64,000 nt of DNA from Halorutilus salinus (GCF_026242195.1 NZ_RKLV01000002.1:1-64000), one strand, 5' to 3'. Shown: positions 1-64,000, counted from the stretch's first letter. Numbers and translations: made by a program. Notes: generated by a model from the sequence alone, not told the origin.

Positions 1-125
1 AACGCTCACGCTCAAACAGCCGACGACTGGCTTAGGTCGTTCAGCTTCGCTTGGAATATGCTTATCTGAACACTACCCACCACGCCACCGACAGAAAGAT
101 ACGTCCCCCGGAACACGTGGCGTGT

Positions 126-911
126 ATGGACTCAGGAGAGGAAGTACGCGAAAACGGAAACGAAGGCGGATACCTTACCGCCCTCAACCGGTTCATGGCG
201 GGAGGGCTGACGCGGCGTAAGGTCGCCCTTCTTTCCGTCGCCGTCGTCTGTCTCCTAGCCGCGCCCTCCTTCCTGAGCTACGTCTACGTCTTCATGATGA
301 ACCAAGCGAGCGTTATACGTGGAAGATGGGATCTCGTCGCTCTCAACGTCGGCGTCTTCATAGCCTTCGCCGTACCTCTCGCCGCAGGGCTACGGTGGCG
401 CGTCAACTGGCAGTCGGCTTCGCTCGGTGCTTACGCCGCCTTCGCCGTCTCGCTCTTCGTCGAGATGTACGGCGTTCCTCTCACGGTATACGTCACCTCC
501 GCCGCGGTTCCCGGCGGTGCGACGCCCGACATATCCGAGCGCGCGACCGTCAGCTTCGAGTTCCTCGGACAGCCCATGTTCCTGACGTTCTGGGGCGTCG
601 TCGGCGTCTGTATAACACTCGTCGGCGTCGCGCTCATCGCCGTCGGATGGCTGACGCTCTACCGTACCGACGAGGAACTCGTCACGTCGGGTATCTACGC
701 CTACTCGCGCCATCCGCAGTACCTCGGATTTCTCCTTTTCCTCTTCGGCTGGTTCGTGCAGTGGCCCTCGGTTCTAACGCTCGCCATGTTCCCCATACTC
801 GGCTACTTCTACTACCGTCTCTCCTCCGTAGAGGAGGACGAGGTCATGGAGAGCATAGACGACAAGGAGGCGTACGCCGAGTATATCGAGACGACGCCGC
901 GGTTCGTCTAA
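126..911 (+). CDS. Isoprenylcysteine/phospholipid methyltransferase-like membrane protein
   Basis: A 261-residue integral membrane protein with about five to six hydrophobic segments. The C-terminal third carries the signature of the ICMT/PEMT methyltransferase superfamily: a TSGIYAYSRHPQYLG stretch that in the family lines the S-adenosylmethionine site, then two closely spaced membrane helices and an acidic tail ending in a Y-x-x-Y...PRFV pattern. The frame stays open from position 51, but I chose the ATG at 126 because the residues before it look non-conserved and an AAAGATA box lies about 27 bases upstream. The methylated substrate (lipid, quinone or prenylated protein) cannot be read from sequence. 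It precedes sucCD by 48 bases and is probably a separate unit. Confidence 0.7.
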   Translation: MDSGEEVRENGNEGGYLTALNRFMAGGLTRRKVALLSVAVVCLLAAPSFLSYVYVFMMNQASVIRGRWDLVALNVGVFIAFAVPLAAGLRWRVNWQSASLGAYAAFAVSLFVEMYGVPLTVYVTSAAVPGGATPDISERATVSFEFLGQPMFLTFWGVVGVCITLVGVALIAVGWLTLYRTDEELVTSGIYAYSRHPQYLGFLLFLFGWFVQWPSVLTLAMFPILGYFYYRLSSVEEDEVMESIDDKEAYAEYIETTPRFV

Positions 912-959
912 CCTCTCCAATAGACAATCTATAAGGAACGCGCCGTCCACCCTTCGGCT

Positions 960-2102
960 ATGCGACTACACGAGTATCAGGCGAAGCAGGTCTTCGCGGA
1001 CGCCGGAATCCCGACGCCGAGTAGCGAGGTTGTCGAGACCGCTGACGCCGCACGCGAAGCCGCCGAACGTATAGGCGGAACCGTCGCGGTCAAGGCGCAG
1101 GTGCACGTCGGAGGACGCGGAAAGGCGGGCGGTATCGAACTCGCCGACGACGCCGACGAGGCGCACGAGGCGGCGGAAGGTATTCTGGGCATGGATCTGA
1201 AGGGAAAACACGTCGAAAAGGTTCTCGTAGAGGAGGCGGTCGATTTCGTCGACGAACTCTACGTCGGCGTAACGACAGACAGAGGAGAAGGGCGCGCGGT
1301 AGCCATGGTATCGTCCGAGGGCGGCGTCAACATCGAGGAGGTCGCGGAGGAGAACCCCGACGCTATCGCACGGACGCACGTCGACCCCGCGTACGACCTA
1401 CGTCCGTTCGAGGCGCGCGAGGTCGTCTACGGCGCTAACGTCGACCGTGAGACGGCACGCGACGTTACGGGCGTACTTTCGACGCTGTACGAACTCTGGG
1501 ACGAGAGAGACGCAGACGACGCAGAGATAAATCCGCTGATGGTTACGGAAGACGGCGGTGTCGTCGCCGCCGACGCCGTCTTCAACATCGACGACTCGGC
1601 TCTGTACAGGCAGGAAGAACTCGCCGAGATGGAGGACGAGGCGTTTGAGGACGACTTCGAGGCGCGGGCGAGCGACGCGGGCTTCGACTACGTACGTCTC
1701 GACGGCAACGTCGGTATCATAGGCAACGGCGCAGGTCTCGTCATGACGACGTTAGACCTCGTCGACCATTTCGGCGGTTCGCCCGCCAACTTCCTCGACA
1801 TAGGCGGGGGTGCGGACGCCGAGCGCGTACAGGCGGCGCTCGAACTCGTCTTTGAGTACGAGAACGTCGACTCCGTGCTTTTCAACGTCTTCGGAGGCAT
1901 CACACGGTGCGACGAGGTCGCGCAGGGAATCAACGACGCACTCGAAGCCTTCGACGAACTCCCCGAACCACTCGTCGTCCGTCTCACGGGTACGAACGAG
2001 GAGGAGGGGCGCGAACTTCTGACCGACCGTGTGGAGACTGCCGAAGGACTCGAAGAAGCTGTCAAACGCACCGTCGAACTTTCTGGAGGTGACGGCGAAT
2101 GA
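960..2102 (+). CDS. sucC: Succinate-CoA ligase, beta subunit
   Basis: The 380-residue beta subunit of succinyl-CoA synthetase (TCA cycle: succinyl-CoA + NDP + Pi to succinate + NTP + CoA). It starts with the family's [10 protein letters not shown] and has an ATP-grasp N-terminal domain with [15 protein letters not shown], the EINPLMV metal and nucleotide loop, and a C-terminal ligase domain with GNGAGLVM, the FLDIGGGA loop and the [14 protein letters not shown] segment. Length is normal. The stop overlaps the sucD start by four bases (ATGA), so the subunits are translationally coupled. Confidence 0.97.
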
Positions 2103-2968
2103 GCGTACTCGTCGGCGACGAAACGCGTCTTGTCGTGCAGGGGATCACCGGAAGCGAAGGTAAGTTCCACGCCGAACGTATGCAGGAGTACGGTACGAAC
2201 GTCGTTGCGGGCGTGACGCCCGGCAGGGGCGGCGATGAGGTTCTCGGCGTACCCGTCTACGACACCGTAAAGGAGGCTGTGCGCGAGGAGGACGCCAACG
2301 CCTCCGCCGTCTTCGTCCCGCCTGCGTTCGCGGGCGACGCCGTCATGGAGTCGCTCGACGCCGATATAGAACTCTGTGTCGCTATCACGGAGGGAATACC
2401 CACGCACGACATGGTACGCGTCAACCGCCGTCTGGACGAGGTCGACACGCGTCTCGTCGGTCCCAACTGCCCCGGCGTCATCACCCCCGGAGAGGCGAAG
2501 ATAGGCATAATGCCCGGAAACATCTTCGACTCCGGAAACGTCGGTCTCGTCTCGCGCTCAGGCACCCTCACCTACCAGCTCGTCGACTCTCTGGGTCGCC
2601 GCGGCGTGGGACAGAGCACCGTTATCGGTATAGGCGGCGACCCTATCATAGGCACGTCCTTCATAGACTCCGTACGCGCCTTCGAGAACGACGAAGACAC
2701 CGACGTAATCGCACTCGTCGGCGAGATAGGCGGGAGCGACGAGGAGCGCGCCGCCGAATGGATAGACGAGAACGTCACCAAGCCCGTCGTCGGCTTCATC
2801 GCCGGACGCACAGCGCCGCCCGGAAAACGTATGGGGCACGCGGGCGCTATCGTGAGCGGTTCGGGTACGGGAACGGCGGAGAGCAAGATGGAAGCGCTCC
2901 GCGATGCCGGCGTCCGTGTCGCAGAGACGCCCGCGGGTGTCGCAGACGAGATAGACGACCTTCTGTAG
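2099..2968 (+). CDS. sucD: Succinate-CoA ligase, alpha subunit
   Basis: The 289-residue alpha subunit, partner of the preceding sucC product. An N-terminal Rossmann CoA-binding domain carries [10 protein letters not shown] and GVTPGRGG; then come [11 protein letters not shown] and [12 protein letters not shown]. The phosphorylated active-site histidine lies in the [16 protein letters not shown] loop near residue 245. Length and order match haloarchaeal sucCD operons. Nothing unusual is seen. Confidence 0.97.
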
Positions 2969-3004
2969 CAACGACTATCAACCGTCCGCGTCTTTGTTAG
3001 GTAG

Positions 3005-3667
3005 ATGCTGAAGGCGGATCTACACGTCCACTCAGTCGGCTCCTACGACGGAACCGCGTCGGTCGGCGAGATACTCAACGCCGCCGTCGACGCGGGGCTT
3101 GACGCCGTCGCAGTTACCGACCACGATGAGATAGAACGGTCACTCGAAGCCGCGGAACGCGCACGCGAACACGGTCTCGTCGGCGTTCCGGGCGTCGAAG
3201 TCTCGACCTCTGACGGACATCTTCTCGCTCTCGGTGTCGAAGAACGTCCGTCGGCGGGCGAAGCCGTATCCGAAACCGTCGAACGCGTCCGTAACCTCGG
3301 CGGCGCGGCGGTCGTCCCCCACCCCTTCCAGCGCACGCGTCATGGCGTCGGTGCTATCAACGACATCGACGCCGTCGAGACGTACAACTCACGCCTCTTT
3401 ACGGGTCTCGCCAACAGACGCGCACGCCGTTTCGCGCGTAAGAACGACCTCCCCGAACTCGCGGGAAGCGACGCTCATATAGCCGATATGGTCGGGCGCG
3501 CGTACACGGTCATCGACGCCGAACGTGACGTAGACGGTATTATCGAAGGCATAAAGGACGGAAGGACTGAGACACACGGGAAACGGACGCCGTGGACGTT
3601 GAGCGCACGCCAGTTCGGGGCGCGCGTACCCGGACGTATCAAGAAGGCGTTACTCTCGCTGTTCTAA
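3005..3667 (+). CDS. PHP-domain phosphoesterase
   Basis: A 220-residue PHP-domain protein. The metal-binding motifs are in order: DLHVHS at residues 5-10, VTDHDE near 38-43, a glutamate in PGVEVST, VVPHPF near 113, and GSDAH near 154. These form the trinuclear metal site of PHP phosphoesterases. In archaea such stand-alone proteins are usually annotated as PHP phosphoesterases of unknown substrate. The last 18 bases overlap the 3' end of convergent ftsY. Confidence 0.85.
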   Translation: MLKADLHVHSVGSYDGTASVGEILNAAVDAGLDAVAVTDHDEIERSLEAAERAREHGLVGVPGVEVSTSDGHLLALGVEERPSAGEAVSETVERVRNLGGAAVVPHPFQRTRHGVGAINDIDAVETYNSRLFTGLANRRARRFARKNDLPELAGSDAHIADMVGRAYTVIDAERDVDGIIEGIKDGRTETHGKRTPWTLSARQFGARVPGRIKKALLSLF

Positions 3668-4747
3668 CAGTTCGTCAACGAAGCCCTCGGCGTCGAACTC
3701 GCGCAGGTCGTCGTACCCCTGACCAGTGCCGAGGAATACTATGGGCTTACCCGTCACGCGCGCGACCGATACCGCCGCCCCGCCCGCAGAGTCGGCGTCC
3801 GCCTTCGTGAGCACCACTCCGTCGAACTCTGCGGCGTCGTTGAACTCGCGCGCCCTGTTCGTCGCGTCCTGTCCCGCGACCGACTCGTCGACGAAAACCG
3901 TCAGGTCGGGATCGACGACGCGGTCTATCTTCGCTAACTGGTTCATCAGGTCGTCCGATGTGTGCAGACGACCCGCGGTGTCGCCGAGTACGACGTCGAC
4001 ACCGTTCGCCTCGGCGTACTCGACGGCGTCGTAGATGACCGCCGCGGGGTCGCCGCCCTGTTCGTGCGTTATAACCTTCTTACCGAGCGCGTCGGCATGC
4101 TCGCTCAGCTGTTGGTTCGCGCCCGCGCGGTAGGTGTCGCCGTTTGCGAGTACGGATGAGAAGCCGTCGTCCTCAAGACGTTTCGCCACCTTCGCGATGG
4201 TCGTCGTCTTGCCGACGCCGTTGACGCCCGTGAAGACGACGACCACCGGCTTGTCGGTGTCGCGGACGTAGCTGTCGAAGTCGAGACCGTCGACATCGAC
4301 AACATCGACGAGAGCCTCGCGGAGGGCGTCGTCGATGAGTTCGTTCTTGGAGTCGCGCCAGTGCTTCTTCTCGCCCACGAGGCTCTCACGTACGCCTTCC
4401 ACGACCTCGTCGGCTACATCCACCTCAACGTCGCTCGCAAGCAGAGCCATTTCGAGATCCTGCAGGGGCGCTTCGAGGTCGTCTTCCTCGATTATGAAGG
4501 CGCGTTCGCCGACGAGCGTCTTCGCCTTCGCGCGTAGACCGCCCTCTTCTTCCTCGTCGCCTTCTCCGTCGTCCTCGCCGTCGCCCTCTTCGATCTCTGC
4601 GTCGCCGTCCTGCTCTTCTGGTTCTTGGCGCGTTCCGTCCGACCTTTCGCGTGGCTCCTCCGTTTCCTGATCCTCGCCAACCTCCTCGACCGCCTCGTCC
4701 GCTTCCTCACGGAAGTCGTTGAGCCTGTCCTTCAGACCGTCGAACAT
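3650..4747 (-). CDS. ftsY: Signal recognition particle receptor FtsY
   Basis: A 365-residue SRP receptor GTPase that docks SRP-ribosome complexes at the membrane. A very acidic, disordered N-terminal region (about residues 12-70) is the archaeal A-domain. The NG domain follows: P-loop GVNGVGKTT at 174-182, DTYRAGA near 204, G3 DTAGR at 256-260, G4 TKAD at 314-317 and a closing GTGQGYDDL. It is the last gene of the minus-strand rpl39e-rpl31e-tif6-rpl18a-pfdA-ftsY cluster and directly abuts pfdA. This order is conserved in haloarchaea. Confidence 0.96.
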   Translation of the reverse strand: MFDGLKDRLNDFREEADEAVEEVGEDQETEEPRERSDGTRQEPEEQDGDAEIEEGDGEDDGEGDEEEEGGLRAKAKTLVGERAFIIEEDDLEAPLQDLEMALLASDVEVDVADEVVEGVRESLVGEKKHWRDSKNELIDDALREALVDVVDVDGLDFDSYVRDTDKPVVVVFTGVNGVGKTTTIAKVAKRLEDDGFSSVLANGDTYRAGANQQLSEHADALGKKVITHEQGGDPAAVIYDAVEYAEANGVDVVLGDTAGRLHTSDDLMNQLAKIDRVVDPDLTVFVDESVAGQDATNRAREFNDAAEFDGVVLTKADADSAGGAAVSVARVTGKPIVFLGTGQGYDDLREFDAEGFVDELLEQRE

Positions 4748-5170
4748 CTACTCGTTGCCGCGCCCCTGTTGCTGTTGTTGCATCTGCATCTGCTGGGCGC
4801 GCTGTGCTAACTCCTCTATCTGCTCCTGCTTGTCCTTGACCTCGGCTTCCGTCTCGCGTTTCGACTCCTCAAGCTCGTCTATCTTTTCGTCGAGCGACTC
4901 AACGGCGTCGTCGCGCTCTAACTCGACCGTAACGTCGGAGCCTATGTCGACGAGAACCTCGTCTATATCCTCGACGGTTGCGCGTATCTTCGCCTCGCCG
5001 CCGAGAGGGACGAGTATCTCGTCGCCGTCCTCGACGTTTCCGAGCGTCTCCTTCGCCTCCTCACATCCCTGTATGCTCGCCTCCAACTGCGCGACGACCT
5101 GCTGTAGCTCCTCTACCTCCTCGCTCAGTTCCTCGTACTGCTCCGAAAGCTGTTGTGCTTCTGCACTCAT
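4748..5170 (-). CDS. pfdA: Prefoldin alpha subunit
   Basis: A 140-residue prefoldin alpha subunit. It has the two long coiled-coil arms (about residues 1-45 and 95-130) joined by a beta region containing LVPLGGEAKIRATV and VDIGSDVTVELE, as in the alpha class. Prefoldin delivers unfolded proteins to the thermosome. The tail ends in a glutamine- and methionine-rich stretch (QMQMQQQQQ), unusually homopolymeric but typical of a disordered arm end. The start overlaps the rpl18a stop by ATGA. Confidence 0.93.
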   Translation of the reverse strand: MSAEAQQLSEQYEELSEEVEELQQVVAQLEASIQGCEEAKETLGNVEDGDEILVPLGGEAKIRATVEDIDEVLVDIGSDVTVELERDDAVESLDEKIDELEESKRETEAEVKDKQEQIEELAQRAQQMQMQQQQQGRGNE

Positions 5171-5343
5171 GCTTGGTTTACCTCGTCTACCTCTATCTGT
5201 GTACGTTTCAGACGGTGTCTGCTACCGAGTTCGGCGTACGTCCGTTCGCGCGCGACATCGGCGTTCTCAGCCTCGATTACCTGCGTGAAGTCGCGTTTCT
5301 CTCCGCCGGGTTCGAAACTGCCGTTGACCTCGTACTCGGGCAT
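5167..5343 (-). CDS. rpl18a: 50S ribosomal protein L18Ae (LX)
   Basis: A 58-residue protein read on the minus strand, starting MPEYEVNGSF and ending IEVDEVNQA. The opening and the VARERTYAELGSRHRLKRTQI segment match archaeal L18Ae/LX, a small large-subunit protein. It sits immediately upstream of pfdA, overlapping by four bases, as in haloarchaea. In related genomes tif6 normally lies directly upstream; here a small plus-strand gene separates them and a second copy of the tif6 end lies 36 bases before this start. Confidence 0.93.
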   Translation of the reverse strand: MPEYEVNGSFEPGGEKRDFTQVIEAENADVARERTYAELGSRHRLKRTQIEVDEVNQA

Positions 5344-5379
5344 GTATCACGAAAAGATGCTTCGCCCGTATAACGTCTT

Positions 5380-5394
5380 CTACACGAAGCCGAG
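5380..5394 (-). repeat. Duplicated 3' end of tif6 (left copy)
   Basis: Read on the minus strand this encodes LGFV followed by TAG, the same last codons as intact tif6 (LGFV, TGA) at 5797-5811. Eleven bases (ACGAAGCCGAG on the plus strand, 5384-5394 and 5801-5811) are identical. The position, 36 bases before rpl18a, is where the tif6 stop would be expected without the inserted gene at 5467-5793. Confidence 0.6.
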
Positions 5395-5466
5395 CATCGT
5401 CGTTACTTTACTACGGTGACTAACAGCGGGGAAAAGTTTATTTTTGCCACGTTCGTACCCGAACAT

Positions 5467-5793
5467 ATGGTTAACCCCTTTGATAACAACGCGAATCCGT
5501 TCGACAGGGGAACGGGCGGGAATCCACAGCGAAATCGGCGTAAGGGGAAAGTGGGGGAGGAAGAAGCTAAGAACGTGATAAGACACTACTACGGTGAACC
5601 TCAGCGAGTTCCTGATAGGGAAGGAGGAAGAGATTTTGATGTCTATGACCCTGTGTCCGGTAGGAAGACGCACGAAATAGAAGTGAAAACCGGTAATGCT
5701 CAACTCAGCGGAGTCCAAGAAGACAGAAGAGAGACCCTACCCAATGGTGTTGAATACGTGGTGTTGTGCTTTGGAAACCCACCGTGGTATTAG
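5467..5793 (+). CDS. Small PD-(D/E)XK nuclease-fold protein inserted in a ribosomal operon
   Basis: A 108-residue protein on the strand opposite to the surrounding translation operon. A basic start (NPQRNRRKGKVGEEEA) is followed by a core resembling the PD-(D/E)XK nuclease fold: GGRDFDVYD supplies the Asp (near residue 58), HEIEVKTG the E-x-K pair (near 72), and AQLSGVQ a trailing glutamine. I took the ATG at 5467 because a TTTATTTTT box is centred 27 bases upstream; the frame is open from 5416. Base composition is AT-richer than its neighbours. It could be a homing-type or defence nuclease, or a DNA-repair accessory; the substrate is unknown. Confidence 0.6.
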   Translation: MVNPFDNNANPFDRGTGGNPQRNRRKGKVGEEEAKNVIRHYYGEPQRVPDREGGRDFDVYDPVSGRKTHEIEVKTGNAQLSGVQEDRRETLPNGVEYVVLCFGNPPWY

Positions 5794-5796
5794 CCA

Positions 5797-6453
5797 TCAG
5801 ACGAAGCCGAGTGTTTCCTCGATACGTCCGAGTTCGGGTCCGGTCGTCTCCGCCCCTGCGACGTAGCCTTGGGTGTTCGCCAACAGACCGCTTCCGACGA
5901 GCGGCGTGCCGTAGTTGACCGTACCGACATCGACGTTGACGCCGAAAACCTCTTCGAGAGCACCGAGTTCGTCGTCGCTCGAACGCGGATGTGCGAGAAC
6001 GCCGTTGTTTGTCGCAACGGCGGCGCTACCGACGACCTCGACGCCTCCGACGGTTCCTGCGCGCACCTCGGCGTCGAGAGTCTCCGCCACGGTATCGCGC
6101 GCGTCGCCGTCCAAGCCGGGCGAAACGAACGCGGCTTCGTCGTTTGCGAGAACGAGGTTGCCGACGGCGTTTGTGCGCTCGTCGAGCCTCACCACGCGTC
6201 CGTCCGTCGCTTCCTCCATACGTTCCACCTCGCCGTCACGCGCGCTCGCGGATACGACGACACCCGACGAGTTCCCTTCGACAAGCGAGCCAACGACCGA
6301 CGAACCGCCGACGGTGCCGGAGTAGAAGCCGTCTACACCGAGTTCGTCGGCGAGAGGTTCGGCGTCGACCTCCGACGCGGCGAAAAGATGGCTCTCCGTC
6401 GCAGACGCGAAGACACCGACGAAGGGGCTACCGTTGAACTCCGTCCTCAGCAT
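5797..6453 (-). CDS. tif6: Translation initiation factor aIF6
   Basis: A 218-residue aIF6, the anti-association factor that binds the large ribosomal subunit. The pentein fold is seen as repeated segments of similar pattern (FNGSPFVGVFASA, RLDERTNAVGNLVLAND, VGSAAVATNNGVLAHP, NYGTPLVGSGLLANT). Length is normal and the gene is intact to its LGFV end. It lies nine bases downstream of rpl31e. A second copy of its last codons at 5380-5394 suggests that the DNA between was inserted at this 3' end. Confidence 0.96.
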   Translation of the reverse strand: MLRTEFNGSPFVGVFASATESHLFAASEVDAEPLADELGVDGFYSGTVGGSSVVGSLVEGNSSGVVVSASARDGEVERMEEATDGRVVRLDERTNAVGNLVLANDEAAFVSPGLDGDARDTVAETLDAEVRAGTVGGVEVVGSAAVATNNGVLAHPRSSDDELGALEEVFGVNVDVGTVNYGTPLVGSGLLANTQGYVAGAETTGPELGRIEETLGFV

Positions 6454-6462
6454 CCGCCCGCT

Positions 6463-6717
6463 TCACTCCGCCGTCTCCGCCTCAACGACGCCGTCGTCGA
6501 ACTTCGCGGCGCGGACACGTATCTTTGAGGGTATCTTCTTCCTACCGCGCTCCCAGATACTTTCGTTTATCGACTCGTCGAGGTTTACGTCTTCCTCGTC
6601 CGTCCTGAACTGACTTGCCAGCTCCTCACGGACGTAGTTGACAGCCTTGTCGGCGCGCTCGCGCTTGGGAGCCTGCTTAGGCTCACGGAGCGGAACGGTG
6701 ATTACGCGTTCCTCCAT
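6463..6717 (-). CDS. rpl31e: 50S ribosomal protein L31e
   Basis: An 84-residue L31e. It begins [20 protein letters not shown] and has the RADKAVNYVREELA helix and the ESIWERGRKKIPSKIRVRAAKF block typical of the archaeal/eukaryotic protein. Its start overlaps the stop of rpl39e by one base, so the two are translationally coupled. Confidence 0.96.
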   Translation of the reverse strand: MEERVITVPLREPKQAPKRERADKAVNYVREELASQFRTDEEDVNLDESINESIWERGRKKIPSKIRVRAAKFDDGVVEAETAE

Positions 6718-6869
6718 TATTCGTCGATATCGCTCCTACGCCAGTGGCGTCTCTTGGGGCTACGCATGACCTCTTGGTTCGTCTTCATGATGACCCACGC
6801 CGGAACACGCTGGTTCTGTCTCTCCTTCTTCGCCAGACGTTTTTTCTTCGCCTTTGATTTCTTGCTCAT
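6717..6869 (-). CDS. rpl39e: 50S ribosomal protein L39e
   Basis: A 50-residue, highly basic protein: [20 protein letters not shown], then [10 protein letters not shown] and a [15 protein letters not shown] end. The length equals the family norm when the ATG at 6869 is used; upstream in-frame codons to 6914 would overlap the promoter. It is the first gene of the operon. Confidence 0.95.
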
Positions 6870-6891
6870 ACGCATCGGTAAGCTATCTCGG

Positions 6892-6901
6892 CATAAATAA
6901 G
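6892..6901 (-). promoter_or_regulatory. TATA box of the rpl39e-tif6-ftsY operon
   Basis: CTTATTTATG on the minus strand is centred about 27 bases before the rpl39e start, the spacing expected for a leaderless archaeal transcript. serS diverges from the other side; a weaker GGTTAAACAC box at 6916-6925 lies about 32 bases before the serS start. Confidence 0.7.
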
Positions 6902-6952
6902 GTTCGATTGGCAAAGGTTAAACACCGTAACGCCGAACGGGCGACCACCAAG

Positions 6953-8254
6953 ATGCTCTCGATGGAACTGTTCCGCGACGAACCTGAGACGGTAAAGAAG
7001 TCGGAGGAGCGCCGAGACAAGGACTTATCGCGCGTCGACGAGGTGCGCGAACTTGACAATGACTGGCGCGAAGTACGCCAACGTGCCGACTCGCTGAGGC
7101 AGGAGCGTAACGAGCTTTCGCGTAAGGTCGCGGAGAAGAAGGGGGAAGGGGAAGACGCAGACGAAGAAATCGCGCGCGTGAAGGAGATAAAGGACGAGAT
7201 CGCGGCGCTCGAAGAGAAGGAGGAGCGCCTCAAGGACGAGCGCGACGAACTCCGTTACCGGATCGGTAACGTTCTACATGACTCGGTGCCGTCGGGCGAT
7301 GGCGAGGACGACAACGTCGAGGTCGCGCGGTGGGGCGACAAGCCCGCGCAGGGGTTCGACGTCACGCCCCACGCCGATATCGTCGAGGAGCGCGACCTTG
7401 CGGATACGGAGAAGGCGTCCGAGATAGTCGGGAGCCGTTTCTTCTACCTCAAGAACGAACTCGTTGCGCTCAACCTCGCGTTACAGCGTTTCGCCATTGA
7501 CCGCCTGACTCAACGCGGCTTCACGCCGATGCGGACGCCCCACGCTCTCGGACACGAGGCGATGGAGGCATCGGCGGAACTCGACGACTTCGAGGAACAG
7601 CTTTACGGCGTCGAGGGTGAGGATCTGTACCTCATCGCCACGTCAGAACAGACGCTCGCGTCGTACCATTACGACGAGATACTCGAACCCGCGTCCCTCC
7701 CGCGCAAGTACGCCGGCGTCTCGACGTGCTTCAGACGCGAGGCTGGTTCGCACGGTAAGGACACTAAGGGCATCTTCCGCGTCCACGAGTTCGAGAAGGT
7801 CGAGCAGTACGTCTTCTGCGAACCCGATGACTCTTGGGAGATCTTCGGCGAACTCCGCGACAACTTCGAGTCGTTGTTCCGCGACCTCGGTCTCCACTAC
7901 CGCGTCGTCAACGTCTGTACGGGCGACATGAACGACAACGCGGCGAAGAAGTTCGACCTCGAAGCGTGGTTCCCCGCGCAGGATCGTTACCGCGAACTCG
8001 TCTCGTGCTCCAACTGCACCGACTATCAGGCGCGTAAGTTAAGCGTCCGTATACGCGGCGAAGACAACCGGACGGCGCATACGCTCAACTCGACGGCGCT
8101 CGCCACGCAACGCGCCCTCTGCGCTATACTTGAACAGAACCAGCGCGAGGACGGCACGGTCGCAGTCCCCGACGTACTCGTGGACGAGGGATACGTTGAC
8201 TTCGAGGTTATTGAGGGGCTGGACAGGTACGTCGAGGACGAAGAGGAGGATTAG
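6953..8254 (+). CDS. serS: Seryl-tRNA synthetase
   Basis: A 433-residue class II seryl-tRNA synthetase. Residues about 20-110 form the long antiparallel coiled-coil arm that contacts the tRNA-Ser variable arm. The catalytic domain has a motif 2 region CFRREAGSHGKDTKGIFRVH with E-x-x-K and a motif 3 region GEDNRTAHTLNSTALATQRA. I chose the ATG at 6953 (MLSMELFRDEP), which matches the usual start; codons back to 6854 would overlap the rpl39e promoter. Confidence 0.96.
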   Translation: MLSMELFRDEPETVKKSEERRDKDLSRVDEVRELDNDWREVRQRADSLRQERNELSRKVAEKKGEGEDADEEIARVKEIKDEIAALEEKEERLKDERDELRYRIGNVLHDSVPSGDGEDDNVEVARWGDKPAQGFDVTPHADIVEERDLADTEKASEIVGSRFFYLKNELVALNLALQRFAIDRLTQRGFTPMRTPHALGHEAMEASAELDDFEEQLYGVEGEDLYLIATSEQTLASYHYDEILEPASLPRKYAGVSTCFRREAGSHGKDTKGIFRVHEFEKVEQYVFCEPDDSWEIFGELRDNFESLFRDLGLHYRVVNVCTGDMNDNAAKKFDLEAWFPAQDRYRELVSCSNCTDYQARKLSVRIRGEDNRTAHTLNSTALATQRALCAILEQNQREDGTVAVPDVLVDEGYVDFEVIEGLDRYVEDEEED

Positions 8255-8377
8255 CCCCGATCGGCTTCTATGCTCCACGGTAATATCTCGCGCCGAAATA
8301 TACGCGCCGGTCATAGGAAACGGAAAGCTTTATGTCCGTAGCGGAAGAACAAGATGGTAAGGAGTTGACAATGACTG

Positions 8378-8677
8378 GTGAGTGTTTTTGCCACGGACGG
8401 TAAGGTAGAGGAGAAGATAGACGAGCTACCGCCGAGCGCCAAGCTCGTCTTCAAGGTTCTCGAATACAACCGCCAGATGACCCAGAAGGAGATATCGGAG
8501 GAGACGCGTCTCTCCGTACGTACCGTACGTTACGCCCTCAACCGTCTGACGGAGGAAGGCATCGTCGAACAGGTACCGTGTCTCACCGACGGCAGGCAGA
8601 CGCTGTACGATCTCAACGACGACTTGGGTGACGAACAGGACGCTGAGACCGACGCAGAGACAGAGATAGCCGACTGA
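8378..8677 (+). CDS. Winged-helix DNA-binding protein
   Basis: A 99-residue MarR/ArsR-like winged helix common in haloarchaea: AKLVFKVLEYNRQMTQKEIS, then the recognition helix RLSVRTVRYALNRL and the wing EEGIVEQVPCLTDGRQTLYDL. An acidic tail follows. The start is a GTG; AAGGAG at 8359-8364 lies 13 bases upstream, and an out-of-frame ATG at 8371 opens only ten codons. A CTTTATG box at 8327-8333 gives a transcript start near 8354. Target genes are unknown. Confidence 0.75.
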   Translation: MSVFATDGKVEEKIDELPPSAKLVFKVLEYNRQMTQKEISEETRLSVRTVRYALNRLTEEGIVEQVPCLTDGRQTLYDLNDDLGDEQDAETDAETEIAD

Positions 8678-8726
8678 TTCCCGTTCCCGTGCCCCTCGCG
8701 CTTCTTCACCGTTACAGATAGTACAG

Positions 8727-9273
8727 CAGAATGCCTGACGCTTTAGGGTCAGGATGAATGCGTAAGAAGTATTCTGCAAGAAATTGTAAATAGCAGTAAC
8801 GGAGTTTCTACGTTGAGAAACGCGGTCCTTGACCGCACCAGAGTGGTTCGAAAGGCGCGAAGTGCCTTCCGTCATCACGAGACGGCTTCGCCGCCTCAAA
8901 CGACTTCGCTCTGACTTCTCGCGTGGTAAGAAATCCGACTGAACCATTCCACGGCGTAACGCTTCGGGCGACGCGAACCGTGGTACTGTGCGGGCTGAAT
9001 ACCCCGTTGTGGAGAGATGAACGGTATTCATCTTGTTGAAGCACCGACCACGAGTCGGACGGAAGGCGGCTTTGACACCGCTGTACGCGTTCGCCAACTA
9101 CGTTGGCGAGCCCTCGGAGCTTTGCTCCGAGATGCTGGAAACCACGCCTTCGGTAATAATTAGGCGGGAACCATTGATGCGGGACGCGAAAGCGTACCTC
9201 ACCGCTAAGGAAACGCACAACCTTGAACTCCTCTTCGGGGATTCACCCGACTCTAGACGGGTGAGGATGTCAA
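8727..9273 (+). mobile_element. Decayed IS605/TnpB-type element without intact genes
   Basis: About 550 bases without a credible gene but packed with short perfect hairpins: CCTGA...TCAGG (8734-8753), GCGGTCCTTGACCGC near 8822-8836, a TCGCCAAC/GTTGGCGA stem, a CTCGGAGC/GCTCCGAG stem near 9112-9131, and CACCCG...CGGGTG (9244-9263). The stretch ends GAGGATGTCAA at 9263-9273, the same end as the complete IS605-type element at 45198-45208. Paired hairpins following the word CGTTCGCCA also occur in that element's tnpB tail. Read together this is a deletion derivative that kept the right-end structured RNA region and lost tnpA and tnpB. Confidence 0.6.
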
Positions 9274-9316
9274 GCATACCGTAATCTGTCCTCGCGGACG
9301 CGCGGAAATGACAGAA

Positions 9317-9324
9317 TCTATAAC
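9317..9324 (+). promoter_or_regulatory. TATA box of the NADH dehydrogenase-like gene
   Basis: TCTATAAC is centred 27 bases before the ATG at 9347, which fixes the start and indicates a leaderless transcript. Confidence 0.65.
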
Positions 9325-9346
9325 ACACGTCACCAATACCACGAAC

Positions 9347-10537
9347 ATGGCTGACAATGTAGTGGTACTCGGTTCGGGATACGCGGGGGCGGGGTCGGTA
9401 AAGAAGTTACAGAGGACGCTTGACGACGCGGAGATTACATGGGTATCGGACATCGACTACCATCTCGTTCTACACGAGTCTCACCGCGTGATACGCGACC
9501 CGGAGGTGCAGGAGAACGTCACCATCCCCGTTGAGACGATAGCCGACCGTTCGACGGAGTTCGTACAGGGGCGCGCGGTTGAGGTGGATACGGACGAGAA
9601 GGCTGTCTCGCTCGAAGGCGGCGACAGGATCGACTACGACTACCTACTCGTCTGCGTCGGGAGTCAGACAGCCTTCTTCGGTATTCCGGGTCTGGAGGAG
9701 CACGCACTCACGCTCAAGTCGCTCGACGACGCGCTGGAGATACACGACGAAGTCGTCTCCGCCGCCGAGGAAGCGACCGAAGACGACCCCGCTCGCGTCG
9801 TCGTAGGCGGCGCTGGTCTCTCCGGGATACAGAGCTGTGGCGAGATCGCGGAGCTACGTGACGAAGACAGCCTCCCCGTCGAAATCTACCTCGTCGAAGG
9901 TCTCGACAACGTCTTCCCGCCCGGCGAACCCGGTCTCCAAAACCGTCTCGCAGAGATGCTTGAGGAGCGCGGCGTCGGGATACTCACGGGCGACTTCATC
10001 GGTGAGGTGGACGACGACACCGCCTACATAGGCGAGAAGGAGGACGGCGAGGGGTACAAGACCGAGCTAAGCTACGACGTACTTCTCTGGACGGGCGGTA
10101 TCACGGGGCGCGACATCGACATCGACGGTATCGAAGCCGACGACCGGAGCAGACGTATACAGGCGTCTTCGGACTTCACGACCAACGAGGAAGGAGTCTT
10201 CGCTATAGGCGACACCGCACTCATAGAACAGGACGACGAACCCGCGCCACCGACGGCGCAGGCGGCTTGGCAGGCGGCTGAGGTTGCGGGCGAGAACGTG
10301 GCGCGCGCCATCGACGACCGTCCGCTCAAGAGATGGAGGTATGACGACAAGGGGACGCTTATTTCCGTCGGCGAGAAGGCTGTCGCACACGACGTTAAGG
10401 TACCTCCGGGGGTTAAGTTCCCGCTCAAGACGTTCGGGGGAACCCCCGGTAAGTTCCTCAAGAAGTTCGTCGCCGCACGGTGGATAGCCGACATGTCGTC
10501 ATGGGGACGCGCAAAGAAGGCTTGGGGCGACCTCTGA
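9347..10537 (+). CDS. Type II NADH dehydrogenase-like FAD oxidoreductase
   Basis: A 396-residue two-dinucleotide-fold flavoprotein. FAD-binding VVVLGSGYAGAGS is at the N-terminus, a GSQTAF segment near residue 100, the NAD(P)H fold VVVGGAGLSGIQSCGEIAEL near 150, and the second FAD motif GVFAIGDTALI near 285 followed by PPTAQAAWQAAE. The length and the C-terminal basic region (PGKFLKKFVAARW) fit the single-subunit NDH-2 family that passes electrons from NADH to quinone at the membrane. A sulfide:quinone reductase is less likely, since no conserved cysteine pair is seen. Confidence 0.85.
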   Translation: MADNVVVLGSGYAGAGSVKKLQRTLDDAEITWVSDIDYHLVLHESHRVIRDPEVQENVTIPVETIADRSTEFVQGRAVEVDTDEKAVSLEGGDRIDYDYLLVCVGSQTAFFGIPGLEEHALTLKSLDDALEIHDEVVSAAEEATEDDPARVVVGGAGLSGIQSCGEIAELRDEDSLPVEIYLVEGLDNVFPPGEPGLQNRLAEMLEERGVGILTGDFIGEVDDDTAYIGEKEDGEGYKTELSYDVLLWTGGITGRDIDIDGIEADDRSRRIQASSDFTTNEEGVFAIGDTALIEQDDEPAPPTAQAAWQAAEVAGENVARAIDDRPLKRWRYDDKGTLISVGEKAVAHDVKVPPGVKFPLKTFGGTPGKFLKKFVAARWIADMSSWGRAKKAWGDL

Positions 10538-10619
10538 CGGTTAAAAGACAAAGGTTTAGTGTCGGCGTTTCTATAAACTCAACGCCCGATGCTACGGAGT
10601 TTTTCAGAAGAGAGGAACA

Positions 10620-10859
10620 ATGAGTAAGTACAACGCCCTCGACCACGAGATGGTGCCGGAACATACCGTTCTCGACGAGGACGAGGTTGAGGAACTGACC
10701 GATAGGTACGAGATAAGGAAGACAGACCTACCCAAGATCGGCAGACTCGACGCGGCGATAAAGGAGACCGACGGCGAACCCGGCGATGTCGTCAAGGTTG
10801 TCAGGGAATCGCCCACCGCGGACGAGGCGGTGGCGTACCGTATTATAGTGGACGAATAA
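10620..10859 (+). CDS. rpoH: DNA-directed RNA polymerase subunit H
   Basis: The 79-residue archaeal Rpb5 homologue: VPEHTVLDEDEVEEL, then LPKIGRLDAAIKE, GEPGDVVKVVRESPTADEAV and YRIIVDE. First gene of the rpo operon; rpoB'' follows after three bases. A TTTCTATAAAC box at 10570-10580 gives a short leader. Confidence 0.96.
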   Translation: MSKYNALDHEMVPEHTVLDEDEVEELTDRYEIRKTDLPKIGRLDAAIKETDGEPGDVVKVVRESPTADEAVAYRIIVDE

Positions 10860-10862
10860 AAC

Positions 10863-12464
10863 ATGGAAAGGAGAAAGCTAGCAGACGCGTACTTCGACGC
10901 CGACAGGGTGGCTGAACACCATATAGAGTCGTACAACAACTTCCTTGACCACGGCATGCAGAGGGTCGTGGACGAGCAGGAGACCATAGACACAGACATC
11001 GGCGAGAAGGAGGGCGAGGAGGAGGTCTACGTCCGTCTCGGCGAGGTCAGCGTCGGTAAGCCCGTCGTTCAGGAAGCCGACGGTAGCGAGGAACCCCTGT
11101 ACCCACAGGAGGCGCGCCTACGGAACATCACGTACAGCGCGCCGATGGATATGGAGATGCAGATCGTGGAGGGCGACCGCGAGTACGAACCCACGACGAC
11201 GTACATCGGCGACCTGCCCATCATGATGAGGAGCAAGGCGTGCAACCTCAACAGCCTCGACAAGGACGAACTCATCAAGCAGGGCGAGGATCCCGCCGAC
11301 CCCGGCGGTTACTTCGTCGTAAACGGAAGCGAGCGCGTCCTGATGACGAGCGAGGATCTCGCGCCTAACACCATACTCGCCGAACGTGACACCAAGTACG
11401 GCGACGATATACAGGTAGCCAAGGTCTTCTCGCACCGTCAGGGATACCGCGCGCTCGTTGTCGTCGAACGCGGACGCGACTCGCTTCTTGAGGTTTCGTT
11501 CCCCAGCGTCTCAAACAACATAAACTTCGTCACCCTCGTACGTGCACTCGGTCTTGAGACCGACGAGGAGATAGTTAATTCCGTCTCCAACGACCCCGAG
11601 ATCGTGAAGTACATGCTCGAAAACCTTGAGGAGGCAGAGGTCGAGACCCAAGACGAGGCTATGGAGCTTCTGGGTCAGAAGGTCGCGCGCGGACAGGCGG
11701 AGGAGTACCAGCGCAAACGCGCCGACTACGTTATAGACCGTTACCTCCTCCCCCATCTCGAAGACGTGAGCGACAACGACGCCGAGGTACGTCTCTCGAA
11801 GGCGCACTACCTCTGCCGTATGGCGGAGACCTGCTTCGAACTCGCTCTGGGTACGCGTACGCCCGATGATAAGGATCACTACTCGAACAAACGTCTCAAG
11901 ATTTCGGGCGACCTTATGGAGGATCTCTTCCGCGTCGCGCTCAACAAGCTCGCGCGCGACGTGAAGTACCAGTTGGAACGCGCCAACATGCGTAACCGTG
12001 ACCTGCGCGTCGACACCGTGGTGCGCTCCGACGTTCTGACCGAGCGTCTCGAACATCCGCTCGCGACGGGTAACTGGGTCGGAGGAAGAAGCGGCGTCGC
12101 TCAGTTGCTCGACCGCGCCGACCATATGGCGGTTCTTTCGCATCTACGCCGTGTCGTCTCGCCTCTGTCACGCGCACAGCCGCATTTCGAGGCGCGCGAC
12201 CTACACAGCACTCAGTGGGGACGTATCTGCCCCGGCGAGACGCCCGAAGGACCCAACTGCGGTCTCGTCAAGAACTTCGCGCAGAGCGTCGAGATATCGA
12301 AAGGCGTCGAGGACAAGTCGACGCTCGACAGGAAGCTCGCCGAACTCGGCGTCGAGAGCATAGCGCACGACGTCGATCTGGAGGAGGAAGAAACGGGTGA
12401 GGAGCAAGAGGACGAAGCCGCGGAAACGACGGCGGAGGAAACCGGAGAAGCGGAGGCAGACTAA
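10863..12464 (+). CDS. rpoB2: RNA polymerase subunit B''
   Basis: A 533-residue N-terminal half of the beta-type subunit, as in archaea with a split B subunit. It opens with ADAYFDADRVAEHHIESYNNF (protrusion) and ends with the fork-side CPGETPEGPNCGLVKNFA. A glutamate-rich tail of about 30 residues follows, a halophile-type extension. It abuts rpoB' exactly. Confidence 0.97.
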   Translation: MERRKLADAYFDADRVAEHHIESYNNFLDHGMQRVVDEQETIDTDIGEKEGEEEVYVRLGEVSVGKPVVQEADGSEEPLYPQEARLRNITYSAPMDMEMQIVEGDREYEPTTTYIGDLPIMMRSKACNLNSLDKDELIKQGEDPADPGGYFVVNGSERVLMTSEDLAPNTILAERDTKYGDDIQVAKVFSHRQGYRALVVVERGRDSLLEVSFPSVSNNINFVTLVRALGLETDEEIVNSVSNDPEIVKYMLENLEEAEVETQDEAMELLGQKVARGQAEEYQRKRADYVIDRYLLPHLEDVSDNDAEVRLSKAHYLCRMAETCFELALGTRTPDDKDHYSNKRLKISGDLMEDLFRVALNKLARDVKYQLERANMRNRDLRVDTVVRSDVLTERLEHPLATGNWVGGRSGVAQLLDRADHMAVLSHLRRVVSPLSRAQPHFEARDLHSTQWGRICPGETPEGPNCGLVKNFAQSVEISKGVEDKSTLDRKLAELGVESIAHDVDLEEEETGEEQEDEAAETTAEETGEAEAD

Positions 12465-14288
12465 ATGTCAACACAGGAATCCAAGGTATACGTCGACGGT
12501 AGCCTCGTCGGCACGCACGGAGAACCCGAACGTCTCGTAGATGGTCTGAAGCTGGCGCGCAGACGCGGGGAGGTAAGCGAACAGATAAACGTCTATATGG
12601 ACGATAGGACGCGCGAGGTCTTCGTCGAGTCGGGACCCGGACGCGCCCGTCGCCCACTTATCGTCGTACGTGACGGCGAACCGATGGTGGATCAGGAGCA
12701 TATAGAGATGCTCGAAGACGGCGAGATAGAGTTCGAGGATCTCGTCGAGGCGGGTCTCGTCGAGTACATCGACGCCAACGAGGAGGAGGATATACTCGTC
12801 GCCGTCGAGGAGGAGGACGTTACCGACGACCACACGCATCTCGAACTCGACCCGTCTCTTATACTCGGTATAGGCGGCGGCATGGTTCCGTATCCGGAGC
12901 ATAACGCCTCGCCACGTATCACGATGGGCGCGGGCATGGTGAAGCAGTCGCTCGGTCTGCCGTCGGCGAACTACCGCGTCCGCGCCGACACGCAGATGCA
13001 TCTTATGCACTACCCGCAGGTGCCTTCGGTCAAGACACAGACGGGCGACGCGATCGGCTACGGCGAACGTCCCGCGGGACAGAACTTCGTCGTCGCCGTT
13101 ATGTCGTACGAGGGGTTCAACATAGAGGACGCCCTCATACTCAATCAGGGAAGCGTCGACCGCGGTCTCGCACGCTCCCATTTCTTTAGAACGTACGAGG
13201 GCGAGGGTCGCCACTATCCCGGCGGTCAGGAGGATCGTTTCGAGATACCCGACGACGACGTACGCGGGCACAAGGGCGAGGAGGCTTACAAGAACCTCGA
13301 CGAGGACGGTCTGATCAACCCTGAGACGCCCGTCGGCTCCAACGCCGTACTCATAGGCAAGACATCGCCGCCACGTTTCCTCGAAGAACCCGACGACATG
13401 GGCGGTATATCGCCGCAGAAGAGGCGCGAGACCTCCGTCACCGTACGGTCGAACGAGTCGGGTATCGTCGACACGGTGATGCGTATGGAGAACGAGGAAG
13501 GGAACCAGCTCGCCAAGGTGCGCGTCCGCGACCAGCGCGTACCCGAACTCGGCGACAAGTTCGCGTCGCGCCACGGTCAGAAAGGCGTCGCGGGGCATAT
13601 CGCCAAGCAGGAGGACATGCCTTTCACCGAGGACGGCGTCGTTCCCGACCTCATCATAAACCCGCACGCACTGCCTTCGCGTATGACCGTCGGGCACGTT
13701 CTGGAGATGCTCGGCGGTAAGGCGGGTGCTCTCGAAGGACGCCGCGTCGACGGCACGCCTTTCACGGGCGAGGACGAGGAGGAGCTACGCGATGCTGTCG
13801 CCGACCGCGGCTTCAAACGTTCGGGCAAGGAGGAGATGTACTCCGGGATCACGGGCGAGAAGATAGAGGCGGAGGTCTACACGGGCGTCATACTCTACCA
13901 GAAGCTCCACCATATGGTGAGCAACAAGATACACGCGCGTTCGCACGGACCCGTACAGGTTCTGACGCGCCAGCCCACCGAAGGACGCGCGCGCGAGGGC
14001 GGTCTACGTATAGGGGAGATGGAGCGCGACGTTCTCATAGGACACGGCGCGGCGCTCGCACTCAAGGATCGCCTCCTTGACGAGTCCGACCGCGAGATGA
14101 TATTCGTATGCGACGAATGCGGTATGACGGCGACCGAGGACTCGCGCCAGAACCGCGTCTACTGCCCCAACTGCGGCGAGGAGAGCAACATACACCGTGT
14201 GGAGATGAGCTACGCCTTCAAGCTACTCCTTGACGAGATGAAGTCGTTAGGTATCGCTCCCAGACTCGAACTGGAGGACGCTGTATGA
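12465..14288 (+). CDS. rpoB1: RNA polymerase subunit B'
   Basis: A 607-residue C-terminal half of the B subunit. Catalytic-region blocks include [38 protein letters not shown] and [21 protein letters not shown] zinc ribbon is formed by CDEC and CPNC near residues 548-568. Four-base overlap with rpoA'. Confidence 0.97.
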
Positions 14289-16942
14289 GCACGAACACAC
14301 CCAAGACGATAGACACGGTAGAGTTCGGTCTGATGAGTCCGCAGGACTACCGCGAGATGTCGGTGACAAAGATAATTACGGCGGACACCTACGACGACGA
14401 CGGATTCCCCATCGACATGGGTCTTATGGATCCGCGTCTCGGTGTCATCGACCCGGGTCTTCAGTGCAAGACCTGCGGCAAGAGGAGCGGACAGTGCGAG
14501 GGGCATTTCGGACATATAGAGCTTGCCGCGCCCGTCGTCCATCCCGGGTTCTCGAAGCTTATACGTCGTCTCCTCCGTGGTACGTGCCACGAATGCGCGC
14601 GTCTCCTTCTCTCACCGACACAGAAAGAGAAGTACAGGGACAAGCTCGCAACCGCCGAGGCTCTCGAAGAGGATCTCGACAAGATAACCAAGTCGGCTAT
14701 ACGTGAGGCGCGTAAGAACAACGTCTGCCCGTACTGCGACGCCGAGCAGAAGGAGGTTAGCCACGACAAGCCGACGACGTACTACGAGGACGGAGGGAAG
14801 CTTATGCCGAGCGACATACGTGACAGGTTCGAACGTATACCCGACGAGGATCTCGAACCTCTCGGTATCAACCCCGAACGGACGCGTCCTGAGTGGATGA
14901 TACTGACCGTCCTGCCCGTCCCGCCCGTGACGGCGCGTCCGTCGATTACGCTCGACAGCGGACAGAGGAGCGAGGACGATCTGACCCACAAGATGGTCGA
15001 CATCATACGTATCAACCAGCGGTTCATGGAGAACCGCGAGGCGGGTTCGCCCCAACTCATAATCGAAGACCTCTGGGAGTTACTCCAGTACCACGTCACG
15101 ACGTTCATGGACAACGAGATTTCGGGCACCCCGCCCGCTCACCACCGTTCGGGGCGTCCGCTCAAGACGCTTTCACAACGTCTCAAGGGTAAGGAGGGAC
15201 GTTTCCGTGGCTCTCTCTCCGGCAAACGCGTCAACTACTCGTCGCGTACCGTCATATCCCCCGATCCGACGCTGTCGGTCAACGAGATCGGGGTTCCGGA
15301 GAGCATCGCGGAGGAGATGACGCAGAAGGTCAAGGTCACGCGGAACAACATCGACGAAATCGTGGAGTACGTCCGACGTGGGCCTAACGAACATCCCGGA
15401 GCGAACTACGTCAAACGTGCCGACGGACGCCGTCTCAAGGTCAAGGATCTCAACTCGGAGGAGCTTGCCGAACGTATACTTGAGGAGAACGACGACGGCG
15501 AGCCTCAGGGACTCGGATGGACTGTCGAGCGTCATCTCACCGAAGGCGACGTCGTCCTTTTCAACCGACAGCCGTCGCTCCACCGTATGTCGATGATGGC
15601 GCACGAGGTCGTCGTCATGCCGTACAAGACGTTCCGTCTTAACACGACCGTATGTCCGCCGTACAACGCAGACTTCGACGGCGACGAGATGAACATGCAC
15701 GTTCTCCAGAGCGAGGAGGCGCTTGCCGAGGCAGACGTGCTGATGAAGGTACAGGAGCATATACTGTCGCCACGTTTCGGCGGTCCTATCATAGGCGCGA
15801 TACAGGATCACATCTCGGGAACGTACCTATTGACCCATGACGACAACCGTTTCGACGAGGCTACCGTCCTTGACCTTCTGAGACAGACAAGCGTAAACGA
15901 CCTGCCCGAACCCGCGGGCGAGGAAGACGGCGAACCCTACTGGACGGGCGACGAGGTCTTCTCCGTGCTCCTCCCCGACGGTCTCGATCTCACGTTCGAG
16001 TCGAGCGCGGGCGACGAGGTGGTTATCAACGACGGCGAACTCGCCGAAGGTACGATAGACGAGATGGCGGTCGGCGGCTTCGTCGGCGAGATAGTCGAGA
16101 CGGTCGCAAAGGTCTTCGACGAGAACCGCGCGCGGCGTTTCATCGACGACGTGGCGGCGCTCGCCGTACGTTCCATAATGCATTTCGGCTTCTCGTTCGG
16201 TATCAGCGACGAGGATCTGCCCGACGAGGCGCGTGACGAGATAGACGTTGCGATACAGGAAGCCGAAGACGAGGTCGAAAACCTCATACAGACGTACGAG
16301 CGCGGCGAACTCGAATCGCTTCCGGGGCGCACTCTTGAAGAGACAGTAGAGATGAAGATAATGCAGGCTCTCGGACAGGCGCGCGACGAGGCGGGCGAGA
16401 TCGCCGAACAGTACCTCGACGAGGACAACCCCGGCGTCGTGATGGCTGACTCAGGAGCGCGCGGCTCGATGCTCAACCTGACACAGATGACAGGGTGCGT
16501 CGGACAGCAGGCGGTCCGCGGCGAGCGCATAAACCGTGGATACGAGAACCGCACGCTGTCGCACTTCAAGCCCGATGACCTGAGCGCCGACGCACGCGGC
16601 TTCGTCCGCCATTCGTACAAGGAAGGTCTGGGTCCCAAGGAGTTCTTCTTCCACGCCATGGGAGGACGCGAAGGTCTCGTCGATACCGCCGTACGTACGT
16701 CGAAGTCGGGTTACCTACAGCGCAGACTCATAAACGCGCTTCAGGAACTCGAAGCCCAGTACGACGGAACCGTGCGGAACGCGGAGGACGACATCGTACA
16801 GTTCGAGTACGGCGAGGACGGCGTCGACCCGATGAAGATGCCCAAGGACGAAGACGTCGATGTCGACGCGGTTGTCGACAGGGTACTCGACGCTGAGTTC
16901 GACTCAGAGACAGCAAAAGCCGAGTTCGCGGGGGATGACTGA
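14285..16942 (+). CDS. rpoA1: RNA polymerase subunit A'
   Basis: An 885-residue largest-subunit N-terminal part. Zinc clusters are seen in [17 protein letters not shown] and in CHEC...CPYC. The catalytic magnesium loop [12 protein letters not shown] lies near residue 460, and the funnel/trigger region includes [23 protein letters not shown]. No intein is present. The stop overlaps rpoA'' by one base. Confidence 0.97.
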
Positions 16943-18072
16943 TGAACGTACAACAGAGACTCGAAGAGACGGGGCTACCCGACAGGATACGTGAGGACGT
17001 TGTCGACGCCGTCGAAGGACGTGACGTAACCGAGGAACAGCTAGAGCAGGTTGTGGAGGCGGTGACCGAGAGGTACGAGGAGACACGTATCGATCCCCTC
17101 GAACCCGTCGGTACTGTGAGCGCACAGTCGATCGGCGAACCCGGTACGCAGATGACCATGAATACTTTTCACTATGCGGGTGTTGCGGAAATAGACGTCA
17201 CGCAGGGGCTTCCGCGCCTGATCGAACTCGTCGACGCGCGCAAGGAGCCGGACACACCGATGATGACGGTTCATCTTGAGGACGAGTACGCGACCGACCG
17301 CGACGAGGCGCGCGACGTCGTCTGGAAGATAGAGGCGACCAAGATACTCTCCGTCGGCGACATATCCATCGACGTTGCAGGGATGGAGGTACGCGTAGAC
17401 CTCGACTCGGAGATGCTTGACGAGCGCAACCTGTCGGTCGCCGACATCGCCGAGAAGATAGACGACGAACTCGGTATCGAGGTCACCGAGGGCGAGTCGT
17501 CCGTCTCTTTCGGACCCTCGAACCCGTCGTACCGCGAACTACTCCAGCTCGTCGAGGAGCTACGTGAGATCGTCTTCAAAGGTATCGAGGGGATCGACCG
17601 CGTCGTCATACGTAAGGAGGAGAACGACGAGTACGTCCTGTACACCGAAGGTAGCGAGTTCAAGAAGGTTCTGCGTATAGACGGCGTCGACTCGACGCGG
17701 ACGCGCACCAACAACCTCCACGAGACGCACAAGGCGCTCGGTATCGAGGCGGCGCGTAACGCCATCGTCGACGAGATGATAAGCACGCTTGAGGAGCAGG
17801 GTCTCGATGTCGACATACGCCACGTCATGCTCGTCGCCGACGCTATGACGACGACGGGCGAGATACAGAGCATCGGACGCCACGGTATCTCGGGTTCGAA
17901 GGGTAGCGTACTGTCGCGCGCCGCATTCGAGGTCACCGTCAACCATCTCCTTGACGCCGCGGTTCATGGCGAGGACGACGACCTCGAAGGCGTCGTTGAG
18001 AACGTCATAGTCGGACAGCCCATAAGCATGGGGACGGGAGACGTCGACCTCGTGGTAGGGAAGCCGGAGTAG
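16942..18072 (+). CDS. rpoA2: RNA polymerase subunit A''
   Basis: A 376-residue C-terminal part of the largest subunit. It has the conserved [20 protein letters not shown] bridge/trigger-loop region followed by [10 protein letters not shown] and [13 protein letters not shown], and late in the protein the [20 protein letters not shown] and [16 protein letters not shown] segments. Length is normal for euryarchaea. Confidence 0.97.
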
Positions 18073-18075
18073 GAA

Positions 18076-18498
18076 ATGACACTACGGCTGACAGAAGAGG
18101 AGATGAGGTATATGTCGCTGTTCGAGCGTATGACGGACGCCGTCGTACGTGACTGTATCGAACACGACGACACCGTGGTATTCGTCGTCGATTCGGGCGA
18201 GATGGGGAAGGCGATAGGCAAGGGCGGCGCGAACATCGACCGCGTACGCAGAAGCATAGACAGGGAGGTCGAGGTTGTCGAGTTCTCCGACGATGAGGCG
18301 GAGTTCGTCGCAAACGCCTTCCAGCCCGCCGCGATCGAGGAAGTCGAGGTCGTCGATGAGAACGGCGGCAAGGTCGCGTACGTCGATGTCGACGACACCG
18401 ACAAGGGTCTCGCTATCGGAAAGGAAGGCGAGAACATAGCGAAGGCGAAGGAACTCGCGCGTAGGCATTACGAGTTCGACGATATCGTTCTGAGCTAA
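18076..18498 (+). CDS. nusA: NusA-like transcription factor (KH domains)
   Basis: A 140-residue archaeal NusA, consisting of two KH domains with GxxG loops: GKAIGKGGANIDRVR near residue 45 and LAIGKEGENIAKAKEL near 115. It lies three bases after rpoA''. In most haloarchaea rps12, rps7 and the EF-2 gene follow; here the operon stops and a minus-strand toxin-antitoxin pair comes next. Confidence 0.95.
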   Translation: MTLRLTEEEMRYMSLFERMTDAVVRDCIEHDDTVVFVVDSGEMGKAIGKGGANIDRVRRSIDREVEVVEFSDDEAEFVANAFQPAAIEEVEVVDENGGKVAYVDVDDTDKGLAIGKEGENIAKAKELARRHYEFDDIVLS

Positions 18499-18509
18499 AC
18501 CGGGAAGCC

Positions 18510-18854
18510 TCACGACCGCCACTGCGAGAGCCATACGACCTCGCCGTGGAGTTCCGAAGTAGGATACATGTCTAAAACACGCTCAACCGTACGGACGGCT
18601 GTCTCAGGTTCGTCGCGCAGGAAGTTCGAGTCGGTGTAAACGATTACCCCGGCGTCCGACCCATGTGAGGCGAAGTCCTTCTTGTCATGGGTGACCAACA
18701 GATGATCTTCGCTTTCACAGTGCTCCAGTAGCTTCTCGTCGTCCGTTTCCTCTCCGAAAGCCTCACGCGCCCGAACTACCGTATACCCGTTTGAGCGGAG
18801 CACCGTACAGAAGACCCGTGGGACGTGTTCGTCGGTCAGAAACGAGACGGTCAT
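18510..18854 (-). CDS. DUF5615-type PIN-like toxin
   Basis: A 114-residue protein resembling the Mut7-C/DUF5615 PIN-like nucleases: SFLTDEHVP with the first acidic residues, LRSNGYTVVRAREA, then LLVTHDKKDFASH with the catalytic D-x-x-D-like segment and GVIVYTDSN. It overlaps the upstream DUF433-type gene by four bases, the usual antitoxin-toxin arrangement. The nuclease activity is inferred from family. Confidence 0.75.
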   Translation of the reverse strand: MTVSFLTDEHVPRVFCTVLRSNGYTVVRAREAFGEETDDEKLLEHCESEDHLLVTHDKKDFASHGSDAGVIVYTDSNFLRDEPETAVRTVERVLDMYPTSELHGEVVWLSQWRS

Positions 18855-19129
18855 TGACGCGGGCGCGGCGGTGCGAGAGCTTCCTCGGCGAGCCGTTCCT
18901 CCGCGTCGGCATGACGACGCCGAACCTCGCGCACCGTCTCCGGATGCTCGTGGTAGTAAGCTAATGCGGTGTAGACCTCACCGAGAGAAACGCCGAACTG
19001 GTCGGCTACGTCGGCAGGGGGGTAGTCGCCCTCAACGACGAGTTCGTAGATGTGTAGGACGCCGACGCGGGTTCCCTCGATACGCGGGTCGCCTCCCAGA
19101 ACGCCTTCCGTGCGCACGATTTCGGTCAT
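18851..19129 (-). CDS. DUF433-type antitoxin
   Basis: A 92-residue DUF433 protein: GVLGGDPRIEGTRVGVLHIYEL, then PPADVADQFGVSLGEVYTALAYYHEHPE, a short helix-turn-helix that usually binds its own promoter. The tail is variable. It starts 27 bases after a TATA-like AAGTAATAAATC (19150-19161, read on the minus strand), so it is probably leaderless and autoregulated. Confidence 0.8.
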   Translation of the reverse strand: MTEIVRTEGVLGGDPRIEGTRVGVLHIYELVVEGDYPPADVADQFGVSLGEVYTALAYYHEHPETVREVRRRHADAEERLAEEALAPPRPRQ

Positions 19130-19245
19130 CGTGTAGAATATGGTAGGAAAAGTAATAAATCTGTGGTCGCCGGCGTGCAGTTAAGGGACTGAGATAAAAA
19201 AGAGAACTGAAAGCTTCAAACGTCGCCACCTCTTCGGTCATTACG

Positions 19246-20499
19246 ATGAACCTACTCAAAGAAGCCCGCGCCGTCCTCTCCGAGGGCGGGATATGCGACG
19301 GCTGTCTCGGCAGACGTTTCGCCGAACTTTCCCACGGTCTGACCTCGCGCGAACGCGGGCGCGCTCTACGTACCGCCGTCGCCATGGAGGACGATGAACC
19401 GTACGAGACGACCCCCCCGGACGACTGCTGGGTCTGCGACGGTGCCTTCGCGTCGTTCGACGACCGGGCGGAACGCGCCGCCGAAGCCGTCGCCGACTAC
19501 GACTTCGACACGTTCCTCGTCGGTACGCGCACCCCTCCGCTTATAGAGGAGAACGAGCGCCTACTCGGAGAACTCCACGGCGACGACAACTCTGCCTCGT
19601 TCTCTTCGGATTTCAACCGCGAGGTCGGCAAACGTTTCGGCGACCGTGTCGGCGCTTCGGTCGGGTTCGACCGTCCTGACGTGACCGTGACGTTCGACGT
19701 GGCGCGCGACGCCGTCGAGATCGACGTTCACTCCGTCTACTTCTACGGGCGTTACAGAAAGCTCGAACGCGGTATCTCGCAGACCGAGTGGGGATGCTAC
19801 GACTGCGAAGGAACCGGCGTACGCGACGGCGACGACTGCGAAACGTGCGGCGGAACCGGCTATATCGTCGACGAGAGCGTCGAGGAACTCCTCGCACCCG
19901 CGTTCGTCGAGGCGACGGAGGGTGCGAGCGCCGTCTTCCACGGCGCGGGGCGCGAGGACGTTGACGCACTGATGCTTGGCGACGGACGCCCGTTCGTGAT
20001 GGAAGTCGAATCCCCCCGGCGGCGCGACATCGACACCGACGCCTTGGAGAGCGACGCCAACGACAGCGCCGACGGAAAGGTTGAGGTACGCGAACTCCGG
20101 CGCGTCGACCGCGACGCCGTAGAGGCTGTCAAGAGCACCGACGCATCGAAACGGTACAGGGCGCGCGTCTCTTTCGACCGCAACGTCTCACAGGACGAAC
20201 TCGACGCGGCGCTCGAAACCCTCGTCGGACGCGTTGAACAGCGCACGCCTGAGCGCGTCGAACGCAGACGTGCCGACAAGCTCCGTGAGCGCGAGGTATA
20301 CGACGCGACGGGCGATACGGAAGAAGACGGCGCTGTCGTCGAGCTACATACCGAGGGCGGGACGTACGTCAAGGAACTCGTTTCGGGCGACGGCGGACGT
20401 ACACAGCCTTCGTTGGCGGACGAACTCGGAACGTCGGCTACAGTCGAAGAACTCGACGTTCTCGGTGTCGAAGCTGAGGACGACGAGGGTTTCGTCTAA
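19246..20499 (+). CDS. pus10: tRNA pseudouridine(54/55) synthase Pus10
   Basis: A 417-residue Pus10, which makes pseudouridine at positions 54 and 55 of archaeal tRNAs. The N-terminal part has a CDGCLGRRFAEL and a CWVC pair (THUMP-like accessory zinc site). A second cysteine cluster (CYDCEGTG...CETCGGTGY) interrupts the catalytic domain near residue 180-205, and FHGAGREDVDALMLGDGRPF holds the expected catalytic aspartate. A late TYVKELVSGDGGRT block closes the domain. Intact and of normal length. Confidence 0.93.
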   Translation: MNLLKEARAVLSEGGICDGCLGRRFAELSHGLTSRERGRALRTAVAMEDDEPYETTPPDDCWVCDGAFASFDDRAERAAEAVADYDFDTFLVGTRTPPLIEENERLLGELHGDDNSASFSSDFNREVGKRFGDRVGASVGFDRPDVTVTFDVARDAVEIDVHSVYFYGRYRKLERGISQTEWGCYDCEGTGVRDGDDCETCGGTGYIVDESVEELLAPAFVEATEGASAVFHGAGREDVDALMLGDGRPFVMEVESPRRRDIDTDALESDANDSADGKVEVRELRRVDRDAVEAVKSTDASKRYRARVSFDRNVSQDELDAALETLVGRVEQRTPERVERRRADKLREREVYDATGDTEEDGAVVELHTEGGTYVKELVSGDGGRTQPSLADELGTSATVEELDVLGVEAEDDEGFV

Positions 20500-20658
20500 G
20501 AAGCGGCTCGGTGTAGGTTCTCAGTCACTCTCAGGCTCAGTGGGGGTAACTTCTCGTCATCGCCGCGTCGGCGGTACGTCCGCGTCCCGTATCAAGCCGT
20601 CGGTAGCCGGAAGCTTGATAACGTACGTTAGTGATATGTATGCCAGAGAAAAACAAGC

Positions 20659-20940
20659 ATGATTGACCGACTGGAAAAAGAAGTCGATATGCTCGAACGC
20701 CATCTTACGGTTCTGAGGATGGTGAACGAGAACGAGCCGATAGGTATAGTGAAGATGAGTAACGAGACAGGATATCCGCACCACAAGATAAGGTACTCAC
20801 TCCGCGTTCTCGAAGAGGAAAACCTCATAGAGCCGTCGTCGCAGGGGGCTATAAGCACCGAGGACACCGAAGGGTTCCTCGAAGACCTCGACGGAAAGCT
20901 CGCGGAGATGGCATCGCGTATCGAGGCGATGCAGGAGTAG
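20659..20940 (+). CDS. Small winged-helix protein
   Basis: A 93-residue protein with a single winged helix: HLTVLRMVNENEPIGIVKMS, then TGYPHHKIRYSLRVLEEENLIEPS. A charged C-terminal helix (FLEDLDGKLAEMASRIEAM) could mediate dimerisation. Similar proteins are widespread in haloarchaea without a known role. It converges on guaB with a four-base gap. Confidence 0.7.
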   Translation: MIDRLEKEVDMLERHLTVLRMVNENEPIGIVKMSNETGYPHHKIRYSLRVLEEENLIEPSSQGAISTEDTEGFLEDLDGKLAEMASRIEAMQE

Positions 20941-20944
20941 CGAC

Positions 20945-22408
20945 CTACTCGTCGCGGTAGTTGGGTGCCTCGTCGGTTATCATAACATCATGGGGATGGC
21001 TCTCGGTACGTCCCGCATCCGTGATACGTACGAAACGCGCCCTCTGTTTCATCGTCTCCATCTCTGGCGCTCCGACGTACCCCATACCGCTCTGGAGACC
21101 GCCGACGAGCTGATGTAGCTGTTCCTCGACGGTTCCGCGGTACGGTATCGCACCCTCGATGCCTTCGGGAACGTAGTCGGTATCCGGCTCCTCCTGGAAG
21201 TAACGGTCGCTCGACTCGCCGCCCGTCATAGCGCCGACGCTACCCATGCCGCGGTACTGCTTGTACTTCTTGCCCTTGATCGTGATCGTCCGTCCCGGCG
21301 CTTCGTCCGTACCCGCGAGCAGGGAGCCGAGCATGACTGCGTCCGCGCCCGCCGCGACGGACTTCGCTATGTCGCCCGAGTAACGTATACCGCCGTCGGC
21401 GATAACCGGCACGTCGTACTCCTCCGCGACATCGGCGACAGATGTGACCGCCGTAATCTGTGGCATACCTGCGCCCGATACGACACGCGTCGTGCAGATG
21501 CTTCCCGGACCGACGCCGACCTTGAGACCGTCTGCGAAGCCCGCGACGTCGCGCGCCGCCTCTTCGGTGGCGATGTTGCCCACGACAACGTCGGCGTCGA
21601 CTGAGTCGGCTATCTCACGTGCCCCTTCGACGACGTTTGTGTTGTGTGCGTGCGCCGTGTCGACCATCAGTGCGTCCGCACCCGCCTCGTCAAGCGCCTC
21701 GGCGCGTTCGGCGTCGAAGGGCGATACCGCCGCCGCGACCGCCAAGCCGCCTTCGTCGTCCATGACGGCGTCGTCGTACTCGCGTCTACGGAGTATACCG
21801 TCCATAGTAACTATACCGCGTACCTCACCGCCCTCGACGACAGGGAGACGTTCGACGCGGTTCTCGTGCATCAGTTCGAGCGCCTCCTCCGCGGCGAAGT
21901 CGTCGCCTACGGTAACGACGTCACGCGTCATGATCTCGTCGACGCTCTTCTCACCCCTGCGGCGCATCGGACGTAGGTCGCGGTTGCTGACGATGCCGAC
22001 GAGCTCGCCGCCATCGTCGACGACGGGCAGACCCGAGACGTTCTCGCGCTCCATGAGCGACACGGCGTCGTCGACGGTGTCGTCTGGCGAAGCCGTGACG
22101 ACATCGCGTGTCACGAGACGATCCGCCTCCTTGACCTTACGTATCTCCGCCGTCTGCGATTCGGTGCTCATGTTCCTGTGAACCACGCCGAGACCGCCGT
22201 TACGCGCCATCGCGGTCGCCATCGACGCCTCCGTGACCGTATCCATCGCGGCGCTTACGACGGGTATGTTCAGGTCGAGGTTCGCGGATACACGTGTCCG
22301 TACGTCGGCTTCGTTAGGCTCAACACTCGACTCCGAAGGGCGCAGAAGAACGTCGTCGAAGGTCAGCGCCGTCTCGCAGTCAAGCTTGTCGCGGTAGCTT
22401 CTCCCCAT
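20945..22408 (-). CDS. guaB: Inosine-5'-monophosphate dehydrogenase
   Basis: A 487-residue IMP dehydrogenase (IMP to XMP, first step to GTP). An N-terminal barrel segment [15 protein letters not shown] is followed by two CBS domains (about residues 95-215, including [20 protein letters not shown]), then the catalytic loop [17 protein letters not shown] with the nucleophilic cysteine, the IMP-binding [11 protein letters not shown], and the [10 protein letters not shown] flap region. Intact. Confidence 0.96.
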
Positions 22409-22456
22409 GTCGACGCAAAGACGCGCCGTCTTAAAACCGTGTCGCTACACGGGTGG

Positions 22457-23497
22457 TCACAGCATCGGAAGCTCCTTCTTCGCAAGGTCGTCGACGGACT
22501 CGCGCGTCTCCTCCGCCGTCTCCAGAAGCGCTTCGCGCGCGGGCGACCCGTCGCCGACAACGATAGGCTCGCCCTCGTCCGACGCCGTACGTACGCTCGG
22601 ATCGAGAGGCACGCTACCGAGCAGGGGCACGTCTGACTCCTCTGCGAGTTCCTCGCCGCCGCCGCTTCCGAATACGTCGTGAACCTCGCCGCAGTCGGGG
22701 CAGACGAAGCCCGCCATGTTCTCTATGATACCCGCGACATCGACGTCCGACTTCTCGAACATCTTTACGCCCTTACGTGAGTCGTCGACAGAGACCTCCT
22801 GTGGCGTCGTTACGACGACCGCACCCGTGACGGGTACGGTCTGTGCGATCGTAAGCTGTGCGTCGCCTGTACCGGGGGGCAGGTCGACGACGAGGTAGTC
22901 GAGTTCGCCCCAGCGGACGTCGTCGAGTAGCTGTGTCAGAGCCTTGTGAACCATAGCGCCTCGCCAGACCACGGGGCTGTCGTCGCCTGCGACGTACCCC
23001 ATCGACATGACGCGTACGCCGTACTTCGACGCGGGGATGATCTCCTCATCCTTGGTGACACGCGGCGGCTCTGCCTCGCCGAACATACGCGGCAGGTTGG
23101 GACCGTAGACATCGGCGTCGAGCACGCCTACGTTGTGGTCACGGGCGAGGGCGCATGCGAGGTTCGCCGCCACCGTCGACTTGCCGACGCCGCCCTTGCC
23201 CGACGAGACGGCGATAACCTTGTCGACGTTGGGTAGCATCTCGCCCTCCGAGTCCTCGTCGGGCGTCACCCAGTCCACCTCGACGTCCATCTCCGTGTCG
23301 TCAAGGGTTCTCACGACGGCGTCGCGCAGATCCTCCTCCATCGCGGGGTTGGGCAGATCCATCTGAACCGTAACCGTGTCCTCGACATCGTCGATGTTGA
23401 TGTTCTTCACCATCTCCAATGAGACGACGTTCTCGCCTAGCTCAGGATCCTCGACGTTACGGAGTCTATCAAATACGTCTTCCTCGGTGAGTGTCAT
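22457..23497 (-). CDS. Mrp/NBP35-family Fe-S cluster carrier ATPase
   Basis: A 346-residue protein combining an N-terminal MIP18/DUF59 domain (about 1-80) with a deviant Walker A P-loop ATPase, SSGKGGVGKSTVAANLACAL near residue 97, and a C-terminal CPDCG motif near 280 that can hold an Fe-S cluster between protomers. This is the ApbC/Mrp carrier used to insert Fe-S clusters in apoproteins. It lies upstream of guaB on the same strand with a 48-base gap and probably its own promoter. Confidence 0.92.
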   Translation of the reverse strand: MTLTEEDVFDRLRNVEDPELGENVVSLEMVKNINIDDVEDTVTVQMDLPNPAMEEDLRDAVVRTLDDTEMDVEVDWVTPDEDSEGEMLPNVDKVIAVSSGKGGVGKSTVAANLACALARDHNVGVLDADVYGPNLPRMFGEAEPPRVTKDEEIIPASKYGVRVMSMGYVAGDDSPVVWRGAMVHKALTQLLDDVRWGELDYLVVDLPPGTGDAQLTIAQTVPVTGAVVVTTPQEVSVDDSRKGVKMFEKSDVDVAGIIENMAGFVCPDCGEVHDVFGSGGGEELAEESDVPLLGSVPLDPSVRTASDEGEPIVVGDGSPAREALLETAEETRESVDDLAKKELPML

Positions 23498-23546
23498 AGG
23501 ATGAATAACGCGGCGTCAAACATAACGCTGGTGTTCGTCCCCGGTC

Positions 23547-24155
23547 TCAGTACTTCGGCTCCCTGCGCTCGGCGCGTTCGAGTGCGCGTTCTACGACACC
23601 GTGAACGTCCCCCGTGTACGCGTCGCCGTGCCCCGCGTACATCGACTCGGCTGAGGTAGGCAGACTGTCGAGTAGACGGCGTACGCTCTCGATAAGCTCC
23701 TCGCGCGACGCACCCCTCATGTCCGTCCTGCCGAAGCTACCGTCGTCGAAAGCATCGTCGTTGTAGACAACGACGTCGCCCGTGAATACGACGCCCTCGC
23801 CGACGAACGAAACGTGGTCGTCGGCGTGTCCGGGCGTGTGTACGACGTTACAGATCTCATCGCCGATACGTACCTCGTCGCCCTGTTCGAGACTTTCGTC
23901 ACGTCTCGGATGGTTGGCGTACGCCGCGAGCGACGCGTCGAATCTATCGAGAACCGTGTTGAGGCTACCTATATGATCGCCGTGCTGGTGGGTGAGTACG
24001 ACGGCGTCGAGAGTGTCGACACGTTCGCTGATCCGGCGTACGGTGCGGTCGTCGTCCGCGCTCCCTGCGTCGACGAGGACGTTCCTTTCGCCGACTCCGA
24101 GCCACGCGTTCGACGTGAACGTCTCCGCACCCTCGGTTACGTTGTGTACCTCCAT
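23547..24155 (-). CDS. MBL-fold metallohydrolase
   Basis: A 202-residue metallo-beta-lactamase fold protein. The metal motif THQHGDHIG is near residue 57, followed by a HTPGHADDHVSF histidine, the GDVVVYND aspartate and a late GHGDAYTG histidine. The compact size and the HTPGH motif suggest a glyoxalase II-like hydrolase. Substrate unknown. Confidence 0.83.
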   Translation of the reverse strand: MEVHNVTEGAETFTSNAWLGVGERNVLVDAGSADDDRTVRRISERVDTLDAVVLTHQHGDHIGSLNTVLDRFDASLAAYANHPRRDESLEQGDEVRIGDEICNVVHTPGHADDHVSFVGEGVVFTGDVVVYNDDAFDDGSFGRTDMRGASREELIESVRRLLDSLPTSAESMYAGHGDAYTGDVHGVVERALERAERREPKY

Positions 24156-24225
24156 GGCGGGTGTTGTTGCGCGACGGTGTAAAACGTACCGACGCGCATT
24201 TTACGGTCGCGCCGTGACTGTCTGT

Positions 24226-24501
24226 ATGACCGACGACGAAACACGTGTCTGGCTCGTCGAACGCGCCTACTCCGAGGAGGTTCAGAACATGCTCGAACTC
24301 GTCTACGCCACTCCCGACGGTTCGCGTCATTTACACCTCCAGAAGATGCTTTCGAGTCCCTATCAGGCGGACAGTATCACGGCGGCGCGCGACGCGCCCG
24401 ACGAAAAGCTCGAACCCGTCCGCGACGGTGAGACGGAGGAGCGTTACGCGCGCGAGGCGGAGAGGATGAGCGAGAAGTACGAAGCCGACGAGACGGTGTA
24501 G
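24226..24501 (+). CDS. Conserved haloarchaeal small protein
   Basis: A 91-residue soluble protein beginning MTDDETRVWLVERAYSEEVQ and ending in a charged helix. The strand pattern RVWLVERAYS...LELVYATPDGSRHLHLQK resembles small conserved haloarchaeal proteins of unknown function. The ATG at 24226 is supported by a GCATTTTACGG box centred about 25 bases upstream. I cannot assign a role. Confidence 0.6.
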   Translation: MTDDETRVWLVERAYSEEVQNMLELVYATPDGSRHLHLQKMLSSPYQADSITAARDAPDEKLEPVRDGETEERYAREAERMSEKYEADETV

Positions 24502-24663
24502 CTACCGGTCGAGCGAACCACCCGTCTGGTACCCGGCAACGTTGGTCTCGAAGAAGCCCTTCTCCTTGTTCAGATCCGCCGCCCCGACATCCAACGGGTT
24601 CTCGGTACCGTACCGCTCCGGTAGGTCGATCTGGCGAAGCCGGTGTGACCACCAGAACCGGAA
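24502..24663 (-). pseudogene. Orphan C-terminal tail of a second nrdB
   Basis: Immediately after the nrdA stop, another minus-strand frame reads about 53 residues that look like the end of a different ribonucleotide reductase beta subunit: RLRQIDLPERYGTENPL, then NKEKGFFET and YQTGGSLDR before a stop. The FFE-x-x-V-x-x-Y pattern with a YQ-x-GG end is the beta-subunit C-terminus that docks into the alpha subunit. The intact nrdB at 26357-27373 has a different tail (DFFSKRSTTYNKH). No start or core remains, so this is a leftover. Confidence 0.65.
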
Positions 24664-24665
24664 GA

Positions 24666-26354
24666 CTAGCCCTCGCAGGCTTTGCATTCGAGGATATCCC
24701 GGCTGAACTTCTGTGCGGCGTTCACGCTGTGCTGGTAGTAGAGACTCTTCACACCCTTCTTCCAAGCTTCTATGTAGAGCTGATTGATCTCCTTTACGCT
24801 GACTTCACTTGGGTCAATCGAGACGTTCAGGCTCTGTGCCTGATCTATGTACTTCTGCCGCTGTGCCGCCTGATTGATGATCGCCATCTGTGGTATCTCG
24901 GCGAAGGTTTTGAAGACCTCTTTCTCCTCACCCGTCAGACAGTCGAGATGCTGTACGCTACCGTCCTTACTTGCGATACTGTCCCAGACTTCCCTGTCGT
25001 CCTTACCTCGCTCTTCCAGTATCGCCTGGAGGAACCTGTTCTTTTGCGTTGACTTCAGCTTCGCACCGTCCCGCACGAAGTAGTTTGATTTCAGCGGCTC
25101 AATGCTCGGACTTACCTGACCCAGAATGACGCTACTCGACTTCGTCGGAGCCACACTCATCGTCGTCGTGTTACGTCTTCCGTATCCCTCAAGCACCTCC
25201 GGTTCACCGAATCTATCGGCAAGCTCTTGGCTCGCCTCGTAACTTCTCTCTTTGATCGTCCGGAATATCTCTTCGTTCTTCCGCATCGCCTCCATGCTGT
25301 CGAACGGGATCATGTTGCTCTGGAGGTAACTGTGCCAACCGAGGACTCCGATCCCTAGTGCTCTGTGTCTTTTCGCAAACCGCACAGCCCGTTCCATGAA
25401 CCGTGTTCCTTCCGCTTCTTGGATGAACTCCTCCATCACGGCGTCGAGGAAGTACGTCAGGGTTTCGACCGCATCCGTGTCCTTCCACTCGTCGTAGTGG
25501 AGGGCGTTCATACTTGAGAGACAGCAGACGAAGCTCTCATCGGGTGTGGCTGGTAGTGCGATCTCGGTACAGAGGTTGGATGCATTTATTTCGTAGTCCT
25601 TGTCCTTGTAGACCTGTGGCTTCCCCTCATTCATGTTGTCTCTGAAGATGATATACGGGACGCCGACGTTAATCCGTGTCTCGATGATCTCTGCCCACGT
25701 CTCCCTCTTCTCCTCATCCCCGTCGACCATCTCCTGGAACCACTCGTCACCGATAATGACACCGTAGTAAATGTCCTGTACCGGATCACCCTCGGTCTTG
25801 ATGTTGAGCCACTCCTTGAGGTCGTCATGTTCAACATCAATATATCCTGCAAACTGCCCTCGACGAGTCTCGCCCTGACTCACCACGTTGATAGCGGTGT
25901 CGAACAGCTCTGTGAAGCTATAACTCCCGTTACTCTTGCCGTTGTTCGTTATCGGGCTGCCTCTTGGCCGTATTTCACCGAAGTATCCGCTCGTGCCTCC
26001 GCCCAACTTGGTCATTTCACCCACTTCGGCGTGGGTGTAGAGAATACTCTCCATGTTGTCTTCCATGTAGCTGCCAAAACAGCTGATGGGCAGTCCTCTG
26101 TCCAGCCCGAAGTTCGCCCAGACCGGGCTCGCAAGGCTGTAGAAGCCCCGACTCATGTAGTCGTAGAACCTGTCTGCGAATCCCTCTTTACCCAAGGTCT
26201 CTTCAGCGTGCTCTGCTATCTGCCTGACCCTTTCTTTCGGTTCGACCCCTTCAAGAAGGTATCCTTCCCTGAGGAACTCCTTGCTGTCCTCGTTCAACCA
26301 GTAGAAGGGTTCTTTATGCTGTTCTCTGACCTGTGTGAGTTCTGCTTGTGCCAC
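24666..26354 (-). CDS. nrdA: Ribonucleotide reductase class I, alpha subunit (compact)
   Basis: A 562-residue catalytic subunit that reduces ribonucleotides to deoxyribonucleotides. It is short: no N-terminal ATP-cone is present, so dATP overall inhibition is probably absent. The active-site pieces are there: an early cysteine in ISCFGSYMED, the thiyl-radical cysteine in NLCTEIALP, the partner in FVCCLSSMN, and a C-terminal redox pair ECKACEG. A TTTMSVAPTKSSSVILGQV block is conserved. Compact alphas of this kind are common in viruses and some bacteria. It follows nrdB by two bases. Confidence 0.93.
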   Translation of the reverse strand: MAQAELTQVREQHKEPFYWLNEDSKEFLREGYLLEGVEPKERVRQIAEHAEETLGKEGFADRFYDYMSRGFYSLASPVWANFGLDRGLPISCFGSYMEDNMESILYTHAEVGEMTKLGGGTSGYFGEIRPRGSPITNNGKSNGSYSFTELFDTAINVVSQGETRRGQFAGYIDVEHDDLKEWLNIKTEGDPVQDIYYGVIIGDEWFQEMVDGDEEKRETWAEIIETRINVGVPYIIFRDNMNEGKPQVYKDKDYEINASNLCTEIALPATPDESFVCCLSSMNALHYDEWKDTDAVETLTYFLDAVMEEFIQEAEGTRFMERAVRFAKRHRALGIGVLGWHSYLQSNMIPFDSMEAMRKNEEIFRTIKERSYEASQELADRFGEPEVLEGYGRRNTTTMSVAPTKSSSVILGQVSPSIEPLKSNYFVRDGAKLKSTQKNRFLQAILEERGKDDREVWDSIASKDGSVQHLDCLTGEEKEVFKTFAEIPQMAIINQAAQRQKYIDQAQSLNVSIDPSEVSVKEINQLYIEAWKKGVKSLYYQHSVNAAQKFSRDILECKACEG

Positions 26355-26356
26355 TG

Positions 26357-27373
26357 TTAGAACATCTCCTCGGCTGTAACGCTCTGGGTGTGTTTGTTGT
26401 ATGTGGTCGACCGCTTGCTGAAGAAATCGTTGTCCTTCGTCATCATGATATCCTCATCGAACCACCGAGTCTCTTCCAGTAACTCATCGTCCGTTTCGAA
26501 CATCGGGTTCACACCGACGTTCTCCAGACTCTGATTGAACCGGTCTTTCAAGAACTCGTCTATGTACTCCCTGGGTAGGAACTCCAGTTCACCGTCGCTG
26601 AATATCCAGTCCAGTATATCCATCTCTGCGTCGTAAGCCTGCCGACAGGTCTCTCGGACTTCTTTTTCGAACTCATCGTCGAACAGTTCGGGCCTCTCTT
26701 CTCTGATAGTCTCGACCAGCTCTACCCCGAACAGCCCGTGGATCTGTTCTTCTTTGCTGGTTGCTTCGACGGCGTTGGATATTCCCTTGAACTTTTTCTC
26801 GTACTTGTCGAAGCTCGTCATTATCAGGAACTGACTGAACAGTGAGACGTGCTCGACGAACGTGCTGAAAAGGAGGATGCTCATCACGTACTCTTCCTCA
26901 TCGTCAGTCTGACTCTTTTCTAGACATTCGTCGAGATACTCGATTCTGTTTTTCATAGCGGGGACTTCGGTCACCTGCTCGAAATCCTCTGTAATCCCTA
27001 GTACATCGAGGAGGTGACTGTAAGCGTCCATATGTCGCACTTCGCTCTCAGCGAAGGTCATACCGACACTGCCTATCTCTGCTTTTGGCATCTCTTCGTA
27101 GATATCCGACCAGAATGTTTTCACCTGCACCTCCACCTGTGCGATAGCTAACATCGCCCTTTCGATAACGGTCTTTTCCGCAGGAGTTGTGTTGACCTTG
27201 AAGTCCTGGACATCTCCTGAGAAGTTGAACTCCGTGTGAACCCAGTAACTGTTCCGTATCGCGTCGGTGTAGTCAAGGAAGTCGTTGTACTCATACGGCT
27301 TTAGCTGTGTTCGTTCCGAGAAGATATCGGCTTCTGTACCTCCGTCTATGGCTTTGTTTTCAGTCATTGCCAT
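26357..27373 (-). CDS. nrdB: Ribonucleotide reductase class I, beta subunit
   Basis: A 338-residue radical-generating subunit. Di-iron ligands are visible as E111-x-x-H114 (ESEVRHMDAY), E174 (TFVEHVS) and E209-x-x-H212 (EEQIHGLFG). The radical tyrosine is at 118, four residues after the histidine as in class Ia/Ib enzymes. The C-terminal NDFFSKRSTTYNKH provides the docking tyrosine. The first ATG (27373) overlaps orf74; a second at 27367 would not. Confidence 0.94.
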   Translation of the reverse strand: MAMTENKAIDGGTEADIFSERTQLKPYEYNDFLDYTDAIRNSYWVHTEFNFSGDVQDFKVNTTPAEKTVIERAMLAIAQVEVQVKTFWSDIYEEMPKAEIGSVGMTFAESEVRHMDAYSHLLDVLGITEDFEQVTEVPAMKNRIEYLDECLEKSQTDDEEEYVMSILLFSTFVEHVSLFSQFLIMTSFDKYEKKFKGISNAVEATSKEEQIHGLFGVELVETIREERPELFDDEFEKEVRETCRQAYDAEMDILDWIFSDGELEFLPREYIDEFLKDRFNQSLENVGVNPMFETDDELLEETRWFDEDIMMTKDNDFFSKRSTTYNKHTQSVTAEEMF

Positions 27374-27588
27374 ATACCTCTGAAGAGCCGTCTTTTGTTG
27401 GCTGGCTTCTGTTTCTGCCGCTCATCGGTTCGGTGCGTTTGAACCCACTTGTGTTTCTTTCTGTACGTCTGTTCGTAGTCTATTCGCCGTGTCTCTTCCG
27501 CCGGTTCACTCAGCTCTTCATCCTCCAACGCACCGTCGTCTGTCTTCAGCAGTGGCTCCTGAACCTTATCTTGCAGTTGCTCGGTCAT
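27364..27588 (-). CDS. Small charged protein in the nrd cassette
   Basis: A 74-residue protein between nrdR and nrdB. The first half is acidic (LLKTDDGALEDEELSEPAEE), the second basic (YRKKHKWVQTHRTDERQKQK, then ANKRRLFRGIWQ). No known domain is recognised. It begins five bases after nrdR ends and overlaps the nrdB start, so it is probably co-translated. Its position invites a role in assembly or regulation of the reductase, but that is only inference. Confidence 0.6.
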   Translation of the reverse strand: MTEQLQDKVQEPLLKTDDGALEDEELSEPAEETRRIDYEQTYRKKHKWVQTHRTDERQKQKPANKRRLFRGIWQ

Positions 27589-27593
27589 TGTTG

Positions 27594-28055
27594 TCAGTCT
27601 TCCTTGATCCTGTCTAGCTCCTGCGCGAACTCGTCGGGGTCGGAGAACTCCTTGTACACGGAGACGAAACGCAGGTACGCAACCTCGTCCATCTCACGGA
27701 GACGTTCGGATATCTTCTCGCCTATCTCGCTCGTCTCGACGACCTCACCGCCGTTGGCGCGTACCTCAGCCCCGACCTCGTCGGCTATACCGCGTGCCTC
27801 GTCCTCCGACACAGGGCGTTTCTCAACGGCGCGCAGGACACCGCCGAGAAGCTTCTCGCGGTCGAAAGGCTCTATCTCGCCGTGCCGTTTTCTGACCTGT
27901 ACGCCTTCCCATTCGGTGCGCTCATACGTCGTGAAACGCGTACCGCAGTCGGCGCACTCACGGCGTCGGCGTACGGCTTCACCTCCGTTCGTCGGGCGTG
28001 AGTCGACGACACCGGTCGAGTCGGTATCGCAGTTTGGGCAGTTCAGCTTGCTCAC
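27594..28055 (-). CDS. nrdR: Transcriptional repressor NrdR
   Basis: A 153-residue NrdR. An N-terminal zinc ribbon (CPNC, then CADCGTRFTTYE) with the VRRRRE DNA-binding stretch is followed by an ATP-cone domain starting VRKRHGEIEPFDREKLLGGV. NrdR senses ATP/dATP and represses nrd genes. I chose the GTG at 28055 (SKLNCPNC) because the family starts one to three residues before the first CPxC; an ATG at 28085 would run through the upstream box. It leads the nrdR-orf74-nrdB-nrdA operon. Confidence 0.93.
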   Translation of the reverse strand: MSKLNCPNCDTDSTGVVDSRPTNGGEAVRRRRECADCGTRFTTYERTEWEGVQVRKRHGEIEPFDREKLLGGVLRAVEKRPVSEDEARGIADEVGAEVRANGGEVVETSEIGEKISERLREMDEVAYLRFVSVYKEFSDPDEFAQELDRIKED

Positions 28056-28063
28056 CTCAAGCC

Positions 28064-28111
28064 CCACTACATGTTGAGTGTACATTAGTTTTGCCCGACA
28101 AGATGTACGAA
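28064..28111. promoter_or_regulatory. Tandem NrdR-box-like operators
   Basis: The core CTACATGTTG (28067-28076) fits the published NrdR-box core C-W-A-t-A-T-a-T-W-G at every fixed position; a second core CAAGATGTAC (28099-28108) fits all but the last. They start 32 bases apart, about three helical turns, the usual spacing of paired NrdR boxes. They lie just upstream of nrdR and downstream of a possible minus-strand TATA (AAATTTAAG, 28123-28131), so binding would block transcription start. The consensus is from bacterial work; use here is inferred. Confidence 0.6.
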
Positions 28112-28223
28112 TACCCCGAACCTCTTAAATTTTGGGTGTCTCTACAAGCCTGTTTGCATTAGATAAAATCTACTTGTTTACACCAGGGAAAAGCATTATA
28201 CGCCGTAGGCACGAATCCAGCCC

Positions 28224-28370
28224 ATGCCGAAGATAGAGCTAGACCCCGAAATACTGGAACGTATCGACGGACATCTCGAAGAAGGCGAGACGAGACAGGA
28301 GTTCCTTGACGAGCTAATCGATATCTACGAGAGCGAAGGCGCTTTCCTGCAGGAAGGCTACTCCGAGTAG
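28224..28370 (+). CDS. Very small acidic protein (DUF7557-like)
   Basis: A 48-residue protein starting MPKIELDPEILERIDGHLEE and ending FLQEGYSE. The pattern ELDPEILERIDGH...TRQEFLDELIDIYE resembles the short haloarchaeal antitoxin-like proteins grouped as DUF7557, with a ribbon-helix-helix-like start. A GCATTATACGC box centred about 27 bases before the ATG supports expression as a leaderless transcript. No toxin gene is adjacent; ctaA converges two bases after its end. Confidence 0.65.
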   Translation: MPKIELDPEILERIDGHLEEGETRQEFLDELIDIYESEGAFLQEGYSE

Positions 28371-28371
28371 T

Positions 28372-29253
28372 CTACACCGAACCCTTAATTTCTCCTTCGG
28401 GTTCGAGCGCGCTCGTAAGACGTAACGTAGCCACGAGAGCAACAGCGAGGAGCACAGCCGAGCCGATGTACATAGAGTCGAGCATCGGACTGAACGCCAT
28501 CACGGATCTACGACCGAGGTACGCGACACCGAGCGTAAGCACGCCCACGGCACCGAGGACGACGGCGAGCATTCGGCTTTCGAACCACCATCGACCCGTC
28601 ATAGAGACGAGTATCACCGACAGTATCAGTGCGAGAGTGACGGCGTACTGGAGAAGCTGGACTGTCGGTGTGTAGCTCGAAACGACGCCGAGATCCGTGG
28701 GGCTGAGGGCGATATGTGCGGGAAGTGTGGCGAGCGCCGTAAACAGACCGGCTTTCATACCCCTTCGGGAGAGAGAGCCTTTCCACGCCAGAACCGTTGC
28801 GACCGCGAACAGCGAGAAGATGAGTATTGCAGTCCAGAAATGGAGCGAGAGTATCGCCATCTCGTACTCGAAGACAGTTTCGCGTCCGAGGTAGACCTGT
28901 ACGGGTGTCAGTACGGTGCCGACGAGGACGAGAGGGGCAACGCGTCTATCGACGGACGACGACAGCCAAGCGACCGCGCCGGAGCCGAGTATGGCGAACC
29001 CCGCGAACATCGCAACGAACCTGTGTATCCATTCGTAGAAGCTCGGTAGGGACGCGGGGAAAAGGTTGAACGGACCCGTGTCGCACTGGGGCCAGTTCGC
29101 CTGACAGGCGAGACCCGAACCCGTCGCCTTTGCCGCGACACCGAGTACTATAGTCCCTGCGACCAGAGCCAACGTTACCGTCAGCAGGTGACGGAAACTC
29201 GCGCGTCTGAGCCACCGCGGACCTCTACCGAGCAGACGGCTGTCCGTGGACAT
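28372..29253 (-). CDS. ctaA: Heme A synthase (CtaA/COX15 family)
   Basis: A 293-residue membrane protein with about eight helices. The first helix carries ATGSGLACQANWPQCD, the conserved loop that in the family follows the first helix and contains paired cysteines, and FYEWIHRFVAMFAG holds a heme-ligand histidine; LSLHFWTAILIFSL gives another. It oxidises heme O to heme A for aa3-type terminal oxidases. The second half is more divergent. The cupredoxin gene is 46 bases upstream on the same strand, and the pair may be one unit serving oxidase assembly. Confidence 0.9.
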   Translation of the reverse strand: MSTDSRLLGRGPRWLRRASFRHLLTVTLALVAGTIVLGVAAKATGSGLACQANWPQCDTGPFNLFPASLPSFYEWIHRFVAMFAGFAILGSGAVAWLSSSVDRRVAPLVLVGTVLTPVQVYLGRETVFEYEMAILSLHFWTAILIFSLFAVATVLAWKGSLSRRGMKAGLFTALATLPAHIALSPTDLGVVSSYTPTVQLLQYAVTLALILSVILVSMTGRWWFESRMLAVVLGAVGVLTLGVAYLGRRSVMAFSPMLDSMYIGSAVLLAVALVATLRLTSALEPEGEIKGSV

Positions 29254-29299
29254 TACGTATGGATACGCGCCCGTCTTACTTAGGATACGCGATACAGTC

Positions 29300-29731
29300 T
29301 CAGGCTTCGCTGACGACGATCTGCCCTATCATCCCTCCGCGCTCGTGGGGTATGCAGAAGTAGCTGTACGTTCCGGGTACCTCGAACGTGTGCTCGTACG
29401 TCTCGCGTACGCCTATACGTCCGCCCCTGTCGTCGTACCACGCGTCACGCGCCTCCTGTTCTGTCTCGTAACCGCCGCTGGCGAAGAACTCCGCACCGTC
29501 GGGTATACCGCCCTCGTACGCCGTCACCGTATGATCCGCGCCCGACGTGTTCCTCCATCCGACGGTGTCGCCGACGGTTATCTCGAAGGTTTCGGGGATG
29601 AAAGCCATACGCCGCATACCGACGTCACAGCCCTCGCCTCCGCATAGGTTCTCCTCGCCCGTGACCGACAGACAGCCGGATAACGACGCCAGCGTACCCG
29701 CACCAACCGCGAGAAACGCGCGTCTTTTCAC
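29300..29731 (-). CDS. Halocyanin-like cupredoxin lipoprotein
   Basis: A 143-residue secreted copper protein. KRRAFLAVG and a lipobox ending SLSGC suggest export by the Tat route and lipid anchoring outside the membrane. The cupredoxin domain has FEITVGDTVGWRNTSGADHT with the first histidine ligand, then YFCIPHERGGM supplying Cys, His and Met, the complete type 1 copper site. A loop of about 30 residues between them is long for plastocyanin. It may shuttle electrons to a terminal oxidase. Confidence 0.88.
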   Translation of the reverse strand: MKRRAFLAVGAGTLASLSGCLSVTGEENLCGGEGCDVGMRRMAFIPETFEITVGDTVGWRNTSGADHTVTAYEGGIPDGAEFFASGGYETEQEARDAWYDDRGGRIGVRETYEHTFEVPGTYSYFCIPHERGGMIGQIVVSEA

Positions 29732-29782
29732 GCCTGAGATACGTTCCCTCGGCGAATAACCGTGTTGGTTCGTGGTCGAAGC

Positions 29783-31255
29783 TCAGAACACGAGGTAGTT
29801 ACGTTCCTCGTCCTGCTCCGAGATCCATTTCGTCTCCGTCATCTCGTCTATTATCCATTCGCCGTTGAACCTGCCGACGCCCGACTGCTTCACACCGCCG
29901 AAAGGCATGTGTGGTTCGTCGTGCATCGGCTGGTCGTTGATATGTACCATACCCGCCTCGATTCCGTCGGCGAGGTCGCGAGCGCGGTCGAAGTCCTGAC
30001 AGTGTACGGCGCTCGAAAGACCGTACTCGGTATCGTTCGCAATCTCAACAGCCTCGTCGTCATCCGAATAAGGAATGATAGGCGCGACGGGTCCGAAGTG
30101 CTCGTTGCACGCCGCCGACATCTCGTTGGTCGCGTCCGAAAGGACGGTGGGTTCGACGAAAAGACCGTCGGCGTCGCCACCCGTTTCGAGCGTAGCCCCC
30201 GCGTCGACGGTCTCCTCTATGAAACGCAGGATCTGATCCCTCTGCGACTCGTTGATCAGTGGACCGATGATGTTCGAAGCGTCGCCGGGGTCGCCGACAC
30301 CGAGATCCTCGACGCGTGAGACGAACTCGTCGACGTAGTCGTCGTAGACATCCTCGTGGACGATATGACGGTTGATGGAGACGCATATCTGTCCTTGGTG
30401 CATGAACGTCCCGAACATACCCGCCGTAACCGCCCAGTCGAGGTCGATGTCGTCCGTAACGACGTACGGACAGTTACCGCCGAGTTCGAGAGCGACCTCG
30501 GAGACGTTGTCGCCCGCGAGACGTCCGACGCGTCGACCGACACCAGTCGAACCCGTGAAGTTGACCGACCCCGCGCGGTCGTCGCTCACGACGGCGTCGC
30601 CTATGTCCGAACCCTTCCCTGTGACGACGTTGAGGACGCCGTCGGGCAGACCCGCTTCCTCGAAAAGGCGCGCCACCGCGAGACCGCCGCTTATGGGCGT
30701 CTCCGTCGACGGCTTGAGAACGACGCTGTTCCCCGTGAGTACCGCGGGGGCGAGCGCACGCATCGCCATGTAGAACGGGAAGTTCCACGGGCATACGGTC
30801 GAAACGACCCCCACGGGTTCACGTACGACACGGTTGGTCTTTCCGTCGAACTCCGAACCGTACTCGCTCTCCATATCGTCGAACCCCGCCATCCAGTCGA
30901 CGATGTTACGCGCGAAGTTGAACTCCCCCATCTGCTTCGCCATCGCGCTCCCCGCCTCAACCTGCAGAAGCTCCTTTATCTCGCTCATACGTGACATCAT
31001 CGTCGAGTTGAGCTCGCGCAGGAACTCCTGACGCTCCTCGTGCGAACGTGCGCCCCAGTCCTCCTGCGCCTCCTCCGCGGCGTCGAAGGCGTCCTTTACG
31101 TCGTCCTCGTCACACGCGGGAACCTGAGCGATGACCTCCTGCGTCGACGGATCCTGTACCTCGGTGCTTCCGCCGTCGGGCGTGTACCATTCGCCGTCTA
31201 CGTAGATTCTGTTCCAGTCGGCGTCGGTCGAGTAATGCTCCTCCTGAATCGACAT
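29783..31255 (-). CDS. NAD(P)-dependent aldehyde dehydrogenase
   Basis: A 490-residue aldehyde dehydrogenase. The nucleotide fold has CPWNFPFYMAMRALAP and FTGSTGVGRRVGRLAG; the general-base glutamate is in ALELGGNCPYV and the nucleophile cysteine in GQICVSINR. VHINDQPMHDEPHMPFGG and KQSGVGRF close the domain. The frame runs back to 31399, but the ATG at 31255 starts MSIQEEHYS and sits 27 bases after a TATA box, so I use it. Substrate unknown. Confidence 0.92.
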   Translation of the reverse strand: MSIQEEHYSTDADWNRIYVDGEWYTPDGGSTEVQDPSTQEVIAQVPACDEDDVKDAFDAAEEAQEDWGARSHEERQEFLRELNSTMMSRMSEIKELLQVEAGSAMAKQMGEFNFARNIVDWMAGFDDMESEYGSEFDGKTNRVVREPVGVVSTVCPWNFPFYMAMRALAPAVLTGNSVVLKPSTETPISGGLAVARLFEEAGLPDGVLNVVTGKGSDIGDAVVSDDRAGSVNFTGSTGVGRRVGRLAGDNVSEVALELGGNCPYVVTDDIDLDWAVTAGMFGTFMHQGQICVSINRHIVHEDVYDDYVDEFVSRVEDLGVGDPGDASNIIGPLINESQRDQILRFIEETVDAGATLETGGDADGLFVEPTVLSDATNEMSAACNEHFGPVAPIIPYSDDDEAVEIANDTEYGLSSAVHCQDFDRARDLADGIEAGMVHINDQPMHDEPHMPFGGVKQSGVGRFNGEWIIDEMTETKWISEQDEERNYLVF

Positions 31256-31277
31256 GTCTAATACTGTCGCGTCGGCG

Positions 31278-31287
31278 TAATATAACT
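31278..31287 (-). promoter_or_regulatory. TATA box of the aldehyde dehydrogenase gene
   Basis: AGTTATATTA on the minus strand is centred 27 bases before the ATG at 31255, pointing to a leaderless transcript. Confidence 0.65.
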
Positions 31288-31424
31288 TCTGCCGCAGACG
31301 GACGGTGTGCACGCTCACCAAGCCTGTTCTCTCATAGGGTATGCGTCGCCGTGTAAAGCTTCTCCAAACCCACACAGTTTCGAGTAGTCTGAGTTCCAAA
31401 GGAGAAGGATACCCTATGCTGTCG

Positions 31425-33059
31425 TTATCCTCCGTCGGCTACTGCGGTTCCTTCCGGGGTATTCTCGGTTTTGTTCCGGGTACTGAACCGATCGAGTTGT
31501 TTTTGGAGCTTGTCGGCGTTCTGTGAGAGGGACTTTGCTCCGGAAGCTATCTGGGATATAGAGGCGGTCTGTTCTTCGGTGGCGGCTGCGACGCCTTCAA
31601 TTTCGTCGCTGGTCTTGCGGCTTCTGTCGGTGGCTTCACCTACCATAGCAACGACCTCTTCTGTGGCGGCGGCCTGTTCATCGGTGGCTTCGTTTATAGA
31701 CTGGACGCCTTGGTTAGCCTCGGAGACGTATTCTGTTATCTCTTCGATGTCTTCAATGCCTTGTTCTACCCTTTCGACGGCTTCTGAGACGGTCTTACGC
31801 ATGTTGCGTATCTCGGAGACGGAGTCGGAGGTTATCTCTTGCACGTTGGTTATGAGCTTATCGACCTGACGTGTGGAGTCGGCTGTTTCCTCGGCTAAGT
31901 CCTTGATTTCGTCGGCAACGACGGTGAATCCCTCGCTTCCCTGTTCGGACCGTGCGGCTTCGATTGAGGCGTTTATAGCGAGCATATCGGTCTCGTCGGC
32001 GATTTCGTCTATCACATCGACTATTTCGCCTATCTGCTCCATCTCTTGGTCGAGTTCTTCTATACTGTCGGCGATTTCGTCGGCATCCTGTTCGAGCTGG
32101 TTCATCTGTTGGAGGATGCCGGACGTGCGGTCGTTTGCGTCGTCGGCGCGTTCGTTGGCGTCTTCGGAGAGCTGTGCGACCTCACCGGAGGTAGAGGCGA
32201 TCTCTTCGATGGTAGAAGAGAGGCTGTTCATCTCTTCGCTTACGGTTTCGAACCTTTCGTTCTGTTCGGAGATGGCTGAGGATATCTTCTCCGCGCTCTG
32301 GTTTATTTCGGTGCTTGTGTCTTCCATCTCCCCGACCCCGGTTTCGACCTCGACGCTTATCCGGTCGACGTCGTCGGAGAGTTGTTTGACAAGATCCATG
32401 GTGGACTCGAGGTCATCGAGCATGCTGTTGAACGAGACGGCGATACGTTGCATCGCCTCGTTCTCCGTTTCCTCGTCCAAACGTTCCGTTAGGTCTCCGT
32501 CGGCGACCCTTTCGATCTTTTCGCCGTAGTTTCGCGCCTGTCTCCGTAGCGATTCCGCTCTCTTTTCGGCTTTTTCACTTTCCTCTTGTGCTCTATTTTC
32601 TGCATCGCGTGCCTCCTTTGCTACCGTCTCCGCTTCGGATATCCTATCCTGAAGCTTACCGGCTAGATCCTCTATCCCTCGGTAAACCTCTCCTATCTCA
32701 TCCGGGCGCTGTTCCTCTATCTCTATACCGTACTTTCCGTCCGCGATATACCTGTTTGCCTCCTGCAGGTTCTTGATTATGAGGTACATCTCGCCGTATA
32801 TGAAACCTCCCGCACCGAGAACCAAAACGGCGATTATCGCTGTCATTACGGGATCACGTAGGACTAAACCGGCATAGAGAATGCTGATACCTGTGGCAAC
32901 CACGGCATGCACCCATAGTTGCCGGTTAAGCGTCTTCCGCCAGAACTTCGGTGTATAACCCTTGATTCCGTTTGAGATACGTGACATAATCGACCAAATG
33001 AGAGCAGAACCTGAACCGGAGGGGGATACTGTAACCTGTTCTTGATCCTGTTGACTCAT
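31425..33059 (-). CDS. Methyl-accepting transducer (Htr-type)
   Basis: A 544-residue chemotaxis/phototaxis transducer. Two membrane helices (about residues 48-68 and 71-96) are joined by only a few residues, so there is no external sensor domain. Two HAMP-like linkers follow (near 95-150 and 185-235), then a long methyl-accepting coiled coil whose hairpin tip, ETDMLAINASIEAARSEQGS and FTVVADEIKDLAEE, binds CheA/CheW. A rhodopsin partner is not next to it. The signal may be membrane energy, a cytosolic ligand or a partner protein. Confidence 0.9.
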   Translation of the reverse strand: MSQQDQEQVTVSPSGSGSALIWSIMSRISNGIKGYTPKFWRKTLNRQLWVHAVVATGISILYAGLVLRDPVMTAIIAVLVLGAGGFIYGEMYLIIKNLQEANRYIADGKYGIEIEEQRPDEIGEVYRGIEDLAGKLQDRISEAETVAKEARDAENRAQEESEKAEKRAESLRRQARNYGEKIERVADGDLTERLDEETENEAMQRIAVSFNSMLDDLESTMDLVKQLSDDVDRISVEVETGVGEMEDTSTEINQSAEKISSAISEQNERFETVSEEMNSLSSTIEEIASTSGEVAQLSEDANERADDANDRTSGILQQMNQLEQDADEIADSIEELDQEMEQIGEIVDVIDEIADETDMLAINASIEAARSEQGSEGFTVVADEIKDLAEETADSTRQVDKLITNVQEITSDSVSEIRNMRKTVSEAVERVEQGIEDIEEITEYVSEANQGVQSINEATDEQAAATEEVVAMVGEATDRSRKTSDEIEGVAAATEEQTASISQIASGAKSLSQNADKLQKQLDRFSTRNKTENTPEGTAVADGG

Positions 33060-33150
33060 ACCTGTGGATTCTCGAAGAAGAACAAAAAACTACTTGTAAC
33101 TCTATCAGATCTGATACCAGACCTCTAACCACCTATCCGGTAGCTACCTT

Positions 33151-33255
33151 TCCCCGTGCCGCGTTTCGCGCCCATAGGTGTAGAGTTAAGCGACATAGCC
33201 GTCGCGCACGAGACGCCTCTCGAAGAGGTCGGCGGGCGTGTCGGTATCGACGCGT
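33151..33255 (+). repeat. Partial duplicate of the fen1 5' end
   Basis: This stretch aligns without gaps to 35675-35779, the upstream edge and first 27 codons of fen1. I count 91 of 105 matches (72 of 79 after the start codon). The start codon is ATA instead of ATG, and similarity stops abruptly at GACGCGT. Several differences are silent or conservative, so the copies diverged as related genes rather than by random decay. Confidence 0.85.
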
Positions 33256-33390
33256 CCGTGACGTATCCGTCCTCTGGTACCCGTCGTTGATAGCCTCAAG
33301 AACCGGACCGCGCGTCGAAGGTAGTCTATGTAACCCCGAACCGCCGGAAACCCCGCGACCTGCGTAAGATGAACAGGCTACCATATATGA

Positions 33391-33657
33391 CAAACTGATA
33401 TCTCCTATGAACTTTCGAAACAAGGCGCTACTACAGGGAGAGGAGACGGAACAATACACCAAGATTATGACCCTGAATATAAGAGATTCTTTATGAATGG
33501 TGTACAGAGTGAGGGTGGAGACTCAGGGGGACCCGTTGTTGAGGAGTGGCTTAATTACTCCTTGGTAGCAGGAATACACGTCGGAAGTAGAGGGGATAGA
33601 GGACCATACTGTATGTCTATGGAAGACATTGAGTTCAGTTTAGACGTGGTTGTATGA
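33391..33657 (+). pseudogene. Trypsin-like serine protease, C-terminal fragment
   Basis: An open frame of 88 codons without its own beginning: SKQGATTGRGDGTI matches the loop before the active site of S1 proteases, GGDSGGPVV holds the catalytic serine with its oxyanion glycine, and LVAGIHVGSRGD is the strand after it. The catalytic His and Asp regions are missing; a TGA at 33388-33390 precedes the frame and the fen1-like fragment lies just upstream. The stop overlaps the next gene by ATGA, showing that protease and lipoprotein were once one operon. Confidence 0.75.
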
Positions 33658-34517
33658 ACCTGGGACGCCGAAGCTTCGTGGCTACCGTCGCCGTAGTCAT
33701 GTCAGGATGTATCGACGGAGAAAACGATACTCCCGCAAATGATAACGAAGAGACCAACGGAACCGATACCGAGAACCAGACCGACGAGTCGCTAAACGAG
33801 TCGGAGTACGGTGGCTTAGCTGAGGAAGGCACGCGGATATTCGAAGAGGAAGTGAACGTTGAACTACCGTATGGAGACGATTATTCGCCACAAGAACTGC
33901 TTATTTATAACTCGGGGGAGAAGAAGGTAGACGCAACAGTTCGAATACTAGAGGACGGCGAAGTAATCTACTCCGTGACCCTTGTACAAGAGGAGGGGCG
34001 CGGTTACAGGTATCCGGAGTTCATGGCTAAGACAGGCGAATTCGAGGTTGAGGTAGAGCTGGATGAAGAGGCACACGAACTCGAATGCAAGACGGGACCG
34101 GGGTTTAGCAACATGGCTGTTGAACTCCCCGAAGTCAAAGGATGTACGAGTCCTAAGCATGCGAACATAACCATCCGGAGGGTCACGGAGACACCCGACG
34201 AGGTAGATCCTGTGTCTTCCGAGGAACCCTCGGAGTACGATACCGTCGAATACTATGTCGAGTGGTACAGAGACTGTAAGGACAACCCTGAGGAGAAAGA
34301 CCTGTGCGCGACCGAGAACGGTGAACTCGACTTCGCACGTGGCGGGGTTTCGGGCAGGTCTTACGAGGAGTTTGAACGTATCATAGAGAAGTTCCCGAGC
34401 TACGGATCGGAGGAGGACGGTTATCCGACAACGGAGAAGGACGGTTATCCGGCAGGGACGTACATCCGGCACGACGGCGAGATATACGTCTTCAGAATGC
34501 TCTTTGCAAGGGCGTAA
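33654..34517 (+). CDS. Secreted lipoprotein, partner of the protease fragment
   Basis: A 287-residue lipoprotein: GRRSFVATVAVVMSGC gives a Tat-like twin arginine and a lipobox, followed by a Thr/Asn/Asp/Glu-rich linker. The folded part has a beta-sandwich look (LPYGDDYSPQELLIYNSG, then KVDATVRILEDGEV and GEFEVEVELDEE) with cysteines in ELECKTG and VKGCTSPK, and a C-terminal YVEWYRDCKDN...YIRHDGEIYVF domain. The same two-part plan recurs in the next gene, so they are paralogues. Function unknown. Confidence 0.7.
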   Translation: MNLGRRSFVATVAVVMSGCIDGENDTPANDNEETNGTDTENQTDESLNESEYGGLAEEGTRIFEEEVNVELPYGDDYSPQELLIYNSGEKKVDATVRILEDGEVIYSVTLVQEEGRGYRYPEFMAKTGEFEVEVELDEEAHELECKTGPGFSNMAVELPEVKGCTSPKHANITIRRVTETPDEVDPVSSEEPSEYDTVEYYVEWYRDCKDNPEEKDLCATENGELDFARGGVSGRSYEEFERIIEKFPSYGSEEDGYPTTEKDGYPAGTYIRHDGEIYVFRMLFARA

Positions 34518-34522
34518 CATCC

Positions 34523-35641
34523 GTGACGGGATACCAGTTCGAAGATGACCGGCGTGTACTCTACGCAACTGTTGCCGGTCTTGTACTCGTCGCTTGCGCG
34601 GGGGTTCTGTACGCCGTCGTTAATCTCGGAGGAATGCGACCATCCACGGTAGGTGTTGACGCAGAAATTACAGAGAATTCAACCTCAGGCGAGGTGACAG
34701 TTACCGTTAGAAGCATAGAAAACAGGGTGGAGGGGCTGAACATCACCACCGAACACGGAGGAGGGACCGGAGAACTCCTGACCGGGGTCTCCGAGGGCGA
34801 CGCGGTGACGTTGGAAGCGGTCGATGAACCCGACTGGCGCGAGAACGGCACGGGTACGTACGACGCCGACGGCGATGAGATACAGGTGGTGGCGGTACTC
34901 AACGACACGCGGGTTATCGTTGTCTCACACGAGACAGATACTGTCGGTGATGACCCCGATAACGCGACCCAGAACACGGACGACCGGAACGACGGTCTTC
35001 GACGTGGCGACGTAGAGGTTGTGAACGAGAGCTTCTACGTCGAGTCGCCGTACGGCGGCGAACCCGCTAAGCCGATGCAGGTCATCAACGACGGCGACGG
35101 CACGGTGGGCGGAACAGTTGAGGTCTTCGAAGGGGACGATCGTCTGTATGCCGCCGAACTCAGGATGGCGAGCGCCAGTACCTACACCGATGCGTTTGAG
35201 ATAGGACGCGAAGGCGAGTACGAGGTGCGTGTCAACACCGACAGCGACAAAGCCACAGGAACGTGGCGCGTCCGTGAAGGCTATCCGAGGCTCGTCGTTC
35301 TACTTGACCAACCGAAGGTCGTCTCTGTCGCTACGCGGGGCTACGTTGAGGTGACCGCACACGGATCCGCGCCCGAAGACGCCCAAACCGTCACCTCCGA
35401 CGAACTGGCGAAGTACGAACCTGTCTACGGTATCGTGGTCGAATACCACCGCTGTAGGCTCGAAACCGACGACGAGGACTGTGAGGGTGGCGGAGAGGTA
35501 GCGGGTGACGACTGGGTGAACGCCACCGATGCTGTGGACGAGCTTCCTCTGTACAACGGCGAAGGCGGACTGTCGGGCGTCTACGTCGAACACGAGGGCG
35601 AGATATACAGCTTCGGCATTACGACACAGCTGTCCGGGTGA
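34523..35641 (+). CDS. Membrane-anchored protein with pilin-like and paralogous surface domains
   Basis: A 372-residue protein starting at a GTG five bases after the preceding gene. One N-terminal helix (about residues 12-33) anchors it. Residues 40-135 resemble the beta domain that follows the helix in haloarchaeal type IV pilin-like proteins (GEVTVTVRSIENRVEGLNI ending GDEIQVVAVLNDTRVIV). From about 165 it parallels the neighbouring lipoprotein: SFYVESPYGGEPAKPMQVIN, GTVEVFEGDDRLYAAEL, IVVEYHRC and YVEHEGEIYSF. Function unknown. Confidence 0.65.
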   Translation: MTGYQFEDDRRVLYATVAGLVLVACAGVLYAVVNLGGMRPSTVGVDAEITENSTSGEVTVTVRSIENRVEGLNITTEHGGGTGELLTGVSEGDAVTLEAVDEPDWRENGTGTYDADGDEIQVVAVLNDTRVIVVSHETDTVGDDPDNATQNTDDRNDGLRRGDVEVVNESFYVESPYGGEPAKPMQVINDGDGTVGGTVEVFEGDDRLYAAELRMASASTYTDAFEIGREGEYEVRVNTDSDKATGTWRVREGYPRLVVLLDQPKVVSVATRGYVEVTAHGSAPEDAQTVTSDELAKYEPVYGIVVEYHRCRLETDDEDCEGGGEVAGDDWVNATDAVDELPLYNGEGGLSGVYVEHEGEIYSFGITTQLSG

Positions 35642-35697
35642 CGCGGAAGACACCGATACGCCGACAGTTCTTTTTCGCCGCGCCGTCTTTCGCCACC

Positions 35698-36684
35698 ATG
35701 GGAGTAGAGTTAGGCGACGTAGTGGTCGCGCACGAGACACCTCTCGAAGAAGTCGGCGGGCGTGTCGGTATCGACGCGTACAACGCCCTCTACGGCTTCC
35801 TCGCTAACATACGCGGACGCGACGGCGAACCGCTCAAGGACTCGAAGGGGCGCGTCACGTCCCACCTCAGCGGCCTTCTGTACCGTACGGCGAACCTGTA
35901 CGAGGCGGGAATCAAGCCGTGTTACGTCTTCGACGGCGAACCGCCCGCTTTGAAGCAGAAGACGCTCGAACAGCGCGATGAGCGTAGGAGCGATGCGGAG
36001 GAGGCGTACGAGGAGGCGGCGCGGCGCGGCGACGAGAAAGCGATGTTGAAGCACGCGCAACAGGCGACGCGTCTCGAACCGCCGCAGGTAGAGACGTCGG
36101 TAAACCTCCTCGACTCACTCAACGTTCCCTGGCTCGAAGCACCCGCCGAGGGCGAGGCACAGGCTGTCCGTATGTGCAGGGACGACGCCCTCAACTCCGT
36201 GGGTTCGCAGGACTACGACTCACTTCTTTTCGGAGCGCCGACGCTCGTCCGTAACCTTGCTATACGCGGACGCGGGGGCGACGAACTCGTCCCTGAACGT
36301 ATCGTCCTCGAAGAGACGCTCGATGAGCTCGGCTTGACACGCGAGCAACTTGTCGAGGTCGCGGTTCTCATCGGGACGGACTACAACGACGGTATACACG
36401 GCTACGGTCCTAAGACCGCCCTCGAAACGGTGCGCGACGGCGGTTTCGACGAGGCGGTCGACGAACACGCCGACGAGTTCGGCGTCGACGTTGACGACGT
36501 GAAGACGCTGTTCCTCGAACCCCAGACAACCGGCGACTACACGGTTGAATGGGAGACTCCCGACGTTGACGCCGCCGTCTCGCTGCTCGTCGACGAACAC
36601 GACTTTTCGCGCGACCGTGTCGCCTCCGCCGTCGGACGTATCGAGGACGCCACCACGCAGTCGTCGCTCGACAGGTGGTCGTAG
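35698..36684 (+). CDS. fen: Flap endonuclease FEN1
   Basis: A 328-residue 5' flap endonuclease for Okazaki fragment maturation and repair. It begins MGVELGDVV; the frame is open from 35638 but the ATG at 35698 is the family start. Acidic metal motifs are VFDGEPP near 80, PAEGEAQAVRM near 145, SQDYDSLLFG near 167 and IGTDYNDGIHGYGPKTAL near 224. The end TQSSLDRW is a PCNA-binding PIP box. The 5' end is duplicated at 33151-33255. Confidence 0.96.
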   Translation: MGVELGDVVVAHETPLEEVGGRVGIDAYNALYGFLANIRGRDGEPLKDSKGRVTSHLSGLLYRTANLYEAGIKPCYVFDGEPPALKQKTLEQRDERRSDAEEAYEEAARRGDEKAMLKHAQQATRLEPPQVETSVNLLDSLNVPWLEAPAEGEAQAVRMCRDDALNSVGSQDYDSLLFGAPTLVRNLAIRGRGGDELVPERIVLEETLDELGLTREQLVEVAVLIGTDYNDGIHGYGPKTALETVRDGGFDEAVDEHADEFGVDVDDVKTLFLEPQTTGDYTVEWETPDVDAAVSLLVDEHDFSRDRVASAVGRIEDATTQSSLDRWS

Positions 36685-36785
36685 TGACGGATGGGGGCGA
36701 GACCGAACAACGCCGACGAAGCCGGAACCGAAAAGCGTTAACCCGTCGACCGCCCCGTTACGGTAGATTCTAAGGGGCAACGACG

Positions 36786-38555
36786 ATGGACGAAAACGAC
36801 GAGGCGATACGGACACCCATAGTGAGCGTCCTCGGGCACGTCGACCACGGAAAGACGACGCTTCTCGACGAGATACGCGGAAGCGCCGTCGCCGAGGCTG
36901 AGGCGGGCGCGATCACACAGCATATAGGCTCTACTGTCGTCCCTATCGACGTTATCGAACGTATCTGTAACCCCGACGAGGAGTTCGACCTTCCGGGTCT
37001 CCTTTTCATAGACACGCCCGGACACCACGCCTTTACGACCCTCCGTTCGCGTGGGGGCGCACTCTCCGACATCGCCGTCCTCGTCGTCGACGTAAACGAC
37101 GGCTTCCAGCCTCAGACCGTAGAGGCTGTCAAGATACTCGACAGGACGGAGACGCCTTTCGTCGTCGCGGCGAACAAGATAGACGCGGTACCCGGATGGA
37201 AGACGCAGGAAGACGCGCCGTTCGCAGAGACGTTCGCCGAGCAGTCGGAGCGCGTACAGAACGATGTCGAGAACGCGCTGTACGAGATAATCGGCGACCT
37301 ACACGACAACGGGTTTCAGGCGGACAGGTACGACCGTGTAAACGACTACAGATCGACAATAGGCGTCGTCCCCGTCAGCGCAGAGACGGGCGAGGGAATA
37401 CCCGACCTCCTTATGGTACTCGTGGGTCTCGCACAACGTTTCCTTACTGAGAGCCTCACGACGCGCCCCAACGGTTCGGGCGAGGGTACCGTCGTGGAGG
37501 TCAAGGAGAAGAAAGGTCTCGGTACGACGGTCGACGTACTCGTCTACGACGGTGTCGTCGAGGTGGGCGATACGGTCGTCGTCGGCGGGCAGTTGGATCC
37601 TATCGTGACCGAGGTTCGCGCACTCCTTGAACCGTCGGAGAAGGTCGAGATAAACGAGGAGGACGAGTTCAACCGCGTCGACCGCGTCGTAGCGGCGGAG
37701 GGTGTCAAGGTCGCCGCCCCTGAACTCGACGACGCGATGGCGGGCGCACCTTTCGTCGTCGTAGGCGAGGACGACGAACTCGGCGATGTCACCCAACGCG
37801 TCCGTAGCGAGATGGACGAGATAGGCGTCGAAACCGCCGAGGACGGTGTCGTCGTAAAGGCGGACACCGTGGGTTCGGTCGAGGCGGTCGCAAAGGCGCT
37901 TGACGACGCCGAAGTACCTATCATGAACGCGTCCGAGGGCGCTGTCTCGCGCCGCGATATCGTCGACGCAGAGACGGCGGACGAACGCGAGCACCGCGCC
38001 GTCATCGCTTTCAACGTCGATGTACTCGAAGACGCACGCGAGTATGCCGACGAGGCGCTTGTCAAGCTCTTCGAGGGCGACGTAATCTACCGTCTCATAG
38101 AGGAGTACGAGGACTGGGTCGAAGGCATGGAGGAGGAGCGCGCCGAGAACGTGCTCGACTCCGTCGTCCTACCCGCCAAGTTCCGCGTGATGCACGACCA
38201 CGTCTTCAGACAGTCCGACCCTGCGGTCGTCGGCGCACGTATACTGTCAGGCACACTCGAAAGAAACGTCACCGTCGAACGTATGGGCGAGCGACTCGGT
38301 ACTGTACAGGGGATACAGAGTCAGGGCGACGATATCGACGAGGCGACCGAGGGCGACGAGGTGTCGGTCGCAATCGACGGACCCACGGTCGGACGCGATC
38401 TGAAGGAGGGCGACGTTCTGTACACCTCCGTACCCGAGAAACACGCCAAGGCGCTCGAACAGGAGTTCGACGAACTACTCGACGACACGACGCGCGAGGC
38501 GCTCGACGGATATCTGGAGCAGAAGCGGCAGGTCGACCCGTTCTGGGCAAAATAG
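36786..38555 (+). CDS. infB: Translation initiation factor aIF5B
   Basis: A 589-residue translational GTPase promoting subunit joining and initiator tRNA placement. P-loop GHVDHGKTTLLDEIRGS at about residues 17-33, G3 DTPGHHAF near 77, G4 NKID near 132. Domains II-IV follow with KEKKGLGTTVDVLVYDG and SVEAVAKALDDAEVPI. Length is typical for archaea. The gene marks the left edge of an accessory region: an integrase operon starts 53 bases after its stop. Confidence 0.95.
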   Translation: MDENDEAIRTPIVSVLGHVDHGKTTLLDEIRGSAVAEAEAGAITQHIGSTVVPIDVIERICNPDEEFDLPGLLFIDTPGHHAFTTLRSRGGALSDIAVLVVDVNDGFQPQTVEAVKILDRTETPFVVAANKIDAVPGWKTQEDAPFAETFAEQSERVQNDVENALYEIIGDLHDNGFQADRYDRVNDYRSTIGVVPVSAETGEGIPDLLMVLVGLAQRFLTESLTTRPNGSGEGTVVEVKEKKGLGTTVDVLVYDGVVEVGDTVVVGGQLDPIVTEVRALLEPSEKVEINEEDEFNRVDRVVAAEGVKVAAPELDDAMAGAPFVVVGEDDELGDVTQRVRSEMDEIGVETAEDGVVVKADTVGSVEAVAKALDDAEVPIMNASEGAVSRRDIVDAETADEREHRAVIAFNVDVLEDAREYADEALVKLFEGDVIYRLIEEYEDWVEGMEEERAENVLDSVVLPAKFRVMHDHVFRQSDPAVVGARILSGTLERNVTVERMGERLGTVQGIQSQGDDIDEATEGDEVSVAIDGPTVGRDLKEGDVLYTSVPEKHAKALEQEFDELLDDTTREALDGYLEQKRQVDPFWAK

Positions 38556-38561
38556 ACCTTA

Positions 38562-38584
38562 AAGTATACACAACGTATATACTT
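38562..38584. promoter_or_regulatory. Inverted repeat over the TATA box of the RHH-integrase operon
   Basis: AAGTATA (38562-38568) and TATACTT (38578-38584) form a perfect seven-base inverted repeat nine bases apart. The right arm lies about 26 bases before the ATG at 38608 and also serves as the TATA element, so a bound repressor would shut off transcription. The product of the first gene is a likely binder, by inference. Confidence 0.5.
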
Positions 38585-38607
38585 CTGTAGCAATTAGGGC
38601 CACCTGT

Positions 38608-38976
38608 ATGAGCGATGAAAAACCACTCATAACTCTCAGGCTGGGTGAAGAAAAACAGGACCGATGGGACGAGTATATCCAAGATAACGGGGAAGTCAAC
38701 AATAGAAGCGAGTTGATACGCCGGTCGGTAAGTTACTATATGAATAGAGACCGGGAGCGTGATGTCCAACTTATAGATGTGCTTGAAGAGATGAAGGAAA
38801 TGAGACAAGATGTCCGGCTCGCAAAGCAGTCCATAGAGAACGTGGAAAGCCGACAACTCACGTTTGAAGACGTAGTAGCCGCATCAGAGGAAGCGGAGGC
38901 AGGCGATATAGACCAGATAGAGTCCATGATTGAGGAGGTTCAGGACTCTGCGGGATTAGGTGATACCGATGGATGA
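38608..38976 (+). CDS. Ribbon-helix-helix protein preceding an integrase
   Basis: A 122-residue protein. Residues 7-50 resemble a ribbon-helix-helix DNA-binding domain (LITLRLGEEKQDRWDEYIQ, then NRSELIRRSVSYYMN). The rest is a charged coiled coil. It overlaps the integrase start by eight bases. Small DNA-binding proteins coupled to the integrase gene are known from the SNJ2-type pleolipovirus integrase operons of haloarchaea, where they assist recombination; a similar role here is inference. Confidence 0.65.
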   Translation: MSDEKPLITLRLGEEKQDRWDEYIQDNGEVNNRSELIRRSVSYYMNRDRERDVQLIDVLEEMKEMRQDVRLAKQSIENVESRQLTFEDVVAASEEAEAGDIDQIESMIEEVQDSAGLGDTDG

Positions 38977-39937
38977 GTGGGAGTATGACGAGATAGATGA
39001 TGAGGATATGCGAGATTATCTTGATAGAATCCGTCTAAGAAGGTCTGAAAACGATTTTCATCGGACTAAGGATGCCCTGCGTAAGTTTACCGGCTTTTTA
39101 GAATACATAGGGGCTGATTCGTACGAAGAAGTCGGTGTTGAAGAACTCGAAATATATATTGACTACCTACTGGAGGATGGTTTGAATGATACCTCTATCA
39201 AGAAGGTCTATCTCTCGCAGGTAACGAATTTTCTAAAGAAAAAAGGTGTGGTGCGGGACAGTATCCACGATAAACTCGATACAGAGTTCCTGTCTGATGA
39301 GTCGATTGCGAGCAGACAGGGGGAAGAAGACGTTCACTATGTCACGAAGGAAGAGTATGTGGAGATGCTTGAGGCTACCGAGACCCTCCGCGAAAACCTC
39401 ACCTTGAGGTTACTGTGGGAGACAGGAGTCAGGAGGGGTGAAGCTGTAGGGATAAAATTGGAGCACATTGACCGGGATAAGAAGCAGATATACGTTGATA
39501 ATCTGAAGAATGATGACGACAGGTACGTCTACTACACGTCACACCTGTCAAGAAAGCTTAGAGAGTGGCTGGATATGGGTGGACGAGAACAGTACTCAAA
39601 GGCGGCTGAATCCGAGTACCTGCTCATATCAAATCAGTCTGTTAAGTTACAGGATAAGCGGATAAACGAGAAGGTCAAAGAGATAGCTAAGAGAACCGAG
39701 AACGTAGGTGAGGTAATAGGGGAAGACGCTATGGATAGAGAACTATATAAGCCCACGGCGCACAGTTTCCGTCACTCGTTTGCGATACATAGAGTGAGAA
39801 GCGGCATGCCTATCAACTTCCTGAAGGAGTTGATGGGGCATATGTCTGTGGAGACGACTGAGTTCTATCTCAACTTCCGTGAGCAAGATATCAAGGAGAT
39901 AAACGAGGGGTACGCTCCTCGTGTTAATGCGGTCTAA
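38969..39937 (+). CDS. Tyrosine recombinase/integrase
   Basis: A 322-residue integrase. The N-terminal core-binding domain (about 10-105) is followed by a catalytic domain with the full active-site set: R155 in TGVRRGEAVG, K180 in the beta-hairpin, H265 and R268 in HSFRH, H291 in LMGHMS and the nucleophile Y300. The set is complete, so the enzyme may be active. Codon use is AT-richer than in the surrounding core genes. No matching attachment repeats were found around infB by eye. Confidence 0.92.
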   Translation: MDEWEYDEIDDEDMRDYLDRIRLRRSENDFHRTKDALRKFTGFLEYIGADSYEEVGVEELEIYIDYLLEDGLNDTSIKKVYLSQVTNFLKKKGVVRDSIHDKLDTEFLSDESIASRQGEEDVHYVTKEEYVEMLEATETLRENLTLRLLWETGVRRGEAVGIKLEHIDRDKKQIYVDNLKNDDDRYVYYTSHLSRKLREWLDMGGREQYSKAAESEYLLISNQSVKLQDKRINEKVKEIAKRTENVGEVIGEDAMDRELYKPTAHSFRHSFAIHRVRSGMPINFLKELMGHMSVETTEFYLNFREQDIKEINEGYAPRVNAV

Positions 39938-40167
39938 CTCTCATTGTCTAAACGTCTCTCTATATCTTCCGATAGGGTGTACTCCTTGCTTCCATTCTTA
40001 CCCTCTGTGACCTCTCTGAACACGTCATTTCTAACCAACGAATAATAGACCTCTCTAGTTAGTGTCCCATCCCTAACCGCTTCATCGTAACTGAAACTTG
40101 AAGGAAGTTCTTTGAGTTGCTCTTTGTGGCTATGCGCCAATGCTACCCGTTTACTTACCATTACCAC
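39934..40167 (-). CDS. Small winged-helix-like protein opposite the integrase
   Basis: A 77-residue protein whose stop overlaps the integrase stop by four bases in convergent orientation. LPSSFSYDEAVRDGTLTREV followed by YYSLVRNDVFREV looks like a short helix-turn-helix with a wing (EGKNGSKEYTLSEDI). Possible DNA-binding accessory of the integrated element; function not assigned. Confidence 0.5.
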   Translation of the reverse strand: MVMVSKRVALAHSHKEQLKELPSSFSYDEAVRDGTLTREVYYSLVRNDVFREVTEGKNGSKEYTLSEDIERRLDNES

Positions 40168-40378
40168 CCCCTATGAGCAAAATTATTACACTCATATATA
40201 CATGAATGAAATAGTGGCAAAAATAATTAACCCAGACACCCGCAGAAATCCAAAGAATTCTCCGAAGAAAATCCCACAGAAATCCGAAGACAGCCCTTCT
40301 CCGACAATTAAACAGAGGTTCAGGGGGAGTTACCCCCTAGGTCTATGGGTAATGCGCAAGCGGCGATAGTCACTAACG

Positions 40379-40831
40379 ATGGGTCTTGAGGAATACCGGG
40401 TGGAGAGGGAACACAGTCAGATGAGCGAAGGAGACCCGGTTTACTCACCGGAGCACGGCTACCTGGCGTACTATATCCGGGAAGGAAAAGACTCCTACAT
40501 AGCGACTGATGACGATGGATTAGTCTCTGTGGAAAGACCCATCTGGAAAGTAGTTTCCGAGATTCAGGATAGGGACAGACTGTATTCCGAGGACAGTCAA
40601 GAGATAATGGCTGACAAGATAGCCACGTACGAAAGGGAAACAGCTGACTGGATATACGATAAGGATACGTACGACTGTGACGTGTACAAAGCCGGTGAAG
40701 GCTACATCATCCACAAAAAACCCGTCTCTGAGGATAACAGGTACATCTACCGAGAAAGCCTCAGTGACCTACCCTCGTTCACCTGGTTCGATGACGACTA
40801 CTCAGATGAACTAATCACCAGGATTTTGTAA
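40379..40831 (+). CDS. Hypothetical protein of the accessory region
   Basis: A 150-residue soluble protein rich in Tyr, Asp and Glu (YSPEHGYLAYYIREGKDSYI, then YKAGEGYIIHKKPVSEDN). No membrane segment or known motif is recognised. The upstream 210 bases are AT-rich and hold no convincing gene. It belongs to the foreign block that starts with the integrase. Confidence 0.5.
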   Translation: MGLEEYRVEREHSQMSEGDPVYSPEHGYLAYYIREGKDSYIATDDDGLVSVERPIWKVVSEIQDRDRLYSEDSQEIMADKIATYERETADWIYDKDTYDCDVYKAGEGYIIHKKPVSEDNRYIYRESLSDLPSFTWFDDDYSDELITRIL

Positions 40832-40835
40832 GTCT

Positions 40836-41325
40836 CTATTCCGCTAGTTCCTCAAGCATCCGTATTCCCTGGTCCACGACCGCATCCGATATGAACATGT
40901 CTGTCTCATCGGACAGAGCACGAATCTTGGAGGTCGCCTTTTCCAAATCCACCTCATCCTCGCTGAAGCCTGCGACTATTACACCCACGGAGCCGTGAAC
41001 CTCAACACCGAGTTCCTTAGCCTGTTCACGAGCCTCCAAGTCGTCCGTGAGGAAGACCACATCTTTGCCCATTACCAAACACGGAAAGAGCCGCCGCCTC
41101 GCCTCTATCGAGACCGCTGTACTCCTCCTCTTTGTTCCCCTCCACCACATCGTACTCTAATGCATTCAATCCTTCAGGAGAACCTCCTGCTGATACCTCT
41201 TCCACGACAGCTTCAGGTATGACCAGTCGGTCGAATATAGCTAGCAGACTTAGTGAGTCTACCTTACCGAGATGGATAATAGGTCCTGCGTCTACGACCG
41301 CGGTATCTAAGCGTTCAGACCCCAT
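40836..41325 (-). pseudogene. PIN-domain (DUF3368-type) toxin broken by one-base frameshift
   Basis: Two overlapping minus-strand frames make one PIN toxin. The first gives TAVVDAGPIIHLGKVDS, AVVEEVSAGG and LDRGEAAALSV; the second continues GKDVVFLTDDLEAREQAK, GSVGVIVAGF. Dropping one base from the AAA run at 41077-41079 (plus strand) would join them as AALSVLVMGKDVV, a normal toxin of about 162 residues. Either a recent inactivation or a sequencing error. It overlaps its antitoxin by 19 bases. Confidence 0.75.
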
Positions 41326-41552
41326 TCGATGTCGTCCTTCATAACGTCAACCTCCCTGTCAGACCTCTTCACCTTTTCAAGACCAACGAGGTCAACCGCC
41401 TCCTCTCTATCGATATTTCCTTCAACGTACTCGGAGAGGACGTACTCATCCCACAGGCTTTCTACGCCCTTTTCGAGAGCCTCCTCAATCACCTGAGATT
41501 CGGGAACCCCTTGTTCATCCGCCAACTTTTCTACCCTTTCGGTGATTCCCAT
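41307..41552 (-). CDS. Antitoxin of the broken PIN toxin
   Basis: An 81-residue acidic protein (MGITERVEKLADEQGVPESQ, ALEKGVESLWDEYVLSEYVE) with a short RHH-like N-terminus and a C-terminal toxin-wrapping tail. Directly upstream of and overlapping the PIN gene, which is the usual antitoxin position. Family membership is inferred from context. Confidence 0.6.
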   Translation of the reverse strand: MGITERVEKLADEQGVPESQVIEEALEKGVESLWDEYVLSEYVEGNIDREEAVDLVGLEKVKRSDREVDVMKDDIEWGLNA

Positions 41553-41749
41553 ATATATCCGTTAAGTCCTGAGTTACTTACGGGTTTCGCTAGTTCACGT
41601 TGTAAACCACCCTGACCGGAGAATGCAGAATCCGTATGATAGAGATATACCAAAATCCGTGTCACCTCCCGATTAGTAGATGTAAACCGGCGACGGAAGG
41701 CTAATGTCTCAGGGAACGTGGTTCTCTAAATCTGCTCCAACTTGTCGAA

Positions 41750-42247
41750 TTATTCTCCGGTTATCTCGTCCAGCTTGCCGAGAATATCCGAGTAGAATGA
41801 GGTCGAGCAGTACCAACCAGCGTCTACCATCCCGTCGAGTATCACTCTCGCTTCCTCAGCGGTTTTCTCACCGTTCTTCACAGACCGAAGAAGGAGGAAA
41901 GCCGTCCCACGAACGTCTATTCCCTCGACCTTCGCTACTGTTCGTCCTCTCCTTTCGTCCATAACGGCGGTTGCGTCCTCTGCATGAGCGAACCCCGGAA
42001 CCTCAGCGTCCACGTTACTCAGCTTCTCCGAACCGGAGAGACGGCGGTAAACCTCGCTGTCGGGTGTCTCTCGAACCTCAACACCATACCGCTCCACACG
42101 TCTCGCATCGTGGGCTTCGGCTTTCTTTCCGTCAACTACGACCTCTTCGTGAACGCCCTCCGTGGTCACGACATCGAACCCATCGAGAACGTCGAGCGAC
42201 CCCGCCTTAGCCAGATAGATTAGCGGGGTAGCATCAAGGACATACAC
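41750..42247 (-). CDS. PIN-domain (DUF3368-type) toxin
   Basis: A 165-residue PIN nuclease. MYVLDATPLIYLAKAGSL contains the first catalytic aspartate, GVHEEVV an acidic residue, and AEDATAVMDERRGRTVA the central Asp pair; GIDVRGTAFLLL is the strand-helix characteristic of DUF3368. It follows its antitoxin by three bases. Such toxins cleave RNA, often tRNA or mRNA, when freed. Intact. Confidence 0.83.
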   Translation of the reverse strand: MYVLDATPLIYLAKAGSLDVLDGFDVVTTEGVHEEVVVDGKKAEAHDARRVERYGVEVRETPDSEVYRRLSGSEKLSNVDAEVPGFAHAEDATAVMDERRGRTVAKVEGIDVRGTAFLLLRSVKNGEKTAEEARVILDGMVDAGWYCSTSFYSDILGKLDEITGE

Positions 42248-42250
42248 GCT

Positions 42251-42535
42251 CTACACCGCCTCAAGGTCTTCCTCTGCTTCGTCTACCCAAGAGATGTCGT
42301 TCTCCTTCAGGTACTCCGAGAAACTCCACACGTCCGTCTCAGCTATCTCCACGGCACGGCTGAAGGATACATCGCCTTCTTCGAGTAGCGAGACGGCACG
42401 TTTGAGCTTCCAGTCGTCAAGTCCCTCAGAGAGTAGCTTCCTGACAGCAACGCTCCTCTCTAAGTTCTCTTCCTCAACGTATTCGTCCAACTCCCTTTCG
42501 AGGTTATCTGGTAGACGGGCTGATACTGTTCCCAT
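42251..42535 (-). CDS. UPF0175-type antitoxin
   Basis: A 94-residue protein: TVSARLPDNLERELDEYVEE is the ribbon-helix-helix part, SVAVRKLLSEGLDDWKL the second helix, and KRAVSLLEEGDVSFSRAVEI matches the UPF0175 antitoxin domain partnered with DUF3368 toxins. Two CATAG copies nine bases apart (42543 and 42552) lie between its start and a TATA-like AGCATACAAAAGG, a possible autoregulatory site. Confidence 0.78.
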   Translation of the reverse strand: MGTVSARLPDNLERELDEYVEEENLERSVAVRKLLSEGLDDWKLKRAVSLLEEGDVSFSRAVEIAETDVWSFSEYLKENDISWVDEAEEDLEAV

Positions 42536-42736
42536 GTGTATACATAGTATTCATAGCATACAAAAGGGTTGTGCTGTCGGGGGTGGTCGTATGGATGTCC
42601 GAGAGTTTGTACGCGGTTCCGAGACATCTTGTTCATACGCTAACTCCTCTACGCTCTCAGCAAATACCATACTACAGATGACGTTGACTCAGTTACGGTT
42701 TTATATGACCGGATAGATGTAGCTTGGAGCGGCGTA

Positions 42737-43048
42737 TCAGAAGCCAGCCGAGTAACTCGTCTGCGCTACGCCGTACTCCGCCGACGTTTCGGACTCACTA
42801 ACTACCGTACCGTCTTCCAGAACCTGTATCCGAAGAGTTTCTCGGTTTGCCTCCTGCTTCTGGGCGTTAGCGGAGATTATCGAAGGACTTCCTGAGATAT
42901 CTAACTCCGTCGTTCCCTGCCCTTGGGTTGACCTCGTGTTACCGCCCGCGGATACTGCTCCGGTCCAACTACCGCTGTACTCAACGCGGATCGTGTACTC
43001 CGTCCCATCTGTACCCGTTCCCGGAATATCGCCCGTGTCCTGCACCAT
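42737..43048 (-). pseudogene. 5'-truncated haloarchaeal surface protein gene next to the IS element
   Basis: About 103 residues with a beta-rich pattern: YTIRVEYSGSWTGAVSAGGN, STQGQGTTELDISGSP, IISANAQKQ, LRIQVLEDGTVVSESETSAEYG. It resembles the C-terminal domain of secreted haloarchaeal proteins that normally follow a signal peptide and linker. Those are missing: the frame runs upstream into the hairpin-rich edge of the IS605 element, so the 5' part was removed or separated. Confidence 0.6.
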
Positions 43049-43269
43049 GATACATAGTCGAGCGCATACCCCCGTCTTCAGGCGTTCGTCAATCTTTGAT
43101 TGACGCGCCATCGAAGCTACGCTTCGAGACGTATGCGAATCGAAGATTCGCTTGCTCGTAAATCGAAGATTTACGAACGGGGGTCAAGCGACAACACTCC
43201 TAACCAACGGACTTCGTAGACCTGCCGGATTTCACACTATGCCCAAAGCCTAAGTACACGGGTCGTATA

Positions 43270-43671
43270 GTGTGCGGTGTGGCAAAGACAACACGGCACG
43301 CTACCTACAACCTGAACTACCATATAGTGTGGATACCCAAGTTCAGAAAGCCGATACTGGAAGGTGAGGTAGCAAGCCGTGTCGAAAAAATATTCCGTGG
43401 GATAGCCGACGACAAGGGTCTTGAGATAATCGACCTGACCATAGAACCCGACCACGTACACCTGTTCGTAAGTGCGCCTCCGAAGCACGAGCCGTCGCTA
43501 CTCGTCAACTGGTTCAAGGGTATATCCTCGCGGAAGTACAACTACCACTACGCCGACAACGAAGATGAGAAGATAAACTGGGCGAGAGGATACTACGTCG
43601 GCTCCGCCGGAGAGGTATCGAGTGACACCATACAGGACTACATCCGAAGGCACGAGGAGGACGAAGTATGA
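43270..43671 (+). CDS. tnpA: IS200/IS605 transposase TnpA
   Basis: A 133-residue Y1 single-strand transposase. The HUH motif is DHVHLF (H62, H64), and the catalytic tyrosine is Y124 in IQDYIRR. TTRHATYNLNYHIVWIPKFR is the standard start; a GTG at 43279 (VAKTTRH) is an alternative first codon. All key residues are present, so the element may still move. The stop overlaps tnpB by ATGA. Confidence 0.94.
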   Translation: MCGVAKTTRHATYNLNYHIVWIPKFRKPILEGEVASRVEKIFRGIADDKGLEIIDLTIEPDHVHLFVSAPPKHEPSLLVNWFKGISSRKYNYHYADNEDEKINWARGYYVGSAGEVSSDTIQDYIRRHEEDEV

Positions 43672-45038
43672 GGGTCACGAAGACGCTTGAGGTCAAGCTG
43701 TTCGACCCGAACACCCACAAGCGCGAGAAGTTCCGTGAGACGTACAGAGAGTTTCAGAAGGCGTTGAACGACGCCTTCGACTCGGACTGTGGTACTCAGT
43801 CCGAAGCCAACGACGTGGTAGTGGACTACGACCTTTCGGGGTACGCCAAGAACGCCCTCAAGAAGTACGTACCTCAACTCGTCCGCGACGGCACACAGGA
43901 GTTAGACGACGGACACCCTGTACGGTTCACCAACGAAGGTGTCAGGATAGACCACAAACCGCAGAACGCGACAGAGTGGTACGTCAAGATACCGCACCAC
44001 GAGGACTACCACCTCTGGTGTCCCGCAACCATCAACCCCGAACAACGCGACTGGATAGAAGCTATCTACAACGACGACGCGGAACTGGGTGAGGTGCGTA
44101 TGTTCCCGCGTGGAGACGAGTGGCATCTCCATTTGACCGTCCATCGAGAGGTCGAGGATGCCGACGTTTCGGAGTCGTGTACTCCGATAGGTGTGGATAT
44201 AGGAGAAACTGCGCTCGCAACGGTGTGTCACCTTGACGAGTTCGGTTCTCCTACTACACCTAAGATATTCAGCAGAGAAGGTAGCAGGGTGCGAGAACTC
44301 CGAGAGGAATATTTCACCACGAGCAGACGCCTACAAGAGCGTGGCTCCGAAAAGCTGTTGGAGAAGCGTGGCGATAAGATATGGCGGCGGATAGACGACA
44401 TCGTGCATACTGTCACACGGCGTGTCGTGGAGTACGCAGAAAGATTTGAGGATGGCGTACTCGTCCTTGAGGACCTAACGTACCTCCGCGAGAACATGGA
44501 TTATGGAGCGTACATGAACCGTCGTCTACACGGCTGGGCGTACGCTCAGATACACGCTCAGATACGGTACAAGGCGGAGGAGAAAGGCATTCCTGCCGAG
44601 ACCGTGAATCCAAGGGATACCAGCAAACGGTGTCATGAGTGTGGTGAAGAAGGTTCTCGACCGCACCAAGCTACCTTCCGATGTACCAACAACGACTGTT
44701 GGGTATCCGAGTTCCAAGCCGATGTGAACGGAGCAACGAATATAGCACGACGCTATCTCGAAAATCGGAGATTTTCGACGAGTACGCGAATACCCGATTC
44801 GCTTGACCTCCACGGAGAGAGCCGTCAGCAAAAGACTGGCGGCGATGACTCGGTGGAGGACGGGGCTGTTGCGAGCGTAAGCTCGCCACCCTCTGAGCTT
44901 CGCTCAGAGACTGAGTTGACACAGCCACAAGACAGTCCAACAGAGGGCGAAACCCGCCCGACGACGTTCGCCAGACGGTGTCTGGCGAGCCATCCAGACG
45001 CGGAGCGTCTGGAGACGTTGGAAACGGATGCGTCTTGA
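43668..45038 (+). CDS. tnpB: RNA-guided nuclease TnpB (IS605 accessory protein)
   Basis: A 456-residue TnpB. RuvC residues are D177 (GVDIGE), E268 (LVLEDL) and D352 (QADVNGA); the zinc ribbon is C322/C325/C339/C344. All are intact. The last 90 residues (from about 367) are low-complexity and are encoded by the hairpin-rich 3' region that in this family also forms the guide RNA scaffold. TnpB proteins are guide-RNA nucleases that cut empty donor sites and so help retain the element. Confidence 0.93.
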   Translation: MRVTKTLEVKLFDPNTHKREKFRETYREFQKALNDAFDSDCGTQSEANDVVVDYDLSGYAKNALKKYVPQLVRDGTQELDDGHPVRFTNEGVRIDHKPQNATEWYVKIPHHEDYHLWCPATINPEQRDWIEAIYNDDAELGEVRMFPRGDEWHLHLTVHREVEDADVSESCTPIGVDIGETALATVCHLDEFGSPTTPKIFSREGSRVRELREEYFTTSRRLQERGSEKLLEKRGDKIWRRIDDIVHTVTRRVVEYAERFEDGVLVLEDLTYLRENMDYGAYMNRRLHGWAYAQIHAQIRYKAEEKGIPAETVNPRDTSKRCHECGEEGSRPHQATFRCTNNDCWVSEFQADVNGATNIARRYLENRRFSTSTRIPDSLDLHGESRQQKTGGDDSVEDGAVASVSSPPSELRSETELTQPQDSPTEGETRPTTFARRCLASHPDAERLETLETDAS

Positions 45039-45208
45039 AACCTTAGGGTAGCAAGCCCGAAATCCCGTGACGGGATTCCCGCGTACGTCAATCGCAGATT
45101 GAGGTGCTCGTCAGAGCGTGGCTCTGACGAACGTCTTTAGGCGTTCAGAAATCGAAGATTTCTGAGCCAATTAGACGCCCTGCGTCTGATGACGCGGGAG
45201 GATGTCAA
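44871..45208 (+). ncRNA. Probable TnpB guide RNA (omega/reRNA) scaffold at IS right end
   Basis: Consecutive perfect hairpins: 44871-44886 (GCGAGC/GCTCGC), 44891-44909, 44968-44988, 44994-45012, 45061-45077, 45089-45101, 45109-45129, 45146-45164 and 45173-45187. TnpB guide RNAs of IS605 elements arise from the tnpB 3' end through the right end, with the guide taken from flanking DNA. Here the guide would begin just after 45208. Extent and processing are inferred from family knowledge. Confidence 0.5.
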
Positions 45209-45673
45209 ACGCTGAAGGAACTCTTCCTGAGTGATCTCACCGGAGTCAAGTTCGTCTATCCACTGGGACTCGATATAGTAGGAACCCACGGGAAACTCAT
45301 CTGAGTCCAGTACGGTCACCTCTAATGAGTCTACATCCCATCCACCTATGACGCCGTTCCTGTATATCCCTGCCACCGTACCTATCTCTCCGGCTATTCC
45401 TTCCTCGGTGGTCTCCGTACTCACGTACTCCAAAAAGACCGTGCCAGCGTCCTCGGAGAAGTATGCCACAGATACTCCTTCAGACCCAAGGCTATCCCGC
45501 ATGTTCGAAACATAATCCGTGGTGGAACCTCCCGTTGGCTCCTGCTCATCCCCATCCCACTGTTGGTTCTGTTCCCCGGTATCTGTTGGCTCGGTGTCGC
45601 TGGGTTCGGTGGAGTCTATGGAGTCTGCTGTATCCCCATAGTCCGACGGTACGAAAGCACCCCCTGCAAGCAC
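45137..45673 (-). pseudogene. Secreted protein gene truncated at both ends
   Basis: The frame gives a hydrophobic start (IIVVGVLAGGAFV), a Thr/Ser/Asp/Glu-rich linker and a folded part (VSVAYFSEDAGTVFLEYVST, SLEVTVLDSDEFPVGSYYIE, ITQEEFLQR). On the 5' side it meets a stop and the duplicated quinone oxidoreductase fragment, so its proper start (a GTG at 45673 is the only candidate) is doubtful. On the 3' side it runs into the IS605 right end near 45208; the last 20 or so residues are element sequence. Confidence 0.6.
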
Positions 45674-45685
45674 CCCGACTACTAT

Positions 45686-45748
45686 TATGATACGTAGAAG
45701 CTACGGGGTACGGCGACAGCAACGTTCTCGAAAACACGACCTACCCGA
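45686..45748 (+). repeat. Partial duplicate of the quinone oxidoreductase 5' end
   Basis: This stretch repeats the beginning of the gene at 46959. 45693-45735 matches 46967-47009 at 41 of 43 bases; the start codon region (TATGA) and a later CTACCCGAA also correspond, with a short gap between. The rest of the gene is absent here. Confidence 0.85.
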
Positions 45749-45892
45749 ATGCATAGAGAACGCGCTTGTTTCGCAGGCTCCCCCACATCTTAGAACCCGT
45801 GTGACAGAGATATACGGAACAGATCCTGTTTCCCGATTACCGGAGATTAACGGAGGACGGAAGCCTGTCGGTTCGCGTAAAAACTGATATGG

Positions 45893-46105
45893 TCAGTACC
45901 CGAACTCCTCACGCACCTCCTCTACCTTCTCCTCCTCGGCGTGACCGTGTACTAAACCTCGGAAGTAGAACTCCCTCGCCACCCTCGCGATCTCCTCCTC
46001 GCCACCGTCCGTATCTATGATACCCTCCTCAGCGAGTTCGCTTACGTTCTCGGCTATCTCGTCGCTCGTGTACCTCTCCTTGACGGTACCCTCTATCCGT
46101 GCCAT
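45893..46105 (-). CDS. Small acidic hypothetical protein
   Basis: A 70-residue helical protein (MARIEGTVKERYTSDEIAEN, VSELAEEGIIDTDGGEEEIA, RVAREFYFRGLVHGHAEEEK). No known family is recognised. It lies between the duplicated oxidoreductase fragment and the intact gene, on the opposite strand, 40 bases after the larger gene upstream; they may be co-transcribed. Confidence 0.5.
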   Translation of the reverse strand: MARIEGTVKERYTSDEIAENVSELAEEGIIDTDGGEEEIARVAREFYFRGLVHGHAEEEKVEEVREEFGY

Positions 46106-46145
46106 GATGAAGATACGTACCCTGCGGTATTAAATCCGACCCCGT

Positions 46146-46874
46146 TTAGACCTCCTCGGTCTGCGACGAGCACCTGAGGCAGAGCTTCGTCCCGCCTACG
46201 TGGTTGACGTCCGTTGAACCGCAGTCCGGACAGACGTACCTGTCCGTGTTGTACTCCGTCGAGCCTCGGGGCGCGTGTAGCTTTCCCTCACGTACACGTT
46301 CGTCGGCGAGAGCCGCCATCCTCGCCTTCTTTGTCCTTATCCTCCGTCCAAGGGCGTCGCCACCGGAGCCGTGTATATCGTCCCATCCCATATCATCCGG
46401 GCGTGAGAGATGCGAGAGAAGCTCCGTCCCCGCCTGTAGAAACGGTCTTCCTGTCTCCGAAGCCCCGTCCGAAACCTCGGCGTACCCTTCGTCGGCGCTG
46501 TCGTACGCACCGTCGGGTGAAAGACCCGCTGAGGCGCGCATGTCGCCGATGAACTCGTCACAGGCGGATCCCTCCACCACATCCGTCAGTACGTGATCGC
46601 GGAGTTCCTTGGCGACAGCGACACCCTCGCGCGCAACGAGTGTGGCGCGATCCTCGTCGCCGGATATCCTGTGACAGACCGAGGATCGTGCGAACTGTGC
46701 GAAAGCCCTTCCGACGCCGGATCTCCCTCGGCTCTCGTAGGCTGTCTTCCGTGAGACGCTCTCACCGTACAGACATCCTCTGGCGGCTGTCGCGTACATC
46801 TCCCCTGCGTCGGTGTATCTCCCTTCGGAAAGCCGTAGAACCGCGGTCTCCGTGGCGCTCCTCTGTTCCGGCAT
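46146..46874 (-). CDS. Helical protein with C-terminal zinc ribbon
   Basis: A 242-residue protein. The N-terminal part is helical and repeat-like (LRLSEGRYTDAGEMYATAAR), the middle is acidic, and the end has CPDCGSTDVNH...LCLRCSSQ, a four-cysteine zinc ribbon. I chose the ATG at 46874 (MPEQRSATE); codons back to 46937 would overlap the divergent promoter. The TPR-like start plus ribbon suggests a protein- or nucleic-acid-binding adaptor. Function unknown. Confidence 0.6.
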   Translation of the reverse strand: MPEQRSATETAVLRLSEGRYTDAGEMYATAARGCLYGESVSRKTAYESRGRSGVGRAFAQFARSSVCHRISGDEDRATLVAREGVAVAKELRDHVLTDVVEGSACDEFIGDMRASAGLSPDGAYDSADEGYAEVSDGASETGRPFLQAGTELLSHLSRPDDMGWDDIHGSGGDALGRRIRTKKARMAALADERVREGKLHAPRGSTEYNTDRYVCPDCGSTDVNHVGGTKLCLRCSSQTEEV

Positions 46875-46927
46875 GCGTAGGGTTCGTAGCCCGCGAACAT
46901 AAACGGCTTGACACACGACTTGACACA

Positions 46928-46938
46928 GCTTTATCAAC
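46928..46938 (+). promoter_or_regulatory. TATA box of the quinone oxidoreductase gene
   Basis: GCTTTATCAAC is centred 26 bases before the ATG at 46959. It lies just outside the region copied at 45686-45748, so the duplicate lacks this promoter. Confidence 0.6.
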
Positions 46939-46958
46939 TGCGCCCACGAAGGGGATGT

Positions 46959-47930
46959 ATGAGAGCCGTAGAAGCCACGGAGTACGGCGACAGCAACGTT
47001 CTCGAAAACGTCGAACGCGATCTACCCGAACCCGGAGAGGGCGAACTCCGTATCGATGTGGAGGCGGCGGGTATAAACTTCGCAGACATCATGCAGAGGC
47101 GCGGCGTCTACCCCGGTGGACCCGACGCGCCGTACGTCCCCGGAATGGAGGTTGCGGGTACCGTCGACGCGACGGGTGAGGGCGTCGGTGTCTCCGAAGG
47201 CGACCGCGTCGTTGCGATGGTCGACAGCGGGGGCTACGCCGAGTACGCCGTCGCCGACGCGCGGACGCTCCTCCCATGCCCCGACGGTCTTTCGTCCGCC
47301 GAGGCAGGCGGCTTCCCCGTCCAGTTCCTGACAGCCCACTCGTGCCTCTTCGGCTGGGGCGGTCTGGAGGAGGACGACCGCGTTCTGATACAGGCGGCGG
47401 CGGGCGGTGTCGGAACAGCGGCGGTTCAGATGGCGTCGAACGCGGGTGCGGAGGTCTTCGGTACCGCGAGCGCCCCCGAAAAGCTCGAACTCGCCGGCGA
47501 ACTCGGCTGTGACCATCCAATAAACTACGAGGAGACCGACTTCCGCGAGGTTGTCGAGGAGGAGACCGACGGCGAGGGCGTCGACCTCGTACTCGAATCC
47601 GTCGGCGGCGATGTCTTCGACCGTAGCCTCGATGCGCTCGCCCATTTCGGCACCCTCGTCACGTACGGCGTGGCGAGCGGAGTGCCCGCGAAGGCGTCGA
47701 ACCAGCGTCTCCTGTTCGAGAACAAGACGGTCAAGGGGTTCCATCTCGGACAGGCGTCACAGCGCGACCCGTCACGTATCATGAACGCCGTTCCGGAGCT
47801 GACCGAGGGCTTCGAGAGCGGTGATCTTGAGGTCGTGGTCGGCGAGACGTTCGACCTCGGAGACGCGGCGGAGGCGCACTCGTTCATCGAGAACCGCGAA
47901 AGCACCGGAAAGGTCGTCCTGACCCCGTAG
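46959..47930 (+). CDS. Zinc-type alcohol dehydrogenase/NADPH:quinone oxidoreductase
   Basis: A 323-residue member of the quinone oxidoreductase branch of the MDR superfamily. The N-terminal GroES-like domain has INFADIMQRRGVYPG and VPGMEVAGTV; the Rossmann part has VLIQAAAGGVGTAAVQMAS near residue 142, typical of zinc-free quinone oxidoreductases (no catalytic Cys-His pair seen). It probably reduces quinones or enones with NADPH. The 5' end is duplicated 1.27 kb upstream. Confidence 0.9.
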   Translation: MRAVEATEYGDSNVLENVERDLPEPGEGELRIDVEAAGINFADIMQRRGVYPGGPDAPYVPGMEVAGTVDATGEGVGVSEGDRVVAMVDSGGYAEYAVADARTLLPCPDGLSSAEAGGFPVQFLTAHSCLFGWGGLEEDDRVLIQAAAGGVGTAAVQMASNAGAEVFGTASAPEKLELAGELGCDHPINYEETDFREVVEEETDGEGVDLVLESVGGDVFDRSLDALAHFGTLVTYGVASGVPAKASNQRLLFENKTVKGFHLGQASQRDPSRIMNAVPELTEGFESGDLEVVVGETFDLGDAAEAHSFIENRESTGKVVLTP

Positions 47931-47936
47931 ACGGCT

Positions 47937-48812
47937 CTAAGACAGGTAGATCATAACGCCGCGAACGTCCATACGTACCGTCTCACGTACCGCAGTTTCG
48001 TCCCAGTCGTCGGGAAACTCGGCTTCGGCGAGTATCTCATCGACGACCTCTTCCTCGTCGCCGAGACGGTCGTACTCCGTCTCTACGCGGTCGACCCAGT
48101 CGGTCAGTACATCGCGGTACTCTTCGAGCGCCTCACGCACGTCGTCCTCGCCGTCGCCGCGTGCGCCGAAATGGGTGTAGACGAGCCTTTTTGCGTCGTA
48201 CCGCGCGAGACGGTCGAGGCTGTCGAGGTTTGTCTCAAGGTCGAAGTTGGGCGGCGGCGATGTCTGGTAAAGAGTGCCGTCCATCCACATACCCGCCTCG
48301 TCGGCGGTGAACAGCGACCGCGTCTCGTCGTCGTAAAGGACGAACTGATGCGGCGCGTGCCCGTGGAAATGACCCGCTTCGAGTTCGCGCCCGCCAAGGT
48401 CGAGCGTTTCGCCGTCGTCGAGCGTACGTACCTCGCCCTCGACGGACTTTGCATCGCCGTACGGCTCCGCGAGTTCGCCGACCGCCCGGCGTACGCTCTC
48501 GACGAGGCTTTCGACCTTTTCGGGTTCGACGAGGTAGTCACGCGCTGAGGGGTGACAGACGACGGTTGCGTCGTACTCGTCGGCGAGGTAGCCCGTCGCG
48601 CCAGCGTGGTCGAGATGTAGATGCGTCGGTACGATGTAGTCGGGGACGGTTCCTTCGCGTGCGAGTTCGTTCTTTACGCGTTCGCGCGTCGTCGAATGCC
48701 CCGTTTCGACGAGCGCCGTCTCGCGTCCCTCGACGATGAAGACCGCCGTATGTCCTTCGTGTTCGAGGAACCGTGTGTCTACCATAGATATACCGTCGGC
48801 GATCTGGTGCAT
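47937..48812 (-). CDS. MBL-fold metallohydrolase
   Basis: A 291-residue metallo-beta-lactamase superfamily protein. The THLHLDHAG metal motif is near residue 63, with a FHGHAPHQFV histidine, a LFTADEAG aspartate and a VYTHFGA histidine. A C-terminal helical domain of about 75 residues (EALEEYRDVLTDWVDRVETE) is added. Likely a hydrolase of thioesters or a similar substrate; no specific assignment. It converges on the oxidoreductase gene. Confidence 0.83.
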   Translation of the reverse strand: MHQIADGISMVDTRFLEHEGHTAVFIVEGRETALVETGHSTTRERVKNELAREGTVPDYIVPTHLHLDHAGATGYLADEYDATVVCHPSARDYLVEPEKVESLVESVRRAVGELAEPYGDAKSVEGEVRTLDDGETLDLGGRELEAGHFHGHAPHQFVLYDDETRSLFTADEAGMWMDGTLYQTSPPPNFDLETNLDSLDRLARYDAKRLVYTHFGARGDGEDDVREALEEYRDVLTDWVDRVETEYDRLGDEEEVVDEILAEAEFPDDWDETAVRETVRMDVRGVMIYLS

Positions 48813-48892
48813 ACACGACGCACGTCCGCCTACGTCTTTAGACTGACGCCGTCACCGTGAAGCCTAAACGGGGCGCGCACGTCTTTGATCTC

Positions 48893-50110
48893 ATGATAGG
48901 AATCGAGGACGTTGAGGAAGCCGCGCGGCGCGTCGAAGGCGTTGCCGAGAGAACGCCCCTGCGCGAGTCACGTGTGATCAGCGAGGCGACGGACGCGGAC
49001 GTACATCTCAAGTACGAAAACCTCCAGCGCACGGGTTCGTTCAAGATACGCGGCGCGTACAACAAGATGTCGAGCCTCGACGACGAAGAACGCGAGGCGG
49101 GCGTCATAGCCGCGAGCGCGGGTAACCACGCACAGGGCGTAGCACTCGCCGCCGCCGAGACGGGTATCGACGCCAAGATAGTCATGCCCAAGGACGCCGC
49201 TATCTCGAAGGTCGAGGCGACGAGCGAGTACGGCGGCGATCACGTCGAAATCGTCCTCCACGGCGTCGACTACGAGGACGCGTACGACCGAGCGCGCGAG
49301 ATAGAGGGTGAGGCAGGACGTACCTTCGTCCATCCGTTCGACGACCCGTACGTTCAGGCGGGACAGGGTACGGTCGGTCTCGAAATACTCGACGAACTTC
49401 CCGACGTAGACACCGTCGTCGTCGCCGTCGGAGGAGGCGGACTCGCGGCAGGTGTCGCCACCGCCGTAAAGGAACGTTCGCCCGACACGCGCGTAATCGG
49501 CGTACAGGCGGAAGGTGCTTCGAGCGTGAAGGAGAGCCTCGAACGCGGCGAGGTCTACGAACGCGACGATGTTTCGACTATCTCGGACGGTATAGCCACG
49601 CGCCGTATCGCCGAATCAACCTTCGAGGCTATACGCGAACGCGTCGACGAGGTCGTTGTCGTCGACGACGACGAGACGGCGAACGCGATGCTACGTCTAC
49701 TCGAACGCGAGAAGACGGTCGCAGAGGGGGCGGGCGCTGTACCCGTCGCCGCCGTACTCGAACGCGACCTCGGTATACAGGGCGAGACCGTCGTACCCCT
49801 TCTCTGCGGCGGTAACATAGACTCGAACGTCCTGTCGCAGGTCATAAACCGCGGTCTCATAAACGCGGGTCGGTACCTCAAGTTCGAGACGGTTTTATAC
49901 GACAAGCCCGGCGCTCTCGTCGATATAGCGACGTTGATTTCGGAGCACGACGCCAACATCTACGCCATACACCACGACCGTATGGCGAAGGACGTGACGC
50001 TCAACGCCGCCGAGGTCGAGTTCGAGGTCGAGACACGTAGCCGCGAGCACTCGAACCGTCTGGTGCGCGCACTCGAAAAGAAGGGGTACGATATCGAGGT
50101 TCTTAGTTAG
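48893..50110 (+). CDS. ilvA: Threonine ammonia-lyase (threonine deaminase)
   Basis: A 405-residue PLP enzyme. The cofactor lysine is in TGSFKIRGAYNKM near residue 50; SAGNHAQGVA and the phosphate-binding VVAVGGGGLAAGV follow. The C-terminal part (about 325-405) is a single ACT-like regulatory domain (LYDKPGALVDIATLISEHDA). It converts threonine to 2-oxobutanoate. I used the ATG at 48893; the frame is open from 48857. RidA lies 30 bases downstream, a fitting partner. Confidence 0.92.
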   Translation: MIGIEDVEEAARRVEGVAERTPLRESRVISEATDADVHLKYENLQRTGSFKIRGAYNKMSSLDDEEREAGVIAASAGNHAQGVALAAAETGIDAKIVMPKDAAISKVEATSEYGGDHVEIVLHGVDYEDAYDRAREIEGEAGRTFVHPFDDPYVQAGQGTVGLEILDELPDVDTVVVAVGGGGLAAGVATAVKERSPDTRVIGVQAEGASSVKESLERGEVYERDDVSTISDGIATRRIAESTFEAIRERVDEVVVVDDDETANAMLRLLEREKTVAEGAGAVPVAAVLERDLGIQGETVVPLLCGGNIDSNVLSQVINRGLINAGRYLKFETVLYDKPGALVDIATLISEHDANIYAIHHDRMAKDVTLNAAEVEFEVETRSREHSNRLVRALEKKGYDIEVLS

Positions 50111-50140
50111 GCTTTTGTCGCGCGTCGCCGACGTTTGGGC

Positions 50141-50512
50141 ATGGAGACAGTCGAGACGGACGACGCGCCCCTAGCGGTCGGCGCTTACTCACAGGGTACG
50201 GCGACCGACGACCTCGTCTTTACGGCGGGACAGATACCTCTCACACCCGAAGGCGAGATGATCGAAGGCGGCGTCGCCGAACAGACCGAACAGGCGCTCC
50301 AAAACGTCGCCGCGGTTCTCGAAGCAGGCGGTTCGTCGCTCGAAGACGCCGTAAAGGTCACCGTCTTCCTCGACGAAATCGAAGAGTTCGACGAGATGAA
50401 CACCGTATACGAAGCCTTCTTCGACGATCAACCGCCCGCGAGGAGCGCCGTAGAGGTTGGCGAGGTACCCAAGGGAGCGGCGGTCGAGATAGAGGCTGTC
50501 GGCGAGCGCTAG
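50141..50512 (+). CDS. ridA: RidA family enamine/imine deaminase
   Basis: A 123-residue RidA (YjgF/UK114). AVGAYSQGTATDDLVFTAGQ is the conserved substrate-loop region, and QNVAAVLEAGGSS with DAVKVTVFLDEIEEF and PPARSAVEVGEVPKGAAVEI complete the fold, including the guanidinium-binding arginine in ARSAVEV. It hydrolyses the reactive enamine/imine released by threonine deaminase, encoded just upstream. Confidence 0.94.
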   Translation: METVETDDAPLAVGAYSQGTATDDLVFTAGQIPLTPEGEMIEGGVAEQTEQALQNVAAVLEAGGSSLEDAVKVTVFLDEIEEFDEMNTVYEAFFDDQPPARSAVEVGEVPKGAAVEIEAVGER

Positions 50513-50754
50513 TTCGGTCTCGGACGCCTTTCCGGCTTGGCGGCGAGGTAGACGACGATAGCCGTCGCTTGTAACACCAGAACGGCTAAGATGCTGTTGA
50601 GGGCGAAGGTGGTACCGATACTCAGAACGAAGGCTACCACGGCAAGAGTAATCGGTGAACGCATCCCGTGCGAATCCGCTTCTCGGCGCACTAACTCCGC
50701 AACGAACGCCTGTAGGACGAGGTAGGCTATACCTACAAGACTCACCGAAGGCAT
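50509..50754 (-). CDS. Small three-helix membrane protein
   Basis: An 81-residue protein with three hydrophobic segments (VSLVGIAYLVLQAFVAEL, PITLAVVAFVLSIGTTFAL, SILAVLVLQATAIVVYLAAK) and a basic end. No family recognised. The stop overlaps the RidA stop by four bases in convergent orientation. Confidence 0.55.
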   Translation of the reverse strand: MPSVSLVGIAYLVLQAFVAELVRREADSHGMRSPITLAVVAFVLSIGTTFALNSILAVLVLQATAIVVYLAAKPERRPRPN

Positions 50755-50795
50755 GTTTCTGAGTTAGAAACTCTATGGAAAAAGCCATCGATGAA

Positions 50796-51380
50796 CTACT
50801 CTGGAACGAGCGGTCCCGAGCAGAACGCCTGCACTGCGAAGACCTCGTTCCTCTCCGAAACATCGATACCGACGCCTACCATCGTCCACTCCTCGTTCAG
50901 CATCGTGCCACGGTGACCCGCCGAGTCGTTCCACTGACGGACGAGATGTTCGGCGACCTCGCGCTCGGTCGAGAGGTGCAACGTCGGTACATCCGCCTCG
51001 TCGTAGACAATGTTCCTACCGTACCACGTGCTCGCCACGTTCTCGCCGAAGTAGCCGCCGCGGTCGGCGCACCAGCCGTAACGGTCGTACGGTATGCTGT
51101 CGGGCGTCTTGTGTGCCACGAATCCGCCGCGTTCCATACGTGACGCGTGCGCACCCGCCGATGCGCCCAGAGACGCGTTCGTCTCTGCGCGCGTGAGACC
51201 GTTCTCGGCGCGCAGGGCGTTCGTCTCCTCAACCACGATACGTTCGACCTCCGTCTCGTTGAGACCGTCGTTTCCGAGCGAACCCGGTGAGGTGACGGCG
51301 ACGTACCCGACGACGCCCGCGAGAGCGACGAGGAGAGCGACCGTTGTTGCACCGGGGACGAACTCGTCGGTAAGACCCAT
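50796..51380 (-). CDS. Membrane-anchored CAP/SCP domain protein
   Basis: A 194-residue protein with one N-terminal membrane anchor (about 11-31) and an extracellular CAP (SCP/PR-1) domain: EETNALRAENGLTRAE, ASAGAHASRMERGGF, GENVAST, VRQWNDSAGHRGTML and VGVGIDVSE. CAP histidines are present in AHKTPD and GHRG. Domain function in archaea is unknown, perhaps a surface binding protein. I used the ATG at 51380 (MGLTDEFV). Confidence 0.82.
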   Translation of the reverse strand: MGLTDEFVPGATTVALLVALAGVVGYVAVTSPGSLGNDGLNETEVERIVVEETNALRAENGLTRAETNASLGASAGAHASRMERGGFVAHKTPDSIPYDRYGWCADRGGYFGENVASTWYGRNIVYDEADVPTLHLSTEREVAEHLVRQWNDSAGHRGTMLNEEWTMVGVGIDVSERNEVFAVQAFCSGPLVPE

Positions 51381-51412
51381 CGTCCGCACTACGTCGCCGA
51401 GCGCAAAAAGGC

Positions 51413-51883
51413 TTACACGATGAGGTCGACGCGCCGACCCTTGGGTACCTGACTCCTTAGCTCGCCGGGGAAGTACAGACCGCATCCGAGGACGCGTCCT
51501 TCGTACCGTACGACGACGTAGCCGAGATCCTCAACGTCGTACCCGCGCTCGACGGTCTCGCCGTTTACGAACGCACGCGCCGTGTCGGCGTCGACATCGA
51601 TCACCTTACGCGTCGCCTCGTCGCCGAAACGCTGGAGGGCGTCCGTCGTCGGCTTGTCGTGTTCACCCCCGACACGTATCAGAGGGAGACCGACGGACTC
51701 GTAGTCGAGCGCGTCGAGCGTCCCGTCGCCTCCGAGACGTTCGACCGTACCGCGCGAGACAGCCCAGACCTTCCGCGCCCCCTTCTTGTAGAAACGGTAT
51801 CCGTCGAACGTACCGGGCGGTACGCCGAACTCGTCCTCCCAGAATCCGACGACAGGCTCACGGTTGACCTCTTCCACGCGCAT
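51413..51883 (-). CDS. PUA-domain protein (rRNA methyltransferase-associated type)
   Basis: A 156-residue protein. FWEDEFGVPPGTFDGYRFYK and ARKVWAVSRG, then SVGLPLIRVGGEHDKPTTDALQ, resemble the Nip7-like/PUA segment found attached to NOL1/NOP2/Sun RNA methyltransferases. The C-terminal part (GYVVVRYEGRVLGCGLYFPG) looks like a PUA barrel. The methyltransferase domain itself is absent. Probably a stand-alone RNA-binding protein acting on rRNA or tRNA. Confidence 0.7.
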   Translation of the reverse strand: MRVEEVNREPVVGFWEDEFGVPPGTFDGYRFYKKGARKVWAVSRGTVERLGGDGTLDALDYESVGLPLIRVGGEHDKPTTDALQRFGDEATRKVIDVDADTARAFVNGETVERGYDVEDLGYVVVRYEGRVLGCGLYFPGELRSQVPKGRRVDLIV

Positions 51884-51988
51884 ACACGGTTTTGTCGAGC
51901 GTCCGTCTTAACAGCCGCGAACCGACGCGGTACGCACGCCGTCCGTCTGACGTAGATTTAAACGGAACCGGCGTTTCTTCGTCTTACC

Positions 51989-52441
51989 ATGGACTCCACA
52001 GAAGACCTCGTCCGTTTCCTCAAGCTACGTTTAGGGCTTCTCATAGCCACAACGTTCGTTACGGCGCTCGGTCTTCTTGGTATAATCGACCTTCTTTCGA
52101 CGACGGCTATCGACGCCGTCCCCGTCTACGTACATATCACCGTCGCCGCTACGGTCTTCCCTCTCGCAGTCTTCGCCCTTGAATACCGCGGTGTCGAGAC
52201 GGTCGACGCCGTCCGTCTCGGCGCGGGCGCAGGCGTCGGCGCTATCTTCCTCCTCCTCATTCTCTCCGAGGGCGCGGGACGTGTGACCGACGGCGTTCTC
52301 GAACTCGGCGTCCCCACCATCTTCTACGTCGTAACCCTCAGCATCGTCGCCTCGACCGTCTTCGTCGCTTGGATAAACCGCGTCTACCTCGACGTTCCCG
52401 CACCCCGCCGAACACCGTCGGGACGCGACCGGCGCGAGTAG
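51989..52441 (+). CDS. Four-helix membrane protein
   Basis: A 150-residue integral membrane protein with four hydrophobic helices (about 15-36, 46-66, 75-95 and 105-127) and a basic C-terminus (RRTPSGRDRRE). No catalytic motif is visible. ATTTAAAC at 51955-51962 fits a promoter about 30 bases upstream. Confidence 0.55.
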   Translation: MDSTEDLVRFLKLRLGLLIATTFVTALGLLGIIDLLSTTAIDAVPVYVHITVAATVFPLAVFALEYRGVETVDAVRLGAGAGVGAIFLLLILSEGAGRVTDGVLELGVPTIFYVVTLSIVASTVFVAWINRVYLDVPAPRRTPSGRDRRE

Positions 52442-52475
52442 AAGGGGTTTTGCGTCCGTCTTCCCTCTCTTAACT

Positions 52476-52808
52476 ATGACCGACACAGACAAACTCGACG
52501 ATGAGACAGTACGCGACGCCGTCGACGACCACTGGGACGACGCGGTCGCCGACTGGCGCGACGAACTCGAACCCAGCGATCTCGAACTCGTCGAACGCGT
52601 CGGGCTCCTTCAGGAGTACGAGTTCTTCTGGGACGGCGAGTTCGACCGCGTGGGGTACGAAGCGCCGTCGATACCCAGCGACTGGAAGACGAAGGACTAC
52701 GCCGACGACGTCGGGTCGTGGGCGCAGGTATCACGTATCAACACCGCCATGAGCGACCTAGGGCAGGGGTTGCGCGAACGTGTCGAGGACGAACTCGGCG
52801 TCGTCTGA
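52476..52808 (+). CDS. Acidic hypothetical protein
   Basis: A 110-residue soluble protein with tryptophan-acidic repeats (DHWDDAVADWRDELEPSDLE, VGLLQEYEFFWDGEFDR, PSDWKTKDYADDVGSWAQ). No known family is recognised. It lies 34 bases after the membrane-protein gene on the same strand. Confidence 0.55.
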   Translation: MTDTDKLDDETVRDAVDDHWDDAVADWRDELEPSDLELVERVGLLQEYEFFWDGEFDRVGYEAPSIPSDWKTKDYADDVGSWAQVSRINTAMSDLGQGLRERVEDELGVV

Positions 52809-52906
52809 TACCCGCCCTTCAACTCGGCGAGATAACTTTATCATTTCTGATAATCTTTTCTCCGGTTTTATACGCACAGGGAACTGATCTACGGTGGTGA
52901 CAGATT

Positions 52907-53326
52907 ATGAGCGTACGTATGGATATACACCGACGGATGGAGGACGCGGAGGACAGGCTTGAAGGCTGGATAAGGAGCGCCGTTGAGGAGGCGCAGAACA
53001 AGGTGTTCGGCGACGGAAGGCTTGACGAGGGCGACCTGCGCAGGATAAACGAGGTCGACGAGGCGCTAAAGAACCGACGCGAGGGCGGTCTGTGGGGTAC
53101 GGTGCAGTACCGTATATACGCCGAGGAGACCGACGACGGCGACGAGGTCGTATCGATCGACACCTTCGGTGTTCCGTCGATACCTCCTGATATCGAAGCC
53201 GTTGAGATGGACGAGGAGAGGCGCGAGATGTACAACGACGTACTCTCCGACTACGGCGTCGAGGTTAGCGAGGGGGTTGAGAGACGGTTCGAGGACTGGC
53301 GCGCCGAGAGGCGTGAACAAGCGTAA
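52907..53326 (+). CDS. Hypothetical helical protein
   Basis: A 139-residue charged, mainly helical protein (RRMEDAEDRLEGWIRSAVEE, LRRINEVDEALKNRREGG) with a central beta segment (GTVQYRIYAEETDDGDEV). No family recognised. An alternative start is the ATG four codons in. A TTTTATACG box at 52865-52873 lies about 38 bases upstream of the first start. Confidence 0.55.
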   Translation: MSVRMDIHRRMEDAEDRLEGWIRSAVEEAQNKVFGDGRLDEGDLRRINEVDEALKNRREGGLWGTVQYRIYAEETDDGDEVVSIDTFGVPSIPPDIEAVEMDEERREMYNDVLSDYGVEVSEGVERRFEDWRAERREQA

Positions 53327-53365
53327 CCCTTATTCGGGTCGCCTGACTTATCTATAGCCGTCAAG

Positions 53366-53605
53366 ATGTCAGAAGCGGAAGAGAGCGGAAACGAAAGCGA
53401 CGAAGCAACGCCGGCTGAGGTCGTCGAGGTAGTCGGTAAGACAGGGATGCACGGCGAGGCTATGCAGGTCAAGGCGCGTGTACTCGAAGGCTCCGATCAG
53501 GGACGCGTCCTCACCAGAAACGCCGTCGGTCCCGTACGAGAGGGCGACATCATAATGCTGATGGAGACGGCACGCGAAGCCAAGCCCCTCTCTTCGCCTA
53601 TTTGA
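53366..53605 (+). CDS. rps28e: 30S ribosomal protein S28e
   Basis: A 79-residue S28e: [39 protein letters not shown] and [18 protein letters not shown] are diagnostic of the small-subunit protein near the mRNA exit. The N-terminal 13 residues are an acidic halophile-type extension. In many haloarchaea rpl24e and ndk follow; here aIF1 follows after 42 bases. Confidence 0.95.
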
Positions 53606-53647
53606 TGATACTGACCCAGAGCCGGAGCCTTACGGGGGGGACGTAGA

Positions 53648-53941
53648 ATGCCTGAGGTCTGCGCAACCTGTGGACTACCCGAAGACCTCTGTATCTGTGA
53701 GGACGTTGCCAAGGAGTCACAGAGCATAAAGATACGTATCGAGGAACGTAGGTACGGCAAGGAGGTTACCGTCGTGGAGGGGTTCGATCCCGACGATATC
53801 GACGTTAGCGAGATAGCGACCAAGCTCAAGAAGAAGCTCGCCTGCGGCGGCACGGCGGAGGACGGACGCGTCGAGCTTCAGGGCAACCATCAGGGGCGCG
53901 TCGGCGACATACTCGAAGACGAGGGATTCAACGTTGGATAG
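53648..53941 (+). CDS. Translation initiation factor aIF1 (SUI1)
   Basis: A 97-residue SUI1-domain protein. A short N-terminal zinc knuckle-like segment ([13 protein letters not shown]) precedes the SUI1 core [50 protein letters not shown]. aIF1 monitors start-codon selection on the small subunit. Confidence 0.94.
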
Positions 53942-53959
53942 ACGCGTTCTGTGGCACCC

Positions 53960-54427
53960 ATGCTCGCCGAGGAACAGACCGTCGCGGTCGGCGTTCTAAT
54001 CCTGATACTTTTCACGGGATGCGTGGGTAACGCGGGTCTCGAAAGGAGCACCAGCGCCGAGGTGGTCGAGAACCCGCCCGCGAACCTCACAGACGGACTG
54101 GAAGGCGACGAACTCCGTGTTCGCGCCGACGGCGACGATCTTCTGATAGCCTACAGCATCGCCGACCGTGATCTTATCGGTGGTACGGACGCGGCTATCG
54201 AGGTGATCGAGGCGAACGATTCGGCACGTCAGTACTGTCCCGGAGACTCCTCAGGCGTTCTGCGCGTTCCGCTCTCACGACTTGCGGAGGAACGCGGTAG
54301 CACCGTCGCGCTCCGGGACGACGACCGTCTCCTGCCGACGACACCCTGCGGCGACGTAGGCGGGTTCGGCACCGACGGTAGCGTGGAGACGGAGCGGTGG
54401 GAGCCGAACGCACGCGGCGGACGGTGA
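53960..54427 (+). CDS. Small lipoprotein of unknown function
   Basis: A 155-residue protein with a hydrophobic leader and lipobox (VAVGVLILILFTGC). The mature part is acidic (GLEGDELRVRADGDDLLIAY, LIGGTDAAIEVIEAN) with cysteines in QYCPGDSS and TTPCGDVG that may bridge. The frame opens at a GTG (53951); I use the ATG at 53960. No family recognised. It ends 42 bases before pgk. Confidence 0.55.
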   Translation: MLAEEQTVAVGVLILILFTGCVGNAGLERSTSAEVVENPPANLTDGLEGDELRVRADGDDLLIAYSIADRDLIGGTDAAIEVIEANDSARQYCPGDSSGVLRVPLSRLAEERGSTVALRDDDRLLPTTPCGDVGGFGTDGSVETERWEPNARGGR

Positions 54428-54435
54428 CCCATCAT

Positions 54436-54444
54436 AAGATATAA
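54436..54444 (+). promoter_or_regulatory. TATA box of pgk
   Basis: AAGATATAA is centred about 30 bases before the pgk ATG at 54470, a strong archaeal promoter with a near-leaderless start. Confidence 0.65.
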
Positions 54445-54469
54445 TCGTACGAACCACCTCGCTCCGGTA

Positions 54470-55660
54470 ATGCGGTCGCTTGACGACCTAAACGCCGCCG
54501 GGAAGACCGTCCTCGTACGTGTCGACTTCAACTCACCCGTCGACCCCGCGACGGGGCGTATACTCGACGACAAACGTATACGCGGACACGTCGACACGAT
54601 CCGGCGTCTCGCCGACGAAGGCGGTGTGGTCGTCCTTCTCAGCCACCAGTCGCGCCCCGGACGCGCCGACTTTACGACGCTCGAAACCCACGCAGAACGC
54701 CTTTCACGTATCCTCGGACGCGAGGTGGGCTACGTCGACTCCGTCTTCGGCGACGGTGTAGACGAACGCGTCGAGTCGGCGGAACCGGGTGACGTACTTC
54801 TACTCGAAAACGCCCGTTTCTACAGCGAGGAGTACATAGAGACACCGCCCGACGAGGCGGCGGAGACACACGAGGTGCGCCGTCTCGCGCCCCTTTTCGA
54901 CGCCTACGTCAACGACGCCTTCTCAACGGCGCACCGTTCACAGCCCTCGATCGTCGGCTTCCCGCACCGTCTACCCGCGTACGCGGGCGAACTCATGGAG
55001 CGCGAAACCGACGTTCTGGGTAGCCTCGACGACGCGCCCGAACCCCTCGTCCTGTCGCTCGGCGGTGCGAAGGTTGAGGACGCCCTCGGCGTCGTACGTA
55101 ACGTCGCCGAGAACGGCGCGGCGGATCGCCTCCTCCTGTCGGGTGCGGTCGGTAACCTGTTCCTCGTCTCCGACGGCGTAGAGACTGGCGACGGCACCGA
55201 AGCCTTCCTGCGCGACAAGGGCTTCCTCCGTCTCGTCGACGAGGCGCGCGAACTCCTCGACGAACACACCGACCTGATCCGTCTCCCCTCCGATGTTGCG
55301 GTCGAGATCGACGGCGACCGAGTCGAGGTCGGCGTCGAAGAACTCCCCGTCGAACCTCCCGCTTCCGACATAGGCATAGAGACGGTTGCGGAGTACACAG
55401 CGACCCTCCGCGAAGCCGGAACAGCGGTCGTAAACGGTCCTCCGGGTGTCTATGAGGAACCCCTCTTCGAACGCGGTACGGAGGAACTGCTCGGAGCGGC
55501 GGCGGGCGCGGAGTACGCCGTCGCGGGCGGTGGCGACACGGCGGCGGCGATAGACGCCCTCGGCGTAACGGGGTTCGATCACGTATCGTCGGGAGGCGGC
55601 GCTTCGACGGCGATGCTGTCGGGCGACGAACTACCCGGCGTCGAGGCGCTCGACCCGTGA
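54470..55660 (+). CDS. pgk: Phosphoglycerate kinase
   Basis: A 396-residue phosphoglycerate kinase (1,3-bisphosphoglycerate + ADP to 3-phosphoglycerate + ATP). Substrate arginines are in VRVDFNSPV, SHQSRPG and LLENARFYSEE; YVNDAFSTAHRSQPSIVGFP follows. The nucleotide domain has SLGGAKVEDALGVV, NGPPGVYEEPLF and VAGGGDTAAAIDALG, ending with the hinge SSGGGASTAML. Intact. Confidence 0.96.
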   Translation: MRSLDDLNAAGKTVLVRVDFNSPVDPATGRILDDKRIRGHVDTIRRLADEGGVVVLLSHQSRPGRADFTTLETHAERLSRILGREVGYVDSVFGDGVDERVESAEPGDVLLLENARFYSEEYIETPPDEAAETHEVRRLAPLFDAYVNDAFSTAHRSQPSIVGFPHRLPAYAGELMERETDVLGSLDDAPEPLVLSLGGAKVEDALGVVRNVAENGAADRLLLSGAVGNLFLVSDGVETGDGTEAFLRDKGFLRLVDEARELLDEHTDLIRLPSDVAVEIDGDRVEVGVEELPVEPPASDIGIETVAEYTATLREAGTAVVNGPPGVYEEPLFERGTEELLGAAAGAEYAVAGGGDTAAAIDALGVTGFDHVSSGGGASTAMLSGDELPGVEALDP

Positions 55661-55774
55661 GGCTCGTACCGTCCCGTATTTACCCGCCTCGTACTGAGGT
55701 TTTCAGGTACGCGACAGGAACCAGAGAACGAAACGGCGAGAACAGTACCTCTGCCGGCAAAAGAACCAAGTCGT

Positions 55775-55796
55775 GTCAACGCGAATGTTAACGCGA
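55775..55796 (+). promoter_or_regulatory. Direct repeat at the start of the VapBC operon
   Basis: GTCAACGCGA (55775-55784) and GTTAACGCGA (55787-55796) form a near-perfect direct repeat twelve bases apart that ends on the first base of the antitoxin ATG. It is placed to act as an operator for toxin-antitoxin autoregulation, which is inference. Confidence 0.5.
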
Positions 55797-56047
55797 TGAG
55801 TACAGCCGACGAACAGATACGCGTCAGCGCCGAAACCAAGCGTGAGCTTGAGCGGAGAAAACGTGAAGGGGAGAGCTTTGAGGACGTACTTGAGCGTCTC
55901 CTTGAGAATGACCGCGACCTTCTCGCAGGTTTCGGCGCATTCGAAGGTACAGACAGAGGTGAGAAGCTTCGAGAGGTACACGAACGCACCAAGGAGAAAT
56001 CGAAGAAACGTATCCGGGAGATGGCTGAGAGCCGAAGCGAAGAATGA
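55796..56047 (+). CDS. VapB-type antitoxin
   Basis: An 83-residue antitoxin: QIRVSAETKRELERRKREGE, SFEDVLERLLEND resemble the DNA-binding half of haloarchaeal VapB-like proteins; the rest is a charged helix (HERTKEKSKKRIREMAES) likely to bind the toxin. Its stop overlaps the toxin start by ATGA. Confidence 0.78.
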   Translation: MSTADEQIRVSAETKRELERRKREGESFEDVLERLLENDRDLLAGFGAFEGTDRGEKLREVHERTKEKSKKRIREMAESRSEE

Positions 56048-56439
56048 GGGTACTGGATGCGACCTTTCTGGTTGACTACGGGAACGAACTCGACGAAACG
56101 GCTGAGTACCTGCTTAAACACTCCGCTGAAGAGTTTGTCATCCCCTCTCCCGTCCTGACAGAGTATCTACTCGGTATGGTTCACGGTACTCAACCGACAG
56201 ATATCCCCTCGGCGCGGGCTGAACTCTCGTGGGCACATATCGCAGAGATAGACGAAGACACGGCGACGACGGCGTCCGAAATAGCCGACGAGATAGGAGA
56301 GGAAGAACCTGATCTGACAGGTATAGACTCACTTGTCGCCGCCGTAGGGCGCGAACTCGGTGCGCCCGTCGTCTCCAACGACACCGACCTAACCCACGAC
56401 GAGACGAAGAAGGTCGTCGAGGTCGAAGAGTACCGGTAG
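56044..56439 (+). CDS. vapC: VapC-type PIN-domain toxin
   Basis: A 131-residue PIN ribonuclease. MRVLDATFLVDYGNEL has the first aspartate, SPVLTEYLLG the glutamate, and TGIDSLVAAVGRELGAPVVSNDTDL the third and fourth acidic residues. The catalytic set is complete. Partner of the upstream antitoxin, with which it is translationally coupled. Confidence 0.85.
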   Translation: MRVLDATFLVDYGNELDETAEYLLKHSAEEFVIPSPVLTEYLLGMVHGTQPTDIPSARAELSWAHIAEIDEDTATTASEIADEIGEEEPDLTGIDSLVAAVGRELGAPVVSNDTDLTHDETKKVVEVEEYR

Positions 56440-56701
56440 AATACTATTCACGCCCTCTCGTGCCACGGTCTTTACGGGTGCGCCGGAAACCAGCGGACAC
56501 AGCGACGAAAATACTATCCCCAAGCGGTATATGCACGCGCGACGCACCGTAGAGCATGAGGGTTGGAGACACAGGGGGATCGCTTGGATACGACGGCATA
56601 CTCACCGGCGAAGGCGGTAGATTAACCGGCGGAGACAGTAACAACGGTTCGACCAAAGGGAATGTTTTAGATACGTTACGTGGGTACTGCGTAGCACGTA
56701 C

Positions 56702-57496
56702 ATGACACTACTCGCCGACCTGACACTTGTCTTCGTCGCGGGGCTTATCACGGCGTTAGCGACGGGTCTGGGCGCTCTCCCTTTCTTCTTCCTCGACGAG
56801 ATAAGCGACCGCGGGAACGTCTTCCTCTGGGGTCTCGCCTCCGGCATAATGGTCTCGGCGTCGCTGTTCGGTCTCGTCGACGAGGGTCTCACAGAAGGTG
56901 CGCCCGCCGAGGTAGCCGTGGGGGCGCTCGCGGGCGTCGCGCTCGTCGTCGTCGCGCACGAGATAATCGTCGACGCCGAGATCGATCCACGTGACTACGA
57001 GGAGGCTGACTTCAAGAAGCTCGTTCTCATACTCGGTATACTCACCGTCCATAGCTTTCCGGAGGGTATCGCCGTCGGCGTTTCGTTCGCCGACCTCAAC
57101 CTTACGGGACCTGAGTTCCTCGGCTTCACCGTCCCCCTTCTCGCCGTCTTCATGACGGTCGCAATCTCCGTCCACAACATCCCTGAGGGTACAGCCATAT
57201 CCATACCGCTCAAGTCGATGGGTGTCTCAAAGACGCGTATGGTCTTTTGGGCGATCTTCTCCAGCCTCCCTCAGCCCGTGGGTGCCGTTATTGCGTTCGC
57301 GTTCGTCCGTCTCGCGCGCGAGTTCCTGCCATTCGGCTTCGGCTTCGCCGCGGGTGCGATGGTCTACCTCGTCGTCTCTGAGTTCGTTCCCGAAGCCATT
57401 GAGACGGGTAAGGGGCTCACACGCGGCGGCAAGCCCGAACTCGTCCTCGGTATCGCCGTCGGCGTCGGCGTCATGCTCCCTCTCGCCTTCATGTGA
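56702..57496 (+). CDS. ZIP-family metal transporter
   Basis: A 264-residue transporter with about eight membrane helices. The metal-path motifs are HSFPEGIAVGVS near residue 118 and HNIPEGTAISIPL near 158, the two helices that coordinate zinc in ZIP proteins; a VAHEIIVDAE histidine-glutamate lies earlier. It probably imports zinc or iron. A GTTTTAGAT box at 56664-56672 suits a leaderless start. Confidence 0.9.
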   Translation: MTLLADLTLVFVAGLITALATGLGALPFFFLDEISDRGNVFLWGLASGIMVSASLFGLVDEGLTEGAPAEVAVGALAGVALVVVAHEIIVDAEIDPRDYEEADFKKLVLILGILTVHSFPEGIAVGVSFADLNLTGPEFLGFTVPLLAVFMTVAISVHNIPEGTAISIPLKSMGVSKTRMVFWAIFSSLPQPVGAVIAFAFVRLAREFLPFGFGFAAGAMVYLVVSEFVPEAIETGKGLTRGGKPELVLGIAVGVGVMLPLAFM

Positions 57497-57543
57497 GACG
57501 AGTAAGCAAGATTTATGCTTTGGTCGCGTCTACGCCTTACCGC

Positions 57544-57617
57544 GCCTCGGTAGCTCAGTCTGGGAGAGCGGTTCCCTTGTAAGGAACAGGTCGTGGGTTC
57601 AGATCCCACCCGAGGCT
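57544..57617 (+). tRNA. tRNA-Thr (anticodon TGT)
   Basis: A 74-base cloverleaf. The acceptor GCCTCGG pairs with CCGAGGC, the D-arm is GCTC/GAGC, the anticodon stem GTTCC/GGAAC encloses CTTGTAA with anticodon TGT, and the T-arm is GTGGG TTCAGAT CCCAC. Discriminator T at 57617; CCA is not encoded. It reads ACA-type threonine codons. Its 3' end is repeated at 57706-57728. Confidence 0.96.
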
Positions 57618-57728
57618 GAACACGGTGAAGCCGAGAGGGTCTGAACCAGTGAACGAAGTGACCGAGTACTCGGCGTGAGCCGATTGCAGGGAACGAAGTG
57701 ACCGAGGTTCAGATCCCACCCGAGGCTG
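57596..57728. repeat. Direct repeat of the tRNA-Thr 3' end (attachment-site remnant)
   Basis: The last 22 bases of the tRNA plus one following base (57596-57618, containing TTCAGATCCCACCCGAGG) are repeated exactly at 57706-57728. Between the copies are 87 bases with a second internal repeat, GAACGAAGTGACCGAG at 57651-57666 and 57691-57706. This is the classic trace of integration at a tRNA 3' end, here with almost all cargo gone. Confidence 0.8.
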
Positions 57729-57837
57729 TCTATCTCGTAGCGCGGATACGGTTCCTTACTACTTCTCGTACGCTTATCTGAACGTTTGTCCAGCGACGGC
57801 GGTAAGATTATGTACGAGGGCGACGTATTTCGGTGAT

Positions 57838-58146
57838 ATGGGGGACAGGGTCACCTATGCCGTAACCCACGTTCGGTACTGGGACGACGATGGGGATCGG
57901 CTGAAACACGTCAAACGCTGTGGTATAGATATCGACGACGGCAACGTCGGTGAGTCTGAGGTGGCGCGTCGGCGTTCGGTACTCTTCGGTATACGGTCGG
58001 GCGACAGCCATCTGACAGCTCAAAAGGAGGACGGAAAGCTGAAGCTAAGGGAGGCTGTCGAGGTCGTCGAGTCCGACGGCGGCGACTGGCTCCGTGTCGA
58101 AGGCGACGGTACGGGCGACTACCTCGGCGATCTACCAACGTTTTAG
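57838..58146 (+). CDS. DUF3892-like small protein
   Basis: A 102-residue protein: VTYAVTHVRYWDDDGDRLKH, VKRCGIDIDDGNVGESEVA. The pattern of a short THVR-DGDR start, GNVGES and a later strand resembles DUF3892-type proteins of unknown function. It is the first gene past the tRNA repeat and converges with the next gene, overlapping by four bases. Confidence 0.55.
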   Translation: MGDRVTYAVTHVRYWDDDGDRLKHVKRCGIDIDDGNVGESEVARRRSVLFGIRSGDSHLTAQKEDGKLKLREAVEVVESDGGDWLRVEGDGTGDYLGDLPTF

Positions 58147-59048
58147 TCGAAGACGCGGCGCGCCCCCGCGTATCCTTCGACGACCACGTCGGTTGCTTCG
58201 GTCACGTAGGAGTAGCCGCTCGGCAGGACTTCGAGAGCCATCGTTCTGATCTCGTCGCCCGCGTACGGCTGTGAAATCTCGGCTCCTGCGTGTGGCGCGT
58301 GACCTTTCCATACATCGACCGCGAGTTCCTCCTTCATAGAGGGTACGGACAGGACGTAGACGCGTCTCGCCTCCTCGGCGTCGATACGTTCGAGCGTGAC
58401 CTCGTCGCCTTCGTCGGCACCGACGGCGTCGGCGTACCCTTCACCCGGTTCGACGTAATCGCGGTCCGTTTCCAGAAGGCCGCCTTTGGTCGCGCGTCCC
58501 GAAGCCTCGCCCGCGACACGTACGACGTCGCCGTCCTCGATACCGAGACGGTTTGCGGTCGCGCGTCCGACGGCGATACCTTCACCGTCGCCGTAACGTA
58601 CGGGCGCTGTACACGTCGCGACAACATCGGGCTGGTCGGCTTCCGAAAGCGCCACCCATCGGTAGAACGTCTGGTAAAACCCGCCGTCGACGACGAGGCG
58701 CGCGAGGCGTTCGGCGTCGACCAGCTTGACGTCTCCTGTCCGTTCCGCCGTGTCCTCGGCTCCTTCGTCGAAGCTTCCGGCGACCGCCACAGGGGTTGCA
58801 CCTTCGAAGTCATCGGCTGAGTCGGCGAGCGCCTCGAAGCCTTCCGTCGAGCCTGTGAGTGCCACTACCTCCGTCTCTGCTTCGTGACCTGAACCCCGGA
58901 AGCCGACGAAGCCCGCGCCGTCGTCTTCGTACACGCCGACATCGAAGCCACGGAGACCCCAGATATCGACGACAAACTCACGGAAATACTCGTCGGGAAG
59001 CCTCTCGATACGGTCGCGTACGTGTACGAACCAGCCGTCGTCGGTCAT
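58143..59048 (-). CDS. Restriction-endonuclease-like domain fused to a Cdc48-N-like barrel
   Basis: A 301-residue protein. The N-terminal half (about 1-140) resembles an Mrr-like fold (EYFREFVVDIWGLRGFDVGV, then EAETEVVAL) but the catalytic D...E-x-K is not clear. The second half (about 145-240) has a Cdc48-N double-psi barrel look: GIAVGRATANRLGIEDGDVV, RVAGEASGRATKGGLLETDR, VGADEGDEVTLERID. A C-terminal part follows. Possibly a substrate-binding or DNA-sensing adaptor. The ATG at 59048 is chosen over codons back to 59072. Confidence 0.45.
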   Translation of the reverse strand: MTDDGWFVHVRDRIERLPDEYFREFVVDIWGLRGFDVGVYEDDGAGFVGFRGSGHEAETEVVALTGSTEGFEALADSADDFEGATPVAVAGSFDEGAEDTAERTGDVKLVDAERLARLVVDGGFYQTFYRWVALSEADQPDVVATCTAPVRYGDGEGIAVGRATANRLGIEDGDVVRVAGEASGRATKGGLLETDRDYVEPGEGYADAVGADEGDEVTLERIDAEEARRVYVLSVPSMKEELAVDVWKGHAPHAGAEISQPYAGDEIRTMALEVLPSGYSYVTEATDVVVEGYAGARRVFD

Positions 59049-59126
59049 CGTTCTACATACGGCGCAACGCAAAACAGTCTTTTTGCTCTCCGGAACCTAC
59101 TTCCCCGTATCCGTCTTATCCGTGGT

Positions 59127-60077
59127 ATGTCCGCTGTACGTACCGAAGACCTTACCAAGAGATACGGTGACGTAGTAGCCGTCGACTCGCTCGACATGGA
59201 GGTAGACGACGGCGAGGTGTACGGCTTCCTCGGACCCAACGGCGCGGGTAAGACAACGACGATCGACGTACTCCTTGGCTACACGTATCCAACGTCGGGC
59301 GAGGCGCGCGTGCTCGGTGAACCCGCGGGCGACCACCGTGTTCACGAACGCGTCGGCGTCATGCCCGAAGGGTTCGGTCTGTACCCGCGTCTCACGGGAA
59401 GGGAGCATATCGAGTTCGTCGCTGAGTCGAAGTCCGTCGACGTTAACACCGACGCCGTACTCGAACGCGTGGGTCTGGGTGACGCCGCGGAGGGAGACGA
59501 CCCCGCCGACAGACGTACGGGCGGGTACTCGAAAGGTATGAAGAAACGCCTCCTGCTCGCGACCGCGCTCGTCGGTGAACCCGACCTTCTCGTCCTCGAC
59601 GAACCCACGAGCGGTCTCGACCCAAACGGGGCGCGGCGTATACGCGAGATCGTACGTGAGGAGAACGACCGCGGCGCTACGGTCTTCTTCTCCTCCCACA
59701 TACTTGGACAGGTCGAGGCTGTCTGTGACCGCGTCGGTATCATGCAGGAGGGCGAACTCGTCGCCGTCGATACCGTCGAAGGTCTGCGCGAGGGCGTCGT
59801 ATCCGTCTCGACACTCTCGGTTCTAACCGACGGTGACGGTGGGACGGAAGCCGCGATGGGCGCCGTTGGGTCGCTCGAAGGCGTCTCGGACGTCTCACGT
59901 AAAGGCGACTCGGTTGTCGTATCGTGCCTCCGCGGCGACACCAAGCTGAACGCGCTCGACGCCGTACGCCAACACGCCGATGTACGTGACTTTACGACCC
60001 AAGAACGGTCGCTCGACGAGCTTTTCGCGGCTTACACGGGTGAAGACGGTGACGCCGAAACGAAGGGTGAAGCATGA
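59127..60077 (+). CDS. ABC transporter ATP-binding protein
   Basis: A 316-residue ATPase of an ABC-2 exporter. Walker A GPNGAGKTTTIDVLLG near residue 38; signature YSKGMKKRLLLATAL near 138 (a variant of LSGGQ); Walker B PDLLVLDEPTSGLDPNGARR near 155; H-loop in VFFSSHILGQVEAV. A C-terminal domain of about 90 residues follows. The upstream frame to 59022 is not coding; ATG 59127 starts MSAVRTEDLTKRYG. Coupled to the permease by a four-base overlap. Confidence 0.93.
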   Translation: MSAVRTEDLTKRYGDVVAVDSLDMEVDDGEVYGFLGPNGAGKTTTIDVLLGYTYPTSGEARVLGEPAGDHRVHERVGVMPEGFGLYPRLTGREHIEFVAESKSVDVNTDAVLERVGLGDAAEGDDPADRRTGGYSKGMKKRLLLATALVGEPDLLVLDEPTSGLDPNGARRIREIVREENDRGATVFFSSHILGQVEAVCDRVGIMQEGELVAVDTVEGLREGVVSVSTLSVLTDGDGGTEAAMGAVGSLEGVSDVSRKGDSVVVSCLRGDTKLNALDAVRQHADVRDFTTQERSLDELFAAYTGEDGDAETKGEA

Positions 60078-60883
60078 GCTGGTTCGTGATAGCGCGTAAG
60101 GAGTTCCGCGACGCGTCGCGGTCGCGCACACTCTGGATACTCACCGCGCTTTTCGTTCTCATAACCGCGGGCGCGGCGTACGTCGTCGGCTTCGCTCTGT
60201 CATCGAGTCCGGGTGCGGAGGCGACGGGAACCACGCTCGTCTCCGCCCTCACGGGACGCGCGAGCTTCCTACTGACCTCTTTCGTCCCCATACTCGGTCT
60301 CATGGCGTCGTACGTCTCCGTCGTCGGCGAACGCGACTCGGGTAGCATGAAGCTACTTCTCGGACTCCCGCAGTCGCGGCGCGATGTCGTCGTCGGCAAG
60401 TTCGTAGGACGTTCAGCGGTTCTCGCCGTGGCGCTCCTCGTCGGCTTCTTCGCGGGCTTCGTCGTCATGTTAAGCTACGAGGAGCTTTCGGTACTCAACT
60501 ACGCCGTCTTCGTACTTCTCACGACCGCACTCGGTACCGTCTACGTCTCCGTGGGCGTCGGCGTGTCTGCGACGGTCGCCTCACGTTCGCGCGCCGCGGC
60601 GTCCGTCGTGGGCTTCTACATCTTCCTCAAGGTTCTCTGGGACACGTTCCCGTCGGTTGTTCCGCGCGGCATCGTCTACGCGACGACGGGGAGCCTGTCA
60701 CCGCCCGACTGGTACGGCTTTCTCACGGCGCTCAGCCCCAACGTCGCATACACGAACCTCGCCGCCGGGTTTCTCGAACGAGGTATAGGCTCGCTCGAAG
60801 CCTTCTCCGCCATCGTTATAGCCGTATGGATAGCCGTACCCGTTGCGCTTGGCTACCTCCGTTTCCGGCGTGTCGACGTGTAG
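60074..60883 (+). CDS. ABC-2 type permease
   Basis: A 269-residue permease with about six membrane helices and an early ARKEFRDASRSRTLW motif typical of NosY-like/ABC-2 permeases; GERDSGSMKLLLGLPQSRRD is the conserved cytoplasmic coupling loop. With the ATPase it forms an exporter. Substrate unknown. Confidence 0.9.
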   Translation: MSWFVIARKEFRDASRSRTLWILTALFVLITAGAAYVVGFALSSSPGAEATGTTLVSALTGRASFLLTSFVPILGLMASYVSVVGERDSGSMKLLLGLPQSRRDVVVGKFVGRSAVLAVALLVGFFAGFVVMLSYEELSVLNYAVFVLLTTALGTVYVSVGVGVSATVASRSRAAASVVGFYIFLKVLWDTFPSVVPRGIVYATTGSLSPPDWYGFLTALSPNVAYTNLAAGFLERGIGSLEAFSAIVIAVWIAVPVALGYLRFRRVDV

Positions 60884-61388
60884 AACGGCTGTCGCCCCTC
60901 GGAGTTACCCGTTAAGCTACAGAAAGTTATTTATTCGGTAACTCCCAAAGGGAAGATGTCCCCCGGCGGGGTACGTTCTCCCCCCAGACCGTTAACCCCG
61001 CCGTCCTTATGCGAACCCTTTTGATCCGTACCGTAGCTGTGCCTCCGTTCAGCCGGTTATGTACGACGCGACGGGATTAACGGCGTACGATCGACGGCGG
61101 GTACTTCTCGTTGACTACACCGACGCCACCCCGCCGAACATCGGCGCGCCGACCGTCGCGGTGAACCCCGACGCTCGCACCGACCTGACGGACGCCGACG
61201 GCGGCTTCCGCGCGCTCGAACCCGGTTCCGTTTCCGTACGGACGCCGACGGCTGTTCTCGACCGTATCCCCGTCGGCGTCTTCCGTGCGGGTGACCGTTT
61301 TCCTTCTCGGTTCTCTCCGCTCCGATCCCCCGTCGGTTCCATGACGAAGACGTTAGGGTTACGTCGCGGCGTCGCGTACACCGGTTCG
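60884..61388. other. Long intergenic region with a large inverted repeat
   Basis: About 500 bases with no well-supported gene. A perfect nine-base inverted repeat GGAGTTACC (60901-60909) and GGTAACTCC (60937-60945) encloses a TATA-like AGTTATTTATTC. After it come a CCCCG-G-CGGGG hairpin and GC-rich sequence. A frame open from 61059 continues into the next gene, but its first part looks non-conserved. Confidence 0.5.
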
Positions 61389-61697
61389 ATGGACGAAGAC
61401 GAGCAGGTGATGACAGAGGAACAGTACGACAGCCTTACCGAGACGCTTTCGGGACACGAGCAGTCGGAGCGCGGCGGTCGCACGATCTACGCCAACCCGG
61501 GTTTAGACTGTCCCAACCCCCGGTGTCCGTACGGCGAGTTCGACGCCGTGATCGAGACGGATATAGGATGGATGGAGTTCGCGGCGCGTGAGGCTATAGC
61601 GCTCTGTATGTGCGAGGTTGAGACGGACGAAGGGCGCAGAAAGCTGATCTTTATGCACGAACTCGAAACGCCCCAAGCCGCGGGCGAGGACGCGTAG
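61389..61697 (+). CDS. Conserved small protein with cysteine cluster
   Basis: A 102-residue protein (MDEDEQVMTEEQYDSLTETL) with a zinc-knuckle-like CPNPRCPYG and a CMCEVE pair, and an ending HELETPQAAG. I chose the ATG at 61389 because the residues before it look random; a GTTAGGGTTA stretch lies about 30 bases upstream. The alternative start at 61059 gives 212 residues. Function unknown. Confidence 0.55.
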   Translation: MDEDEQVMTEEQYDSLTETLSGHEQSERGGRTIYANPGLDCPNPRCPYGEFDAVIETDIGWMEFAAREAIALCMCEVETDEGRRKLIFMHELETPQAAGEDA

Positions 61698-61704
61698 CCC
61701 CCGC

Positions 61705-62061
61705 CTAATCCTCGTTCCCTTCGCCGTCTCCGCCGTCGCCGTCCCCCTCCGTAGCCGTGTAGTAAGCCTTGTGCCCGCCCTCGCTGTCGTTGGGTAGCTC
61801 GTCGTTCGGCAACGGCTTCCCCTCGACCTTTCCGAGGTAGCTCAGTGCGGAGAGATGGATCGTCATCTGTGTGATTATAGCCGAGTACGAAGACGGGTCG
61901 TCGTCGGGGTCGGGCGTCGGCGTGTCGAATGCGTGGTCGTGTATCTCCATCGCCGAGAACGCCTTACCCCGGTTCTGTCCGAGGAAATCGACTATACGTT
62001 CGCGCGCACCCGGTCCCGTTTCGGTCTCGTTCCATACGTCCTCGTCGGTTCTTATCGCCAT
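61705..62061 (-). CDS. Winged-helix-like haloarchaeal protein
   Basis: A 118-residue protein: ARERIVDFLGQNRGKAFSAM, EIHDHAF, YSAIITQMTIHLSALSYLGK, VEGKPLPND look like a small winged helix, with an acidic end (DGDGGDGEGNED). The ATG at 62061 (MAIRTDEDVW) is chosen over basic upstream residues to 62211. Target unknown. Confidence 0.65.
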   Translation of the reverse strand: MAIRTDEDVWNETETGPGARERIVDFLGQNRGKAFSAMEIHDHAFDTPTPDPDDDPSSYSAIITQMTIHLSALSYLGKVEGKPLPNDELPNDSEGGHKAYYTATEGDGDGGDGEGNED

Positions 62062-62104
62062 ACGAGGAAGACGTGACGAGGGTATAACTGGCTTGCTATA
62101 CCTA

Positions 62105-63820
62105 TCAGTCCTCGGCGGTCTCCGGCGCGGGTGTCTCCTTCCTCTCGGCGTCGGCGTCTTTGTTGTCGCCGCCCTCACGTCTCTCGATCCCGTCCTCCGT
62201 ACGGTGTTCATCGCCCCATTTCTCCATCTCGTAACGCATCATGAACATAGGTCCCTTTGCGCTCCCCGTGTCGCGGTACGAGAGAGCGACCTTGCCGAGC
62301 GCGACGACGCCCGCGCCGAGAAGGACGCCCGAAACCGCGACGTTCCCGACGGCGGTGTAGGCGACGCCCGAACCCACGCCGAGCGCGGAGCCGACGACGG
62401 CGGTGACTGTGCGGCGGTTGCCCTCACGTATCTCGTCCCTGATCTCGTTCTTCATGCTGTCGAGGTAGAGACGTTCGCTACGTTCCTTTGCGTCGCTCCG
62501 TATCTCTTCGAGTTCGAGGTCAAAGGTCTCCTTCTCGACGAAGAAACGCGCGAGATGGGCGCTGAAGTCGTAGTCGGTGTCGAGCGTCGTTGCGATCCCT
62601 TGGACACCCGTGATCGCGCGGAGGCTGAGGAGTATGTCCTGGTTTAGCTGTATGGGGAACTCGTCGAAGCTCTCGTCGAAGCCCTCCGCGACAGCGCCTA
62701 TGTCTATCTCGGAGACATCGCCCGCAACGTCCTTTGAGAGAGCGTCCGCCCAGTCGCACATAGCCTCCCAGCCCTTGCGTGAAGAGACCTCGACAGCCCC
62801 CATGTCTTCGAGCGCCGCGATGGTGACATCGTGGTCGCGTACGCCGAGTCCGGCGAGGAAACGCGCGAAAGCCTCCGTGACGCCTTCCTCAGGGCGCTGT
62901 GACATACCGTAGTCGTAGATTACGACGCGTCCGTCGTCGGCGACGGCGATGTTTCCGTGGTGCGGGTCGGTCTGGTAGACGCCGTAGACGAACGCCATAC
63001 GGAGGTACGCCTCGACGACACGGCGCGCGATGACACCAAGGTCGTGTCCGCGTTCGCGGAGTTCGTCGAACCTCTTTACCTTGACGCCGTCCTCGAAGCT
63101 CATCACTATGACGCGTCCCGTACAGAGTTCGTCGTAGGTTTGGGGGACGACCACCTCGTCGTCGAAGCCTTCGCGTACGACGTTCTCACGTATCTCGCGC
63201 ATCGTCTCCGCCTCGCGTTCGAAGTCGACCTCCTTACGTAGTGACCTGTCTACGTCCCTGCTTACGGAGACGAGCGACTCGGCGTAAGACGCCTGTCCAG
63301 AGACGCGGAGGAGGCGGTAGAGTACGGAGACCATGGTGCTCAGAGCCGAGAGATCCGCCTCGACGCGTTCACGTAGACCCGGACGCTGTACCTTGACCGC
63401 GACCCTATCGCCGTCGACGGTCGCGCCGTGAACCTGAGCGATAGACGCCGACGAGATAGGCTCCTCGTCGATAGAGCCGAAGACGTCTTGGGGCGCGCCG
63501 AGTTCGTCCTCGATGACGGTCTCTATATCCCCGAAACCCACCGGCGGTACGTCGTCCTGTAGCCTCTGAAGCTCGTCGATATAGACGGGCGGTACGAAGT
63601 CGGGGCGCGTCGTCAGGAACTGCGCGAGCTTGACGTACGTCGTACCGAGTTCCTCGAAGGCGTCGGTGAGACGGCGCGCGCGTTCGCGCCTCGCCTCCCT
63701 GTCGAGTTCGCGCGGCGCGCCGAACAGGACATACCTTCTCATGTCTCTGGCGTGCGTCAGCATCATGGGTGCGAGGACGCGGAAAGCCTTCAGGAGTCTT
63801 GGAAACGTCGAGGGTCGCAT
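62105..63820 (-). CDS. ABC1/UbiB-family kinase-like protein
   Basis: A 571-residue ABC1/AarF/UbiB protein. KLAQFLTTRPDFVPPVYIDE and LQRLQDDVPP are the family's N-terminal extension with KxGQ-like residues; ISSASIAQVHGATVDGDRVAVKVQRPG gives the nucleotide loop and lysine; HHGNIAVADDGRVVIYDYGMSQ is the catalytic and metal-binding segment. Two membrane helices occur near 480-525. In other organisms these proteins support quinone metabolism. The ATG at 63820 is preferred because ATTTTATG about 30 bases upstream overlaps the earlier candidate at 63850. Confidence 0.88.
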   Translation of the reverse strand: MRPSTFPRLLKAFRVLAPMMLTHARDMRRYVLFGAPRELDREARRERARRLTDAFEELGTTYVKLAQFLTTRPDFVPPVYIDELQRLQDDVPPVGFGDIETVIEDELGAPQDVFGSIDEEPISSASIAQVHGATVDGDRVAVKVQRPGLRERVEADLSALSTMVSVLYRLLRVSGQASYAESLVSVSRDVDRSLRKEVDFEREAETMREIRENVVREGFDDEVVVPQTYDELCTGRVIVMSFEDGVKVKRFDELRERGHDLGVIARRVVEAYLRMAFVYGVYQTDPHHGNIAVADDGRVVIYDYGMSQRPEEGVTEAFARFLAGLGVRDHDVTIAALEDMGAVEVSSRKGWEAMCDWADALSKDVAGDVSEIDIGAVAEGFDESFDEFPIQLNQDILLSLRAITGVQGIATTLDTDYDFSAHLARFFVEKETFDLELEEIRSDAKERSERLYLDSMKNEIRDEIREGNRRTVTAVVGSALGVGSGVAYTAVGNVAVSGVLLGAGVVALGKVALSYRDTGSAKGPMFMMRYEMEKWGDEHRTEDGIERREGGDNKDADAERKETPAPETAED

Positions 63821-64000
63821 CTTGAACCGAGTCACGCGACGGTTCCACATAAAATGACCCTCTTCGGACGACGCGAACCGTGTGACCGTGTTCTTGCGTC
63901 TTCTTTGGCGCGCCGTCTCGCGTTCCGACCGGCGCGGGGTCGGGCGTGTGACCGTCGGCGGGGGGAAAGTCGGCGTGCGTCCTCTACGTGAGCGCCGGGG

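Follow-up and report, generated by a model that had tools for sequence, protein, structure and literature searches.

The window analysed here, a 64,000-nt stretch of the Halorutilus salinus genome, carries a truncated second copy of the 5' end of the flap endonuclease gene fen1, which is separated from the working gene by a decayed protease gene and two surface-protein genes. In our judgement the locus is probably the scar of a recombination at a gene edge, in which accessory genes were acquired by an event resembling homology-facilitated illegitimate recombination (HFIR), the flanking core gene supplying the homology that served as anchor. One relative exhibits an empty site, another carries cargo directly on its fen1, no integrase was found between the two copies, and at least three comparable scars are present at other core genes. 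Events of this type are already known, and fen1 provides one clear case rather than a new system. The features of the locus are:

29783-31255, minus strand: aldehyde dehydrogenase gene, ancestral left neighbour of fen1 (Pfam Aldedh, E=2e-158)
31425-33059, minus strand: methyl-accepting chemotaxis (htr/MCP) gene, GC 0.53 (Pfam MCPsignal, E=8e-37)
33149-33255, plus strand: relic of the fen1 5' end (25 nt upstream plus codons 1-27, ATG changed to ATA)
33256-33653, plus strand: remnant of a Tat-type trypsin-like protease gene (match to the paralogue at G000:C13:69519-70817)
33654-34517, plus strand: gene 1, Tat-type lipoprotein of 287 aa (61% identical paralogue at G000:C13:72351)
34523-35641, plus strand: gene 2, whose N-terminal membrane-anchored domain (~1-138) is fused to a lipoprotein domain (~158-372)
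35662-35674, plus strand: box CGACAGTTCTTTT just upstream of the working fen1, from sequence comparison
35673-35779, plus strand: working fen1 5' end matching the relic
35698-36684, plus strand: fen1, flap endonuclease (domain matches XPG_N and XPG_I)
36786-38555, plus strand: infB/aIF5B, conserved right neighbour

A repeat search aligned the relic (33149-33255) with the working 5' end (35673-35779) without gaps at 87% identity over 107 nt, with 14 of the 107 positions differing. Recounting the slightly shorter alignment of the preliminary description (33151-33255 and 35675-35779) returned the same 91 matches in 105 positions, and its observations that the stub has lost its start codon (ATA instead of ATG) and ends in codon 27 were confirmed, similarity stopping after that codon plus one base. 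When the fen1 region was compared with the whole 2.1-Mb genome by blast, the stub was the only strong second match (E=8.5e-31), followed by a match of 35 nt (E=6e-4). The repeat comprises 25 nt upstream of the ATG and 82 nt of coding sequence, and its similarity breaks off abruptly at 33255/35779; the last 28 nt of both copies are identical. Box CGACAGTTCTTTT, common to this genome and the relatives G001 and G002, is absent from the stub, whose clear homology to fen1 starts at -25, and is probably part of the fen1 promoter. With a GC content of 0.64, the stub lies between flanking segments of 0.53 and 0.49.

The segment between the copies contains a broken protease gene and two intact surface-protein genes, as had been described beforehand. 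The remnant retains the protease start (RDLRKM at 33354-33371, 18 of 18 nt identical to the intact C13 paralogue) and, around 33400-33651, part of the C-terminus including GDSGGP. Its central portion, which in the intact paralogue bears the expected His and Asp motifs, has been deleted, and its frames are broken. Gene 1 had no match in Pfam, NCBIfam or PHROG and its sequence no significant match in PDB, and its predicted structure (pLDDT 63, low confidence) consists of a beta-rich domain, likewise with no significant PDB match. The N-terminal domain of gene 2 occurs alone, directly upstream of fen1, in G002 (65%), and the two halves are separate adjacent genes in G003 (G003:C28). GC content is 0.49-0.53 in the MCP gene, the protease remnant and gene 1, compared with 0.61-0.63 in the neighbours, and is near the core value in gene 2, the right half of the cargo. 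The cargo represents one decayed instance of a FilR1/Tat-protease/lipoprotein module that exists in multiple copies. Its designation as a foreign operon is to be softened, since paralogues of the module occur in the same genome and family.

Comparison with relatives, all of them fragmented MAGs, revealed how the locus is organized elsewhere. The aldehyde dehydrogenase gene of G001 is followed after ~140 nt by fen1, with neither htr nor cargo, and in G003 one Usp-type gene lies between the two. For htr, the best matches in G001-G003 reach 27-38%, none of them a close orthologue, and the gene is a separate insertion; because it was itself inserted, the ancestral junction is that of aldehyde dehydrogenase and fen1. 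An uninterrupted htr-fen1 junction had been suggested as a check, and G001 does provide an uninterrupted junction, with aldehyde dehydrogenase in place of htr. G002, which is the MAG Ods01 of Candidatus Ordosarchaeia and belongs to the same genus as this genome (PMC10873845), was the sole close relative returned by a scan of genome contigs. Its order, with the gene-2 N-terminal domain on a normal fen1, is possibly the donor arrangement. The empty site in G001, the cargo on fen1 in G002 and the three sibling scars described below all support the earlier proposal that DNA was inserted upstream of fen1 and displaced the stub, the working 5' end of fen1 being either kept or gained.

The two fen1 copies differ at 8 of 82 coding positions, with 12-16 differences to G001 and G002. 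Both encode Glu4 and Glu17, at which positions G001, G002 and G003 all have Asp, and the informative sites of quartets favour copy with copy by 6:2:0, although the order of events read from fen1 alone draws on 107 nt with few informative sites. Because of the shared derived residues, the closest pairing and the quartets, both copies would postdate the split from G002 and are most likely members of this lineage. Measured against G001 and G002, the fen1 5' end shows no more divergence than other 27-codon stretches, and a foreign donor sought by this measure produced no anomaly. The idea of an independently foreign fen1 allele thus finds no support, given the sister relationship of the copies, their shared Glu4 and Glu17 and the normal 5' divergence, from which it follows that any donor would have been a near relative inside this lineage; none was found in relatives, viral contigs or plasmids. 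The private coding changes of the stub (start loss, G6S and V9A) are all non-silent, and those of the working copy are silent for the most part.

A survey for further scars was carried out with 180-nt tiles from all genes of at least 450 nt, which were searched for local extra copies outside genes; the genome, a 17-contig draft, was pieced together from stretches, and gene calls were our own and approximate. Eight local out-of-gene fragments were obtained, all of them gene edges in the same orientation as their gene and pointing outward, and none of 5823 internal tiles gave a local out-of-gene copy in this genome. Two of the eight are 5' ends, both upstream of their genes and in this window, and six are 3' ends, all downstream. 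Four represent the same type of scar, at fen1, a quinone oxidoreductase gene at 46959, a helicase gene and an ABC permease gene. The other four, all 3' ends, were set aside as IS-like pseudogene fragments (C12 and C11:134k), a short tandem repeat (C16) and an intergenic repeat (C11:107k). The second scar in the window consists of:

45692-45758, plus strand: relic of the quinone oxidoreductase 5' end (43 nt at 95%, 45693-45735, within a longer gapped match)
45759-46958: cargo of two minus-strand genes (45893-46105 and 46146-46874)
46959-47930, plus strand: PIG3-type quinone oxidoreductase gene, intact, downstream of its own relic

This relic matches 46959-47040, 1.27 kb downstream. Its cargo is absent from G001, G002, G003 and G013, and G002 has a single quinone oxidoreductase copy after infB and an AbrB/VapC-like pair. 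For the Lhr-like helicase on contig C15, the 3' relic measures 42 nt and is located at a distance of 3.5 kb; the helicase of G002 and G013 ends within 10 nt of a homoserine-kinase-like gene. The insert beside the C15 helicase holds the type of module found at fen1 (FilR1-like regulator, N-terminal protease fragment and a protein like the N-terminal part of gene 2). On contig C13 the ABC permease is separated from its 53-nt 3' relic by 0.7 kb of inserted DNA containing a pilin-like gene, and the permease of G002 has one 3' end that runs straight into the downstream gene. Each of the four scars thus has an empty site in some relative. In G003, ~0.4 Mb of which was surveyed, similar relics include a 66-nt copy of a tRNA-methyltransferase-like 5' end (94%), 1.75 kb upstream, and repeated FilR1-like 3' ends before protease copies. 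Lipoprotein pseudogene arrays also gave internal matches there, so that the restriction of fragments to gene edges applies solely to the genome of the window. Scars may be confined to edges because a core gene would remain functional only after events at its edge, which would therefore survive.

Inserts at the four scars measure 0.7-3.9 kb, and no integrase or transposase was found in them. Identity within the scar pairs is 83-95%, with no pair approaching 100%, and they have no visible core sequence in common, the 28 identical nt of the fen1 pair being unlike the others. Pooled over the four scars, the differences include 12 silent codons compared with ~5 expected under relic decay (p 0.0005-0.003), to which the quinone oxidoreductase pair contributes one silent and one non-silent difference, counted by eye. 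This excess means that part of the divergence accumulated under selection, either before the event took place or within the working copy, which alone is no proof of a separate allele. The earlier view of the copies as separate fen1 alleles fits the pooled differences, which are too silent for pure decay, but not the private changes of the stub at fen1, which are all non-silent, and separate evolution of the two copies is only suggested.

Under the preferred reading, the resident fen1 allele would have recombined with DNA of a near relative bearing surface-protein genes directly upstream of fen1. The right side would be anchored by homologous pairing inside fen1, and codon 27 of the resident fen1 would be the site at which the left end of the incoming DNA joined non-homologously. 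This DNA would restore a whole fen1 with a promoter, and the truncated resident 5' end would be stranded 2.5 kb upstream and subsequently decay. For fen1, it is the one-sided homology, the direction of the exchange and the donor that we infer. Three sequence features speak against an HFIR event, namely the non-silent private changes of the stub, as in a duplicate that decayed in place, the sister relationship of the copies and the near-core GC content of gene 2.

The first two of these features lend themselves to a different, rather unlikely account, according to which the cargo together with the fen1 5' end was duplicated in tandem within the genome, the left cargo was lost down to the stub, and htr was inserted. 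The two fen1 copies are indeed each other's closest relatives, the private changes of the stub resemble neutral decay, and the repeated units in G003:C33 (FilR1 3' end, promoter and protease start) would fit. However, the left cargo copy has left no trace, since the sequence upstream of the stub consists of htr and its promoter and repeats neither gene 2 nor the module, and at least two further events would be required. Duplication also predicts some young scars near 100% identity, of which none were found among the four, and the silent excess at the pooled scars speaks against it.

Integrative elements may have their attachment site at the edge of a gene that they make whole again, and the fen1 scar resembles their products in its direct repeats made of a gene edge and in the restored gene. 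A small element that inserted site-specifically in the fen1 start, brought a substitute 5' end of its own and had the 107-nt copies as attachment sites would account for a cargo flanked by direct repeats whose last 28 nt are identical and whose similarity stops there, and a XerA/C-like recombinase is encoded at 38969-39937, ~3 kb downstream of the second copy. We consider this improbable: the cargo is small, no integrase, recombinase or transposase was found among the genes between the copies, and the XerA/C-like recombinase gene is external to the cargo, in an island on the far side of infB that G002 lacks. In addition, the cargo was not matched in plasmids, nor were the repeat core and gene 2 in viral contigs. 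The occurrence of scars at both gene edges, the lack of detected recombinase or transposase genes in the inserts, the absence of a common core and the 83-95% identity together argue against site-specific integration as well as target duplication. Target duplications of transposons are usually far shorter than 107 nt and identical at the outset. Transposition with a long target duplication, for which IS200/IS605-type genes 8 kb away (43279-45038) could be invoked, is accordingly hardly credible given 107 nt at 87% and no transposase at the boundaries or between the copies. Hardly credible too is an assembly artefact, as might be suspected in a 17-contig draft, since 14 differences in 107 nt do not correspond to a duplicated read stretch and the contig spans 289 kb.

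The fen1 locus has its closest parallels in several described systems. HFIR has been described in naturally competent bacteria (PMC3240628; PMC2884548), where, as at fen1, novel DNA lies beside a conserved homologous gene and mobile-element enzymes are lacking; the far junction there is non-homologous, often with microhomology, as would be the one at fen1. The conserved homologous gene at one end is here fen1, on the right side, whole and intact. Unlike the bacterial cases, the fen1 event is read from old scars in an archaeal draft genome. Haloarchaea recombine readily, even across genera (PMC4500145). HFIR was also invoked for displaced gene ends in Vibrio; in the orphan immunity arrays of Vibrio T6SS clusters and Rhs loci, successive additions beside a conserved gene push the truncated old edge outward between cargo segments (PMC5361080), as seen here. 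In contrast to Vibrio, the anchors are housekeeping genes, used at the 5' (fen1, quinone oxidoreductase) or 3' end (helicase, permease), and the anchor is not swapped for a different gene. Additive horizontal transfer via homologous recombination in flanking genes (PMC11375855) similarly places added genes beside conserved neighbours; those cases were inferred mainly from conserved gene context, whereas a physical scar remains at fen1. The displaced, outward-pointing gene-edge stub serves as a physical signature of accessory surface genes added beside core genes, in a little-known lineage of halophilic archaea and for a type of transfer usually inferred from gene context alone. The gene-edge scan is a simple one that would allow events of this kind to be counted in any genome.

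The module itself consists of a FilR1-like regulator, a Tat trypsin-like protease, Tat lipoprotein arrays and a membrane protein, and besides fen1 is located at G000:C13:68567-75846, C15:58252-60753 and in G003:C33. The protease is broken in two of its three places in this genome and the surface-protein genes are intact. On a speculative and decidedly improbable reading, it would constitute an archaeal secreted-effector/immunity module spread by gene-edge recombination, with proteases lost and lipoproteins kept as orphan immunity genes, likened to the Vibrio T6SS arrays in which orphan immunity genes persist. Relevant to this reading are the protease losses, broken at fen1 and reduced to a fragment at the helicase. 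The module has no name and may merit a study of its own.

The surroundings of the conserved fen1-infB core appear, from the genomes compared, to be a plastic spot. In G001, 15 kb of urease-type and transporter genes separate fen1 from infB (G001:C373:2448-16252), including two ure-type genes duplicated in tandem (3657-5734 and 5870-7917, 74% identical). In the window, infB is followed by 8.3 kb that G002 lacks before the next conserved gene is reached. A 7-kb island after infB (38556-45691, with a low GC of 0.51), also absent from G002, encodes the XerA/C-like recombinase, ribbon-helix-helix and PIN-like toxin-antitoxin-type pairs and IS200/IS605-type tnpA/tnpB. A CRISPR array is located upstream of fen1 in G002 (G002:C129), at the contig edge, and large CRISPR arrays with a similar repeat are present on contig C15 of this genome (plus strand from ~126400, and minus strand; 51 and 41 repeat matches). 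Between the aldehyde dehydrogenase and htr genes lies a perfect 10-bp inverted repeat, CATAGGGTAT / ATACCCTATG (31333-31342 and 31409-31418), possibly a mobile-element remnant or a terminator.
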